This document shows, in pieces, positions 1 through 64,000 of a DNA stretch of 64,000 nt. Position 1 is the first letter of the stretch; each line of letters begins with the position of its first letter. The stretch is from Polychytrium aggregatum. Taxonomy: Eukaryota > Chytridiomycota > Chytridiomycetes > Polychytriales. The notes under the pieces are model-generated. The model was not told the origin of the DNA. It saw only the letters and a program-made list of their open reading frames with translations, and searched no databases. A program made the translations under genes and the position numbers. The stretch spans positions 62,001 to 126,000 of the forward strand of contig NW_026516248.1 in assembly GCF_025602895.1 (NCBI RefSeq), in the 5' to 3' direction.

Positions 1-3000
1 CTATGCACATTCGAAGAAACTCACCGTCTCTACCGATCTGTGCCCCCAGACTGTATCTCGAAAAGTTCTTCTCGACCGGTAAGCCTGCGCATTAGCTTCA
101 TGTATATAGCTGCTCGGCACCACAATCTAAACGCTAACCTTCGTCAACAGAGCTGGCTGTAAATGCCCTGAACAGCAACAACCCGGCTGCAGCCCGGTAC
201 TTTGTTGCTTCGGCGTATGACCAATGGCTGAAGGACTTTTCGCATATTGGAGGCCACGCCCAGACCATCAAACGCCAGCTCATGAACCGTCTGCAGGTGG
301 TGAGTATCGATTGCGGTCATCGCAGAGAGCCGTTTGGGTGCTGTTGTAGTGCGCCGAATTCTGATAGGTGATGTACCGCCCTTCAGATCGAGGAGATTCA
401 GGAGGGTCTGGATCTGGTTCTCAACATCCCGCAAGCCCAGCCCATAGTGGCGCTTGAGAACCTGCTCCTTCAGTGGCAGAATCGGTAAGCCGCATGTGCC
501 TGCTGGTGGACATGCGATACCCCGCGCACCATTGAGCTGACTTTCGATCGTTGGTCTCAACAAACAGCTATCCGTCAAGAATTACAGCTCCGCTGGATAC
601 CTGGGATGATCTGGCGACTTATCGCCAGCACATTATGCAGTGGATGACGACGAGCGTCAAGGGACAGGTGGGTTATCCGCGCTCACTACAGGCGATTGCG
701 TGCACATAGGCATTGTACTCACCAACAACATGCCGCCCAGATCGCGGACCCGCAGCAACTCGATGACATACTCAGGAAGCATGAGCGTCAGTTTGCCTTT
801 GAGATGATCACTGTTGCCGCCCGCCGTAAAAACTTTAGCCTGGCCATGTCGTGGCTGGAGCACATACACTCCGGACAGGCAGCGGCGATCGACATCTTCG
901 ATGAGGACTACTACTATCAACTGTTCAACACGACACTGCTCGAGATTGAAGCCCGACCCGCCGGACAGGACATGCAACAAACCGCGACCAATCTGCTTCT
1001 GAACTTTCTGTTCTACCAGGTATACAGGGCTGCCTGCATGTATCGAGATGGCTTGTGCACAAGCATTCAGAGTCTGTAGATTGATCTCGCGCACACCTGA
1101 ACACAGGAACACATTGAGCGTCTCGATGGACCCAGCAAGCGCCGGTTTCAGTTGCTGGAGGGCCGCTTCTTTTCTTCGCTCTCCAGCGCCATGACGACTG
1201 ATGCAGCCTCGGCTGTTGACGCTAAGGCCTTGAAGCGGAAAATCGTCCGTCGGCACTTTGGAACGCTTGCGTCCGTGGACGACTTGACTCCGCTGGCGGT
1301 CCAGCGCGCCTTCGATCTCCTTTCGGCGGCGGGAAATGCCACGGACGTAAGTATCATATCAGTCGATACCAGCACGATGACCCAGCAATGTCCTGATCCT
1401 TACTGACACACTCGGTCCCGGCTCAACCCAGAACGCCGCCCGAGTCGAGCAAAAGATGCACTTGGCCTCGCATTGCGATGCCGTTCTGCGGTTCCATGAG
1501 CTCCAAGCCAATTCCGATGACCAGGTAAGCCACAACACCCGCCCTTCGTCAGAAGCTTGGCCCAAGCTGATCGTGCAACGGCGTTGCTACAGGAGATGGA
1601 AACGACCGTCATCGAGCAACACAAATGTGTTCTCGCTGCCAGTATACTGGACTCGATGGCCCTTGGCTCCGAAGAAGCCATATCGCAGTTTCCACGGCTC
1701 CTGGAGTTCCTCGGCTCAGCAATGTTTCAAGCAGACTTCAAGAAACGGGTATGTGCGGCGCTATCCAACGCGGCCTCCGTCAAACACCAGATCACAACAA
1801 CATCCTGCGGCACTAACTCATTTCTACCGATCACAAATGCTCGTTTGGCCTGCGCTTGCTCGGGTCACCATGGCAGATCACGATAGTCCCGTCATGGATG
1901 TTCCTTCGTTGGCTTCCGAATCTCACAGCGATCTTTGACAAGCCCGCGGGACACACAATCACGCCGATTTTGATGGAGGTACTGTGCCAGAATTGCATTT
2001 CCCATCGGTAGACCGTGGGAGAAGCACGATTGTGGCATTTTTACTGATGGAAGTCCGTTCATGGTATCAGGTTGCGAAGGAGTATCCCGAAGCTCTCCGC
2101 TATCCCTTGAACATAAGCAGCGATCAATACGCATTTGACGAGAGCACCAAACTAGGCAGGGTCCAAAAGGCGGCTCATGCGCGTCTGAAGGAGATGATCC
2201 GATCAGAACTTGCCGACCAGCTGCTGAGGGAACTCAAGCGGCTGCAGGAGCCCATCCATGTGCTCAAGGAGTGGATGGAGCGGACCGAGGTAACTGTTGA
2301 CGATGTCGCACTCAACTTGTCCGTGGAGCAGATCGCTTACGATCTTGCTCGATAGGATCTCTTGTCCCGGTCGGCCGGCCAAGCACCGAAAGAACAAATT
2401 GCAGCCCTCTTCAAGGACATGAGCGAATACTGCATCCAGGCGTCCACCCGCGGAGGAATGAGCGAATCTGATATCCTTTTCAGACCATCTGGCCGCACCA
2501 AGGCCGTTACTGACCCTCACATCAATCAACTTTGGCCATATTGTCCTTAACTATCTGTCTCTACGTCAGCTGTTTGCGCGAGATAATACCGAAAAGATCA
2601 CACGCCTGTGTGGTAAGTTGGCTGTATGACATTGGTTCGGTCACGAATCGCAGATGCGAGCCTGATGCACTGTTTTCTCAAAAATAACGACCCACACTAC
2701 AGGCAAGGACGGCTCGAAAATCGCCGAGATGACAGCAGACGACTTTAAAAAGAACGTTGTTCGCTTCAAAGGATTCGAGCAGCGCGATTTGCAAGGCAAG
2801 AGCGGCTCGGGGGTGCTCAAAAACTACTCGCGATGGCTGGAGGAGTTCCACTCGAATAACTACGATGAGGTGAGAATCACAATCTGCTCGAGTAGGCATG
2901 AGCTGGCAGCCGCTGCCATCCACCGCGATGCTAATTTGAACCAACCTATCCAGACTGTGGAAATTCCCGGGCAGTATCATGGCCGACAACGTCCGAACCC

Positions 3001-5401
3001 GTCGGAGCACGTTACGATAACAAGCTTTTCATCCAAGCTTCTGCTTTTGGCATCGATCCGCAAGCCCAAGCGCTTGATTATCAATGGAAGCGACGAAAAA
3101 GAGTACCCCTGGCTCGTCAAGGTATCTGGCAATGCGTTGCGTCGTGTGACTGTGGCTCGGCTTCCAGTGCGGTCGATTTTTGGAACATAAACAGGCGTGC
3201 CGCACGACTCACCTCCATGCCCGGCGCAACAGGCGGGTGAGGATCTGCGTCTCGACCAGCGAATCCAGCAAATCTTTGGAATCATGAACGGCATCCTCAG
3301 GAAAAACCAATACTGTCTGAGCCAAAATATGTCGATCCACACGTACAAGGTACAATCGATGCGCCGCCAGCCCGACTGCTCCGTCTTCCATCCTGCTTTG
3401 TGCTTCTGATCGTGGATGGGCCCAAAGGCTTGCCTATCGTGCAGCGATAGCCTGATGTCTCACACACTCGATTCATCGCCCACTCTCTTCATTGGAATCG
3501 CCGCCTGTGGTGGCCATCAATACTGCTGCATCGCCTCGGCTCTCTAGGTTGTGCCCATGAACACTGGCCTCGGCATCATCGAGTGGGTCAACAACACCAA
3601 GCCACTCAGACAATGCATGGCCGACATTCCTGGATTCAACGACGAGCTCAAGAGGGCCAAGGACATATTCTTTGATTCTCTCAAAAAAATGGGCGGCAGC
3701 TACGAAATCGCCGGTGCGAATCGCTCTGGAACAGAGATCCGATGGTGTCAATGCCACCGGCTTGCATGGCTTGGCTGCGGCTGCTCAATATTGGCCCGCT
3801 ATCGCAGCATGGCATCTCACCAACCGCTCTCTCTGCACACGCAGCCTACACCACGGCATATAGACGGGTCAAGGCCGATGGATACACCAGAAACATGCAG
3901 CAGCTCTGGGGATGCTTCTCCAAGCCCTACCTCAAGGAGAGCCTTCTGCTCTTGTGCAAGTCGCCCGAGGCCTTTTTTGCGCTGCGCTCGCGCTTCAGCC
4001 AGACGCTGGCGGCCTTCAATATTTGCTCGTACTTGCTCGGTACGTCAGTGCAGACGATGCTCACCGATTCGAGTGGCAGTGCACTTTTCTGCGTCTCATG
4101 CTGCGTGTACAAGACTAACCGGAACGATTCGACACTTTGATCCACAGGCATCGGGGATCGCCACTTGGAAAACTTTTTGATCAGCCAAAAGAGGTGGGCA
4201 GCAACGCTCCTGTGTATCTGTCCTCGTTGTGGCTCTGTGACTCTGCGTGCTTGCAGTCCTCAAGCGCCTAACCCATGGTTGGTCCCACAGCGGCGAGGTG
4301 ATCGGAATCGACTTTGGCTTGGCATTCGGGTAAGACCCTCAGCACTGGCGGACCAAATGAGATGGATTGCGCTGGCCCGGTGGCCCACGCAACCTGTGGA
4401 TGTGGATGTGGATGTGGATGATGTTGTCAACTGATTCGATTCGATCCGTCACGGCTGGCTTGGGATTGCGGCAGATCCGGTGCAGAGAACCTGCCGATTC
4501 CCGAGATTGTCCCCTTCCGGGTTACCAAGCAGATGGAGCGAATGATGGAGCCCCTCGGTGTCAATGTCCTGCTCAAGATCCCGATGGTTCACGCAATGAC
4601 CGGTTAGTGGCCCACGCAAGCCCCTGTTCCACTCTCGTTGCTTCGTCCCCATTGTTGTCTGGCGACGTTGACAGGCTATGGGTTCTTTTCGCAGCAATGC
4701 AAGATGAAAAGCGAGCATTGGTGACGGCCCTGGATATCTTTGCCAAGGAGCCCATCGTCGAGTGGCGCAAATACGCCAAGGCTCAAATCGAAAAGCAAAA
4801 GCGAAGTATGGCCTGCCCTCGAGCTGCATTCTTCCAGAACTCGGCGACCCCCGAGGACTGGGAACTCGCCAAGACGCAATGCCGATACGAACTTTGGACG
4901 GCCTCGCTGTCGAGAGGCCATATCTGTCTGCGGCTGCCATCTAATGCCCTTGTCCCGTCCGTGATACTGCAATCAACCTACAGGAGGAAAATACTCCAGT
5001 GCGGAGCCAGATCTATCGTCGGAAGACTCCATCGCGGCAGTGCCGGCCTGGTATCCAAAGCAGAAGATCCAGACGGCCATCCGCAAACTGAACCGCGATC
5101 CCCCGCTCGGTAGGCCCAAGTCTCGGCCGCACTGTCCTGCACACGTTTCGAGCGTGTTCGATGCCGGCGAGACTAACTTTGTCCATTGACAGACATTTTG
5201 CTTGAAGAGCTGGCCCGCGGCCATCGAGAGAAGGACTGGTTCAAGGCCCTGTGTCAAGGACTGCTGGAAACACAGGAGCAGCCCGCCAGCAGCCGACCAG
5301 AGGCCCCCACGGTCGAAGCGCAGGTGTCCAAGCTCCTGTCGATGGCGACCGACCCCAACATTCTCGGCAGGGCTTACTTTGGCTGGACATCGTTCCTTTG
5401 A
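1..5401 (+). CDS. DNA-PKcs-like PI3K-related protein kinase, C-terminal part (5' end outside window)
   Basis: Serine/threonine kinase of the PIKK family, most like DNA-dependent protein kinase catalytic subunit, which acts with Ku in non-homologous end joining in the nucleus. The gene enters from the left edge as many short exons (for example about 151-297, 387-485, 566-667, 732-1017, 1105-1347) carrying helical FAT-type sequence. The kinase region shows GGEDLRLDQRIQQIFGIMNG near 3234-3290, then PMNTGLGIIEWVNNTKPL near 3555. The catalytic loop GIGDRHLENFLIS is on an exon near 4148-4193, and the metal-binding loop EVIGIDFGLAFG on the next, near 4292-4331. The last exon (about 5193-5401) ends in an FATC tail, ATDPNILGRAYFGWTSFL, which matches the DNA-PKcs tail pattern better than those of ATM, ATR or TOR. 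All catalytic residues are present, so it looks active. The N-terminal HEAT region lies outside the window. Exact exon limits are approximate; family assignment is strong. Confidence 0.9.
4394..4421. repeat. Short GTGGAT microsatellite in an intron
   Basis: About four consecutive GTGGAT units lie in the intron that follows the DFG-encoding exon of the DNA-PKcs-like gene. No function is evident. Confidence 0.6.
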
Positions 5402-5787
5402 TGTGGCTGGCACGGTTTCCGTTGATCCAACTCCACTCATGATCCCACCGAGACGGCTGGATGCGTTGAGGGAGGGGTCGCAAAAGCAGTGTGCCCGTGA
5501 GTATCTCGACAAGACAACATGTCCCTGGCTTGGCAGCCAGACCCAGATCCCAGTGCACGACCCTTGTTGCCTCGCTGATCCCACGGGACTCATCGGGGTC
5601 CAGCCCCTGGTTCCTGGGAGGCGGTGCAGTTCGTCACCGCGCAAAGCACACGCCACCAAGCCCCCAGAGCGGCTTTGCCTTCGTCGGTCATATATATCTG
5701 TGGTTGGGCTTGTTCCTGGGTTCATCGCATTCACCGCACTTCCTGCCTCTTGCTTGGGCCTTCTTGCTACCCACCGCTCGTCGCCAA
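5402..5787. other. Intergenic region, no gene seen
   Basis: This is the spacer between the DNA-PKcs-like stop codon and the next start on the same strand. It has no convincing open frame or repeat and must hold the 3' end of one gene and the promoter of the next. Confidence 0.5.
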
Positions 5788-7403
5788 ATGTCCTCGGCCA
5801 AGAGAAAGCTGCCCGCCGACGCCCTGAGCGACAACAATGTCGACCGAGAGCGCCTCCAGTCGCTGCTGACCATCCCGGACCCCGATGCCTCCGCCGACGA
5901 GGCGGCCGTTGAGCAGCACTTCCAGCAACACTTTGCCAGGATTGCCGACGCTCTGCTGAACCGAACCCTGCTTCGGATCAGCGACGAAAGCCGCGGCATC
6001 TTGCCGCAGTGGTTCCGGTTCCTGGAAGTCGAGTTCTATCTGAAGGACCAGGAGTGGCATCTGGACCCATACACCCACGGACAGGTGCGTCAACTCAGAG
6101 CTGCCAGGTCCTGGCGGACGGGCTCTGCTGTCACCGGCTCGATTGTCGGCCGGGTCGATGCCGCTTTCGACGAATCTCTATCGCTGCTGTCGTGGACATA
6201 GTGCTTGCCAGCATCGCCCGTGGCTGACATCTCGCCCCTCGCTCGGAACTGGCTTTTGAATGGCTCCAGCCCCAGCAAAAGACCCGAGGACAGTGGTATT
6301 TCGTAAGTAGCGACGGGCGGCTCGTGGGGCCAACGAGCAGCGTGGATCGGATCGGAATGATGAGCTGAGGAGCGAGGTCCAGTTTCATGCTAAGGCGACC
6401 GATTACCACCTGCCTCCAGCATAAAAAGGGCAACGCATACTCAGGAGGAACCTGGAAAGGCGTCGACCTCACCTTTGGCGAGACCAAGGACACGCACTGT
6501 GTCTTTGGAGGCATCCTGATCCGTGCGATCGAGTGCTGCGAGACGGGCGAGATTGTCGAGGGCCCCTCGCGCTGTGTCGACCGGCTCATCGAGGTGCTCA
6601 AGGCCAAGGGTGTCCCCGATCTTGCTGACGGGATCCTGCAGAAGCAGTTCGAGGCCACCGGCGACAAGGCCAAGCTGGCCCTCGTTTCGGATCGCACCCT
6701 CGCCCGGCTCTGGAAAGAGGATGGCGGACCGGACGGCTCGCCCAACGGCGCTGCAGTGGGGAAGAAGGCCAAGACCGAGCTCTCCGACACCGAGCCCGAC
6801 AGCGATCCGGAGCCCGAAGCTGTCGCCCAGCCGCCCAAGCTCAAAGCGGCTGCTGGCGATCGGCCATCGCAGGTGCTGCCATGCAAAACGGCGCTCGGTC
6901 GACGGCTTGTGCTTGGGTCGCCCCGCATTGGGCTCTACCTCCGTGCCTCGTACTCGGATCTCGACCAGCGCATCGGCTACGTGCGGCGCCCTTATCGGTT
7001 CTTTAGTCGGCACCAGGAGCTGAAGAGATCCAAGCCGCTGACGGTCCTGGCATCCCTGCGACTCGTTCGCGAGCTCGTCAACCAGCCAAGCACCGTGCGC
7101 GACGGACAGGATGGCGACGATACCGAGGAGGACGAGCCTGCGGAACAACCAAGACCCGGCTCCCTGAAAGACGTCGGCATCAATATCCGGCTCAAGAAGG
7201 CCGACCTGGAATACGACCGCGAGCCACCACAGGCGCTGGTCAACAGCATCCATCGGCTGTCGAATGTGCCGACCGCCATGGTTGCTCGCTGTCTGGCTTC
7301 GTATCGACAGGGCCAGGGCCAGGCCGCCAAGTCGTTCCTGGACGATGCCTTGGGCAGCGCCGACTCGCTGTGTCGATTCTTTGGCTGCGTGGGATACCAG
7401 TGA
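5788..7403 (+). CDS. Conserved fungal protein, 3-methyladenine-glycosylase-like family (name by annotation only)
   Basis: Three exons join in frame: 5788-6084, about 6270-6302 and 6420-7403. The join after GQWYF restores HKKGNAYSGGTWKGVDLTFG. The start is the ATG of MSSAKRKLPADAL, whose basic residues could serve nuclear import. The recognisable core is the segment from FRFLEVEFYLKD through the GGTWKG stretch to FGGILIRAIE. I recall this family from fungal genomes, where it is often labelled 3-methyladenine DNA glycosylase; I see no helix-hairpin-helix motif that would justify the name. A middle stretch (roughly residues 210-260) is acidic and Pro-rich and probably disordered. The C-terminal half has a second conserved part around LVLGSPRIGLYLRASYSD and ends in CRFFGCVGYQ. 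It follows the DNA-PKcs-like gene on the same strand, but a shared repair role is only suggestive. Confidence 0.7.
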
Positions 7404-7980
7404 CGACCATCAGTCGAGCAGGCAATCGATGCAGCGCAGATGGGATAGCGCAATCGAGACCGCGGCGCCCGCAAGACATGCACGTCTGTCCATGACCGCC
7501 GATACCGGCGCCTGAGTCGTGCATTTCGACGCTCGACTCCATCAACATATCCAGAACCGAGATGGGACAGCGGCGTCTCTTGGCAATCCCGCACATCAGC
7601 GACCGCTTGTTGTTGGTCTGGGAGGCACAGTCTCGAATACATCCGACCGATCTGATGGCCACCATCATCTGGCATCGATGTCGCTTCCGTGTGTTCTGGG
7701 CCGTGGGCGTCTCTGGCGATCGATGCTGTCCATCCACATCCAGAATGGGTGATAATCCATTCTCAGAAGCCGGACAGTCACTTCGTTTTGGATGTGCCTT
7801 TCCTGTGTGCCACCGCAGTTGACAAATCGCATCGCTCCACCGGCCGTCCTCGGCGACAGCGTCGCTCTGTCTCGGCGAGAAGCGCCGCTCCCTCCCCGCC
7901 CTCGCTATCGGGTTCGCCGGACGCTGCTCTCCGTCTCGATCTCCATCCGCCCAGCATCCAGCACAGCAAGCCAGCACAGC
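7404..7980. other. Intergenic region, no gene seen
   Basis: The spacer lies between two plus-strand genes. Open frames here are short and overlap in several phases, without recognisable motifs. It presumably contains the promoter of the F-box/WD40 gene. Confidence 0.5.
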
Positions 7981-10686
7981 ATGTCCGAAGAAGAGCAGCT
8001 CAGCATGCTGCAGCGCATCTCGTCCTGGACCGATGAGGAGAGAGCAGGTTTGTCGGCAGGGCTGCGTGTGCGCCATGGCCCCGGCAACGCAGGCCATGTC
8101 CGGCTCCGTTCCGCCAGCCTGATTTACATGGCTTCTCGACGCCCAAGGACACATGAGGGTCACAGCCGATGCCAGGGCTCGAGCATCCTTTTGGCCATGA
8201 GCCGCCGCTGCTGCTGCGCCGTGCGATTGCATCGCATCGTGCTCACCATTCTCCCCCCTCCCTCGTCGCCCCTCCAGATTTCGCCGTGCGAATCCTGCTT
8301 GAGACGCCGTCGGTGATCCTACCTCGGATATCCAGCAAGCTGCAAGCAATCCTTCATCGGGACCACCTGTCGGGCCTTCCTCCTGAAATCATCACAAGGA
8401 TCCTCTCGTGCACCGATCCGCGGACCCTGAGTCGAGTCGCCCGTCTCTCGCGGAAAATGAACGAGTATGCCACCGACAGCGGCCTGTGGCGGATCCTCTA
8501 CAAGCAGCAGGGCTGGACCGTCAACGAGGAGTTTCTGGACGACTGGGTCAAGATGGGCAATCACAACACCGTCACAATCTCCTTCCATGCCTCGTCCAAG
8601 CGACGGCTCTCGCACCAGATCGACAACCCGAGCGATGCCATGTCCACGAGGCATTCGCTCACCGGGTCGTCGCGGGACAACCAGAGCGTGCTTGGCGATT
8701 ATCCGACCTCGATTGCCACCAGCACCGGGTCTGTGCACGAGCCCTGGCATTACGAGGATCCCGTGGACGAGGACACCGACTCGGCATATCAGAACGATCC
8801 GTCGTCGGCAATCGCAGGAACCCCACCGCGCGATGCCGCTGCCCCATCGGTCCGGCCCCTCAACGTTGCATCGCTGCCCCGATCGATCCCCAGGCCCAGT
8901 TCTTCGTCTGCCCACGCAGATTCTCCGCTCGCGACGTCACCGTACACGCCTGCCCCGCGGCAGCTCTCATCGTCGCTTCACGAGTCGCCGCTGATGGCAG
9001 GCTCCCCGTCGGCCGGTGCACGCCCGTTCAATCTGTCGTTTTCGATCAAGGGCTCTGGCGGGGCGGGCTCCGGACCGTCGCCGAGCCACCTGGCCCGCCG
9101 GGGATCCGAGCGGTTCCACCACCTCGACTGGCGGTACATCTACCGACAGCGCATGCTGCTTGAGAAGAACTGGGCAAGCCTCAAGTTCAAGAAGCGGGAG
9201 ATCAAAGGCCACCAGGAGGCAGTGTACTGTCTGCAGTTTGACGACGACAAGATTGTCTCTGGGAGCCGAGATGGTAAGACAAGCAGTGTGTTGTGCAGGG
9301 ATGCCGTGGAGGAGCGTGCGGCCAACATGAGGAGGTGTATCAAGCCAGTGTGAGGGGGAGGTAGCAGTTTGCACCGGCAAAGATAGTACATGTATCCGTA
9401 GGCGGTAGGGCGGGCACTGTTTGGCTCTCTTCCCTGGCCGGCACACTGATTTGCATCCGATGGCTTTCTGACGCAGACACCATCAAGATATGGGATATGA
9501 AAACGGGTGCCCTACGGCACACCCTGATCGGCCACGGCGCCTCTGTGCTCTGTCTGCAGTACGACGCCCACTACATTGTCTCGGGCTCGTCCGATGCCAC
9601 CATCATTGTCTGGAACCTTGCCTCGGCCACGCCGCTCAAGACCCTGGTCGGTCACACCGAGCACATCCTGGGGCTGCGATTCGATTCGCAGTACATTGTC
9701 AGCTGCTCCAAGGACAAGACGGCGCGGATATGGGATTTCGAGACCGGCAATCTGCTCAAAAGCCTGCGGGGCCATCGGGCCGCCGTCAACGCTATCCAGT
9801 TCAAGAACAGCATGGTCGTCACAGGCAGTGGCGGTACGTTGGTCGATAACTTGCTTGCCCTGAGATTGATGGCTCAGGATGTGTGAACAGCTCGTGTCTT
9901 GCCGCCACGCACGATAGCTTGGCCCGGCCAACCTGACTGTGCTAATCATCGTAGCATGTCTCATTCGCCACAGACCGGACAATCAAAGTGTGGTCCGTTC
10001 GAGACGGCCGGTTGATCCGAACGTTGATGGGACACGAGCGGGGGATAGCCAGCCTCCATTTTGACGGGCAAACCATCATATCGGGGTCGTCAGGTATGGG
10101 GTCTCCTTCGGATACGTTCGGAAATGCCCGAATCTCACTCTGATGTCGGGATACATGTGCGCACCCCGATTCCGCATGGCTGGACCATTCAGCATCCATC
10201 TGCATATCAATCCGAATCTCGCCATCCTGACGGACATGGATCCATGCAATGGATGGCCTTGCTTCTCTCCAGACTTTACGATCAAGGTTTGGAATATACG
10301 CCAGGATGACTGCCTCCAAACGCTGCAGGGCCACGAGGAACTTGTGCGGACAGTCCAGTTCAACCGCTTCCGCATCGTCTCGGGCGACTACAAGGGCGTC
10401 ATCAAGATCTGGGACCGGCATACAAACACCGTCCTGAACATGAACGCACACACATCCAAGGTCTTCAAACTGCAGTTCAGCGACACCAAGATCATCAGCT
10501 GCAGCCAGGACCAGGTACGGGACATGTATCGAGGTGATCGATGATCTTGTGGCCGGCCAGACGACGACGCCGCATCCGTTGGGCCTGGGCTGATCCCCAT
10601 TGCCCTTGTCTGGAACTGCCTCCTTGCGACAGACGATTTCCATCTGGGACTTTTCGCAGAACGTCGACACCCGCTTTTTCAGCTGA
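7981..10686 (+). CDS. F-box and WD40-repeat protein (Met30/Cdc4/TrCP type SCF adaptor)
   Basis: Predicted substrate-recognition subunit of an SCF ubiquitin ligase. Six exons join cleanly: 7981-8047, 8278-9273, 9477-9833, 9974-10093, 10273-10514 and 10633-10686. The start [16 protein letters not shown] precedes an F-box, [21 protein letters not shown] long Ser/Pro-rich linker (about 8560-9110) follows. A conserved stretch, [19 protein letters not shown], leads into the propeller. About seven WD40 blades are visible, with repeated units such as [53 protein letters not shown] and ISIWDFSQN. Several introns fall at the same place, inside the GS-x-D turn of a blade, which supports the joins. The F-box binds Skp1 and the propeller binds substrate. 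The exact orthologue (Met30/sconB, Cdc4/Pop or TrCP) cannot be settled by reading alone. Confidence 0.9.
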
Positions 10687-10721
10687 AGAGCTTGCGTTTG
10701 TCCCGCAGCATCGCTCCGATG

Positions 10722-10782
10722 CATAACAACAAAACAACAAAACAACAACAGCATCAACCAGCAATAACAACAACAACAACCC
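10722..10782. repeat. CAA-rich simple repeat
   Basis: A run of CAA and CAAAA units lies just after the F-box/WD40 stop codon, probably in its 3' untranslated region. Confidence 0.7.
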
Positions 10783-11086
10783 ATCTTTCACGTGCCAGCG
10801 CGGGCGAGACCACGGCGAGAAGCGGGATGCGCGCTCGCTGTGCCAGACCCTGGCCACCAGCTTCGTCCTGCACACGGCTCCCACCACCACCGCCGTTTGC
10901 TCCCCCCATCTTGCAATCAACACTTCTGCTGTGCCCAACATCCGCTGTCCCTCTGCCTCGGCAGCGTCTCCTTTTATTGCAATAAACGCATCTATCTGTG
11001 CCTCATCTGCTTCGCCCGTCGACTGCACATTTCCCCAAGCTCGCCTCATTCAAGTCGCTGCCTCCGCAAGCCTCATACGATCGGCC

Positions 11087-14000
11087 ATGCCCGCCTCCTT
11101 GGCCATCTCGCCCTACTGGGCTGCCGTCCACGGCTTCTCGTTCGTCATGGACATCTTCTTTCGAGATATCCAGCAGCGAAACGCCCACTCGATTCCGACC
11201 GATGGACCCGTCATCTTTGTGATTGCCCCGCATGCCAACCAGTTCATTGACCCGCTGGTTGTGCTGAAGCACTGCGGTCGTGAAACAGGCTTCCTGGCTG
11301 CCAAAAAGTCCATGGACAAGTTCTGGATCGGCCTGTTTGCTCGCACCGTGAGCTCAAGTAAGAGGTCGCTTGTCTCCCGTCGCCACCCTTCATCGCTTCC
11401 TCAACAATCGAATTGTCTCGTGTGGTTTGCGTATTTACCTCGTGGCCGTTGCATCCTTGCACCGCTCGCTTCCACCGCCAACTCCTTCCGCTGCGCCTTG
11501 CCTTCCGCTTCGCGTCTGGAACAATCCTGCAATTCGCTGGGGGCGCCTTCAACCCCAAAGTTCCTGTCGAGAGACCCCAAGACCTCGCCAAGGCTGGAAA
11601 GGGCAAGATCTTTATGCGTAACTCTGGCGAACAGCCACTCAAGCTCTACGGCATCGGCAGTAAGCTTCGGGTGCGGGTCTGCCTTACCCTCCCCTGTGGG
11701 GGAATGGTGGAGATTTTCGTTCCCATTGAACTGCAGTCGAAAGCAGCGATGCTAACCATCCGCGGTACTTGGGCCATGCTTTGGTTGTGCCATCGCTCGC
11801 CGCCCGCCATTCCAATGTTGTCATCAGCCGAGTTCACCAAGCAGGTCGGCCCTCGAGGTGCCATCCTCCTCAATAGCTCGCTCGGGTCGGATATGGTTGA
11901 GGTTGTTTCGATCGAAAGCGATACCGAGCTGACCCTCAAAAAGACCTTCGACATCAAGTCCGAGAGCCAAGCCGATGCCACCCTCTTCTCCGAAATCACT
12001 GGGGCCACCTACAAGGTGGTTCCCCACGTCGACCAGTCGGTCATGTTCAAGACCGTGACTGAGCGACTCAAGGCCGGGGGGTGCGTTGGCATTTTCCCGG
12101 AAGGCGGCAGCCACGATCGCAGCGAGTTCCTGCCCCTCAAGGCCGGCGTGACCATAATGGCGCTTGGTGCCATGGCCGAGCACCCCGGACTCGAGGTCAA
12201 GATCGTGCCCGTTGGCCTGAACTACTTCCATCCCGACCGGTAAGAGCAAATGGCGGCACAGTCGCGGGGATTATCTGTTGTCCTTGTCACTGCCAGCAGG
12301 ATCCGTAGCAGCACCGAGCGACATTCCCACATCTTGACCATGGCACTTTGTGGTCGACCACAGCTTCCGCTCCCGCGCGGTCGTCGAGTTTGGCGATCCC
12401 ATCACCGTCGACCACAAGCTTGTCGAAGACTATAAGAAAGGCGGGGCAGACAAGAGAAATGCCTGCTCGAAGCTCCTGGACGATATCTACAAGGCCCTCA
12501 AAGCCGTCACGGTCACGGCACCGGACTACGACACTCTGATGGTATGTCGCCCAAAGCTCTAGTTGGTGCACTGAATCTACTTCAGCGGCGAACAGCACTC
12601 AGGACCGAGCTGATGGCCAATCGCTCAACTATCATCATTCGCACCGGCGTCCACATTCACCTCCACAGGCGATTCAAGCAGCGAGACGTCTCTATATCCC
12701 GCATTCCAAGAAGATCACTTCTGCAGAGCGGCTGGACATCAGCCGACGTTTTGCTGCAGTATGTATCAAGGCTGCCTTGGTCCAGCCTGTCATGCGGACG
12801 CAGTGACTCGGGTGTGCGGGGGAAAGCGCTCCAGACGAGTTTCCCGATTGAAATCACGCGCCGTGGTTGATATTGCGGAAGCTTGCTCTCGGCCTAGAGG
12901 GACAGGATAGAGGCCAGTTGGAATCGAGTCCGTGTCGCCTCGCGCCAGAGAACTGAAGTATCCATCGGTCGATTGTGCATCATGCAGGCCTACCAAGCGT
13001 TCCACGGCGAGCCGGAAGTCCAGAGTCTCTACCAGCGAATCAAGGAATACAACCAACGACTGGGATACTATGGTATTCGTGATCATCAGGTCAAAAACAC
13101 TGGTCTGGGCTACAAGGCTGCCGTAGTCCTGGCTTCGAGACTCATCCAGGTTGTGAGCATGGCGCTCTTTGCCCTTCCAGGGTAAGTTGCGTACAATCGG
13201 TGTGCCGGCGGCACCCACGAGAATCGATGTAGCTTCTTCGCAGATAGAAGGATGTCGTACTCCTCTAGAAGACAATGGGCTCGTCCGCGACATCGGCTGC
13301 CGGCGGCGCGTTTCTCTTACATTGATCCGTTGCCTCGACAGCGCACTGCTCTGCCTCCCGATCGGCATTATTGCCCAGAAGATTTCTGCCGAAAAGGCCA
13401 AAGGTTCGTCACGACAGCTTGACGCTCATCCTGGATGTGGTTGCGTGCGACGCCTTTCTGCAAGGCAGTACTCAGTCTGCCGCTGTCGCGCTCCTCCACA
13501 CATTGCTTCACAGCGCCGTACCAACAGTCGCTGACCATCTGTTTATGTTTCTCCACCTTTAGAGGCCAAAGCTGGCTCAAACGTCAAGATCTGGGGTCGC
13601 GACGTCATTGGCACATGGAAGGTGCTGGTGTCAGCCGTGCTGTTCCCGATCGCCTTTAGCTTCTACACCCTGGTCACCATCATCGTGATGTACTGGAAGC
13701 ACGGCTTTGGTCTGGCCGGTCTCCTCCTCACTGCCATTTTTACTCCCATGATCTTGTTCCTGTTTACGGCTGTGGCGATCCGCACCGGCGAAGTTGGCCT
13801 CGACATTGTTATGTCTCTCAAACCGCTGGTGCTGGCTGTGATTGACCCCAAGAGCATGGAGCCTCTGCGAACGATGCGAACGGAGCTGCAGCAACAGCTC
13901 ATCAGCGTTGCAGACAAGTTTGGCCCGTCGATCATCGAAGGCTATGCCACCGGCGAAGGCCGTATCATCAAGCCCGAGGATTTCGCAGCCAAAGCCACCG

Positions 14001-14462
14001 ACGGTACCATCAAGGGAAAGCTCCTCTTTGGCGGCGCTCTGATCGATGGCACCACTCAGCTTATCGGCGGAACGACCCAGCTGATCGGCGATACCACTCA
14101 GTTGATCGGTAGCCTGCAGAGCGAGGTACAGAAGCGCTTCCAGAGAGTTGAAGTCCAGACATTCAGGTATGGCCGATGGATGGTGCCGCCTGCAGCTGCC
14201 TCATTACGCTTCGCTGTATTGCTCGGATGGCTGATTGGAGCATGGATCCCTTCTCTCTCCATGACCGACACGACCCGGTTTCCGTCCTTGTTCATGGATC
14301 GCCTTCTGTCACCGAACGACATGCGGCATCGGGACGTTTGGCGCCGTCCAAACGTCCAAACATTGTAGATGGGAAGAAGTTTCCGAGGGCGAGGAGGACG
14401 AGGTGTTCTTCTTCCACAAGGACGACGTTCAAGCTCTCCGCGACGACAAGAAGAACGCATAA
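11087..14462 (+). CDS. Glycerol-3-phosphate/dihydroxyacetone-phosphate O-acyltransferase (Sct1/Gpt2 type)
   Basis: Catalyses the first acylation of glycerolipid synthesis at the ER membrane. About nine exons are seen. The PlsC-type motif I is VIAPHANQFIDPLVV near 11219-11260. The glycine-rich acceptor motif IFPEGGSHDRSEFLPLKAG is near 12091-12147. The P-containing motif VKIVPVGLNYFHPDR ends an exon at about 12241. Two or three hydrophobic segments follow: VLASRLIQVVSMALFALPG, then a pair between about 13625 and 13795, as expected for fungal Sct1/Gpt2. Odd feature: after the membrane part the protein carries three consecutive short repeats around TTQLIGGTTQLIGDTTQLIG (about 14050-14110). The last exon begins near 14370 and encodes an acidic tail ending DDKKNA. 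The start is the first ATG giving MPASLAISPYWAAVHGF, typical of the family; an in-frame upstream extension exists but looks like leader sequence. Confidence 0.9.
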
Positions 14463-14804
14463 ACCCTCGGTCTCAGTCTTCCACCTTCCCGTTCTTTCAC
14501 TCACTTTCCTGTTTGTAGACCAGCTCTATCAATATAGATTCCACGATCCAATGTTCGCAGGCTACTGTCGTCCGCCGCGCTCCACTCCAACGACAGGCCG
14601 AAGTGTGTCGTAGCAGATCGAACAGGACTCAGATGGTCGTATCCTAGCACCTGGACTTCCTCCAGTCCTGACTCGTCGAGGAACTCTCGATATGATCACG
14701 GAGAAATCAAGCGAGCTCCTCGATTGCACCTGGAGAGCGACCAGCCAACCAAACACAGGGCGGATACACCTCATTTTGCGAATGCAGTCGCCTGCGTTGT
14801 ATAT
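14463..14804. other. Convergent intergenic region, no gene seen
   Basis: The spacer is between the acyltransferase stop and the methyltransferase stop on the opposite strand. It should hold both 3' ends. No repeat or RNA gene is visible. Confidence 0.5.
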
Positions 14805-16541
14805 TCAGACCTTGCGGCAAATGTAGACAAAACATGAGTCGATGCCGGAGCCAAACTGGAACGTGGCGGATTCTGCACCCTTGGCCGTGGTGACTTCGAA
14901 GCAGTCGTCAACCATCCAGCCGCCGATCTGGTTCTCGATCAAGTCGAGCCTTCCTTCGGGACGGCCGAGGGAAACCAGCACCAAGAGCCCGCCCGGGACG
15001 AGAATCTGGCCAAGTCTGGCCCAAATCTGCCGCAACATCTGCACTCCTTCGGGGTTGTAGAGGATGCCGTCAAGCGTGCCTTTGTCGAAGATCCAGTCGA
15101 CAATGCCGCCCGATCGGAAAGGCATCTGGACGGCATCAAGGGTCACGAACTGCTCGATGCCCTTCAGGGCACTTTGCTGAGAAGCTGCCCGCGATGCCTT
15201 GGCTTCGTCCTCGAGAGCGATTCGCAGGATGCCGTCCATGGAGCTCCTCGCCACGTCGACGTTGAGGATGAAGCTGGCGGCCTCGTCGCCGATGATCTCG
15301 CGGGAGGAGCGAGAGTTGCCACAGCCGAGGTTGAGAGCGACAGAGCCCCGACCCCGGTTGGGCAGCGCATTCATGACCACTCCGCGGACCGCCTTCCAGG
15401 GGACAAACCAATCGTGGTGCTGGCTGCTGGAGGAGACATCGTAGTGACGCTTCCAGTAGTCGACATGGGCGTAGTTTGGCATCGGCGTCAGCTCTGAGCG
15501 CATCAGCAACGAGCCGCTGGGGACTTGATGATGAGGCCACAGCACCGTGAAAGCCCGGCTCAGCCCAACGTCGATAAAAACTGTGCACATGAGGCTGGGC
15601 GCATTCGAGAAGGGGACGAACGCCGGACCGTTGCGATCAAAGTTGACCCAGTAATGGGTTTGAGGGACGACCTTGCCTTGCTGATCGTAAGCGGCCACTT
15701 GGTACTGAGGGTTGAAGAAACAGGTCAGCCAACGAATGCGAGAGCAACGGCGCGGCAAGCAGAGCCAGATTGGGCTCAAGACGGCACTTGATGTCGACGG
15801 TGCGTATGCGCTGATGGACCCAGATCAAATCAACCGAGATCCAAAGTGCTGTCTACTCTGGCCGATCCATGTCCACCAAGCCGTGGGCATTAGGATCAGA
15901 AACGACGCCCATACCGGTCCCAAGTTGGCCAGTCCAAGAGCACTGGTTCAAGGACCGTGGCCACACCTGAATCTCACCAGAAGACACTGACCTGAAAAGC
16001 AAGCTTGTAGACCGAGTCGAGCAGAGCCCGAGGTGCGGCCGGGGCATCGCGCTGGGTCTGTGCGGATGCGTCCTTGGCCCCGTCCAAGGACTCGAGGGCC
16101 TTTGCGACGTTGGCGGCCAGGCCACTATCGGCTGAGAGGTGGTTCAGGGCTTGTTCCTGGGACACGAAGGTCCAGGTATGAGGGAAAACGAAGACCGACC
16201 GCCGATCGTCTGGAGAAAGCAGCTTGGTGGATCGAACGGCCACCACAGGCATCTCCTGTGGACCGGGACTTGCAGCCTCCACCGGCACCCATGCCGAGGA
16301 GCCATAGTCCGCGCTTTGGATCTTGGTGTAGAGCGTCTGGTGAGGATAGCGACGCAGGTCAGCGGCGCATGTCAGTAGTCCAAGTTCGGCGGTGTCGGCG
16401 CTGGCTGATCTGGGGCAACAGACACAGCTCTCGGGATATGTCCATTCCGGCGAATCGACTTTCCTCGTGCAGCGTCGCAGGGAGGACGTCGAGCTGGGAG
16501 GCGTGGGCCAGCGACCAGGATGTGAAATCCAGCTTGCTCAT
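14805..16541 (-). CDS. SAM-dependent methyltransferase, EEF1A-KNMT/METTL13-like
   Basis: Class I methyltransferase. The main exon (about 15709-14805) holds motif I, LNLGCGNSRSSREIIG, then a motif II-like stretch ending ILNVDVA. Next comes the signature VDWIFDKGTLDGIL, which is characteristic of the METTL13/EEF1AKMT group that methylates elongation factor 1A. Conserved PGGLLVLVSLGRPEGR follows, and the protein ends FVYICRKV. An upstream exon (about 16340-15993) encodes WVPVEAASPGPQEMPVVAVR and WTFVSQEQALNHLSADSG, and ends at LLDSVYKLAFQ with a good GT donor. A candidate start, MSKLDFTSWSLAHASQL, sits at 16541. Its frame does not run straight into the next exon, so either a short intron or an indel lies near 16400. 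The substrate is an inference from the family motif. Confidence 0.72.
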
Positions 16542-16774
16542 GGAGTTGGTGAGTATTGTTGCAGCGAGCTGGGGGGGGGGAAGAGGAGCCGATTGATGCA
16601 GATCAGGGATCGGCGAGATCGATGAGATCGACAAACCGCGCCACGTCGAGCCAAATATCGAGTTGGCATTCTTGATCATCGGATGAATGTTCTGCCTTCA
16701 CCTTGCTTCGCCGCCTTCTCCCTCATCAGCCCTGCCTGTCTGTCGCTCTGCCCGCTGAGCGCTCCCCACATATC

Positions 16775-18301
16775 ATGGATCTCAATGCCACCACTCCCTC
16801 TGCCATCGATGCGGCGCTGCTGTCGCCTTCCAGCCACAGCCCTGACATCTTCACCATCGTGTGCTGCAACGACGGCTTCCAGCTCCAGCTCGATTATGCC
16901 ACCATCCAGACCCTGCTCCAAGTCTGCAAACGGGCCAGACCCCTGCTGAGCGCCAAAGTGAATCGCTTCCGCAGATGGTGCCAGGATGCAGGACTGTGTC
17001 ATCCAGACGGGTCGATGAGGATCGTCCTCACACCGAGCGACCAGATCGCCATCTCGCCTCATTGCGATGAGCAAGTTGCAGCAGACCGATCCTGGCTCAT
17101 TGACCAAGCCGACCAAGGCAACGCTGCCGCCTCATTCTTCGTGGCCCGGATCCTCCAAGTCGAGCTCGCTGACCAGAAATCTACAGGCTGGCGAGAGCAG
17201 GGAGACAAGCAGCGGCAAATCTTCCAATATCTGGAAGCAGCAGCCAAAGCAAACCATCCGATGGCACAGTTCCACTTGGCTGAGTGTTATCTTCATGGCC
17301 ATGGAATCAGCCAGGACCACACCAAGGCTGTCGAGTTGTATCGTGACCTCGCAGAGCGTGGACTTGCACAGGCTCAAGTTGGCCTCGGTCGATGTTTCGA
17401 GAACGGCGAAGGAGTTGACCAAGACTACGAAACTGCCATCAAGTGGTACACCAAGGCTGCGAACCAAGGCAGCGACAGCGGTCGACTCCATATCGTGTTC
17501 CTCCGTGGCTGGTTCTCGCTCGTTGGCCACGGTGTTGGACAGAGCGACGCCGATGCGCTCAAATGCTGGCAGGAGGTCAGCACACAGTCCACCGACATAG
17601 CCATCAAGTCGATTGCCACGCACATGGTTGGGTGGATGCACTACCTCGGCCGGGGCGTCGAGCGAGACCAGCAGAAGGGAGTCAAAATCATCCGTGAGAA
17701 CGAGTCGGACGAGTTTCCGCTCGGGGAAGGCGATTGCCTGGCCGGGGGATTTGCCGAGCCTTGGATCTACTCGGACTCGCTCGCTGTACGCAAGTTCTTC
17801 AAGTTGTGCCAGTTTGGATCGGAGCGGGACTGGCTGTGCAAGCACCTTATGGCCATTTGCCTGATATATGGACTAGGAACCGAGTTGGAACCAGAAAACG
17901 CAGCGAACATTTTCGAGCAGCTCGCCAACGATGGCCACAGCGACAGCCAGTTCTCGATTGGAGAGTGCTACTACGATGGCAACGGGCGATCGAGGGACAA
18001 AGCGAAAGCAATCCGATGGCACGAAAGCTCCGCCAACCAGGGTAATTCATATGGCCAGTGGATGGTTGGGTGGTGCCGTTCCTTTGAACACCAAGTGCCC
18101 GAGGGCAGCACCATATCAGCCGAGTGGTATCGCAAGTCGGCCGAGCAAGGCAATCGATATGGACAGTTCTATTTTGGCGAGTGTCTCCAATTTGGTTACG
18201 GTATCGACCGAGACATCGACGCCGCCATCGTCTGGTATCGCAAGTCTGCAGAGCAGGAATTTCAACTTGCCATCGACATCCTTGAGAGCCTTGGAAATTA
18301 G
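16775..18301 (+). CDS. Sel1-repeat protein, subfamily A copy 1
   Basis: Single-exon protein of 508 residues starting MDLNATTPSAIDAAL. An upstream in-frame extension to 16703 exists, but similarity to the paralogue at 42023 also extends into that leader, so the start is a judgement. The first ~130 residues form a module shared with the three related genes in this window: PDIFTIVCC, FQLQLDYATIQTLLQVCKRA, VNRFRRWCQDAGL and TPSDQIAI. The rest is Sel1-type (TPR-like) helical repeats of about 36 residues, for example GRCFENGEGVDQDYETAIKW and WYRKSAEQGNRYGQFYFGEC. Sel1 arrays usually act as scaffolds for protein complexes; the partner here is unknown. No signal peptide or membrane helix is seen. It converges with its relative at 18790-20388 and shares near-identical DNA blocks with it and with 42023-43537. 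Confidence 0.85.
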   Translation: MDLNATTPSAIDAALLSPSSHSPDIFTIVCCNDGFQLQLDYATIQTLLQVCKRARPLLSAKVNRFRRWCQDAGLCHPDGSMRIVLTPSDQIAISPHCDEQVAADRSWLIDQADQGNAAASFFVARILQVELADQKSTGWREQGDKQRQIFQYLEAAAKANHPMAQFHLAECYLHGHGISQDHTKAVELYRDLAERGLAQAQVGLGRCFENGEGVDQDYETAIKWYTKAANQGSDSGRLHIVFLRGWFSLVGHGVGQSDADALKCWQEVSTQSTDIAIKSIATHMVGWMHYLGRGVERDQQKGVKIIRENESDEFPLGEGDCLAGGFAEPWIYSDSLAVRKFFKLCQFGSERDWLCKHLMAICLIYGLGTELEPENAANIFEQLANDGHSDSQFSIGECYYDGNGRSRDKAKAIRWHESSANQGNSYGQWMVGWCRSFEHQVPEGSTISAEWYRKSAEQGNRYGQFYFGECLQFGYGIDRDIDAAIVWYRKSAEQEFQLAIDILESLGN

Positions 18302-18321
18302 AACTACACTCGGTTCAGAAA

Positions 18322-18564
18322 GAAACGGGACAGTCATTTTCTGGCTTCAGAGGTGGATGAACTGCTCGAAATACTTGGCGAACCGGAGTCTCCGTGGGCT
18401 GGATGCATATCCCTTCCCTTGCTTCCATGAGGCATTTCCAAAGACAATCACAAAGTCGGTCTCCCTTGGACATACTGTTAGGCCATGAGTGCAATGAGCG
18501 GGTGGGTGTACTCAGGTTCTAGAAAAAAAGTACTGTCCTGGTTAGAAGCGAGGTGTCCCGTTTC
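18322..18564. mobile_element. Tc1/mariner-like MITE, copy A (243 bp)
   Basis: Bounded by a perfect 11-bp inverted repeat, GAAACGGGACA at 18322-18332 and TGTCCCGTTTC at 18554-18564. The right-hand ~90 bp (a GCAATGAGCGGGTGGGTG stretch, then CAGGTTCTAGAAAAA, then the terminal repeat) matches the right-hand part of the element at 62724-62965. It has no coding capacity. It lies between two convergent Sel1 genes. Confidence 0.65.
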
Positions 18565-18719
18565 CAAAACGAAACGCTGTAAATGCCAAGCACAGGCACC
18601 CACGAACAGCCTCTGGCGGACCCGCCGAGCGTCACCGCAATTGCCAAACCGCCCTTTATTGTTGTCGATCTCTCGTTTCTCCCTTTCCTCTTTACTGCAC
18701 GGCTGCCCTTTGGGCCATG

Positions 18720-18758
18720 TGTCGCCATCCGATGCCCGGAAACGCCACAACAATCACA
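18720..18758. repeat. Short duplicated segment, partner at 41791-41829
   Basis: About 39 bp around CGCCATCCGATGCCCGG recur near 41791 with three mismatches. Here the segment lies just beyond the 3' end of the minus-strand Sel1 gene. Confidence 0.6.
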
Positions 18759-18789
18759 GTTTCCCTCTCAGGACAGCGTGCTGTCTCCG

Positions 18790-20388
18790 TCAGCGGTGTT
18801 GCGCAAACGACTTGCGAGACCAGTATGTCGAGAGCTCCCAGTCCCTGGCAACGCCGTAGCCATTCCCATAGCAGAACCCGAGGTCATACTGGGCCTGCCG
18901 ATGACCCTGCTCGGCCGCCTTGCGGTACCACTCGACCGCCTTGGCGAGATCTCTGGACACTCCACCATGATGATAGTAGCTGTGCCCAACCATCCACTGT
19001 CCGTACGGGTTGCCTTGATCGGCTGACTTGCTAAACCACTCGAACGCCTTCGAGTAGTTCCTTGGCTTTCCCCAGGAGCCGTAGTGGCACTGTCCCAGCC
19101 AGTACTGGCTGTCGCTATGGTTCTCGTTGGCAAGCTGCTCAAAGATTCTTGCGGCCTTGTCGTGGTTCTGCGTCACTCCAAAGCTGTGGATCAGGCAAAC
19201 GGCCATGAGATGCCGGCACAGCCAGTCCTGCTTGGACCCCAGTCGACACAGCTTGAAGAACTTGCGTGCGGCAAGCGAGTCGCAATACTGGAAATCTTCT
19301 TCGGTCCGACAGTCGAGCTCCCCGAGCAGAAACTCGTCCGACTCGTTCTCACGGATGATTTTGACTCCCTTCTGCTGGTCTCGCTCGACGCCCCGGCCGA
19401 GGTAGTGCATCCACCCAACCATGTGCGTGGCAATCGACTTGATGGCTATGTCGGTGGACTGTGTGCTGACCTCCTGCCAGCATTTGAGCGCATCGGCGTC
19501 GCTCTGTCCAACACCGTGGCCAACGAGCGAGAACCAGCCACGGAGGAACACGATATGGAGTCGACCGCTGTCGCTGCCTTGGCTGACAGCCTTGGTATAC
19601 CACTCGATCGCTGTGGTGTAGCCTTGGAAGCTCTTGACGTTCTCCAAGCATCGGCCGAGGCCGACCTGGGCTGGTGCATATCCGCGATCGGCGAGACTGC
19701 GATACAACTCGGCGGCCTTGGATGTGTCTCGCTTGGTTCCGTATCCGTTGTGGCAGCATTCGGCCATGTAGAATCGCGCCACCGGATGGCCGGCATCGGC
19801 TGCCTTCTTTACGTAGTAAAATGCGAGTCTGCGCCGCGAGTCGTGCCTGGTGTCGCTCGCGGATCCAGTGTCGTCGGACGCATCGTCGTCATCGGCATCA
19901 TCATCATCATCGTCGTCGTCGTCTTCGTCTTCGTCATCGTCATCGTCCGAAGAATGATGTGTGTCGTCGTTGTCTTCTGCCCTCGTCTTGATTTCAGACT
20001 GGAGGATCCGACCCAGGAGATACGAAGCAGAACAGCGACCCTTGTCGGCCAGGGCGACGAGCCAGGATCGGTCGGCTCCGGCTGGGTCGTCGCAGTGCAG
20101 CGAGATGGCGATCCGGTCGCTGGGTGTGAGGCCGATTCGCAGCTGCCCGTCTGGACGACACAGCCCTGCTCCCTGGCACCAGTGGTCGAAGCGAGACAGC
20201 CTGGAGCTCAGGAGGAGCCGAGCCCGTTTGCACACGAGAAGCAGCGCCGGGATTGTGGCATCGTCGAGAGCAAGCTGGAAGTGGTCGTTGAAGGCCACAA
20301 TGGTGAAGATGTCTGGAAACAGGAGGACTGGCTCTGCGGCATCGGGTGAGGCATGGGCGCTGACAAGGGTGGCTGGGGTGGCTGCCAT
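18790..20388 (-). CDS. Sel1-repeat protein with poly-Asp tract, subfamily A copy 2
   Basis: Single-exon protein of 532 residues. The start chosen is MAATPATLVSAHAS; the frame stays open upstream through a 16-bp tandem repeat that looks like leader rather than protein. The N-terminal module PDIFTIVAFNDHFQLALDDA, LLLVCKRARLLLSSRLSRF and TPSDRIAI matches the other three genes. It is followed by an acidic tract of mostly Asp (codons at about 19883-19950), absent from the paralogues. About ten Sel1 repeats follow, such as HGGVSRDLAKAVEWYRKAAE, ending at FAQHR. A block of about 250 bp in the middle (19334-19585) is identical on the opposite strand to 17465-17716 in copy 1, while flanking repeats are well diverged, which suggests gene conversion. 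Function is unknown beyond a presumed scaffold role. Confidence 0.85.
   Translation of the reverse strand: MAATPATLVSAHASPDAAEPVLLFPDIFTIVAFNDHFQLALDDATIPALLLVCKRARLLLSSRLSRFDHWCQGAGLCRPDGQLRIGLTPSDRIAISLHCDDPAGADRSWLVALADKGRCSASYLLGRILQSEIKTRAEDNDDTHHSSDDDDDEDEDDDDDDDDDADDDDASDDTGSASDTRHDSRRRLAFYYVKKAADAGHPVARFYMAECCHNGYGTKRDTSKAAELYRSLADRGYAPAQVGLGRCLENVKSFQGYTTAIEWYTKAVSQGSDSGRLHIVFLRGWFSLVGHGVGQSDADALKCWQEVSTQSTDIAIKSIATHMVGWMHYLGRGVERDQQKGVKIIRENESDEFLLGELDCRTEEDFQYCDSLAARKFFKLCRLGSKQDWLCRHLMAVCLIHSFGVTQNHDKAARIFEQLANENHSDSQYWLGQCHYGSWGKPRNYSKAFEWFSKSADQGNPYGQWMVGHSYYHHGGVSRDLAKAVEWYRKAAEQGHRQAQYDLGFCYGNGYGVARDWELSTYWSRKSFAQHR
19883..19950. repeat. Trinucleotide tract encoding poly-Asp
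   Basis: Interrupted CATCGT/CATCAT trinucleotides encode a run of Asp and Glu within the minus-strand Sel1 gene. Confidence 0.8.
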
Positions 20389-20399
20389 GGCGTGCGATC

Positions 20400-20515
20400 G
20401 GATGCGGATGGTGTCGGATGCGGATGGTGTCGGATGCGGATGGTGTTGGATGCGGATGGTGTTGGATGCGGATGGTGTTGGATGCGGATGGTGTTGGATG
20501 CGGATGGTGTTGGAT
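20400..20515. repeat. 16-bp tandem repeat, about seven copies
   Basis: The unit GATGCGGATGGTGTTG repeats about seven times, with C or T at one position. It lies directly upstream of the chosen start of the minus-strand Sel1 gene, in its leader or promoter. Confidence 0.9.
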
Positions 20516-20792
20516 GGGTGAATGGGCAGGAGAAAGAGGGGAAGCAGGGTGGCCCAGCCAAAGTCACAAACATTCGACGGCCCAGACCCGCAATCGAATC
20601 CGCCATGCCGCCCAATCACGTGCTCGGCCATCCCGCCCGGGTCCGCCGCAGCCAGCCACAAGCCGGCCCTCCCGCGGCCGCTTTGCACTATCAATTTTTT
20701 CCACCCGACGACGCCGTCCACCGCCCGAGCGATAGCAGCCGGCAAGAGAAACCAGCCAGCAGACACCCTCTCCCGGAGAAGAGACTACACCG

Positions 20793-22328
20793 ATGAACGC
20801 CGGATACCCCGAGTCCTTTGGCACCTGGTCGCTGTCGCCCCGCAGCGGGTCGGGCTCGATCTTCTTCGGCCACGGGTCGCCGCTCGTCCCACCGCAGCCG
20901 GGCTGTCCCGACCCAGGATGCATCTGTCGGTCGGCCGAAGCAAACCCCCAGCCGAGGACCAGCGAGTCGCTCGCCGCCGAGGCCATCAACGAGGCCATCG
21001 ACAACGCAAAATCCAACGTCGATCTGAGGTAATGCAGCATCCCGGATTACCGTCGTCCCTGAGGGCCGGCCGATGCCGCTCCCTCCCCCACTCCAACTCC
21101 CTGAACGCAGATATCGCCCACAACGCAGCAACGCTCCCGGAACTCACGCCTTTCCTTGGCCGGCCACAGCGAGCTTGGACTGGTCGACATCCCAAAGGAA
21201 ACCGAGTCGCTCGGGCGGCTGGTGTACATCAGCTCGTCGCAGTACTTTGACAACAAGATCCAGCTCTATCTCTCGAAAAACTCGCTGCGGCGTCTCTCCC
21301 CAAGCCTGTTTATGCTCCAGAACCTGTCTGTTCTGTCCCTCCGTATGTGGCCGTGGATGCGAATTGCTTTGGAAAGCAGTCGGTTTTCTCGCATCCGCCT
21401 TCCACTCCACTCCACTCCGTTCTGCTGTATGCGCTGACTCATTTCGCCTCAAATCCAGGCGACAACCGGCTGCAGTTCATTCCTCCGGAAATCGGGCTTT
21501 TGCAGAATCTGCGTGAGCTCTGTGTCGGCAACAACGAACTGGTGGGTCTTTGCGAATGCACTGACTCCAACGGCGCACCCATCCTGCCCCTCGCCGGACC
21601 AGCGTTCCTAACGATATCCCCATGCCCTTCCCTGTGCAGCAATTTCTCCCCGTCGAGCTCTATTACATCAAGAACCTCACACTGCGCCAAGACCCCAACC
21701 CCTTCCGTATCTGCCCCGAGATCCCACCAGCGTCTCTGTCTGATGCCATCATTCGCCCATGGCCCTCGGCCACCGCAGGCCCAACCGCCCAGGCTCCCCA
21801 TGTCCCGACTGGACCACCACCGCTCAGCGAGCTGGCTCGCCGCCAACTCATCCAACTGTTCAACACCATGTCGCCCAAACAAAAGTCCGACTTGCTCGAT
21901 TTTCCTCCATACCGGCTCCATCTCGAGTTTCAGCACGGGCATCTGAGCAAAGACTATATCCGCTATGTGATGGAAACCCTTCCGCACATCTACCGCTGCA
22001 GCCGAGCCGCCTGTGGACGCACGTTCTTTACAGCCTCGGTCGAAATGATTCGCTGGAGCCGCTTTGGGTCACCGACCGAAAGCAATAGGCGTCTGCCTTT
22101 TGTCCATCGGTAAGTGTGAGTCGCTTGGCTGGTCAGAGACATAGAGCGACCCAGCGTATCCGGCGTTGGCTTACACCTTTCTCTGTCTCTCTTACATCTG
22201 TCTCGATCTTGCCCCTTAAAAGCTACTGCTGCGTTCACTGTGCTCAGAGTTGCTTGAAGATCGGACCAGTTGCGACTGACTTTGAAGCAGCAATCGAGGC
22301 TGCCTCTGGTCCAGCCGCCCGTCGCTGA
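20793..22328 (+). CDS. Leucine-rich-repeat protein with Cys-rich C-terminus
   Basis: Five exons join in frame: 20793-21028, 21170-21342, 21459-21541, about 21642-22111 and 22223-22328. The first join recreates the LRR opening NVDLSELGLVDIPKETESL, the second LSLRDNRLQFIPPEIGLL, which confirms both introns. Leucine-rich units (LYLSKNSLRRLSPSLFML, LRELCVGNNEL, ELYYIKNLTLRQDPNPF) form a short solenoid. The C-terminal part has paired cysteines, CSRAACGRTFF and, after the last intron, YCCVHCAQSC, suggesting a zinc-binding site. A Pro-rich linker separates the two. The N-terminal 60 residues contain CPDPGCICRS and are otherwise low complexity. Such LRR proteins are usually adaptors; no specific orthologue is recognised. 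Confidence 0.8.
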
Positions 22329-22886
22329 GGTTGTTGTTTGAGCGAGCAAGTCGACGATGATAATAATGATGATGATGAAGGAACCGCCGCACCGCAATGC
22401 CGCCACGCTGCAACACCCCAATGCCACAACGGATGCGCTCTCAAGTCTGCCCTGCTTTCGGCGTTTGCGGCACAGAGCGTACTCGTCTCCTGCTGCAACA
22501 GGGCCCCCGCCGTGGCCGTCGAATGGCTCTTGTCGGCCATGCTGTCGTCGAATCGCCTGGCAGCGATGATACTGCCCAGGGTCGGCGCAGCGGCGTCCAA
22601 AGGCGAGGGCGATGGTGTGCCCAGGACGTAGTTTTGGATAATATATTTACTCTGCGAACGACTCCCCTCCCCGCAACCCACAGCATTAATCTCGGGCTGC
22701 TGCCGGTGGTGCGGGCATGCGCTGCGTGCCGATCGTCCAGGGCCCCGGCTCCAAACCGAGCAACCCGCGCTGCGTCCGCCGGCTTGATCAAAGCCGCCTC
22801 GCTTGCCTCGGCCCTGTCCTCTTTCTCGCCCTCACCAACCCGCCCCTCGTATCCGCTTCCGCCCCCTTCCCTGTGTCGTCGCAACC
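22329..22886. other. Intergenic region with a short GAT microsatellite
   Basis: This is a spacer of about 560 bp between two plus-strand genes. A short GAT/AAT-rich tract lies at 22355-22380. No gene is supported. Confidence 0.5.
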
Positions 22887-25604
22887 ATGGAGGCTGCACC
22901 GACGAGAGAGCAAATCAGGCAAAAGATCCTGGAGAAAAAAGGACAATACACCATCCGCGATTTCGACGGCTATGCGGTCAAGGTCCACCGAGACACCAGC
23001 CAGGTTCGGCCCTTTCCCGATCTTGCCCTTGCCAGCAGCAGCAGCAGCAGCAGCAGCAGAGCCCGCACGGCCAGCCTTCGGCTCGGCTTCCTCAGCCAAA
23101 GAATCAGCGGCCGGCCGAGTGGATTTGTCTACCCTCGGCTAACCTTGTCGCCAAATGTCGGATTCGTCGCGGCCACTTTTGGCCGGCTCAGAAACTCTCG
23201 ATTACCATCTGGGACCATCTCGAGCCCGAGGCCGTCTACGTCGGCACCTTTGAAGAGTCGCTGATCGCAGAAGCCTATGCCGAACTCACGTCCGAGGCCG
23301 GCATTTTGCGCATCGAGGAGGGCAAGGTATGTCCCAACCGCTTCTGGCCTCTCACATTATCTATGGAGGCCGGGGTCGAGCCTGTGCGTCCGTGCTTTTG
23401 CCCATGACCGCTTGGGTTTTCCGCACTGTTCTGGCTTTGTGTCGACAACTGTTCCAAGTATCCTTGGTATCTGGAGCTGCGATTATCGGCATAGCTGGAT
23501 GCATTGCGGACTACCGATGGGGCTTCGGCTCCCCTCCCCTTGCTGTTGGAAAGCAGACCAGGGTCCGATTCCTTTCCGTGCCGTTTCCTATACTGTCACT
23601 CCCATCGCTCCCGTCAACTTACAGAATTATACACCTGCCTCCCTTGGTCTGTGGTCTAGATCGACACCAACCTCGTGCCACACCAACTGGACATCCGTCG
23701 CCGATCTGCCCCGACCCTCTCGTACATTCTCAAGCGCGAGCTCATTCCGGCCTCGATCGTTCTGCGGAACGAAATCGACCGGCTGCGTTGGGTTGGGCCG
23801 CAAGGCGCGGGCGTGGCGAAATCCATGGACGAAGCTCTGAAGCGGCTTTCGGTCGATCCAGACAACCTGGAGCAAGGTGAGAGATAGCTGGTCAATCGAG
23901 CCTTGACCGGATAGCAGGACTCCATCGTACCAATGACGGTCGATGTGCGATGTGCGATGTGCGATGTCGGCGTGAGTGTGGTGCTGGTGGCGACAAGAAG
24001 GGTCTTGGTTGATACACGGCGTTGAATGCAGTTGGCATCCTAAACAGCCTGTCCATTGGATATCCCGGCACCACCCACACCATCCACACCATCCACACCA
24101 TCCACACCATCCACACCATCCACACCATCTACATCATCCACACCATCTACACCATCCACACTTTGCCCGCCACGCTGACTATCCGCATCATCCGCCGTGT
24201 ATATCATGAACGCCATGTCGCCGCTGCATTGCTCCAGTTTCCCCGGACTACATCCATGGCCGTCTCGAATTCATGAGCGAACACTACGCCAAGGCCGCCG
24301 ACTATTTCCGCAAGGCTGCATACAAGGACCATGGTCTCTCGCAGAATGCTCTTGGTCTCTGCCATGAAATCGGAGGCGACCCTGTCGGCGCGGCACGCTG
24401 GTTCGAGAAGGCGACTGAATCCGGATGCTTCGAGGGCGCCACCAACCTGGGGCGCTGCTACCTGGAAGGCATCGGCGTCGAGCAGGACTACACCAAGGCC
24501 GTGGAGCAGTTCAGCCTCGGGGCCGAGCACGATGACATGGAGGCCCTCAACTATCTCGGGCTATGCTACCAGCGCGGCCACGGCGTCGAGGTCGACTGCG
24601 AAAAGGCCGTCGACTACTATGAGCGAGCGGCCGAGATGGGCCACGCCGATGCCCAGAACAACCTCGGCCAGTGCTTTGAACACGGCTCGGGCACAGACCA
24701 GGACGAGGTCATGGCCTTTGCCCTCTACCAGAAAGCCACCAAGCAGAAGCACAAGGGCGCCCGCAAGAATCTGGCCGTCTGCTATCACCGCGGCATCGGC
24801 GCCCAGGCCGACAAGAACGCAGCCATCTGTCTCTACCAGGAGATTGTGGACCACGGCGACGCCGACATCGAAGTGCACTACAATCTCGGAACGCTCTACT
24901 ACGGCGCCCTCGAGTACGACGAGGCCGTGCGGTCGTTCCGACGGGCTGCCACCAACGGGCACATCATGGCGCAAAAGTACCTGGCCGACTGCTTCCGCTT
25001 CGCCCAGGGCGTCGTCGCCGACACGACGGCAGCGGTGCGTTGGTATCAGCGTGCTGCCGACCAGGGCTGTGTTGAGGCCCAGTGCTCGTTGGTGCAGTGC
25101 TACTTTGACGGAGTCGGCGTTCCGCAAAACTACGCCCTGGGTATGGAGTGGTATCGCCGCACGCGAGCAGTCGCCCCCGACTTGGTTGCCCTGCAGTCGC
25201 TGCAGTCTACATACGGCCCGAAACTCAAGGAGCTCGGCGATGGATACTGCGAAGGCACGTTTTCGTTCGGCAAGAACGAGCCCAAGGCGGTCGAGTACTA
25301 CCAAATGGCATCGGAGCTTGGCTGTGCCGCGGCACAAAACAAGCTCGGGTACTGCTATGAGGTGGGGCTGGGCGGACTCGTTCCCAGTAACGAGCTGGCC
25401 TTGATCCACTACGAAAAGGCGGCTGCCCAGGGCCTGGCCCACGGCCAGTACAACCTCGGTGTCTGCTATGAGAAGGGCATCTTTGTGGACGTGGATCTGG
25501 ACATTGCTCTGGCATGGTACCAAAAGGCTGCAATCCAGAGCCACAAGCAAGCCCAGAAAGCGGTCGACCGTTTGTCCAAGAAGCGAGCAGACCCAGCCCC
25601 TTAA
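22887..25604 (+). CDS. Sel1-repeat protein, subfamily B copy 1
   Basis: Four exons: 22887-23003, 23192-23326, 23660-23876 and 24238-25604. The exon pattern repeats in the paralogue at 31761, which supports the joins. The N-terminus has three short conserved blocks: REQIRQKILEKKGQYTIRDF, then SITIWDHLEPEAVYVGTFEE, then RRSAPTLSYILKRELIPASI. I recognise no named domain in them. The last exon encodes about a dozen Sel1 repeats, beginning DYIHGRLEFMSEHYAKAADY and ending in a Lys-rich tail. Repeats contain the usual pattern, for example GVEVDCEKAVDYYERAAEMG and GQYNLGVCYEKG. There is no signal peptide, so it is probably a cytosolic scaffold. The intron before the last exon carries a 9-bp tandem repeat. 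Confidence 0.85.
23035..23060. repeat. AGC microsatellite in an intron
   Basis: About eight AGC units lie in the first intron of the subfamily B Sel1 gene. Confidence 0.7.
24068..24163. repeat. 9-bp tandem repeat in an intron
   Basis: The unit ACCATCCAC repeats about ten times, degenerate at its 3' end, in the intron just upstream of the last exon of the Sel1 gene. Confidence 0.85.
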
Positions 25605-26266
25605 GCAGGAGGCGACTTTGGTTGTCATGAAAGCCCTCGCTCTCCAAGCAAGCCTGACAGCTCGATTCTCTTCTGATGGGTTTACTTCCACCCTGTTTGT
25701 CCGGTTTTGTTGATTTGATTTGATTTGACTTGATTTGATTTGCCTTGCACTTGCCCTTGCTTCCCGTTTGTTTATCTTCCCTTTACTTTCTTGTTTGATA
25801 TAGTTCACACCGCCTCTCGGAAATGGCTTCACTTCCCTCCCCCCATAGACGTTTTGAAGGCCCAGGTCTTGGTTTGGAACCAAACTCTGAATATAACACC
25901 GTTATATGACATGGTGGGGGGAGGAGCTCATGAAGCAGACGCGATTGCAGCAGGTCACTGTCGGTGTATTCTCAAGTCCGACGATTGCGAAAGGCAGGTG
26001 CGAGTCATCGCGGCCCCATCATCCAAACCCGATGCACCAGGCGGCAAAGGGCTTCTCTCACCGAGGCAAATCAAACGTCCAGAAGCGAGCGCGGGGAATG
26101 TTGATATAACCAACTGGGGTGGGGAGAAGGAAAAGCAAGAGAAAGACACAATCAAATGATCGACAATGAAAAGGAGAGAATAAAATAGAAAGGGAGGGAA
26201 TGTGACAAAGGAAAAGAGTCATCTAACTTGGCCGACTGGCTGTCCGACTGACTGGCTCACTCGCTC
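25605..26266. other. Convergent intergenic region with a TTGAT-rich tract
   Basis: This spacer of about 660 bp lies between the Sel1 stop and the PhoD stop. It contains a short GATTTGATTT repeat at 25711-25742 and A/G-rich sequence near 26120-26220. No gene is supported. Confidence 0.55.
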
Positions 26267-29200
26267 TTAGAGGCTACTCCATGGATACGAAAATCTCCTT
26301 TGGCTGGTGATGCGTCCCGATCCGCTCAGCGTCTCGAATCGAGCACCCAGAACCTGCCGATCGGTGCGCTCCAAGATCGGGGTGTACCAGTACTCGCACG
26401 AAACCCGGTCGCGATCGGCGTGGAGCAGCATGTAACCGTGGCGACGCAGGTCGGTGTACTTGAGATGCGGGTTGCGCCATTCCATGTAGGACTCGACCGG
26501 AGCGTACCGAAGCGGAACCTTGGACGGGTGATCCAGCGGCGTATTCGAAGTCACGGAGGGCGAGACGAACTCGACGCCAATGGCTCCGGCACCGGTCTTT
26601 GGGTCATAGCTGGAGGAGTTGAAGGGATCCAACGCGATGTCGTAGACCCAAGAGGCATGGACACTGTTTTGGGATGCACACATAAGCATGGCGAGCGCGT
26701 CCGATTGCACCGGCACCGGACAGCAACAGCGCAGTATCAAGGCTCAAACAACATGGCCAATATGACTGCTTTGGATGCGCTCTGCACAGGGAGCGCATAA
26801 ACGGTCTGTCTCGGTCGTGGTGATACTTACTCGCCAGTCAGAACGACCAGATTGTCGATACCCTCGTTCTGCACAAAGTTCAAGATGCGCTTGCGATTTG
26901 CAGGGTATCCGTCCCAGGCGTCGTAGTTGGCATAGTCATGCACCAGATATGTTGTCGAAAACACCACCTGCTGGCCAACGAACCGCCAGCGGGCACCACG
27001 GTCGCTCGACTGCTTCAACTGCGACAGGAACCAGTTCTCCTGGATCTCTCCGAGAATCTGGCGGAAGAAGGAAAGAGACGAAAGGCATCCAGACGAACGA
27101 GAGGAAGGACCCAGGAGTTTAGACTCGGATGCCGCGTCCAGAAAGCAACCGGACAGAGGTCTTGAGAACACCAAGGGGCGCAAGCGGATCGGGCAGCAGA
27201 TTGGCGAATTGAGCAGACGATCGAAAGGCGACCAAAGAAGCCGCACCCAGGATATGGGTCCCGAAAGTACCGGACTATCTCGACATCTTACCGTGCGATT
27301 TTCGGCTTGTACGACTTCAGCCAACTTGAGATCCGTTTCCTCGCGACCGACGATTCTGCAGAGGTATCCATTGACATAGCAGCGTTACTAACCGCTATTC
27401 TATAGAACTAACCGCCACTCTACCGACATAAATGTATGCTTGCAAGCCTTTGCATAGGGCGATAGAAGAGGTACAGAAGCCGGCTCCAAATCACTCACCG
27501 CGTATCAAGCATGATGAGGTCTAGCAGCTTGCCGTACTGAAAGTTGCGGTAGATGCGGTTCTCTTCGGTCTGGACTTGTGGACGGATAGGGAGATACTCG
27601 AAATAGGCACGAACGGCCGCTCCGACTCGCTCATGCCAGTCGCCGGCCGTCTGGGGGTGGTTGTCGGCGCCGTGAAGCCATCTAGATTTGATTCAGCATT
27701 GCATTGATGTCGAAATGAGGGGGGTATTTAGTTGGGAATTGAATTATGCAAAAGACAAATGGTGAGCAGGGGAGCTTCAGAAATGCAACCCATCCAGTCA
27801 CCATGGACTCGATTGCCGAACGCACAAGCCAGGAGATGAAAGATCCACGACCAAAGGAAACAGGATAAGGTCGATGCCCTTTCCATTCAGTAAACCTACG
27901 CATTGTCGGCAAACTCGTGATCATCCCAGACGACGATCCACGGCACGAGGCGGTGGGCGGCTTGCAGATCTGGGTCGAGCTTGTACTGGGCGTGGCGAGC
28001 ACGATAGTCTTGGACTGTGACGAGATCGTGGTCCGGCAAAGGGATGCGACCGAGGGCAGTACCGTCGCCGTATTGACCTGGGTGGACACCGACGCACCGA
28101 CCATATTCGAGAGCATCAGAAAGTCAGCAGGCCGGAACATTCACGACACTGATGGTGATGGATAGTCCGACGACACCCCTTCATCGGCAAAGGGCTCACC
28201 ATTCATGTACTCGTAGATGTAGTCACCAAGATGCACCACAAGATCAATATCCTTCCGCGAGGCAATGTTGCGATAGGCATTGAAGAAACCCGCCGGCAGA
28301 TTTGAGCAGCTAACAACGGCGAGCCTCAAACTCTCGAGGCTCTCGTCGTCCGGAAGCGGCAGAGTCGTAGTTCGGCCGATCCAGCTTGAGTGCCGGGCAC
28401 CAAAGGCATCGTAGACGTGGAACTGGTAGTAGTACGCTTGGTTAGGCATGAGGTCCTTGACGTCGACTTTGACAATGTAGTCAACCTGGTGCGAGGTGTG
28501 GGTGAAGAGGTTGCGGATGGGCTCGGCCGGGGTGGGAAGCAACCGAGTCAGGTCGGCATTGGCATCGGCGGCGATCTGCAGATGAACTCTGATGGGCGAC
28601 GCAGACGCAAGGCCGATTGTGATCTTTGTCCAAAGGCTTGGTGGTGTTAGTGGGCATAGGAAGACAGAAAAAGCACAGCCAGAACAGGGTTAGGATCGGA
28701 TGAGAAGCCTGAAATCGATACGAGCGGAGTATTCGACACAGGCAGAACGGGCCAGTAGCAACACTGACTCGAGAGTCGGGACCAGATCGAATACTCGAGT
28801 GCGGAAGGGAACGAGAACATCAAATAGACCAGGACCAGCACCGAACGAGAACCGACAACGGCTGGGGGGGGGGCAAAGCAAGCGACAGAATGCGACTGGC
28901 TCGTGGTCAACGAAACTTACATCACTGAAGTTTGCAAGGGATCGCCGCTAGCAATGCCATGGAGGAACTGGACAGGGCTCGGGCCCGTAAGCTCAGGGTT
29001 GTAGAGGCTCTTGTGAGGAGCATGGCCGATCCTGCCCGGACCCTGATCCTGGTCCTGGTCTTGCTGCTGGACGACCAGCGGAATGGCCGAGTCTCGAACC
29101 AGAGGACTGGAAAACACCAGATTGGGAATGAAGCGGTCCTCCGAGAAAAGCGTCAGATTCTGGATAGACGAACCGACGGGCGCAGATCCAGAGTTGAGCG

Positions 29201-29300
29201 AAATAGCGGCCGGGCAGTTGCCAAATCCGGGCGAGCAGGGCAGCTCGGATGAGGAGACCAGGCTGGCGGCCAGGATGAACAGCCAGATTCTTCTTGCCAT
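26267..29300 (-). CDS. PhoD-type alkaline phosphatase/phosphodiesterase, secreted
   Basis: Metallophosphoesterase of the PhoD family, which hydrolyses phosphomonoesters and diesters outside the cell. The start MARRIWLFILAASLVSSSEL is a classical signal peptide. The next segment, FLHGIASGDPLQTSV, is the usual PhoD N-terminal signature. The fibronectin-like part follows (YIVKVDVKDLMPNQAYYYQF). Metal-site motifs are seen in order: VVHLGDYIYEY near 28215, WIVVWDDHEFADNA near 27905, and LIMLDTR near 27510. Family sequence GTALGRIPLPDHDLVTVQDY and RRHAQY-like residues lie near 28040. Later exons give ILGEIQENWFLSQLKQSSDR and NLVVLTGE, with the last exon ending FSYPWSSL. At least six introns are inferred, so the frame is split. 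Neither neighbour suggests a phosphate-specific cluster. Confidence 0.87.
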
Positions 29301-30059
29301 GTGGACGACCGAGACGAATGGGTGGATGGATGGACGCTGAGCTTCTGCTTGGATGGGATACAAGGACGAGGACGGAATAAGGCGTTGGCAGGAACCAGGG
29401 GGGTTTCAGAGCAGAGCAATTCGGCGATGAAGCAAAAGTGGAGGGCCGTGGCTGTGGATGAACAGCGCCAAGAAAGACAAGATCGGGGCTGGACAGTGGC
29501 CAACGACGAATGCGGCTGTGGGTTCCAAAAGCGTCCGATGCCGACGCAGTAGCGGCAGCCAACCAAGGCGAGGCCAGGACAGAGCCAAGGAGGATTGCTG
29601 TGGAGGCTTGCGGGCTGGACTGGCGATGTGGATTGCGTCTGAAAGCCGTTGTGGCTGCGCTGGGCGAAACTCCGCTGGGCAAACATTCGACGGCGGAACT
29701 GGACTCTGCCCAAGCAATATTCCCAGCGACGACCCGGCAGCAGACGGGGTGGCGGAATCGTTGGGGCAGAGGACAGCGATACAGGCTGCGACGGCAGATG
29801 GACGCTCATACTGCATATGCGAATCGTCCGGACAGGCTGGGCCTGCAGCAGACCCCCAGACGCAGCTCGCTGCCAGCCCACAACACACGGAGACAATAGG
29901 CAGATTGAAGGTCCTGCGATGGATACATCAAAGTCTTGTTCATAGCGCTTGTCTTGCTGCACAGTGATGGTGTGGTCAACAACAAAAGCAGCGGCCTTTG
30001 AGCAGCGGCACTATCCACGAGGAGCTCAGCCGTTCTCGTGTGGGGAACCCTGATGCCGT
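29301..30059. other. Intergenic region, no gene supported
   Basis: About 760 bp upstream of the PhoD gene and downstream of the methyltransferase. Several long frames overlap in multiple phases on both strands, but none shows motifs or a codon pattern that stands out, so I treat them as chance. Confidence 0.5.
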
Positions 30060-30908
30060 CTAGGCAGCGGGCTTCTTGAGCTTCGTGGCGCTGAAGACGA
30101 GGAAGCTGGGCTTCAGCTCGCCAAAATAGCTGGCGTTGTCGGCACCAGGGATGTGTCTCAGGGACACCGTCACTCGGACCTGAGAGAAACCAATGCTATG
30201 CAGATACAGCAGCAGCGAGTCGGCGGTGTGGAGGAAGCGAGGGCGCTCCTCTCGACCGGGCAAGCCCTTGGTGGGAGTCATGACGTTCGTCGTGGATCCG
30301 GCAGAGTTCAGGGTGCCGACACACCAGCCGATGAGGTTGCCGCCCCACTTGAGACTCTGGAAACAGTTCACCAGGAACTGATCGGTCTGCTCCTTGGAGA
30401 GGCAGTGCAGAATGGCAAAGGCCGAGACGGCGTCAAACTTTTCGACCCATCCGTGGGCAGAGACGATGTGGGGCAGGTCCGACGAGGATTCGGCGGTGGT
30501 AAAGTCGCCAAAGACCCGTTCGACCGAGGGCTCATCGCCGGCAAAGAGGATATCACGGCCGAGGTTCCAGTAGACGTCGCTGAGGTCCGAGACTGAGAGC
30601 TTGGCGGGATCGACGCCATCGTGGATAAGCTTGCGGGTGTCGACGCCGAAGCAGCAGCCGAGCTCGAGGAAGCGAAAGTCGGGCGAGCGCGAGAGCTCGA
30701 GGAGCTGGCGGTAGAAAGGGTGGCGGTTGATCTTGGAGTTGCCAAAGGTGCCATGCTCGATGCACTTGTAGAGATGTTGGCCGTCGCGGCGCAGGGCGTC
30801 CTTGACCTGCTCGATGCGAGCAAGGGCCTCTTCCTTTGAGATGTTGGAGTATTTTGTGAGGAACTCGACCTCGGGGATTTCGGGCCAGGCGGAAGCAGAA
30901 TCGGCCAT
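30060..30908 (-). CDS. Class I SAM-dependent methyltransferase, small-molecule type
   Basis: Intronless gene of 282 residues starting MADSASAWPEIPEVEFL; the upstream in-frame Met at 31019 would add only Pro/Ser-rich leader. Motif I is FRFLELGCCFGVDTRKLIHD. The acidic motif near the second strand is VSDLSDVYWNLGRDIL. A conserved FDAVSAFAILHCLSKEQT matches the motif IV region, and WGGNLIGWCVGT the following strand. The pattern resembles the fungal family around LaeA-like and secondary-metabolite methyltransferases (Methyltransf_23-like). No biosynthetic cluster surrounds it, so the substrate is unknown. The C-terminus, FLVFSATKLKKPAA, is basic and lacks a targeting signal. Confidence 0.82.
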   Translation of the reverse strand: MADSASAWPEIPEVEFLTKYSNISKEEALARIEQVKDALRRDGQHLYKCIEHGTFGNSKINRHPFYRQLLELSRSPDFRFLELGCCFGVDTRKLIHDGVDPAKLSVSDLSDVYWNLGRDILFAGDEPSVERVFGDFTTAESSSDLPHIVSAHGWVEKFDAVSAFAILHCLSKEQTDQFLVNCFQSLKWGGNLIGWCVGTLNSAGSTTNVMTPTKGLPGREERPRFLHTADSLLLYLHSIGFSQVRVTVSLRHIPGADNASYFGELKPSFLVFSATKLKKPAA

Positions 30909-31430
30909 TTGGAAGACGCTGATACTGTGGGGGATGGCGCAAGGGGATAGCGCAAGGGGAGGCGAGGATTGAGCCAGGGGGCCGGGATGTGGTATGGGAC
31001 GATGGGCGACTGAAAGCACAGACCAATGTGCAGAGGCGACCTACGTGAAGAATCAAAGGCGATGGTTCGGGAGCAAGACAGGACCGCAGGACGATACGAC
31101 TGGGCGAGGCGGCAAGACGAGGCGACAAGACGAGGCGGCAAGAGGATATGAGCAGGTGTGATGGAGGAGCAAGGCCAAAGAAACAGACGACGTTCGAAAA
31201 TGGAATCGCTGGGACGGCAAGGCGCTTTGTCAGCGCCGATGCCAGGCGATGACTGCGCAGCGTGACCGTCACACGCCGTGCGCAGCTGTGGCAGTGCATT
31301 GTGGCGGTAGGACAGAGAGCGGGCGAGAGCAGCGAGAGCAGGAGAGAGAGGCCGGGCGAGACGTGCGGCGAGGGCGACTGGCCGTGACGCGGTGTGAGCC
31401 AGGCCCGCACCAATCGCGGCCGCGCTGCCG

Positions 31431-31440
31431 CTATTTATAG
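31431..31440. promoter_or_regulatory. Candidate TATA element in a divergent promoter region
   Basis: The near-palindrome CTATTTATAG lies between the minus-strand methyltransferase and the plus-strand Sel1 gene, about 320 bp from the plus start. A CCAAT-like ACCAATC lies about 20 bp upstream of it. Either gene could use it. Position alone supports this call. Confidence 0.35.
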
Positions 31441-31760
31441 AAGCCGCTGGCCACAGGCGCCCGGACTCGGCCTGCGCGCTGGGCGGACAGACAGGCGGAC
31501 CTTGGTGCTGCGTGGCACCGCGCCCGCGCCGGACCCACACAGCACGCGGAGACGCTCTGTGCTACCTTCTGTCGCACAGCAGCACAACCGCACGCGGCCC
31601 CACAGCGACAGTGCTGGGGACCCGCGCCGTCCTCGCCGCCGCTCTCGGCTCTTCTCGCCCGCGTCTCGCCACCCGCCAGCGTCCCCCGTTCTCGACTCAT
31701 CGGCATTCGTGATCGTGGCCGTCGTCGGTTTGCTCTGCCCTGCATCTCCATTCCCCAGCG

Positions 31761-34376
31761 ATGACCTCCCGCGATCAAATCCGCCAGCGCATCGTCTCCA
31801 AGAAGGGCGACTACAAGATCCGAGACTATGAGGGCTACTCCATCAAGGTCCACAGGGATGGCACTCCCGGCAGCTCCGTAAGCCGTCTCCGCCGCTAAAT
31901 CGTCTCGGCCGCATCCCACGCAGCGACAACCATCGCACCATTACACCATTGCACATCGCCATGGACATGGCCGCGATGCATATTCGCATCGCTCGCGGCA
32001 AATCGATTGGGCCAATGACCCAAATGCTGGTCGCTTGTACCGGCTGAGTGGACGGCCCCTGCGTCGGCACCAGACTATCGCTCGTGCGTTGTCGCTGACT
32101 GTCTCCCGTGCCCAACGCCGCTCCCATCCACAGAAACTCTCGCTGACTGCCTGGGACCAACTCGAGCCCGAAGCTGTCTTCACAGGCACCTTTGAAGAAT
32201 CCAATCTGGACGAGAGCTTTGCCGAATTCCTCAAGGACACCGGTATTCTCAGTTTGGATGAAAGCGTGGTATGCACACAGCATGTGGAGCTATCGAGCTT
32301 GGGTCTCGACGGTCTCAATCCAGCGCGAGCGATTTGGCGAGTGCATCCAGGGAGTGTGCCAGGTGCGAGGCATACCTGTACACCGTATCGCCATCTCGAC
32401 AGCGTCGGTCACGGCCTCTCCAAGTTCCTGTGTCCATCTTACCAATGCCCGACATCCCCACCCAACATCAGATCGACAAGAGCCTCGTCGTTCACGAAAT
32501 TACCCTCCTCCGCCGCTCAGCTCCGACCGTGGCCTACATCCTGAAGCGGGAGCTGATTCCTGCCTCGATCGTGCTCAGAAACGAGATGGACCGCCTTCGC
32601 TTCGTGGGCGCACCCAAGAGTAAGGCTCCCTCCTCTCCTTTGGTTCGGGCTTGGCCCGGCTTTTGCGCGACTCACCGCCACTTCACTCAACCGTACCGCC
32701 CGAGCTCGCCTCGATCTAATCCGCCACCGCCGCTACGACCGTCTCGTTGCTGCAATTCCCAGATCTGCCAAAGCCACAGCGTGAGTCGACCCTTGACGAG
32801 GCGTTCAAGAAGATTAATATCGATCCTGAGTCGACCGAGCAATGTAAGAGACACTCCACCAGCCGTCATCCTCCCCCCCCCACCATTCGCCGTGAGTCGG
32901 TCGATTGTGTCAGAAGCATTCCTACCCATTCAGCCTCGCCGGTCATCGTCCCTCGTGGTCCCCGTCTTTGTCCCGTCCGCTCTAACCTCCCTGCCGTACC
33001 TGTCGTGCTCGCTGCCAGTCGTTCCCGAGTACATCTATGGTAAAATCGAGTTTATCTCGCAGAACTATGCCAAGGCTGCAGACTTTTTCCGGCGCGCTGC
33101 CTACAAGGGCCACGCCCTTTCTCAGAACTCGCTTGGTCTCTGCCATGAGATGGGCGGAGACTTTGAGGGCGCTGTTCGCTGGTTCCAAGAGTCGGCCGAT
33201 CTCGGGTGCGCCGACGGCGAAAACAACCTCGGACGCTGCTATCTGCAGGGCATCGGTCTTGAGAAGGATTTCAAGAAGGCCTTCGAGCTGTTCCTGCACG
33301 CGGGCGAGCAAGATGATATGGAGGCCCTCAACAACCTGGGTCTGTGCTACCAATACGGCACCGGTGTCCAAGAAGACATCGAGAAGGCTGTCGACTACTA
33401 CGAGCGTGCCGCCGAGAAGGGCCATCCCGGCGCTCAAAACAACCTTGGTCTTTGCTTCGAACACGGTTACGGCGTCGACCAGGACCCCGTCATGGCTGTT
33501 GCCCTGTACCAGAAGGCGGCTCGGCAGAACGACTTTGATGCGCAAAAGAACCTCGCCTCCTGCTACCACCGCGGCGTCGGCGTCACCATGAACCCGGCAG
33601 AAGCCATCCGTCTCTACAAGGGCCTCGTCGATGGCGGCAAGGCCGACACCACCGTCTTTTTCGAGCTCGGCACGCTGTACTATTCACAGATGGAGTACGA
33701 CGACTCGGTCCGTGCTTTCCGCCAGGCCGCCCACCAGGGCCATCCTGGAGCCCAGAAGGCCCTCGGCGATTGCTATCACTATGGCCACGGCCTCCGACCG
33801 GATGTCACCGCCGCGGTGCGATGGTACCAGCGCGCTGCCGACCAGGGTCATGCCGACGCCCAGAACTCGCTGGCCTACTGCTACTTTGAGGGCCGCGGCG
33901 TGTCCCAAAACTACGAAATGGCTGTGCACTGGTACCAGGCTGCTGCCGATCAAGGCCACAGTGCCGCCATCAAGTCGCTGGGCTCAGCCATGAAGAGCCT
34001 CGGCGACGAGTTCTTTGACGGCACCGACACACTCTGTCGTGACGAAAAGGAGGCCGCAAAGTGGTACATTCGTGCCTCCGAGCTGGGCTCAGCCGCCGCC
34101 CAGAACAAGCTCGGATACTGCTACGAGATGGGCATCGGTGTCGGCGGCGAGGATCACCAGAAGGCCATCAAGTGGTACGAGAAAGCCGCGGAGCAAGGTC
34201 TGGCCCATGGCCAGTACAACCTCGGCGTCTGCTACGAGAAGGGCCGTGGCGTCGGCATCGATCCCTACATTGCCCTGGCCTGGTACCAGAAGGCTGCCGT
34301 CCAGAGCCACAAGCAGGCCCAATCCGCCGTTGAGCGGCTGACATCGAAGCGACGACAGAGCACCATTTGGGGATGA
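31761..34376 (+). CDS. Sel1-repeat protein, subfamily B copy 2
   Basis: Paralogue of the gene at 22887-25604 with the same order of parts. Exons: 31761-31877, 32134-32268, 32472-about 32619, about 32771-32844 and 33019-34376. The start is MTSRDQIRQRIVSKKGDYKI. The conserved N-terminal blocks are DQLEPEAVFTGTFEE and RRSAPTVAYILKRELIPASI. An extra small exon encodes KPQRESTLDEAFKKINIDPE. The Sel1 array starts VPEYIYGKIEFISQNYAKAA and runs for about a dozen repeats. The tail is TSKRRQSTIWG. It lacks the intron minisatellite of its sister. Protein similarity is high across the repeats, but DNA differs throughout, unlike subfamily A, so this is an older duplication. Role: presumed cytosolic scaffold, partner unknown. 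Confidence 0.86.
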
Positions 34377-34998
34377 AAGGGTGGTCGTGACGGCCCTTCC
34401 CATGGCTACGCCAACTGTACATTCACAACTTCAACAGTAGTATATCTCTGATCTTGGCTATTCCTCTCTCTCCCATGCGCTCTTTTGTTTGTCATATCAT
34501 CTGCAGCGTTTCCACGGCTGCCTCCTTGGCGATCCTCCTCCCAGCGCCTCTGGCTTGATATTTTTTTTCTTTCCTTTCCTTTCTTCGTATCTCCTTTCCC
34601 ATTGTACTCTTTTTGATGTCGACCACCCAATCCCTTCCCACTCGGGACACCTTGCAGGCCTACCTTGGATCACAGCGTGCGTGGCTCCCCCCAGGAATAC
34701 AACCTCTCTCGGGTGTCCAGTTGTTGTCTCGCCTTCCTCCACCCTCCCTTCGTGGCGTCCCAAGCAGTGCCAGCATCACGCCAATCGCTGGCTGCTGCAT
34801 GTAGAATTACTCTTGTGGAATCCGGCACAGCCTCTTGCACATCGGCTGCGTCGTCCCGCTTCATTCCAGAATACATGCAATGTATCCGATTGCTCCAGAA
34901 CCCCGGGAGTGGCTGGAGCTCGAGGATACTGAAGTGCTTCATTCTGCAGCGTCCACCATCACAACCACCACCACCACCACCACAACACCGCCAACATC

Positions 34999-35033
<35 letters not shown>

Positions 35034-35091
35034 AAACAACAACAATAACTACTACAACATCGCCGTTACTCGTTCAAATGTAACGACACGA
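34377..35091. other. Convergent intergenic region, no gene seen
   Basis: About 700 bp between the Sel1 stop and the Osh3-like stop. It holds a pyrimidine-rich 3' flank (34555-34610) and a simple repeat at its right end. No gene is supported. Confidence 0.5.
34965..35056. repeat. ACC/AAC trinucleotide microsatellite
   Basis: ACC units run into AAC and AAAC units for about 90 bp in a convergent intergenic region. Confidence 0.85.
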
Positions 35092-38000
35092 TCAGGGCTC
35101 CGACTGTCCCCAGAGATCGCGGGCCTGGTCTTCGTCTTTGAACCGACCACGCTGCTCCCAGTACGATCCGGGCAAGTACCGCCACACTCGATCGGTCGAG
35201 TTCGTCGGCGAGGCCGCACTCGCCGTACTTTCCCGGCCCTGCGTATCGGTAGCGCCAGCCCCAACACCAACACCAGCACCAACATCCACGCTACCCGTCG
35301 ATGCTGCAGCTTCGGTGTGCACGGGCTCGAAGAATCGAGGCGTCCACTTTTGACCTTGCGCCTCGAGCTCCTTGATGTACTCTCGCTGCAGTGCCTCCAG
35401 CCGCAGTTTCTCCATCTCGGACTCGTCCGCCAGTCCGTTCTCGTACATGCGCTGATCGGTGCGGTATCGCGAGTCAGTCTTGGGAATCACACCTTCGAGG
35501 CTTGGGTGTAACTCTGCGGACAACACCGATGGAGAATGGGTTTACATGAGTGGGTTTGGCTCGTGCCGCCGCATCCGTCGCCACGAGCAGGAACAGCGAA
35601 AGTTGATATGTCGCGGCACCAGCGCGGCACCAGCGCGCATACCAAGCTCTTCATGACGAGCAACATCGATGCTCCAGTGCAGCGTGAGGGCGATGGCGCC
35701 AGGATGGCACCACGATCAAAGGCACAAGCGGCCCAAGTTCAGGGCTGGCTGAGGCCCTCAGGAGAGTGAATTCATTACCATTGAGCTGCACGGCGTAGTC
35801 CGTGAAGCCATACATTTCTTGCGAATGGTTCGGGTTGGGTCTGCGTCTCCAGAGCACCTCAAGCTGGTTGGGCGTGGATGAATGGAACTTGGCGATGCTG
35901 TCGTCCCATTTTCCGCTTTGTATCGCAACCAAGATACGAGCGATCGGGTCAGCAGTAAGCTTCAATCCCGTATTGTGGATAATCCATACACGGCCACTAT
36001 GTCGGCTTTGCCCGCCATCCACAGGCACGCGCAGAGTCATATCTACAGCTACCGGGGGGACACTCAACGACCAAGATGTCTACTCACCCGATCGAGAGAA
36101 TCTCCTGCCCATTAGGATCCAGGATCACACCAGTGACCTCATTCTTGGAGGAAGTAAAGTATCCCGACTCTTTAAACGTAACCTGGCATGTGTACCCTGC
36201 CAAAGGGAAAGAGCGTTCCGATCATGGCCGCGGAATCGTGGTGAGCCAATGCGAGTGCGGCTGCGTGAATCCGGACTTGATGGCACAGCACGTCTGGCCC
36301 AAGCAGCAGCAGTATTCGCAGGTCTCTGCATTGTCGATCAGGAAAACGGAGGAATGTGGCCGCACCTGTCTTCAAGCTCTTGATGTTCATGATGCCATAG
36401 TGCTCCAGATAGCGTGTGCCAGCCAGAATATTTCGCATACATGTCGTCACTGCCGTTGAGAGGAAGGTGTAGGTTTGATAGATGTCAGCTCTTGAACTGC
36501 CTGGACTTGATCCCAGCCTCTGTTTGGAAGGGGCGGTCCTGGCATCGTGGAGCCGCAATAGGAGCAGCAGTGGCAGCAGCAGCAAACAAATGAAAGCGTA
36601 AAACATGTTGCGTGGCGGCGCAGCGCAAAAATGAAAGGTAAGATCGCCCAGCAGAGGGATTTGCAGAGGAGCCGGCCGATGCGCTTGCGGGTTCAGTCGC
36701 TTCATCAAGTGGCTTACCCTTGTTCCATTGATAGTGCTCGCCCAACGCTGGAAATTCGACGTTGACTGATCACACCAACAACCATTCAGTGAGCCGTGTC
36801 AAGCACATGTGCAATATGCGCCTGTAAGCACATGTGCATACAGAACGACCCATTCGCTCGCATCTGCAGCCGGGACAAAACTCCGCACACAGGCGCGAAC
36901 TCGGATAGCACCACGACACCGCAACGAACATACCCTGGCCCAACGGGATGAGCTCCATTGACTTTCCCCAGAACTTTGTTTTGACTTGATTTGACTGGTA
37001 AAACACATAGCGTCGCGACTCGGCGTGGCAGGCCATGATGTGCGGGTGGTGGCTGACCTTCTCGGAGATGAATCGGAAGCCCTTGTCCTCTCGCACGCAC
37101 TCATACGTCTCTCCTAGCAGCGGATTGAACTAGAGTCGAGCAGGCAGAGCGACAAATGGTAAGTCAGCCTCCTGGATTGCACACAACGCCAAATGTGGAT
37201 GGTAGATAGAACTGATCCCGCACAGCCCACAGAGGTAAGATTCCAAGGTCGGCGCATCACTCACGGGTTTGCGTCCTGCACGGAGTATTGTCGAGCCGTA
37301 GGCCGAGATCGCAAATGCTGCAACGCAGTTTCAGATATTAGGTAAGGTCTGTGTGCTCAACTCAGCACACGGCCCCGACACAGGACAGATCGGTTACTTT
37401 TTGACCTGTTTCAACCAGAAAGCCTGAAAGGCCACCAGCAACCGACGCAGCTGCCTCTTACCAGATATCAGCGCAATGCGATGCACATCGTCCGATGTTT
37501 CCGCTGCTTGCTCGAGCAGCTCGGAGTATTCCAACTCCTCGCAGAGCTTTTGCAGCAAATTGAGCGGCTCGTTCAGAGCGATGGGCATCGCGACTGTCGA
37601 CAAATCTTTGCCGATCTGTGGGTTTGCACCGTCCGCAGCCCATTCCGGCCATGCGTATTGAAATACCAAAGATACATCGGACATGGCGACGTTAGTATGC
37701 GAATCATCGTGCCTTGGCAGATTCATTCGACACAGGAGTAATACGGGGCATGATGGTATCGAGACCAAGGCCCAGCTCTCCGTGCATTGCAGCGAGTTCC
37801 ATCACAGCGTCCTAGAGCTACGTGGTCGGGCCAAGCCACGGTGTACTTACATTTTTACGGAGGATAGACATCAGGCTAATATTCTCCATCGAGACCTGAG
37901 GTGCCGGCAGGGCAGCACGTCGCTTCATGGGGGGCTGCTTGAGCTCCGGGAGCGGATCGATAGGCTCAGGCGCCAGTGGCTTCTCCAGTTCGTTATTGGC

Positions 38001-40687
38001 TAGGTCCTGAGGTTTGATCTCTGGAATATTCGGCAGCTGCGCAGGGACCGCAAGAGGGCTTGCCACGAGCTGATCAGCAGGCATGACGATGGCATGGTTG
38101 ATCATGGGTGAGTATCCGACCATCTTGGGTCCGAGTGAGCCGTGCGAGTGCGATCGCGCGGCTTTGGGCGACATCACAGGGGTGACGTTCAAGGAGCTAT
38201 CTTCGGTTGCGTCAAGCTCCTCATATTCGTCGATCTCGTCAGACTCGTCAATGGACATCTCGCCTTCCTCGGCATCGTAAAAGACATCAGTGTGGCTGAC
38301 GGATCCAGCGACGCTTTTACGATACGAGGGTGCCGATGTGGTATGCGCACGGAATGGCAGTACAGGCGTCACCGTTGCGGCCGGAGGAGTGACAATGGCG
38401 GCGTTCATGAAGAACTGGGCGATTGAGGCATGCTCGAGACCAAACTGCTGACGGATGCGGTTGTTGTCGGCCCAACAGGCCTGCAGAGCAGCATCTGTTT
38501 GCTTCAATGTTGCCGAGAGCTGGTTCATTTGAGTCTGTCGACTGGTTTCGCTGGCTCGTAAGTCGACTGTGCGCGATTTGATCTGGTTCACTTTGTTGAG
38601 GATCGAAGTTGAACGCTCGTCCAGAGTACGCAGAGCCGAGAGAAAGTCTGTCGGTTGTGAAGAGTAAGCTCGGGTGCTGCTGCGACTTGATGACTGCAGT
38701 CGCCCGCTGGATGTTGAGCATATACATGGCCCCCATATCATACACCACAATTCTGCGAAAGTGCGTGTGGGGAGGCGGAGGCGCCTCGGACAGCGCAACG
38801 TCAAGAGCCCTACCAGATGATTGCAAGCCATCTGCTTTCTGCAGAGACGTCTCAATGGTTTGCTTGACCTGGAAGATTTCGGCCAAAATCTGGGCCAAGT
38901 GAGACTCGACAAATTGTTGCAGTTCTTGAGAGGTCTCTTCCTCGGTCTGCATCACCGAGTTGCGAGGAACCTCGGCGTGGTGCTGGATGGCTGTGATCCA
39001 CATGAGAAAATCGGGCTTGGAGAGAGCTTTGAAGTGCAGCAGGTTTTCGCCAGAGTCTACGGACGCATCCCTCGAGGTTAGGTGCAAGTACAGGATAGGG
39101 ACAGCGATGCGTATCGCGGCGCCCCATGTGGCCGCCATCCACACTCCTTTGGCACCACGCCCTGAGCCATTTCGGCACTCTTGGCACGGGCAGCGCCTCG
39201 TCTGTGAATGGAGCTCTTACCAATGTCAATCAACAGATGGTCTAGGGCCATGGAGTTGTAATCGCACGGGTTAGCCAACGATGGATAGCCTGCATCTATA
39301 CTCCTGCCGATTCGCCCACTCGGCCATCAAGTCGCTTGTCGACGAGTAAGGTGCATCAGGCTGTGCCTCCCAAGCTGTATGGGGTCTGGAGACTCCCAAA
39401 ACCTTATGGCTGGCTTACCATGGTCCAGGCGGATACTGGCATTGGTCAAGTCGACGGCTGCGCGCTCCTCGCTGTCAAGATCAGTAGCAGAGGATCAGCA
39501 CCAACACGACCTCAGCTGCCGATTACTCCAAAGCAAACATATCCATGGTACCTGTCTCGCATGCACCGGTCATCCGAGTTCGGCTTCTTACCTGCCAGGC
39601 TGCTTGGCATATTTGAGCACGCCTCCGGTTTCAATTTGCATCCATCGCTTTGAGAATCCCTGGAGACGCCGGTTTCCCTTCTTCAGAATCCAGCCCTCGG
39701 CAGATCGACCCTGGTCTGCTCCGGTCGACACGAGTTTCTCGCCTTCCTTCAGGGCAACGAAGAATGTCAACTTCTTGGAGGTGTTACTGGGGAGATGAAG
39801 TTGTCGTCCGTCCAGGCGAGCCGACCACGAACGATAGAACGTCAACATTTCGAGCAGACGGGACATGATCGCAAATGCGACGGAGGCTGACGGGACGGCT
39901 CGCAACAACGATAAACCCAACGGCCGCTCTTGCGGCAGTCATGGTTTCGCATGTCCAAGGCCATACATATGTCTCCAGCCGTTGGGAATCCACGTACAGA
40001 GCCAGAGAAGCTACTTACACCGAGAAGGTATTGTCAAAGATGAGCACACTGTCGCGGACAGAGGTTTAGTTGGTGGTTGAATGGTCCATTTGTCAGAGAT
40101 AGGAATGGATTGTGAGTGAAGACAGGCATCGGGCAAACAAGCCCGCGCTCGCTTGCGCAAAGGCAAACTTGTCGAAGAGGCCGATGCATGAGGATAAGCA
40201 GCTGGGACATGCCCACAAGGACGTACTAGACTCCGGGCTCGGTCACCATGTGGCCGCCCTTGACGGTGTACTTGGAAGAGTCATAGTGGGTGATGGGCAG
40301 AATCTCGATTAGGTCCGGATCGATGGCGGTGGTGCTCTTTCGGGTAGTCCGTCTAGGGTGGTCTGTGGCCTCGTTGAGGCTGTCGGTGCTGGAGGTCGTG
40401 CTGGAGGCTCCTGCGGCGTCTCGGGGACGGAGCATCGACGTAGAAGCCAGGGTGTCAGCCATCGAGCTGCCGCTTGGAGCGACGAGCGAAGCTCGCTTTG
40501 AAGGGGGCGGGTCAGTGAGGCCCGTAAGTGCCAAGCCAGGTTGAACATCGGATGCGGGCTTCTTGAAGAGCCCAAAAGAGATATTCTTGCCGGCGGTGTG
40601 GAAGTTCCAGACCAGCTCGGTGCCGGCTTGCTCGACAACGACCGAGTGCTTGAACGAGGCCCTGGCTTTGACAGTGACTTCGTGCAT
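35092..40687 (-). CDS. Oxysterol-binding protein, Osh3-like (GOLD, PH, coiled region, FFAT-like motif, ORD)
   Basis: Lipid-transfer protein expected at ER-plasma membrane contacts. Many exons run right to left. The first (40687 to about 40226) starts [20 protein letters not shown] and is a GOLD domain, with [17 protein letters not shown] continuing to [10 protein letters not shown] near 40030. The PH domain follows: [20 protein letters not shown] near 39690-39630 and [17 protein letters not shown] near 39020. A helical linker contains [20 protein letters not shown]. An FFAT-like motif, VFYDAEE, lies near 38270-38290 and should bind VAP proteins in the ER. The ligand domain has [30 protein letters not shown], then the signature EKVSHHPH near 37045. 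The C-terminal exon is typical, [20 protein letters not shown], and ends QSEP. Exon limits are approximate, but domain order and strand agree throughout. Confidence 0.88.
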
Positions 40688-41480
40688 GGTCGCCTGGGGA
40701 TGCTTTTGGTCGATGGCGCTGTTGGAGGGTGGCTGCAGGCCGAGGAATGGCGAACGACAGGGACGACGGATTCAAGCGGCGATGCTGTCAGGGCAATTTC
40801 TGGAGCAAGAAGCGATGGCAGCAGCACCAGCAGCAGGATATCGAGGGCTTTGTCAGATGCGATGACCCAGGAAGACAGGCGGGTCAATCCAGCAAGGCCA
40901 CGGTCGACACAGCGAACAAGCCTCGATGGGACGATGATGGAAAGCCAGACAACAGGGGGCTTGGCGCAACGGAAACCCGAGGTCAAGTCCTGGTGGCTCT
41001 CGAATCGGGATACCGGAGCCATATCGGGCAGTCACTGCGCTGCTGCATGGCGGACAGACCTGCTGCTGGCCGGAACAACCAAAGGGTCAGCCGGCAGAGA
41101 GTGGCTTCGGGTGCCCCCAGGAACTGACGAGGCAGATCGATGCGGCAGCGAACAAGTACATCTGGGCGGCAAGCGAGCCCAAGGCAGACAAGGTCGGTGT
41201 GATTGGGACGGCCGCGATTGGGGCCAGTTGGGTTGCTGGCACGAAGGAGCAATAGTGCTGAGGGGGATGCAAGGCGCAGACGCAGGAAGGTCGATGACTG
41301 AGTGCCTGTGATGACTGTTGAATATCGACACCATCGTATGGACACCTGGGTCGAGGAGCATGGATCCGGCCGGGTTTCTGGGTGGTTGTGGGGGGGCTGG
41401 GCAGCTGGAGAGAATCGAGTGAACTCAATAGGTCATAGTGTGCGTGCGCGGAATTCCGATAACGAGCTCGGGTTACACGA
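40688..41480. other. Intergenic region, no gene seen
   Basis: About 790 bp between the Osh3-like start and the tRNA cluster. Frames of up to 256 codons exist, but they overlap the first exon of the neighbouring gene in antisense or lack motifs. Confidence 0.5.
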
Positions 41481-41553
41481 GGGGAATTAGCTCAGATGGT
41501 AGAGCGCTCGCTTAGCATGCGAGAGGCACGGGGATCGATACCCCGATTCTCCA
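41481..41553 (+). tRNA. tRNA-Ala (AGC)
   Basis: A 73-nt cloverleaf. The acceptor GGGGAAT pairs with ATTCTCC, the D-arm contains AGCTCAGATGG, the anticodon loop reads CTTAGCATG with AGC as anticodon, and the T-loop is GATCGATAC. No intron. The next tRNA starts 7 nt downstream. Confidence 0.95.
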
Positions 41554-41560
41554 CTCACCC

Positions 41561-41633
41561 GCCCGGCTAGCTCAATCGGTAGAGCGTGAGACTCTTAATC
41601 TCAAGGTTGTGGGTTCGACCCCCACGTTGGGCG
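41561..41633 (+). tRNA. tRNA-Lys (CTT)
   Basis: A 73-nt cloverleaf. The acceptor GCCCGGC pairs with GTTGGGC using two G-U pairs, the anticodon loop is ACTCTTAAT with CTT, and the T-loop is GTTCGACCC. No intron. Neither flank shows a T-run terminator. Confidence 0.95.
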
Positions 41634-41637
41634 ATCA

Positions 41638-41711
41638 GCTCCTATGGCGCAATTGGCTAGCGCGTTCGGCTGTTAACCGGAAGGTTGGTGGTTCGAGCCC
41701 ACCTAGGAGCG
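41638..41711 (+). tRNA. tRNA-Asn (GTT)
   Basis: A 74-nt cloverleaf. The acceptor GCTCCTA pairs with TAGGAGC, the anticodon loop contains CTGTTAA with GTT, and the T-loop is GTTCGAGCC. It begins 4 nt after tRNA-Lys. Confidence 0.95.
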
Positions 41712-41714
41712 TCT

Positions 41715-41720
41715 CTTTTT
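41715..41720 (+). terminator. RNA polymerase III T-run terminator
   Basis: TTTTTT follows tRNA-Asn by 3 nt. It is the first T-run after the start of tRNA-Ala, so it probably ends a transcript carrying all three tRNAs. Confidence 0.75.
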
Positions 41721-41790
41721 TGCATACTTATGCAACCCGCTCGATATTCTGCGTAAGCTCCCTCGAACAGTCTCGGGCAGCCCCGGTCAT

Positions 41791-41870
41791 GCGTCGCCAT
41801 CCGATGCCCGGGAACGCCACCACAATCGCAGACCAGCATGTCGAGAGCTTCTGCTCCCTGGTGACGTCGG
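41791..41870 (-). pseudogene. Remnant of the 3' end of a subfamily A Sel1 gene
   Basis: 41791-41829 matches 18720-18758 (downstream flank of the 18790 gene), and directly after it AGACCAGCATGTCGAGAGC matches the terminal codons of that gene near 18816-18835. About 60 bp present in the reference copy are missing between the two. The segment is therefore a truncated, inverted tail of a Sel1 gene just upstream of the next Sel1 gene. Confidence 0.5.
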
Positions 41871-42022
41871 GCAGGGGTGGCGAGTCAGCATCGCCGCCGT
41901 GGGAATCGGATCGAATCACAAGCCAACTTGTTTTCATGACCCGTTTCGGCCTGCTTCGCCGCCTTCTCCCTCATCAGCCCTGCCTGTCTGTCGCTCTGCC
42001 CGCTGAACCCTCCCCATATATC

Positions 42023-43537
42023 ATGGATCTCAATGCCACCACTCCCTCTGCCATCGATGCGGCGCTGCTGTCGCCTTCCAGCCACAGCCCTGACATCTTC
42101 ACCATCGTGTGCTGCAGCGACGGCTTCCAGCTCCAGCTCGATTATGCCACCATCCAGACCCTGCTCCAAGTCTGCAAACGGGCCAGACCCCTGCTGAGCG
42201 CCAAAGTGAATCGCTTCCGCAGATGGTGCCAGGATGCAGGACTGTGTCATCCAGACGGGTCGATGAGGATCGTCCTCACACCGAGCGACCAGATCGCCAT
42301 CTCGCCTCATTGCGATGAGCAAGTTGCAGCAGACCGATCCTGGCTCATTGACCAAGCCGACCAAGGCAACGCTGCCGCCTCATTCTTCGTGGCCCGGATC
42401 CTCCAAGTCGATCTCGCTGACCGACAGTCCGTAACCGAGCCCCAAAGGTATGCCGCACGACAGCAGATTTTCCAATATCTGGAAGCATCAGCGAAAACGA
42501 ACCATCACGGGGCAGGATGCCACTTGGCCGAACATTATCGAAATGACTATGGATTCCATCGAGACTACGACAAAGCACTTGAATTGTATCGTGACCTCGC
42601 AGAGCGTGGACTTGCACAGGCTCAAGTTGGCCTCGGTCGATGTTTCGAGAACGGCGAAGGAGTTGACCAAGACTACGAAACTGCCATCAAGTGGTACACC
42701 AAGGCTGCGAACCAAGGAAACACCGACGGCAAACTCCGAGTCGAGTTCCTCCGTGGCTGGTTCTCGCTCGTCGGCCACGGTGCCGAGCAAAGCGACGCCG
42801 ATGCGCTCAAATGCTGGCAGGAGGTCAGCACACAGTCCTCTGATCCAGTCATCAAACCCATCGCCACGCACATGGTTGGGTGGATGCACTATCTCGGTCG
42901 TGGGACACCCCAAGACAAACAGAAAGGAGTCAAAATCATCCGTGAGAACGAGTCGGACGAGTTTCCGCTCGGTGAAGAGAGCACGTTCACAGGATATCCA
43001 GCCTCCTCCAAGTTACCCGCTGCCCGAAAGTTCCATCAGTTGTGCCAGTTTGGATCGGCACAGGACTGGCTGTGCAAGCATCTCAAAGCTCTGTGCTTGA
43101 TCCAAGGATTTGGAACGACCCAAAACAAGGATATGGCAGTGGAAATCTTCGAACAGCTCGCCAACGACGGCCACAGCGACAGCCAGTATTGGATTGGGGA
43201 GCACTACAGCCGTAGCTGGGAAGCATGCCGTGACCAGACCAAGGCCTTCAAGTGGTTCAGCGCATCTGCAGACCAGGGCAACTCGTATGGGGAGTTTAAG
43301 GTTGCAGAGTGCTACTATTATGGAACCGCAGTCGCCAGCGACGAGGACAAGGCGGTTGAGTGGTATCGCAAATCGGCCGAGCAAGGCAATCGAAAGGCGC
43401 AATATGAACTTGGCGATCTCTATCTGATGGGTATGAGTATTCCCAAGGACCGCAACGCTGCCGCCGAATGGTTCCTCAAATCCGCCGCGCAAAATTACAC
43501 ACCTGCCTTCTCCAGGATCGAATCCCTAGGCCTGTAA
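42023..43537 (+). CDS. Sel1-repeat protein, subfamily A copy 3
   Basis: Single-exon protein of 504 residues starting MDLNATTPSAIDAAL. Its first ~400 bp and the ~70 bp before the start are almost identical to copy 1 at 16775. The N-terminal module (PDIFTIVCCSDGFQLQLDYA, VCKRARPLLSAKVNRF) precedes about ten Sel1 repeats, for example GTAVASDEDKAVEWYRKSAE. After the first repeat the sequence switches relationship: 42588-42945 is nearly identical to the minus-strand gene at about 45143-44797 rather than to copy 1. The C-terminus is AFSRIESLGL. It begins about 300 bp after the tRNA cluster and converges on the kinase-Sel1 gene. Function is unknown; probably a scaffold. Confidence 0.85.
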   Translation: MDLNATTPSAIDAALLSPSSHSPDIFTIVCCSDGFQLQLDYATIQTLLQVCKRARPLLSAKVNRFRRWCQDAGLCHPDGSMRIVLTPSDQIAISPHCDEQVAADRSWLIDQADQGNAAASFFVARILQVDLADRQSVTEPQRYAARQQIFQYLEASAKTNHHGAGCHLAEHYRNDYGFHRDYDKALELYRDLAERGLAQAQVGLGRCFENGEGVDQDYETAIKWYTKAANQGNTDGKLRVEFLRGWFSLVGHGAEQSDADALKCWQEVSTQSSDPVIKPIATHMVGWMHYLGRGTPQDKQKGVKIIRENESDEFPLGEESTFTGYPASSKLPAARKFHQLCQFGSAQDWLCKHLKALCLIQGFGTTQNKDMAVEIFEQLANDGHSDSQYWIGEHYSRSWEACRDQTKAFKWFSASADQGNSYGEFKVAECYYYGTAVASDEDKAVEWYRKSAEQGNRKAQYELGDLYLMGMSIPKDRNAAAEWFLKSAAQNYTPAFSRIESLGL

Positions 43538-44180
43538 TGCCCACCACGAATATCCAGCGGGTGGCGCCTATGAGACCTCCTGCCCAATATCAGATACAAA
43601 ATATAGTCAATCCAGAAAGAAACTGGACAGTGTTCGATTCCTCTGGCATCAAAGCCCCAGTGGCCAGGCGGTGCGATTGTTTCCCGTCCTGGGAGACAAT
43701 CTCTTTGATTTAGTTGATTTCGGGAAACGTGGCCTTGAACATGCCAGTCGATCTCCCGTGGCGACGATCGACTAGTGGCGACGATCGACTAGCGTACCAA
43801 GATCATGTTCCTGGCTGGATTGATGTCTCGATGTGGGAACGCGGTGCACCCAGCTGATACTGCACTGACACACCCTTGCATCGACCTTCCCATTACCGCT
43901 TGTTGCTCATCAAGGTGCTCGCTCTTCCACATCAGCGATATTTACCACCTGCGCAACGTTCACCTCGTGGCCGTTGTGGATTGTGACTTGACCCGTTCTC
44001 TATTCATTGGTCTGGCCGTATTGGGCTCTGATCCATGCGTGCCCCGCCAGGTCGGCCTGAATAGTTTCAGAGGGGACGCCACAGCACCACAGTATGAAGT
44101 CGACAAAATGCTGTTGTATTCAGAATCAAATACAGCATGATTTTGCTACTTGCTCGTATGCTCAGCGCTTAGCCAAGGGA
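43538..44180. other. Convergent intergenic region with a 17-bp duplication
   Basis: About 640 bp between two convergent Sel1 genes. GTGGCGACGATCGACTA is duplicated in tandem at 43759-43792. No gene is supported, and no MITE equivalent to the one in the 18.3 kb spacer is seen. Confidence 0.55.
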
Positions 44181-46724
44181 TCAGGGGCACTCCTTGAGGA
44201 ACCACAGACTGTCGATTGCACCTTCGTTGCCTTGGTCTGCCGCCTTCTGATACCAAAAAAGAGCCGACTCGAGGTCCTCGGCGACACCATAGCCCTTACT
44301 GTGGCAGAAACCGAGCCAATACTGCCCACGCCGATTGCCTTGCTCGGCAGATTTGCGATACCACTCAACCGCCCTGGCGTCGTCACCAACAACACCACAT
44401 TCGTTATAGTAACATAGGCCAACCCCCAGCTGCCCGTACGAGTTGTTCAAGTTGGCCGATCTGCTGTACCACTCGAATGCCTTCGAGTTATCATCCAATA
44501 CTCCCCAGCCATTATAGTAACATTCTGCGAGCCAGAACTGGCTGTCGCTGTGGCCGTCGTTGGCGAGTTGTTCGAAGATTTCCACTGCCATATCCTTGTT
44601 TTGGGTCGTTCCAAATCCTTGGATCAAGCACAGAGCTTTGAGATGCTTGCACAGCCAGTCCTGTGCCGATCCAAACTGACACAGTTCGAAGAATCGAAGG
44701 GCAGCGGATGGCTGTCTGAAGGTCGGCTGCGAAGGAACTCCACAGGCCAGGCATTCATCTTCACCAAAATTGAACTCATCCGACCTGTTGTCTCGTATAA
44801 TTTTGACTCCTTTCTGTTTGTCTTGGGGTGTCCCACGGCCGAGATAGTGCATCCACCCAACCATGTGCGTGGCGATGGGTTTGATGACTGGATCAGAGGA
44901 CTGTGTGCTGACCTCCTGCCAGCATTTGAGCGCATCGGCGTCGCTTTGCTCGGCACCGTGGCCGACGAGCGAGAACCAGCCACGGAGGAACTCGACTCGG
45001 AGTTTGCCGTCGGTGTTTCCTTGGTTCGCAGCCTTGGTGTACCACTTGATGGCAGTTTCGTAGTCTTGGTCAACTCCTTCGCCGTTCTCGAAACATCGAC
45101 CGAGGCCAACTTGAGCCTGTGCAAGTCCACGCTCTGCGAGGTCACGATACAATTGAAGTGCTTTTGAAATATCGGGGCGGACTATGAGGCCATTGCGGTA
45201 GGAGTCAGCCAGGTGCAACTGTGCCATCCAATGCCCAGTGTCGGCAGCCTTTTCAAAGTGGCCGAGAATTCGCTTATATTTGATGCTTCGCTCTTTCCAA
45301 CTCGCGGACTGTCGGCTTTGGAGATCCATTTGAAGAATCCTGGCCAAGATGTACGAAGCGACTGCGCTCCCTCGGTCCGCCAAGGTGGACAACCACGAAC
45401 GGTCCTCTGCGTCTTGGCCACTGTAGTGATGCAAGAGGGCGAGCAAATCGTTTGTCGAGATAAGGTCAGGAAGTGGCTTTTCTGGGGAATGCAGCCCGTT
45501 CTGCTTGCACCAGTGTCGAAGTCGGTTGACTCTGGAGTTCAGGAGCGGTCGGGCTCGCTTGCACACGAGAAGCAGGGTCTTGATGTCAGCTAGACAGAGT
45601 GCGAGCTGGAAGCTTTCGTTGAAGCACACGATGCTGAAGAGGTCTGGTCCGAGCTGGATGGCCGACGGCCGTATTGGATCCAAGATCGATAAACTGGTGT
45701 TGATCCCGACGATTTCGTCCGACACAATCAGTGGAGCATTGATGCGACTGGTGGAGCCCCCGTCCAAAGTGAATGGATGAACTCTATCCATGAGGACCAG
45801 TTTGGTTTTGTCGCTCTGGGCGGATGTGAGGAGTGCCGCTGACGTAGGATCCAAACCCGCCCTGCACTGGTCGAGAGCAGCAGCGATCTGTTCGAAAGTC
45901 GGTCGATCGGCAGGGGTTTGGGCCCAGCAGCGCTCGATGAGGGTCCAGATGTCATTGGGAATGCCGTCGATCTGCTGGGGTCTTTGGCCATGGTCGACTG
46001 TTTGCTCAATTGCTTGGTCTTGCAGCGCTTCTCCGTCGTCGGTGATCCACACGGGTTTGGCATCGTTGAGCACCTCGTACGTGGTAATGGCGAAGGCATA
46101 TACATCGGTCTTCATGGTGGTGTCGCCGAGTTCATCGTCGTCAAGCGTCTCGGGGGCGCCGTAGCTGCTGTTTCGGCTGCGGTCCGTCAAGGTGGATGTA
46201 TGTTTGATGCGGGACAGCCCAAAGTCGCTGACGACAGCATTGGCTCCACTGTCGAGCAGGACATTTGCAGCCTTGAGCCCGCCATGAACGACATTGTGAT
46301 CATGGAGATATGCTATCCCCGCGGCCACTTGGTGGAGTAGACGGAGCTTCTCCTCCAGTGGGACATTGTTGTTGGCAACATGATCAAGGAGGGTGCCGTT
46401 GGGCATGAACGGCGAGACCATGAAGGGAGGAATCGGATTGCCGTCGTCGTCTTGGTCGCAGGCACCGAGCAGCGACAGGATGTTAGGGTGACTGAGCTGC
46501 TTCCAGAGATCGATCCGATGGCGGTATTCATTGAGCTGGTCGATGTTGCAAGTGCCGAGGAGCTGCTTGATGGCGACCTTGGAGCCAAAGTATGTGCCGG
46601 TGAAGACCTCGCCAAGGCCACCGCGGCCGATGGGTTGGATGGAGCGGCCGGTGATATCGCTGGGCGAGATGAACCAGGACGGCCGCTCAGGCACGGATCG
46701 AGCGATGTCTTTGGTGGACGCCAT
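44181..46724 (-). CDS. Protein kinase-like domain fused to Sel1 repeats, subfamily A copy 4 (predicted pseudokinase)
   Basis: Single-exon protein of 847 residues, start MASTKDIARSVPERPSW; an in-frame Met at 46934 would add hydrophobic leader. Residues about 25-285 form a tyrosine-kinase-like (TKL) fold: glycine loop IGRGGLGEVFTGTYFG, ATP lysine in VAIKQLLG, catalytic-loop region VVHGGLKAANVLL, metal loop VSDFGLSRI, APE-like YGAPETLDDDE and a late RPTFEQI motif. The catalytic Asp of HRD/HGD is Gly here while other key residues remain, so phosphotransfer is doubtful. After a linker the shared module appears (GPDLFSIVCFNESFQLALCL, LLLVCKRARPLLNSRVNRLR). About ten Sel1 repeats then run to WFLKECP. 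It is the only kinase fusion among the four related genes and shares near-identical blocks with copy 3. Confidence 0.88.
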   Translation of the reverse strand: MASTKDIARSVPERPSWFISPSDITGRSIQPIGRGGLGEVFTGTYFGSKVAIKQLLGTCNIDQLNEYRHRIDLWKQLSHPNILSLLGACDQDDDGNPIPPFMVSPFMPNGTLLDHVANNNVPLEEKLRLLHQVAAGIAYLHDHNVVHGGLKAANVLLDSGANAVVSDFGLSRIKHTSTLTDRSRNSSYGAPETLDDDELGDTTMKTDVYAFAITTYEVLNDAKPVWITDDGEALQDQAIEQTVDHGQRPQQIDGIPNDIWTLIERCWAQTPADRPTFEQIAAALDQCRAGLDPTSAALLTSAQSDKTKLVLMDRVHPFTLDGGSTSRINAPLIVSDEIVGINTSLSILDPIRPSAIQLGPDLFSIVCFNESFQLALCLADIKTLLLVCKRARPLLNSRVNRLRHWCKQNGLHSPEKPLPDLISTNDLLALLHHYSGQDAEDRSWLSTLADRGSAVASYILARILQMDLQSRQSASWKERSIKYKRILGHFEKAADTGHWMAQLHLADSYRNGLIVRPDISKALQLYRDLAERGLAQAQVGLGRCFENGEGVDQDYETAIKWYTKAANQGNTDGKLRVEFLRGWFSLVGHGAEQSDADALKCWQEVSTQSSDPVIKPIATHMVGWMHYLGRGTPQDKQKGVKIIRDNRSDEFNFGEDECLACGVPSQPTFRQPSAALRFFELCQFGSAQDWLCKHLKALCLIQGFGTTQNKDMAVEIFEQLANDGHSDSQFWLAECYYNGWGVLDDNSKAFEWYSRSANLNNSYGQLGVGLCYYNECGVVGDDARAVEWYRKSAEQGNRRGQYWLGFCHSKGYGVAEDLESALFWYQKAADQGNEGAIDSLWFLKECP

Positions 46725-47236
46725 GCGGCAGATTTGAGGCGAGAGATGGGCTGGACGGAAAGGACGGCCCGCCAGAAAAAGGCCAAAGCCTGGATGGGGG
46801 CAGTGCCGAGCGAGAGGCCAAGCCAAACATGCGATACAAACACAATAGGACGGGATCCGCAGGTGTGCGTGAGAGCCTGGGGTCCAAATGATAGGAGGGA
46901 GAGAGCTATCTGCGGACTTGACTTTTCGTCTCATTCAAAAGTGCAGCATCCAAGCGAGTTCTGGAGTGGAGCGGGAATACTCGAGTGGAGCGGGAATACT
47001 CGAGTGGAGCGGGAATACAACATGAAAAGCAAATTTATTTTTGTTGATGCACCTAGAAACGTTATTTTGCGGTAACAACCATACACAATCAAACAATTGA
47101 AAGCAGCATCGAAAACGGACAATGTTACTGAGGTACAAGCTGAGCGTGGCAAGAGGAGAATACAAGAAGAGAAGAGCGCTGCTACGACAGGAGATGAGTG
47201 CTACTGATACGGTGTCCGTCTGGCGGTTCAGGCAAC
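46725..47236. other. Intergenic region with a 19-bp tandem repeat
   Basis: This spacer holds the promoter of the kinase-Sel1 gene and the 3' flank of the SPFH gene, both on the minus strand. A three-copy tandem repeat lies at 46964-47018. No other gene is supported. Confidence 0.55.
46964..47018. repeat. 19-bp tandem repeat, three copies
   Basis: The unit GAGTGGAGCGGGAATACTC occurs as two full and one 17-bp copy with no mismatches. It is about 240 bp upstream of the kinase-Sel1 start codon. Confidence 0.9.
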
Positions 47237-49252
47237 TCAGTTGTCGGCGACGAGTTCGAGGAGGGTGTTGCGGGTGGCGCCCTGCAGGCCAGTTTCGCCA
47301 ATGTGGCCGGCACTGGGCTCGGCGGGCATGAAGATGACCTTGGTACCAGCGGTCTTGGACATGGCCTGCAGAGTTTCGAGGTAGCGGATCTGCATAGCCG
47401 CGGGGGTGTTGAGGATGTCGGAGGCCTCGCGCTAAATACCAGGGCAGCCGCAAGATAGGTTCGTGTCAGCAACATGAATAAGGAGCATCCAAAGGAAGGC
47501 ATGTAGAGAGCAACAGGGCATATGATGAATTGCAATAGTAGGCCAATTGACCGGCGAGCGCTTTGAATGGGCGGAGCGAGCAATGGGAGAGCGCGGAACA
47601 GGTTCTTCTGCTCTTACCATGAGCTTGGCGGACTCGACCTCGGCCTGGGCTGCAATGACCTTGGATTCACCGATTCGCTTGGCCTTGGCGGCGGCCGACA
47701 GGTTCTCCTGGAGCTCCTTGGAGAACTGCAGATCCTTGATCAAGATCGACTGGGTGACGGCACGCAAACGACGTGGGGACAAAGGGCAGGCCAGGATGGA
47801 GGCGATGAGGCGAGAAGGTGAGTTGCTGTTGGGTTGCCCATCGGGAGAGGGCGTCTGTGGGGACAGAGACTGCTGATGCCGTCGCTGCTGGCAGGTGCGA
47901 TGGTGTAGCGGGAGGCCATGGCGTCCATGCATCGCACAAGGCCATGTTATGTTGCCCCTGGCGTTTCCCAGCAAAGCAATCCACTTCGCGTGTCTGTGCT
48001 GCATTTCCCTCGCACTCCCGCCAGTCAAGCCAAGCCACGCCAAGCCAAGGGTCGCTGTTCTCACCTCAATCTTGACACCCCAGGAAGCGGCAGGCTCGCG
48101 GATGATGCCCTCGATCTGGTGGGCGAGAGCCTCGCGGTTCTCGATGGCATCCTGGAGGGTGCGGGTGCCCAGGATGTGGCGAAGGGTGGTCTGGGTGCGC
48201 TCGATGAGGGCAACACGAACGTTGTTGACCAGGAAGACCGAGGTATAAGGGTCGACGATGTGCCAGTCTTTTGGATAAAGCAGCGGCAGGGGCAAGCGAA
48301 AGAGGGCATGGTTCAGATAGGGCTCGCCGACGAAAATAGGACCGAGTGTGTGTGCCGCGGAAACAGAGCGCATTCGCCCCATGGACCAGCGCAGCCGCAC
48401 CCGTCGAACAGACACAGCCAATACCGAGTCACACTTACAGAGAACAGAGTCGATGCTGATGTTGACGTTGTCCTTGGTCATGATGACCTGCGACGGAATC
48501 TGCTCGATCTGTGGAGGGTCGGACAACAGCGAGTGCATCAGCACAAGGGCCACCTTGCGGGACAGCAGGACCCACGCTGCCCGCCAGTCTCGGGCTGCGG
48601 ATAATCCCCCGGCCGTCTCCATAAGCAGCCCAGAGCCGACGAGGGAAGGGCGGTGGCATCGGGGGAACTCACCTGGATTTTGATGTTGACTCGGTCGATG
48701 CGCTCGGTGCACACGTTGATGCCGTGCAGACCCGGGTCGATGGTCTTGTAGTACTTGCCGAAGCGGGTGACGAGACCAACCTCGCCCTGGCGGACGGTCT
48801 TGTATGGGTTGGGGAAGCAAACGCAGCAGGGGATGGCACCGAGGAAACCCAAGCAGCCACCCAACGAGTTCATCATGCCCTCGTCTAGAAAGGACGTGGC
48901 AGGGTAGCGGCATGAGAGGGGGCGCCGTTAGAAGGGAGACTCGGCTCAAAGATGCCAGAATCAGAGCACCGGCTGGCTCGTTGGGCAACTGGCTGTGCAT
49001 GCAAGACAGGGGCTTACAGGCGGGATTGTGAGCGGGCGGGAGGGGAATCTCATTTGCAAAGGACGCCTGGTTGATCTGCGGGGGTGCGGCAAACTTGGGC
49101 TGCGAGGAGCTGCTGACGCCAAAGTCGATGGAGATGTCGGGGCGGGCTTGGTTGTCCATCGAAGCGAAGAGAGGGAGACGGTGCGAGACTGGGGGATTGG
49201 ACTCGGGAGACAAGAAGGGAACGAGCTCTTCCTCCTGGGAGAACGAGGACAT
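47237..49252 (-). CDS. Stomatin/band 7 (SPFH) family membrane protein
   Basis: Membrane-associated scaffold of the SPFH family, which forms oligomers at lipid microdomains or mitochondria. Six exons are inferred. Exon 1 (49252 to about 49020) encodes a soluble N-terminus starting MSSFSQEEELVPFLSPE. The next exon holds a short hydrophobic hairpin, LGGCLGFLGAIPCCVCFPNP, and the SPFH opening YKTVRQGEVGLVTRFGKYYK, with DPGLHGINVCTERIDRVNI. Later exons give EQIPSQVIMTKDNVNISIDS, VALIERTQTTLRHILGTRTL and LIKDLQFSKELQENLSAAAK, the last part being the coiled-coil with the usual Ala/Glu pattern. The last exon ends TRNTLLELVADN. The Cys pair after the hairpin could be palmitoylated, as in stomatin. Identity as podocin-like or stomatin-like is not resolved. 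Confidence 0.88.
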
Positions 49253-49742
49253 TTGAGGAGAAAGCGATCCTTTCCGCCCTCACGGGGATGGGCGTGCAAT
49301 TGCCGGGTGCATTTGGCTTGATTGTCACAGGACCGACCGGGCTGTGCCTGCAACAAGCCGATCGCTCAGCGGACGCAATTTGGCCGGGGGCGAGCCGCCA
49401 GCGCCAGCGGGAGCGAATGGCCCACGGTCATGCCAATGCCAAGAAAGCACGGCAGCAATCCAAGATTCCATGATGATTTGACCAATGCGGCCGAATACCC
49501 GACAGCGGCATTCTTTGTGTGGGAGAAATGAGATCTCATGTTATGTCCACCACCCGCCCATTGGACATGCTGGTGCCCAGCGCACCTTACGCCACCTCAC
49601 TGCCCACACATCACCTCGCACTGCTCACACCGGACACCAGACACCGCACGCTGTGCACGTTGGATTCAGAAGAGTCGTCCGCCTCTCTGTATTGGGGGGG
49701 GGTTTCGTGAAGAGGATGTATCAAATGAAATGGGGGTCGCAC
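49253..49742. other. Intergenic region, no gene seen
   Basis: About 490 bp upstream of the SPFH gene and downstream of the PDH gene, both on the minus strand. It contains a short G-run at 49696-49703 and nothing else recognisable. Confidence 0.5.
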
Positions 49743-51383
49743 TTAAAATTGCTTGACTTCAAAGGGCGTGCATCCACGGACGGTGGGAACCTCGTAACCG
49801 GGGGCATAGATGTCGGTCCAGAGCTCCTCGGCGTTGGGCTCGGGCGAGGCCTTGGACTCCTCGACGGCCTTGTCGATCTCGGCACGGATCTCCTTCTCAA
49901 TCTGCTTCAGGTCCTCCTCGGAAGCGATGCCGCGCTCGATGAGACGGGTGCGGTGGCCGGTGATGGGGTCGTTGGTGGAGCGCATGTTCTGGATCTCCTC
50001 ACGGGTGCGGTAGGTGGTGCCGGGGTCGGACATGGAGTGGCCGCCGTAGCGGTAGGTAACCATCTCCATGACGAGCGGGCCGTTGCCGTTGAGGGTCCAC
50101 TCGCGGGCATATCGGCAGGCCTCCTTGACGGCAAGGACATCCATAGCGTTGACTCGCAGACCGGGAATAAAGTCACCGCGGGTGTAGTACTTGGTCGAGG
50201 CCGAGGATCGGTGGGCCGAGGTGCCCATGCCGTACTTGTTGTTCTCGCAGACAAAGACGACCGGAAGCGACCACAGCTTGGCCATGTTGTAAGACTCAAA
50301 GACCTGGCCCTGGTTGGCGGCGCCGTCACCGTAGAGCGAGAAGGTCATGGTGTTCTTGTTGAGGTACCTCTGGGCCAGGGCAATACCGGCACCGAGAGGA
50401 ACCTGGGCACCGACGATGCCGTTGCCGCCGTAGAACTCGTGGGCAAACATGTGCATCGATCCACCCTTGCCCTGGGAGCAGCCAGCGACGCGGCCCATCA
50501 GCTCAGCGATGATGCTGGTGGCCGAGGCACCGCGGAGGAGAGTGAATCCGTGGCAGCGGTAGGATGTGATGATGGCGTCGTCCTTGGAGGTGGCGGCGTG
50601 CATGCCGGCGGCGACGGCCTCCTGGCCGATCGACAAGTGGCAGAAGCCGCGAATCAGCTTGGCTTTGTAGAGCTGAGGACCGGATGAAGAGACAAAGTGT
50701 TAGATCCGTCCAGGATGACATTGGAATAGCGAGCGAGGGCCACTCCGGCTGCGACCGAGGCCGGATCGGAGTTGCACCAGACATGGCTGAGCGATGTAGC
50801 TTGACGATGAGGACCACGGTGCGTTATCGGTCGCGTCGCCCGATTACATTATCGAGACTCATCGCTTGGCTGTCTCATCCAGTGTTGGGTGGCCTCGGTC
50901 ATCGCACGATATTGCAGCCAGCTCGGGACATCTGGCTGTCGCCGCTGACAAGCACTGCGATGACGACCGAAACTGCATGTAGCTGGCAGACAGGCCAAGC
51001 CGGGCTGTCACAGCGCACGGAGCGCAGATTGGAAGAGTCCGACCATCAAGTACGCCGCTGGATCCGGCACCCACCTGGTCAGAGGCAGTCTCGAGACGAC
51101 GGATGGCAACCATGTTTCTGAAGATGTCGACCAGCTCTTTGCGAGTGGCCTTGACAGAAAAGTTGGGCGAGTCGCAGTTGTGGGTGGAGAAGCTCAGGTT
51201 GTTGAGCTCAAACTCGAACTCGTCATTGTCGGCGGGGGTGGCAGCAGCCTCGGAGCTCTGGACCTTGGGCGAGGTCGAGAACAGAGTCTTGAACAATGAG
51301 GAGGAGGAGGCCCAGGTCTGGTTGCTGCGGACGCCCAGGGTGTGGGTCGAGTTGAGCGATGCTCGGACGAGCTTGGCAATCAT
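49743..51383 (-). CDS. PDA1: Pyruvate dehydrogenase E1 component subunit alpha, mitochondrial
   Basis: Thiamine-diphosphate-dependent E1 alpha subunit, which decarboxylates pyruvate in the mitochondrial matrix. Exon 1 (51383 to about 51078) starts [20 protein letters not shown], a basic, Ser-rich mitochondrial presequence, and continues with [20 protein letters not shown]. An intron of about 400 bp follows. The main exon (about 50680-49743) has [29 protein letters not shown] and [20 protein letters not shown]. The TPP/Mg motif is [20 protein letters not shown] with the downstream Asn in [20 protein letters not shown]. The regulatory phosphorylation region is [16 protein letters not shown] with its conserved Ser. 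The C-terminus, [12 protein letters not shown], is short and typical of fungi. The beta subunit is not in this window. Confidence 0.96.
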
Positions 51384-52502
51384 GGCTGCTTTTCTTGGAT
51401 AGATTATGGGGAGATGGGAGGGTGACGAGGGAGAGGAGAGCCGACGAGAGCAAGTCTGGCCGAGACAGAGGACAGGATGAGGGCAGTCAGCAACGGCAGA
51501 GCAATGAAGCAGACCCGACAGGGTCAATATGCCCGTCAGTCACTGTCAGAACTGCGATTGCTTGTGGCTGTCGTTGTGGCTGTTGCTGTGGTTGTGCTGG
51601 GCCGATGGCGATGGGAAGCCGGAGCGGCGAACAGAGGCCGTCCAGCAACGATCTGCGCGACCAGCTGCCCCCTGGGCATACGGCAAGACAGCACCGCTAT
51701 GGCCAGCCCGAGCAAGACGAAGCAAGACATGGCAGCACGGATACGGAATATATCCCTCAAGCAGCAGCCGTCGCGACAGCAGCAGCGCACTCACCTCCGA
51801 GCAGATGGATCCAAAGCGAGCAAGCGCAAGCGCAGGGCGAAAGATGAGGCAGGCCGCGAGGCGAAAATGCAGAAAAAAAAGCGATTCGGAAACAACGGCC
51901 AGCCTTGGCACACAGACAGCGGCTGCGTCGGGCGACAAGCTGTTCCGTGTCCGGGGTGCGTGCACAGGCAGCCGCTGCACTGCCCGAGTGCGGCGACACA
52001 TGCTGTGTTCTGTGTCGAGGAGCGGTGGTGTGCTGCCGTCATCTGTATCCATTGTGTGTGCGGGGATTGTGTGTGTGTGTGGGAGTCCCTGGTTTGTGAT
52101 TTGTCCGCTTGCTTGTCCGCTGTCTGTGTGCTGATACACACACAGAGCCAGGACGGCACACACACACAGAGGGCCACGCCATTGGCTGGGGGCGCGCGGC
52201 TTGGGCTTTTGGGGCTGTCGAGCGAGGACGCAGCGAGACGGCAGCGAGAGCAGCTGGGGCCCCGTCTCGTTGCACCCTCGCCGCGTCCTCGCCGCGTCCT
52301 CGCCGCGTCCTCGCCAGCCCCAAAAACCAGCCTCGCACAAGGGGCGACTGGGCAGTTCTGTGCGACTGGCGGCTCCAGCGCCCGCGCCCCAGATCGAGTC
52401 TGGATCGAGCCGGATCCGGCGGATGTTGCCTCTGGTGGCGTTTGGCGTGGGAAACGATCAAGCGGGAAGCAAGTACAGGCGATGCTGTACACTTTATTCA
52501 GA
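51384..52502. other. GC-rich, low-complexity intergenic region
   Basis: About 1.1 kb upstream of the PDH gene. It contains a GT tract (about 52058-52082) and CA tracts (about 52137-52172) facing each other, and a 12-bp tandem repeat. Long open frames occur in several phases because of the composition; none has recognisable motifs. Confidence 0.55.
52268..52316. repeat. 12-bp tandem repeat
   Basis: The unit GTCCTCGCCGCG repeats about four times with minor variation in a GC-rich spacer. Confidence 0.8.
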
Positions 52503-52857
52503 AAAAAACGGGACAATATCGCCGTTTCCATGAACATGTAGTATGTGCTGTGCTTGCGTCAAGCAAAGCCACAAGAAATAAAACAGATCACTTTGGCAGC
52601 CTCCGAGTGAAGACCACCGGTCGCCCTCCGGTCTCCACAATCGACCTGCACACTGGTCTCGGAGTGCCAGCGATGGATGATACTCTTGGACACACTGAAT
52701 ATGGAGGCAACCTTACGCAGGCTATGGATGAGGGCGTAGCATCGCAATGCGGCGGTGCGAAAGTCGGATGTGTGGCGAATGGTCATGGCCAGCGCGCGAT
52801 AACATTGGGTAACAAAATATTCGATGAATGGTCAAAATCCCGGGTGTCCCGTTTTTT
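52503..52857 (-). mobile_element. Tc1/mariner-like element remnant, copy B (355 bp), with transposase HTH fragment
   Basis: Bounded by a perfect 13-bp inverted repeat, AAAAAACGGGACA at 52503-52515 and TGTCCCGTTTTTT at 52845-52857. On the minus strand 52786-52559 encodes 75 residues, MTIRHTSDFRTAALRCYALI followed by RKVASIFSVSKSIIHRWH, which looks like the N-terminal helix-turn-helix of a Tc1/IS630-type transposase. No catalytic DDE region remains, so it cannot move by itself. An inverted terminal motif, ACGGGACACCCC, also follows immediately at 52874, as if a second element end abuts this one. The internal sequence AACAGATCACTTTGGCAGCC is shared with the element at 62724. Confidence 0.65.
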
Positions 52858-53457
52858 ATTGGATTGCCTGTAAAATACGGGACACCCCTGTTCCCGCCAG
52901 GGCTGCCGCTGTTTTCTGGGTCCTGGACACACCAACCAATAGCCCATCATGACGCACAGATGCACTTTGACCGAGCCACGAGGATCATCGACAGGTGCGC
53001 ATCCAACTGCAAGAGGCAACACACGATCCACGCCCTTGAGATGAGAGCAACCAGCTTCGCTTGGGAAGCGCACGTCATCGTTGGGAAGCGTCTGCGGCTC
53101 TGTCAGGGACGTGGACTTGCATACACCGCCCACGCTCCTCGATCCATAGCATCTCTTGGCGATAGCGGTTGCTCTTGGACATGATTGCTGGGCAAATATG
53201 TATATTCATGATCCCGAAAAAATGGCGGCAAAACTATGAATCTTAATTACAAAGAACAGGGTGTAGGGGTGGTGGCGGCATGCATCCGTGCATGCATCCG
53301 TGCATGCAGGCAAGGCATGTGAACAGCATTACGCCAAGCTCGGTGGCGTCCGATATTGCAGCGCAGGAAGAAAGGAGAGGGGAGGTTGATACAAGTCGCG
53401 TTGCGATGAAAGACATGGCCGCGACCCCCCTCATTTGCCTGGATGGTGGGAATGTGT
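52858..53457. other. Intergenic region, possible transposon debris
   Basis: The stretch between the element end and the sulfhydrylase stop. An extra element-like terminus lies at its left edge (52874-52886), and a short GCATGCATCC repeat at about 53278-53310. No intact gene is supported. Confidence 0.45.
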
Positions 53458-55652
<2,195 letters not shown>

Positions 55653-58600
55653 TCATGTTGTGCATTGCAGCGCCGCCAGCAGCCGGCGCTTGTATGCCGG
55701 CGACTCGCACTGCACAATGTGGCACCGCTTGTTGAAGGTGATCTCGAAGCAGTCCGATCCTCCGGCCTGGGCATCCACCACCAAATCCTCGACACGCAAT
55801 GCCTTGCTTGCCAACGCAATCCCCGGCTGCCGTTCACGCCCCATGTCGATCCGAGACACGCAAATGACGCCGTTTCGACCACCCACGCGGTTCATGCATC
55901 CCGCCACACCCCGGTCATGAGATCCACACCCGCCCCCAACAGGAGAGACATGGTGGCGTCAGCGTCGGTCCTTTCAAACGCTCGTTGCAGCCCTTGTCTC
56001 GATGACTACCGAAATGCACCCGGGGATTGCCATGTCCGTCTGCTTATCAGGTCGCCGCCACCTCCCGTTCTGGCCACAGTGGTTTCGTCCCCCCCCCGAC
56101 ATGCCAGGTAAGCCAGCCCCGCAGCATCTGGCTCTCCAGCAAGCCAGAGACTGGGGACCGGGGCTGGTCAAGGAGACATTTACGCCTCGGCCAAAGAAAA
56201 GCGTCCCTCCGACGTCTTACCTGCTGATGGTCCTTCTTGAAGATGCACAGCACAAGCGACGGCCCTTCGTAGACCACAAACTCGTGCGCCACCCATGTCG
56301 AAAAGAGCGAGCCTGTGCTCTTCATCACCACCGAGAAGCTCTTGCGGACAAAGGGTTCCTCGTCGTCGTCCTGCACGCTGTTTCGGGGCTTGCACCACAG
56401 CTCGCCGAGCCCCTGGACCAGGTCCTGGCTGCCCTTGCGTTCACCGGCCCTAAGCTGTCCCATGGCTTCCCAGACGACCCTGCCGACAAGGCAGTCTGAC
56501 CCCGAGTTGCCAGCACTGTGAGCACGGGGCTGCCGTATCGGCGACTGCTACTTCCCGCACACATATCAGCGTCTCCTCCCCCAAATGCTGTGGCTCAAGC
56601 ACCTCAGTCTAAACACCGCTTACATAACATCACAATGTAGGCCATCAAAGAAGTTATCGTCTTGGTGTAGAACTGCAAGCAGTCAAGTCGTGAGTGCGGC
56701 TGCATTCAGCTACACTGACATCTCTCTCGCTGCCGTCTGATATCCCCCTGCAACGGCTGAATTAACGTCCAGCGCGAAAGCAAGACAGGCTGAAGGAGAG
56801 TTCAGCTTTTGCACACCTACATTCGAGATGGGTGAGCTTTGTCCCTGGTTGACCACGAGCACAAGCGACGCCATGATAAAGGTCATGAGCGAGAAACTGG
56901 TCGAGTACATGATCCATGTGCTCTCTTGATAGGGAATACGTGCGTTCCGCGACTTGAAGGAAAGAATTGTGATCGAAATGAGGACAAGCCTGAGGATCGG
57001 CGGGAAGAGATGAGCACCCACACCGATCGCCATCTGGTGTATCTCTAATTGCGCTTCACTCGGCTCGCAGCAATCCACACGTCCGCGATCCGTGCTTCGC
57101 AAGAGCGACGGCTACATTCCTCCTACCCGTTAAGTCCGAGTTGAACCCGCGACATGTATCCAGCAGCTGTAGCCAGGTCCAGGACGCAGTCATAGAACAC
57201 GTAGTTGCTGCCGTCGATAGCAACAGGGACCCGTGGGGAAAGCAGTGACCCGACCCCAATAAGTATGCCATTGACGACGACAACAGTCAAGGAGATGCTC
57301 AGGAGAAAGAGGTAGCTCATGGGGCGCAGCTGCATCTTTTCGTTATCTGGGACGGTAGCCCGGCAATGTGGATCCGGCAGTCGAATTCATGTCAGATGCA
57401 TGGATTAGGCGTTACTCTCTGGCACGCACGAGGCGCAACTGAGCCGGGTTGAACCAAAATGGACCAAACTGGATCAAATTGGATCAAACTGAATCAAACT
57501 GAGGTGATCTGCATCGACTTTAAGCCCTGTGCAGCGGCGACATAGCCTACCAAAGATACGCCATATTCGCCATGCTCTGGCGAGCATAGTTCCCTCGACC
57601 TTGATGATCCACCCGTTGAATGAGCAATGAATTATTCCAGCATCGACAAGCTCATGCTCCGCTCCCCACCAGTCAGTTGATATTGCGAGCATCCCCTGTT
57701 TGTCTTGCACCACCAGCTCCCCGACTTGAGCCGCATCTCCATCCACATTCAAATGCTGCTTATCTTACCGTTCCGAATCCAAACCAAAATATCCAGTCTC
57801 GCGTTGCGCATGTGAGGTTTGTCGTCTTTCCAACTAGTGTAAAGATTGACAGCCACGACATCGTCAAGCCAACCTGTTGGAGGAATGGGATGTTATACTG
57901 TGAGTTGATTTTGATCCCCAGTGACCGAAGAATAGCGTCTATCGGCAAGCACAGAGAGTTGATGGTTTTGTTGGAGTCGTGTGTGTGGATAATTTGATCG
58001 AATCACAGCATGCAGTTGGTCGAATCTCGGTCCCGTACTATTGTCATCATGATGCACGGAAACGACAGATTCTGGATGATCTTGACGCGGCGGTTTCGAA
58101 GCACAAATACGCCCGACATCAATGTCAAGATCAATCCTAGCACGTGATGGATGGTACCATGGCGGTGAGTGTAAAATGCAGCGACATGGTCAGGTTCTTG
58201 TTGAGCTCAGCAACCGAGCCTATGGCTTGAATATGGGATATCATCCCGTTTGCTACTCTGCCGCCTCGAGACTTACCAATTACGTATATGCTGACGATGA
58301 CTAAGGGCAGGGGATCCGTGTAGTTGATGACCAACACCTGTAGAACTGGGTTATGGTGCCAATGCCACATTCAGCAGACTTGCTTCCTTCTTCCGCGATT
58401 TGGTTGGCTACCCACTCGCAGCTGTCAAATCCGCGCCACCGTCCTTGCCAGCAGACCCCGACTTCCCGCCGACACAACTCCTGCCTTGCTGAACGGCCCG
58501 TGTGCTGCAAGCTCGCCCCTGTGGATCAAGACCATGAGACTGCATCAAGCCGGAGTGGACTCTCACCCTGCATATCGCTCGGCACGATGGTTTGTCCGTT

Positions 58601-61600
58601 TCGGAACACAATCTGCGATGATCCCATGATCACTGTCCCGTTGATCAGGACTTGTGCCACCATGTTGAGCGCTCCGGATGTATTTGGGAGGTTCGCCACC
58701 AGGAATGGTGCCAATCGGTTTCCGAGGGCATCGAATGTAACATTTCCCGTGGCTCCGATGAATCCAGGAAGGGATGCCGCCGAAGGGACATTTGCCCGAT
58801 GGTAGTGGATGTCGGAGACGCTCGCGCCTTGGTTCATCATCTGCGCGACTCGACAGGTCGAGAAGTAAGCCACAGAAAATGAAGAGCACATCGAATAGCC
58901 TCAAAAAAAGGTTTTCCAAGCGTCACGATGTCGATGCTGTCCCTCCAAGTCGTGCTCACCTGTCTCAAAAGATATGCGAGCACTACCACGCTGGCGGAAC
59001 AACCGAATTCGTGTCAATGACGCTGAGAGAGCGAATGGGGACCAGCGTTTGCCCTCGTGTGTTACTTGCCGATGAAACAATGGCATCATCTATCGCCTAC
59101 CAGTCATAAGTGAAGTAACTGCCTGGTACCACAGGAGCGTTGTAGAGGCTCGCATATCTGTCCGTGCCCGTGCCCCAGCGACCACAGAATCCAAAGTCAG
59201 CATCAAAGCGTGGGCTACGAAGCCGAGCCAGAGGGGAACAAGCGGGTGTGTTGCTACAAAACCTCATTTGCTGGCAAGACCAAGTTATGGACCGTTCTGG
59301 ATTCCTGGTGCGGTGCACATACCGCTGATCGATGGACTCGGCCACACTTGTGTTGCTCTGCTCCATGGCCGTTACGCTCAGAAGCCCGCGCATGCTCGAG
59401 CGGTCGTCATCAGTAATGTTCAAGTTCGATAACAAGCTGAAGAGTGCATATGTCCCATCCGATCCGACATATGTGTAGTCGGGGCCATCGACACCCAGCG
59501 CCCTGGAGTGCGCATTCGTCAGCGCACGATTGAAATATAGAGCAAGGGCGCATCGAAGAGATCAGCGGAGTGCGAGACGACCACAGGGCAGCCGCTCCAT
59601 GGAGACTACGGATACCACCGACCCCCTCCGTCGCTCATGAGAGCGATGTCACCGAATTCCTGCGATGTTTCAGCAGCTCGGACTGAGCTCACCGGTCGCA
59701 TATAACTCTACACACTCTCCTTGCCCCCTCCGTCGCTCAGCGATAGAGGGTGCTCAGCAAAATATGACTCAAAGAATTGCATTCACCTCGCTGCTCGCGT
59801 GTAGTACACAAACTCGACTGCTTCGCCTAGAAATAGGACCAAGCGATTTCGGAGACCAACAAGCTGCGCTGCAGTGTTGGTAAAGTCGCTTTGGCTTTGC
59901 CTGTCGCCAAAGCAGAAATATTCAGTGAAAGCCTCGACTGCAGTCGAATCAAAGGCACAGTCTTCCTGATGAGTTTCTGCCATGAGCAGCTGGAGAACAC
60001 AATCGAACACTTACACATCCGCCGGATACGAGGCCTGGAGGTCGATCTCGAGCTGTGCAGAGTCGATCGGGGTCAGATCTCACCTCGAGGCGCACATATG
60101 CAGCCCAGATCTTGCTGGATGCATGGTTGGGTGTGCGCGCACTTACTCCCTGAATGCTACTGCTGTACGCCACGCCCTTGGCCAATGCTGATCCGTAGCT
60201 GCCGCTCTGAAGGTACAGCAGATATAAGCATCAGTTCCGCTGGTGGAAGTCACGAACGTGCTGGAATATAGTGATTGCATGCTCTCAAATATCGAGCCAT
60301 CATACCGAATACACCATAATGGCCCGCTTCCAGCCCACGCTCAGTACAAATGAGACGATTGCGGGTGCTTGGTAGTTGTCTGGTGGAATTGGGCTGGTGG
60401 GAAGAGAAGGATAAAGCCAGAGCATCAAGCCATCGATTCGAGTGGAAGGAGTGTCAAATCGGGGCGCAGCGGAGCCAAACTCAGCAGAAGCGTATGGATG
60501 CTCCCCTCCCCAAACGGCCGCCATTCAGTCCGACAAACCGGGTGGATTAAACCATCAAAAACACCGATACTCGGCCAAGACGACTGCAGACCTTACCGAA
60601 AAAACACCGGGAAGATGGTTCGGTTGCTCAGCGTGACCAACCTAGAGAAATGGTAGCATCCGTTGTACAGTTGAGTTTCTGTAGCGCACTCGCACCCGAA
60701 CAACTCTTCGCACACACAGCGCCACCATAAGCAAAACAAAAAACAAAAAGCAAAAACGAAAACAAAAACAAAAAACAGTAGCCATATCCCAGTCCGAGTG
60801 CTTGGTCAGCGCCTTGCAGAATATCCAGAGTGCTAGTAAATGACATCATTACGTTGCGGTGGGCGAGCATTGGGGCACGTTGAATGCAGTTGCCACATAG
60901 GAGAGCGGAATCGAGTTGTCCGAAGTGATCTCGCCTGTCAGTATGGATTTCATTGACCAAGAGAGAAGCGTCACTGGAGGCTGCAGCCCAGTCGGCAACC
61001 ACAACAGCAACGACGGCGACAACAGCAGCGACAACAAACCAATGATTGCGACAATGCTGGAGTTGGACCCAAAGGATATTGCATTTTTGACGGTGAGATC
61101 CTGGAGAGTTTGCGCAAGCGGTCGTGTGCGCGAGACACGGCGCCGTGATCGCCAGGATGGAATGAGACGATTCCGCAGGATCGGGAATGGCGACGAGTCA
61201 GAAACAAACGCCCAAGCGGAATCGAGGATCCGAGAGTGGTAATGATATACGTTGCGGGCGGCCGAATATCGGCGCGTTTGGAGAAACTGTACCGCGCGAT
61301 TTGAGTCATCGAGGTTGGCCGTCTGGAGCATGATACCGGGCAGAATCTGGTCTGCGGCGTTGATATCGGCGACGGCCAAGCGGATTATGCGGTCCAGACT
61401 CTGTACGTATGAATCCGCTGGGTGATGAAAAGCGACGATGAGAGCGTCGGTGCGAGCACCATGGACAAAACCGACACAAACGGCAAGTTGAATGGCGGGG
61501 AATCGTGTTCGGCGAGCCGAATGGACCAGCAGCGAGGATTTTGTGAGTGGATGGGCTTCATTCACAAGCCAAGGCCACGAGCCCGAGGACAGTCAGCACA

Positions 61601-61744
61601 GAGGAATCATGACCACATACCTCCGTCCAGCGACAGCATTACGCCGAGAGTCCAGACATTCTCGCCTGAAGCTGTCACAGCGGCTCTTGCGAAGCCTGCC
61701 ACCAGCAGTGCCAGGGCGTAAAGCCTAACAAGCCCAATGCCCAT
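55653..61744 (-). CDS. Class C (GABA-B-like) G-protein-coupled receptor, probably with a C-terminal PH-like domain
   Basis: Multi-exon gene. Exon 1 starts MGIGLVRLYALALLVAGFAR, a signal peptide, and ends NVWTLGVMLSLDG with a GTATGT donor. The ligand-binding (ANF-receptor-like) region shows DALIVAFHHPADSYVQ, LDRIIRLAVADINAADQILP, then IPLSYVATAFNVPQCSPTA near 60870, VLSVGWKRAIMVYSV near 60320, YGSALAKGVAYSSSIQG near 60160, and NRLAPFLVANLPNTSG with QIVFRNGQTIVPSDMQGESP near 58600. Membrane segments lie between about 58370 and 56620, for example VLVINYTDPLPLVIVSIYVI, YIPFLQQ-type helices, MSYLFLLSISLTVVVVNGIL and WIMYSTSFSLMTFIMASLVL. A last helix FYTKTITSLMAYIVML ends at a GT donor near 56622. 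Downstream exons (about 56505-56218 and 55800-55653) encode VMKSTGSLFSTWVAHEFVVY and CHIVQCESPAYKRRLLAALQ, a PH-like pattern. Their attachment to the receptor is inferred; they could be a separate small gene. Confidence 0.75.
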
Positions 61745-62341
61745 CGGGAAGGCCCCAGGCACGGGACACATTCGGAACGAATATATGCTGATGCAAGCAA
61801 CAAGGGGTGAGGTCGCCGGCCTTTCGGTAATCCCTGATTTGAGAGGACAGACGAGCTAGATTTTGTCCTGATTTCAGAACAGAAACATAGCAACACGGAC
61901 AAGGACGGGAGTCCGAAGCATTCAGGGCTCAGTGCTGACAATCGATACTCGGGCCGATTGAGCCGACTTGTAGTGGGCCTAAATGCATGGGTGGAGCAAT
62001 TGCGGGAGTGGCTCGGGGGCATAGGACGATGATTGCGCTGCTGAATGTTTGAAGAGCCTGATTGATGCCAATTCGGTCATCGAACGGCTGATATGGAGGC
62101 GGTGACGTCAGGGGCTGACGGAGGTGTGGTTTCGACACGACAGCCAAGACAAGTTCCTCAACGAGGCGACAGTGCCAATGCGATGCGGCGATGCACCCAG
62201 CAAGAACAGTCCGTCAAGGCTCAGCAGGCCATGTCGATCGGATTCCAATATCGCGGTGGCGGAGCACATGGATGTGTGCATGAATGGTTACTGTTTGAGA
62301 TTGACTGGGGTCATATACCGGGTTTAGAGAGAGCGTGGCAA
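61745..62341. other. Intergenic region, no gene seen
   Basis: About 600 bp between the receptor start (minus strand) and tRNA-Tyr. It should contain the receptor promoter. No motif stands out. Confidence 0.5.
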
Positions 62342-62425
62342 CCGACGGTAGCTCAGTTGGTAGTAGCATCAGACTGTAGTGAATGAGCAATCTGAGGGTC
62401 CCCGGTTCGACTCCGGGTCGTCGGA
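62342..62425 (+). tRNA. tRNA-Tyr (GTA) with a short intron
   Basis: The acceptor CCGACGG pairs with TCGTCGG. The D-arm contains TAGCTCAGTTGG, the anticodon stem TCAGA pairs with TCTGA, and the anticodon is GTA. About 10-11 nt (around TGAATGAGCA) interrupt the loop after position 37, the standard intron site. The T-loop is GTTCGACTC. Removing the intron gives normal length. Confidence 0.93.
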
Positions 62426-62451
62426 TGTATTTTTGCCCATGGTTCCCCTCG

Positions 62452-62470
62452 TTTTTTTTTTTTTTTTTTT
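62452..62470 (+). terminator. Long T-run, probable Pol III terminator
   Basis: An uninterrupted run of about 18-19 T follows tRNA-Tyr by about 27 nt. No shorter run of four or more T intervenes except TTTTT at about 62429. Confidence 0.6.
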
Positions 62471-62723
62471 CTGTCGCCAAACGCACCTCTTTTCTCCACG
62501 CGCAGACTCTCGAAAGAAGCGGCAGTGATTCTGTTTGGGTCGCTATCGCGATCGCTCAATATGGGCTGCCCATCGGCAACCATGGCGTCTGCCTCCAGGA
62601 ACATATTCTATGGTTCCGGGGTCTTGCTGGATGGCAAGCCAGGCTCGGCGGCATCTCCAAGCAGGAGCCCGCCAGCCGCTCACATTCCCCAATATGCTGG
62701 TCGAGATACACTGCATTCAGGCG

Positions 62724-62965
62724 GAAATGGGCACCTGCCCACAACCCATTTGTCAGCGTAGTATGCGATGGCATGCGTCTCGCTATGCCATAAGAAATAG
62801 AACAGATCACTTTGGCAGCCTCCGAGTGAAGACCACCGGTCGCAGTGCAGCGATGCGGAAATCGAGGGTGCTGTGTTTGGCCATGATTGCAATGAGTGGG
62901 TGGGTGTGTGTATTCAGGTTCCAGAAAAATACCCTGTCATGGCTCAAAACGGGGTGTCCCATTTC
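62724..62965. mobile_element. Tc1/mariner-like MITE, copy C (242 bp)
   Basis: The right end GGTGTCCCATTTC at 62953-62965 pairs with a left end GAAATGGGCACC at 62724-62735 with one gap. The interior aligns with copy B: both carry AACAGATCACTTTGGCAGCC and GAGTGAAGACCACCGGTCGC. Copy C lacks about 110 bp of the transposase helix-turn-helix codons. Its right half also matches copy A at 18.5 kb. Confidence 0.6.
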
Positions 62966-63179
62966 ATTTTGGACCGACTGTATCTGGTTGATGCACGGCC
63001 GGCTCAGAGGCACCGGCACAGGGACACGCAGCGCCACCAGAGAGCAGCGCCACGGCAGCGGGGTGCGCGATTGGTGCGTGGGCTGTGGGGTCGTGTTGCG
63101 TCGCGTGACCGCCCTGCTGCGCGTCTCTGTGCCACCGTGTTCCCGTGTCCTGGTCCCAGCTGTGGCTCTTTGGTCTCCC

Positions 63180-63262
63180 TCCATCCCTCTCCTTCCATCG
63201 CTTTGCCTCCATCGCTTTGCCTCCATCGCTCTCCCTCCATCGCTTTGCCTCCATCGCTTGCA
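63180..63262. repeat. 12-bp-type minisatellite
   Basis: Units close to CTCCATCGCTTTGC repeat about six times in the presumed promoter or leader of the next gene. Confidence 0.8.
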
Positions 63263-63286
63263 TTCCCATCGCCAGCCGCATCCAGG

Positions 63287-64000
63287 ATGGACTCTTCCTT
63301 CAGCCGGCCCGAGCACGTCGCCTCGCTCGCTCTGTCGCTCTTGCAGTGCGATTCGTTCCAGCCCCTGCTCGGCTTCTCCTCCCAGTTCCTCAAGGAGCGG
63401 TATTACGCTCTTGCTCCTCTGCGCAAGTCCGACCAGCACTTTTCCCTGTTCCAGTGGCAGCACGACCGCTCGAACGAACTGCTCCTGGACTGGTGTGCCG
63501 ATTTCGCCGAGCCTCCCAAAGTCAATCACCACAGCGTCTACTACCGAGTCTGGGACTCCGAGACGCTCCAGTCCTGTGTCGTATTTTCTGCCAGCAACAG
63601 CACCGCCGTTCATATGCCCACCCCGGCATCGTCGTTTGGCTCGGACGACTCTCTCCCCCTCAGCCGCAAGTCCCCCCAGCGCGTCGGCGTCGTCATCTTG
63701 CTCCACTCGGGCGAGTTCCTGGGCTCTCCCAAGATCGAGCACAAGTGGCTATACCACAACCTCGTCGAAGTTCTGGACTGGGACGACTTCAGTCGCGGCT
63801 GGTACCCCTCCGTTGCAGAGGCGTTGGACGCATTTGAACATGCTGCCAAAGGCGAATCGCAGGTAAGGCTCGCCTGTCTCGGACCACTGCTGCCTCCCAG
63901 TCCCGCAGCCTGGCTCGACTTGTCCGGGCCGTACCCCTCCAAGCTCGTTCGTCCCCAATCGATGTCCATCCAAGTGCCCCTGCTAACCAGGATGATCTTG
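63287..64000 (+). CDS. Unrecognised protein, 5' exon (continues beyond window)
   Basis: The start MDSSFSRPEHVASLALSLLQ at 63287 opens a frame of 192 codons to a good donor, CAGGTAAGG, at about 63863. The rest of the window is intron or later exon. The visible part is soluble, with no signal peptide or membrane helix. Aromatic-rich stretches such as HFSLFQWQHDRSNELLLDWC, VYYRVWDSETLQSCVVFSAS and GVVILLHSGEFLGSPKIEHK suggest a folded domain with beta strands. A Ser/Pro linker is seen at about residues 105-125. I do not recognise the family. Leader sequence upstream is repetitive, and the start has no competing upstream ATG in frame. Confidence 0.6.
   Translation, partial: MDSSFSRPEHVASLALSLLQCDSFQPLLGFSSQFLKERYYALAPLRKSDQHFSLFQWQHDRSNELLLDWCADFAEPPKVNHHSVYYRVWDSETLQSCVVFSASNSTAVHMPTPASSFGSDDSLPLSRKSPQRVGVVILLHSGEFLGSPKIEHKWLYHNLVEVLDWDDFSRGWYPSVAEALDAFEHAAKGESQVRLACLGPLLPPSPAAWLDLSGPYPSKLVRPQSMSIQVPLLTRMIL

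Follow-up and report, generated by a model that had tools for sequence, protein, structure and literature searches.

The window, i.e. the whole stretch of 64,000 nucleotides of Polychytrium aggregatum that was analysed, carries four Sel1-repeat genes, referred to as c1 to c4 (copies 1 to 4). They form two convergent pairs (c1/c2 and c3/c4) 25 kb apart (Table 1). All four were assigned to Sel1 (PF08238) with 148-166 bits against a curated cut-off of 30.7, in 4-5 stretches per gene. The linker of c2 bears an acidic insert rich in Asp and Glu, and the reading frame of c4 stays open to 46934. Beyond the tracts that they share, the genes have flanks without any relationship to one another. The genome, in which flagellar genes are present, was assembled as two haplotypes, and the sister haplotig C112 matches the window at 99.67% over 64 kb.

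Table 1. Genes, domains, shared tracts and allelic differences in the window
Feature	Position	Strand	Remarks
c1, Sel1-repeat gene	16775..18301	+	ATG at 16775, 508 aa; open frame; Pfam Sel1 5.6e-47
c2, Sel1-repeat gene, convergent with c1	18790..20388	-	Pfam Sel1 7.4e-47
c3, Sel1-repeat gene	42023..43537	+	504 aa; Pfam Sel1 3.2e-44
c4, kinase-like domain and Sel1 repeats, convergent with c3	44181..46724	-	Pfam Sel1 7.5e-50, PF07714 7.3e-48
Kinase-like domain of c4	45876..46637	-	Pfam limits; catalytic loop HGG, not HRD
Three C-terminal Sel1 repeats of c3 (aa 383-490)	43169..43492	+	Hypervariable positions, 36-residue period
c1/c3 tract	41952..42409 = 16704-17161	+	458 bp, 4 mismatches here, 1 in haplotig C112
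c3/c4 tract	42582..42936 = complement of 44800-45154	+	355 bp, 1 mismatch at 42898
c3/c4 second tract	43046..43155 = complement of 44569-44678	+	110 bp, 0 mismatches
c1/c3/c4 tract	17344-17463 = 42592..42711 = complement of 45025-45144	+	c1-c3, 0 mismatches in 120
c1/c2 tract	17470..17717 = complement of 19329-19576	+	248 bp, 0 mismatches
Three allelic differences within 11 bp (42007, 42009, 42017)	42007..42017	+	c3 allele in C112 has the c1 letters, 3/3
Four allelic differences within 12 bp, variable linker of c4	45305..45316	-	Allele comparison

In the assembled contigs, the four genes are mosaics of one another. Blocks of 110-458 bp begin and end abruptly in a background of mostly 45-85% identity (50-column windows), identity shifting between about 60% and 100% over a few bases, and the partner changes from block to block. 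The initial annotation had described c3 as nearly identical to c1 over its first 450 bp or so and then to c4. Both matches were recovered, the latter with limits accurate to about 10 bp. A further match between c3 and c4, placed near 43045-43190, is free of mismatches over 110 bp but ends some 35 bp earlier, at 43155. The first 71 bp of the c1/c3 tract precede the ATG and the match ends near residue 129. In the longer c3/c4 tract, the lone mismatch pairs with an allelic site of c4, 44838, at which C112 carries the letter of the paralog. The c1/c3/c4 and c1/c2 tracts were absent from the earlier list. No significant run among c1-c4 was found in the variable C-terminal Sel1 repeats of c3.

The pairwise agreeing runs comprise 147, 65, 53, 53, 52, 34, 34 and 33 of the 829 variable sites, three of these eight being pieces of the 458-bp block and both 34-site runs being one stretch seen in two pairs. 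Since runs reached at most 23 when the variable sites were shuffled 2,000 times, chance is excluded as the source of the blocks. Together, blocks and run statistics support the proposal of the initial annotation that four genes in two inverted pairs exchange segments. Segment trees drew on 24 of the 48 retained family loci; in the free trees outside the tracts, the nearest rows to c1-c4 are mostly these other family members. Formal support from the approximately unbiased (AU) tests, segment by segment, is weak. For segment 1, the grouping of c1 with c2 was rejected (p 0.014) and that of c3 with c4 was not (p 0.109); grouping c1 with c3 in segment 3 (p 0.191) and all four genes in segment 4 (p 0.593, with a likelihood slightly above that of the free tree) was not rejected either. 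A single tree for all segments, or a family devoid of both further copies and variation, would have spoken against exchange; neither was encountered, weak as the AU tests are.

Abrupt identical tracts between diverged non-allelic copies, the hallmark of an interlocus conversion family, are thus what the window contains. The reading that we favour, with a probability of about 0.8, is that c1-c4 would be old paralogs in a very large Sel1-repeat family, stretches of about 110-460 bp of which would have been overwritten recently by interlocus (ectopic) gene conversion, with functional consequences for the core and the repeats considered below. Conversion would act between convergent partners as well as between the pairs 25 kb apart, the exchange presumably being homologous repair with a paralog as template. 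Single-gene trees of such Sel1 families are liable to mislead.

At another inverted locus pair, whose members lie 65 kb apart, the alleles are set apart by dense tracts that match the other locus at 100% identity. Such tracts run in both directions and indicate that conversion is recent and segregating. Between the alleles L028 and L040, differences number 6/1140 and 0/1069 in the flanks and 44/1900 in the gene. Forty of the 44 are packed into a 179-bp stretch over which L028 agrees fully with the two alleles of the other locus (donor match 100%). In L020, two segments agree with the other locus, 1370-1443 and 3029-3147, the second sitting directly after the stop codon; the allele of L020 differs at both places. 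Import of the L040-specific tract from a donor was considered and rejected, a genome-wide donor search being negative (best other match 83%); conversion of L028 from the other locus, L040 having kept the older state, is the simpler account. Allele-specific donor tracts were found in two of the eight allelic pairs examined, both in this one locus pair, with exact matches of 38-110 bp per cluster. Three other locus pairs have allele clusters for which no exact donor turned up, and two of the eight allelic pairs had no cluster of differences. Here a Sel1 family is observed while gene conversion rewrites it, its alleles differing by imported blocks within one assembly.

The alleles of c1-c4 are almost identical between the two haplotypes, so there is little block variation in the window between them. 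Paralog-like letters in the window alleles form small clusters only. For the cluster in the c4 linker, a donor search across the 52 fetched loci gave no shared word of at least 11 bases.

Numerous additional copies exist in the genome. The sample consisted of 52 fetched loci (L018-L069) picked by similarity to c3 and represents part of the family. Four of the 52 have a stop inside their best match. Four loci were removed for early stops, and the tract scan further omitted 10 near-identical copies. Tracts were found in 64 of 861 pairs and touch 34 of the 42 distinct sampled genes. At third codon positions, 84 runs of at least 25 were counted, vs 7-12 across five shuffles. As a rough estimate, same-contig pairs are enriched (9/29 vs 43/832 other pairs), sister haplotigs being scored as separate contigs, and pairs with more than 0.9 agreement (including L029/L034) being skipped but kept in the denominators. 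The tracts cluster towards the N-terminus and the core, and the C-terminal Sel1 repeats are largely free of them: tract cover falls sharply at residue 320 and only 8 of 55 midpoints lie within aa 321-503, vs 36% expected (p 0.0006). This uneven placement hints, in a way that can be tested, that recognition lies with the variable end of the protein.

The same drop at residue 320 is also expected if the donors of C-terminal ends were mostly unsampled. Recombination near that residue might then trade the variable end and leave shared fronts behind, with swapping of C-termini in place of homogenisation of the core. The locus L051, a match to L063 in front and to L061 behind, fits such a swap, as does one allelic tract of L028 that extends into the variable repeats. 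The window genes fit it poorly, as they have separate internal tracts with different partners and no single common front, and the front match of c1 and c3 is over long before residue 320. We regard C-terminal swapping as possible but doubtful. The exchange mostly leaves the most variable end of the genes separate, and this is a hint of a family of internal recognition proteins.

The initial annotation had likened the mosaics to diversity-generating surface or recognition genes. This comparison gains from the further copies, the mosaicism across the sample, the allele-differing blocks at the other locus pair and hypervariable Sel1 helix positions that recur every 36 residues (one comparison behind the c3 repeat entry of Table 1 used 41 sequences). 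It loses from the avoidance of those repeats by the tracts and from the near identity of the window alleles, and its surface part is unsupported: no surface, membrane or secretion domain emerged from Pfam in c1-c4, and a search with the N-terminal portions of c1, c3 and c4 gave none either. The proteins of c1-c4 are probably soluble. Across 35 close family pairs dN/dS is 0.36 and 48 of the 52 loci have no stop inside the match, from which the family genes look functional. At the hypervariable phases, which were chosen from the same data, dN/dS is 1.13 (0.95-1.35) with pooled synonymous sites and 0.50 (0.30-0.75) with those of the same codons, in 18 disjoint pairs of which 3 are presumed allelic and several more share loci through alleles. 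The ratio turns on the denominator and does not show positive selection at these phases. Programmed diversification, with cassettes or machinery devoted to it like those of antigenic variation, would account for a large mosaic family with hypervariable repeats and for allelic blocks at one locus pair. It accords badly with the scarcity of interrupted members, the sparing of the variable repeats, the conserved window alleles and the ambiguous dN/dS, and is considered very unlikely.

An artefact of assembly or phasing, in which misjoined reads of near-identical paralogs create false mosaics, finds some encouragement in palindrome-like contigs, C223 with 2,911 bp of identical inverted sequence and C266 with mirror-image matches. 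The mosaic of c1-c4 is nevertheless common to both haplotypes, C112 having the same arrangement, and SNPs private to each haplotig occur in and around it. The tracts are also short, and with unrelated flanks a misjoin would be needed twice at every block; such an origin is scarcely probable. A scenario without exchange, in which whole genes underwent a recent segmental duplication and then diverged fast, might cite the shared convergent layout of the pairs and the 71 bp common to c1 and c3 before the ATG, but is barely credible in view of the leaps in identity, the differing partners of the blocks, the unrelated flanks and the persistence of runs in the family sample at third positions alone.

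As for the function of the converted genes, a weaker part of the favoured reading based on protein sequence, the constant N-terminal and core part may be a module for signalling or scaffolding, its likeness between genes being maintained by conversion. Diverse partners may be bound by the hypervariable Sel1 repeats at the C-terminus, as in an intracellular repertoire for recognition or signalling. Neither residues 1-126 of c1 and c3 nor a stretch of 130 residues in c4 scored above the cut-off of any Pfam family, and an F-box identity for the N-terminal domain, suggested by eye from the sequence, was dropped accordingly. In c4, a probable pseudokinase would be fused ahead of the Sel1 repeats. 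The VAIK lysine and the DFG motif are retained and the catalytic loop reads HGGLKAANVLL; the domain is probably a pseudokinase because HGG replaces HRD in this loop. It resembles MLKL-type pseudokinases in having a kinase fold, as predicted here, without the catalytic Asp of HRD. A scan of the fetched loci for kinase motifs retrieved c4 and its copies only.

A close parallel is with the HNWD family (het-d/het-e/het-r) of NLR genes in Podospora anserina, in which, according to the accessible text, members trade and homogenise their recognition repeats, four residues of each repeat being reportedly under positive selection (PMC1805685, PMC2873952). To the extent of those accounts, both are fungal intracellular multigene families of repeat-domain proteins with a few hypervariable residues per repeat, exchange between members and high polymorphism. 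In contrast with HNWD as described there, tracts are concentrated here in the core and the N-terminal part, the variable repeats being mostly left out, and the reported positive selection faces an estimate that changes with its denominator. The repeats are moreover Sel1 and not WD40, and Pfam gave no NACHT or NB-ARC match in c1-c4 at E<=0.01. The early-diverging fungus Rhizophagus irregularis is reported to have kinase and Sel1-like families of very large size, whose purpose is unclear and for which perception of the environment was proposed (PMC8647823), and MLKL-like proteins bearing Sel1 repeats occur in Glomeromycotina (PMC8778642). Judging from the available parts of both papers, the genomes share many Sel1-like and kinase genes and some combinations of the two; P. 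aggregatum belongs to a different fungal group, with flagellar genes, and conversion mosaics are not described in those parts. Trypanosome VSG genes form mosaics in a large family (PMC3708902) and, as far as the consulted text goes, share with the Sel1 genes a large family with segmental mosaics. Unlike VSG in that account, no silent pseudogene archive was seen (4/52 loci with a stop inside the match, in a sample chosen by similarity to c3), and nothing points to a surface coat protein.

An unlikely but more far-reaching extension, drawn from the gene sequences, would be a very large intracellular repertoire of Sel1 proteins with constant cores and variable sensors in flagellated fungi, in which conversion keeps the N-terminal and core module uniform while the C-terminal Sel1 repeats remain distinct and diversify, some members being fused to a pseudokinase and others lying beside divergently transcribed kinase genes. 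If true, it would amount to intracellular recognition without NLRs. The Sel1 repeats themselves belong to the same repeat family as those of bacterial Sel1 proteins, SEL1L and Hrd3. Unlike Sel1 proteins of known structure, c1, c3 and c4 add the N-terminal parts without a Pfam match above cut-off, and family expansion and mosaicism are not known as features of SEL1L. The best match in the PDB was 4bwr_A (7.2e-65), and SEL1L and Hrd3 chains were also listed.

The four Sel1-repeat genes c1 to c4, which form two convergent pairs 25 kb apart, each consist of a single open frame. The mosaic pointed out among them in the initial annotation is best explained as the product of interlocus gene conversion. 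Within the genes, identity in 50-column windows (gene orientation) is mostly 45-85%, and this background is interrupted by sudden blocks at 96-100%. Genes c1 and c3 share 458 bp with 4 mismatches (only 1 in C112, the sister haplotig of the window). Genes c3 and c4 share one block of 355 bp with 1 mismatch and a second of 110 bp with none, c1 and c2 are identical over 248 bp, and a further identical block of 120 bp in c1 and c3 is also common to c4. Over 829 variable sites, runs of agreement reach 147, against a maximum of 23 in 2,000 shuffles. Two-against-two sites pair c1 with c3 and c2 with c4 in 82 cases, c1 with c2 and c3 with c4 in 79, and c1 with c4 and c2 with c3 in 27. The first pattern makes up nearly all such sites at the front of the genes and the second nearly all in the middle; patterns are mixed between these zones and at the end.

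Coordinates of the four window genes and of a locus pair present on two sister contigs
Feature	Position	Strand or orientation	Remarks
c1	16775-18301	+	Sel1 repeats
c2	18790-20388	-	Sel1 repeats
c3	42023-43537	+	Sel1 repeats
c4	44181-46724	-	Sel1 repeats and kinase-like domain
Locus pair on C375	857689 (-) / 922745 (+)	opposite	about 65 kb apart
Same locus pair on C396	60051 (-) / 125279 (+)	opposite	

The kinase-like domain of c4 reads HGG where HRD is expected and, as it lacks the catalytic aspartate, is probably a pseudokinase. Three tRNA genes (Ala, Lys, Asn) stand in tandem immediately 5' of c3 (41481-41711), and a short repeat lies directly upstream of the c2 start (20400-20516).

Segment trees of c1 to c4 with 24 other family members join c1 to c3 at the front (support 100) and c3 to c4 both in the middle (99.5) and in segment 3 (90.5). 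For the last segment, each of the four has almost exclusively other members as its nearest rows, although a constraint keeping the four genes together could not be rejected (p-AU 0.593). Results of the remaining AU tests were mixed, with p values of 0.109 for c3+c4 and 0.014 for c1+c2 in the front segment, 0.191 for c1+c3 in segment 3, and 0.281 for c3+c4, 0.624 for c1+c3 and 0.461 for c1+c2 in the last.

The family is large: with both haplotypes counted, the Sel1 search yielded 2,772 candidates, c3 DNA 306, c3 protein 860 and the c4 kinase 292, of which 150, 40, 69 and 116 respectively were scored, so that these scored matches are lower bounds. In 4 of the 52 members fetched outside the window the best match is interrupted by a stop, and another 3 continue up to the edge of the sequence fetched. 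When 48 of them were aligned with c1 to c4, 110 of 1,326 pairs showed an identical run of at least 40 variable sites at an agreement of at most 0.97. In the set of 42 genes left once 10 near-identical copies had been taken out, and with pairs above 0.9 agreement skipped, 128 tracts (60 once merged) with a median span of 108.5 columns were found in 64 of 861 pairs, touching 34 genes. Third codon positions only gave 84 runs of at least 25, spread over 52 pairs; five shuffles gave 7-12 such runs. Pairs on the same contig are enriched (9/29 vs 43/832, Fisher p 2e-5; 5/23 without window genes).

A c4-kinase match lies 0.2-3 kb from a divergent Sel1 gene match on C279, C365 (43695 + next to 41930-43474 -), C68/C363, C1, C97, C35 and C66/C397, seven places that count the presence of this layout and not its absence; the arrangement looks as if the two genes were expressed as a pair. 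Inverted copies at C223:1113592 (+) and 1151222 (-) are 100% identical over 2,911 bp, running past the fetched stretch, and C266:7407 (-) and 17653 (+) are mirror-image matches; each case reflects a true palindrome or a fold-back error of the assembly.

The assembly containing the window (64.7 Mb, 418 contigs) also holds C112, which matches the window over its full length at 99.67% (96 mismatches, 28 gap openings), so two haplotypes are present at least in this region. Few allelic differences lie inside or adjoining c1 to c4. Three fall within 11 bp just 5' of the c3 start, and C112 has the c1 letters at them; at 44838 in c4 the C112 allele carries the c3 letter. Four more lie within a 12-bp stretch inside the c4 linker, a cluster for which a donor was sought and none found, and one at 46521 in c4.

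Stronger evidence comes from the locus pair on C375 and C396. The alleles L028 and L040 differ at 6/1140 and 0/1069 flanking positions and at 44/1900 within the gene, 40 of them within 179 bp over which L028 is identical to the two alleles of the other locus. L020 is 100% identical to the other locus over 1370-1443 and over 3029-3147, just past the stop codon, and its own allele L023 differs in both; L020 and L023 differ at 1/1150 positions in the 5' flank and 46/1067 in the 3' flank. These matches indicate that conversion is bidirectional and still segregating. Among the eight presumed allelic pairs, including these two, L031/L036 and L038/L039 have no cluster of at least 4 differences, and L056/L060, L026/L062 and L032/L033 have clusters without an exact donor; the L032/L033 cluster sits upstream of the gene, and the L056/L060 alignment overlaps only in part, differences near its ends being unreliable. 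L053/L059 has exact 22-bp matches to different paralogs.

Tracts are unevenly placed. Third-position cover is 4.2-9.5 in residues 1-320 and 0.3-3.8 beyond, despite similar mean third-position mismatch (0.349, 0.388, 0.395). Midpoints of merged all-site tracts fall in residues 321-503 in 8/55 cases vs 36% expected (p 0.0006; 7/50 without window genes, p 0.0006). The swapping in of C-terminal ends from unsampled donors is a rival account that would produce much the same tract picture. Entropy over the three C-terminal repeats (383-490) has a period of 36 residues, with between-repeat correlations of 0.61-0.80 and peaks at phases 11, 14, 15 and 17 of the repeat, which we take to fall on its first helix. 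In Sel1/TPR folds this helix lines the inner surface. The 35 close pairs have a dN/dS of 0.36 as a whole, with a lower value in residues 180-320 (0.20) and a higher one in residues 380-500 (0.50). At the variable phases the ratio comes out at 1.13 or 0.50 according to the way in which synonymous sites are counted, so positive selection there is not established. A uniform core with a variable recognising end is the inferred functional layout.

Matches to chitin synthase (71, best 3.9e-229, the weaker of them possibly to other glycosyltransferases) and to the flagellar transport protein IFT57 (spread over several exons and two contigs, best 7.3e-33) in the genome search point to a flagellated fungus. 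Large families of Sel1 and kinase genes are described for Rhizophagus (PMC8647823), and MLKL-like Sel1 proteins for Glomeromycotina (PMC8778642). Other published work treats the HNWD family of Podospora (PMC1805685; PMC2873952) and fungal immune receptors in general (PMC10197012), the last of which contains neither 'Sel1' nor 'chytrid'. Among the open-access papers listed, none reported, in its title or the opening of its abstract, a Sel1 family with conversion mosaics in any flagellated fungus.

Two further Sel1 genes in the window (32271-34376 and 24273-25604), about 70-76% alike in parts, belong to another subfamily. Open frames there were given as 704 and 551 aa for the two haplotigs, which a single-base difference between the alleles at 32873 may account for. 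A 73-bp repeat (90%) occurs at 52552-52624 and 62771-62843, the latter copy with an 18-bp allelic insertion, and small allelic indels and SNPs are densely clustered at 34965-35082.
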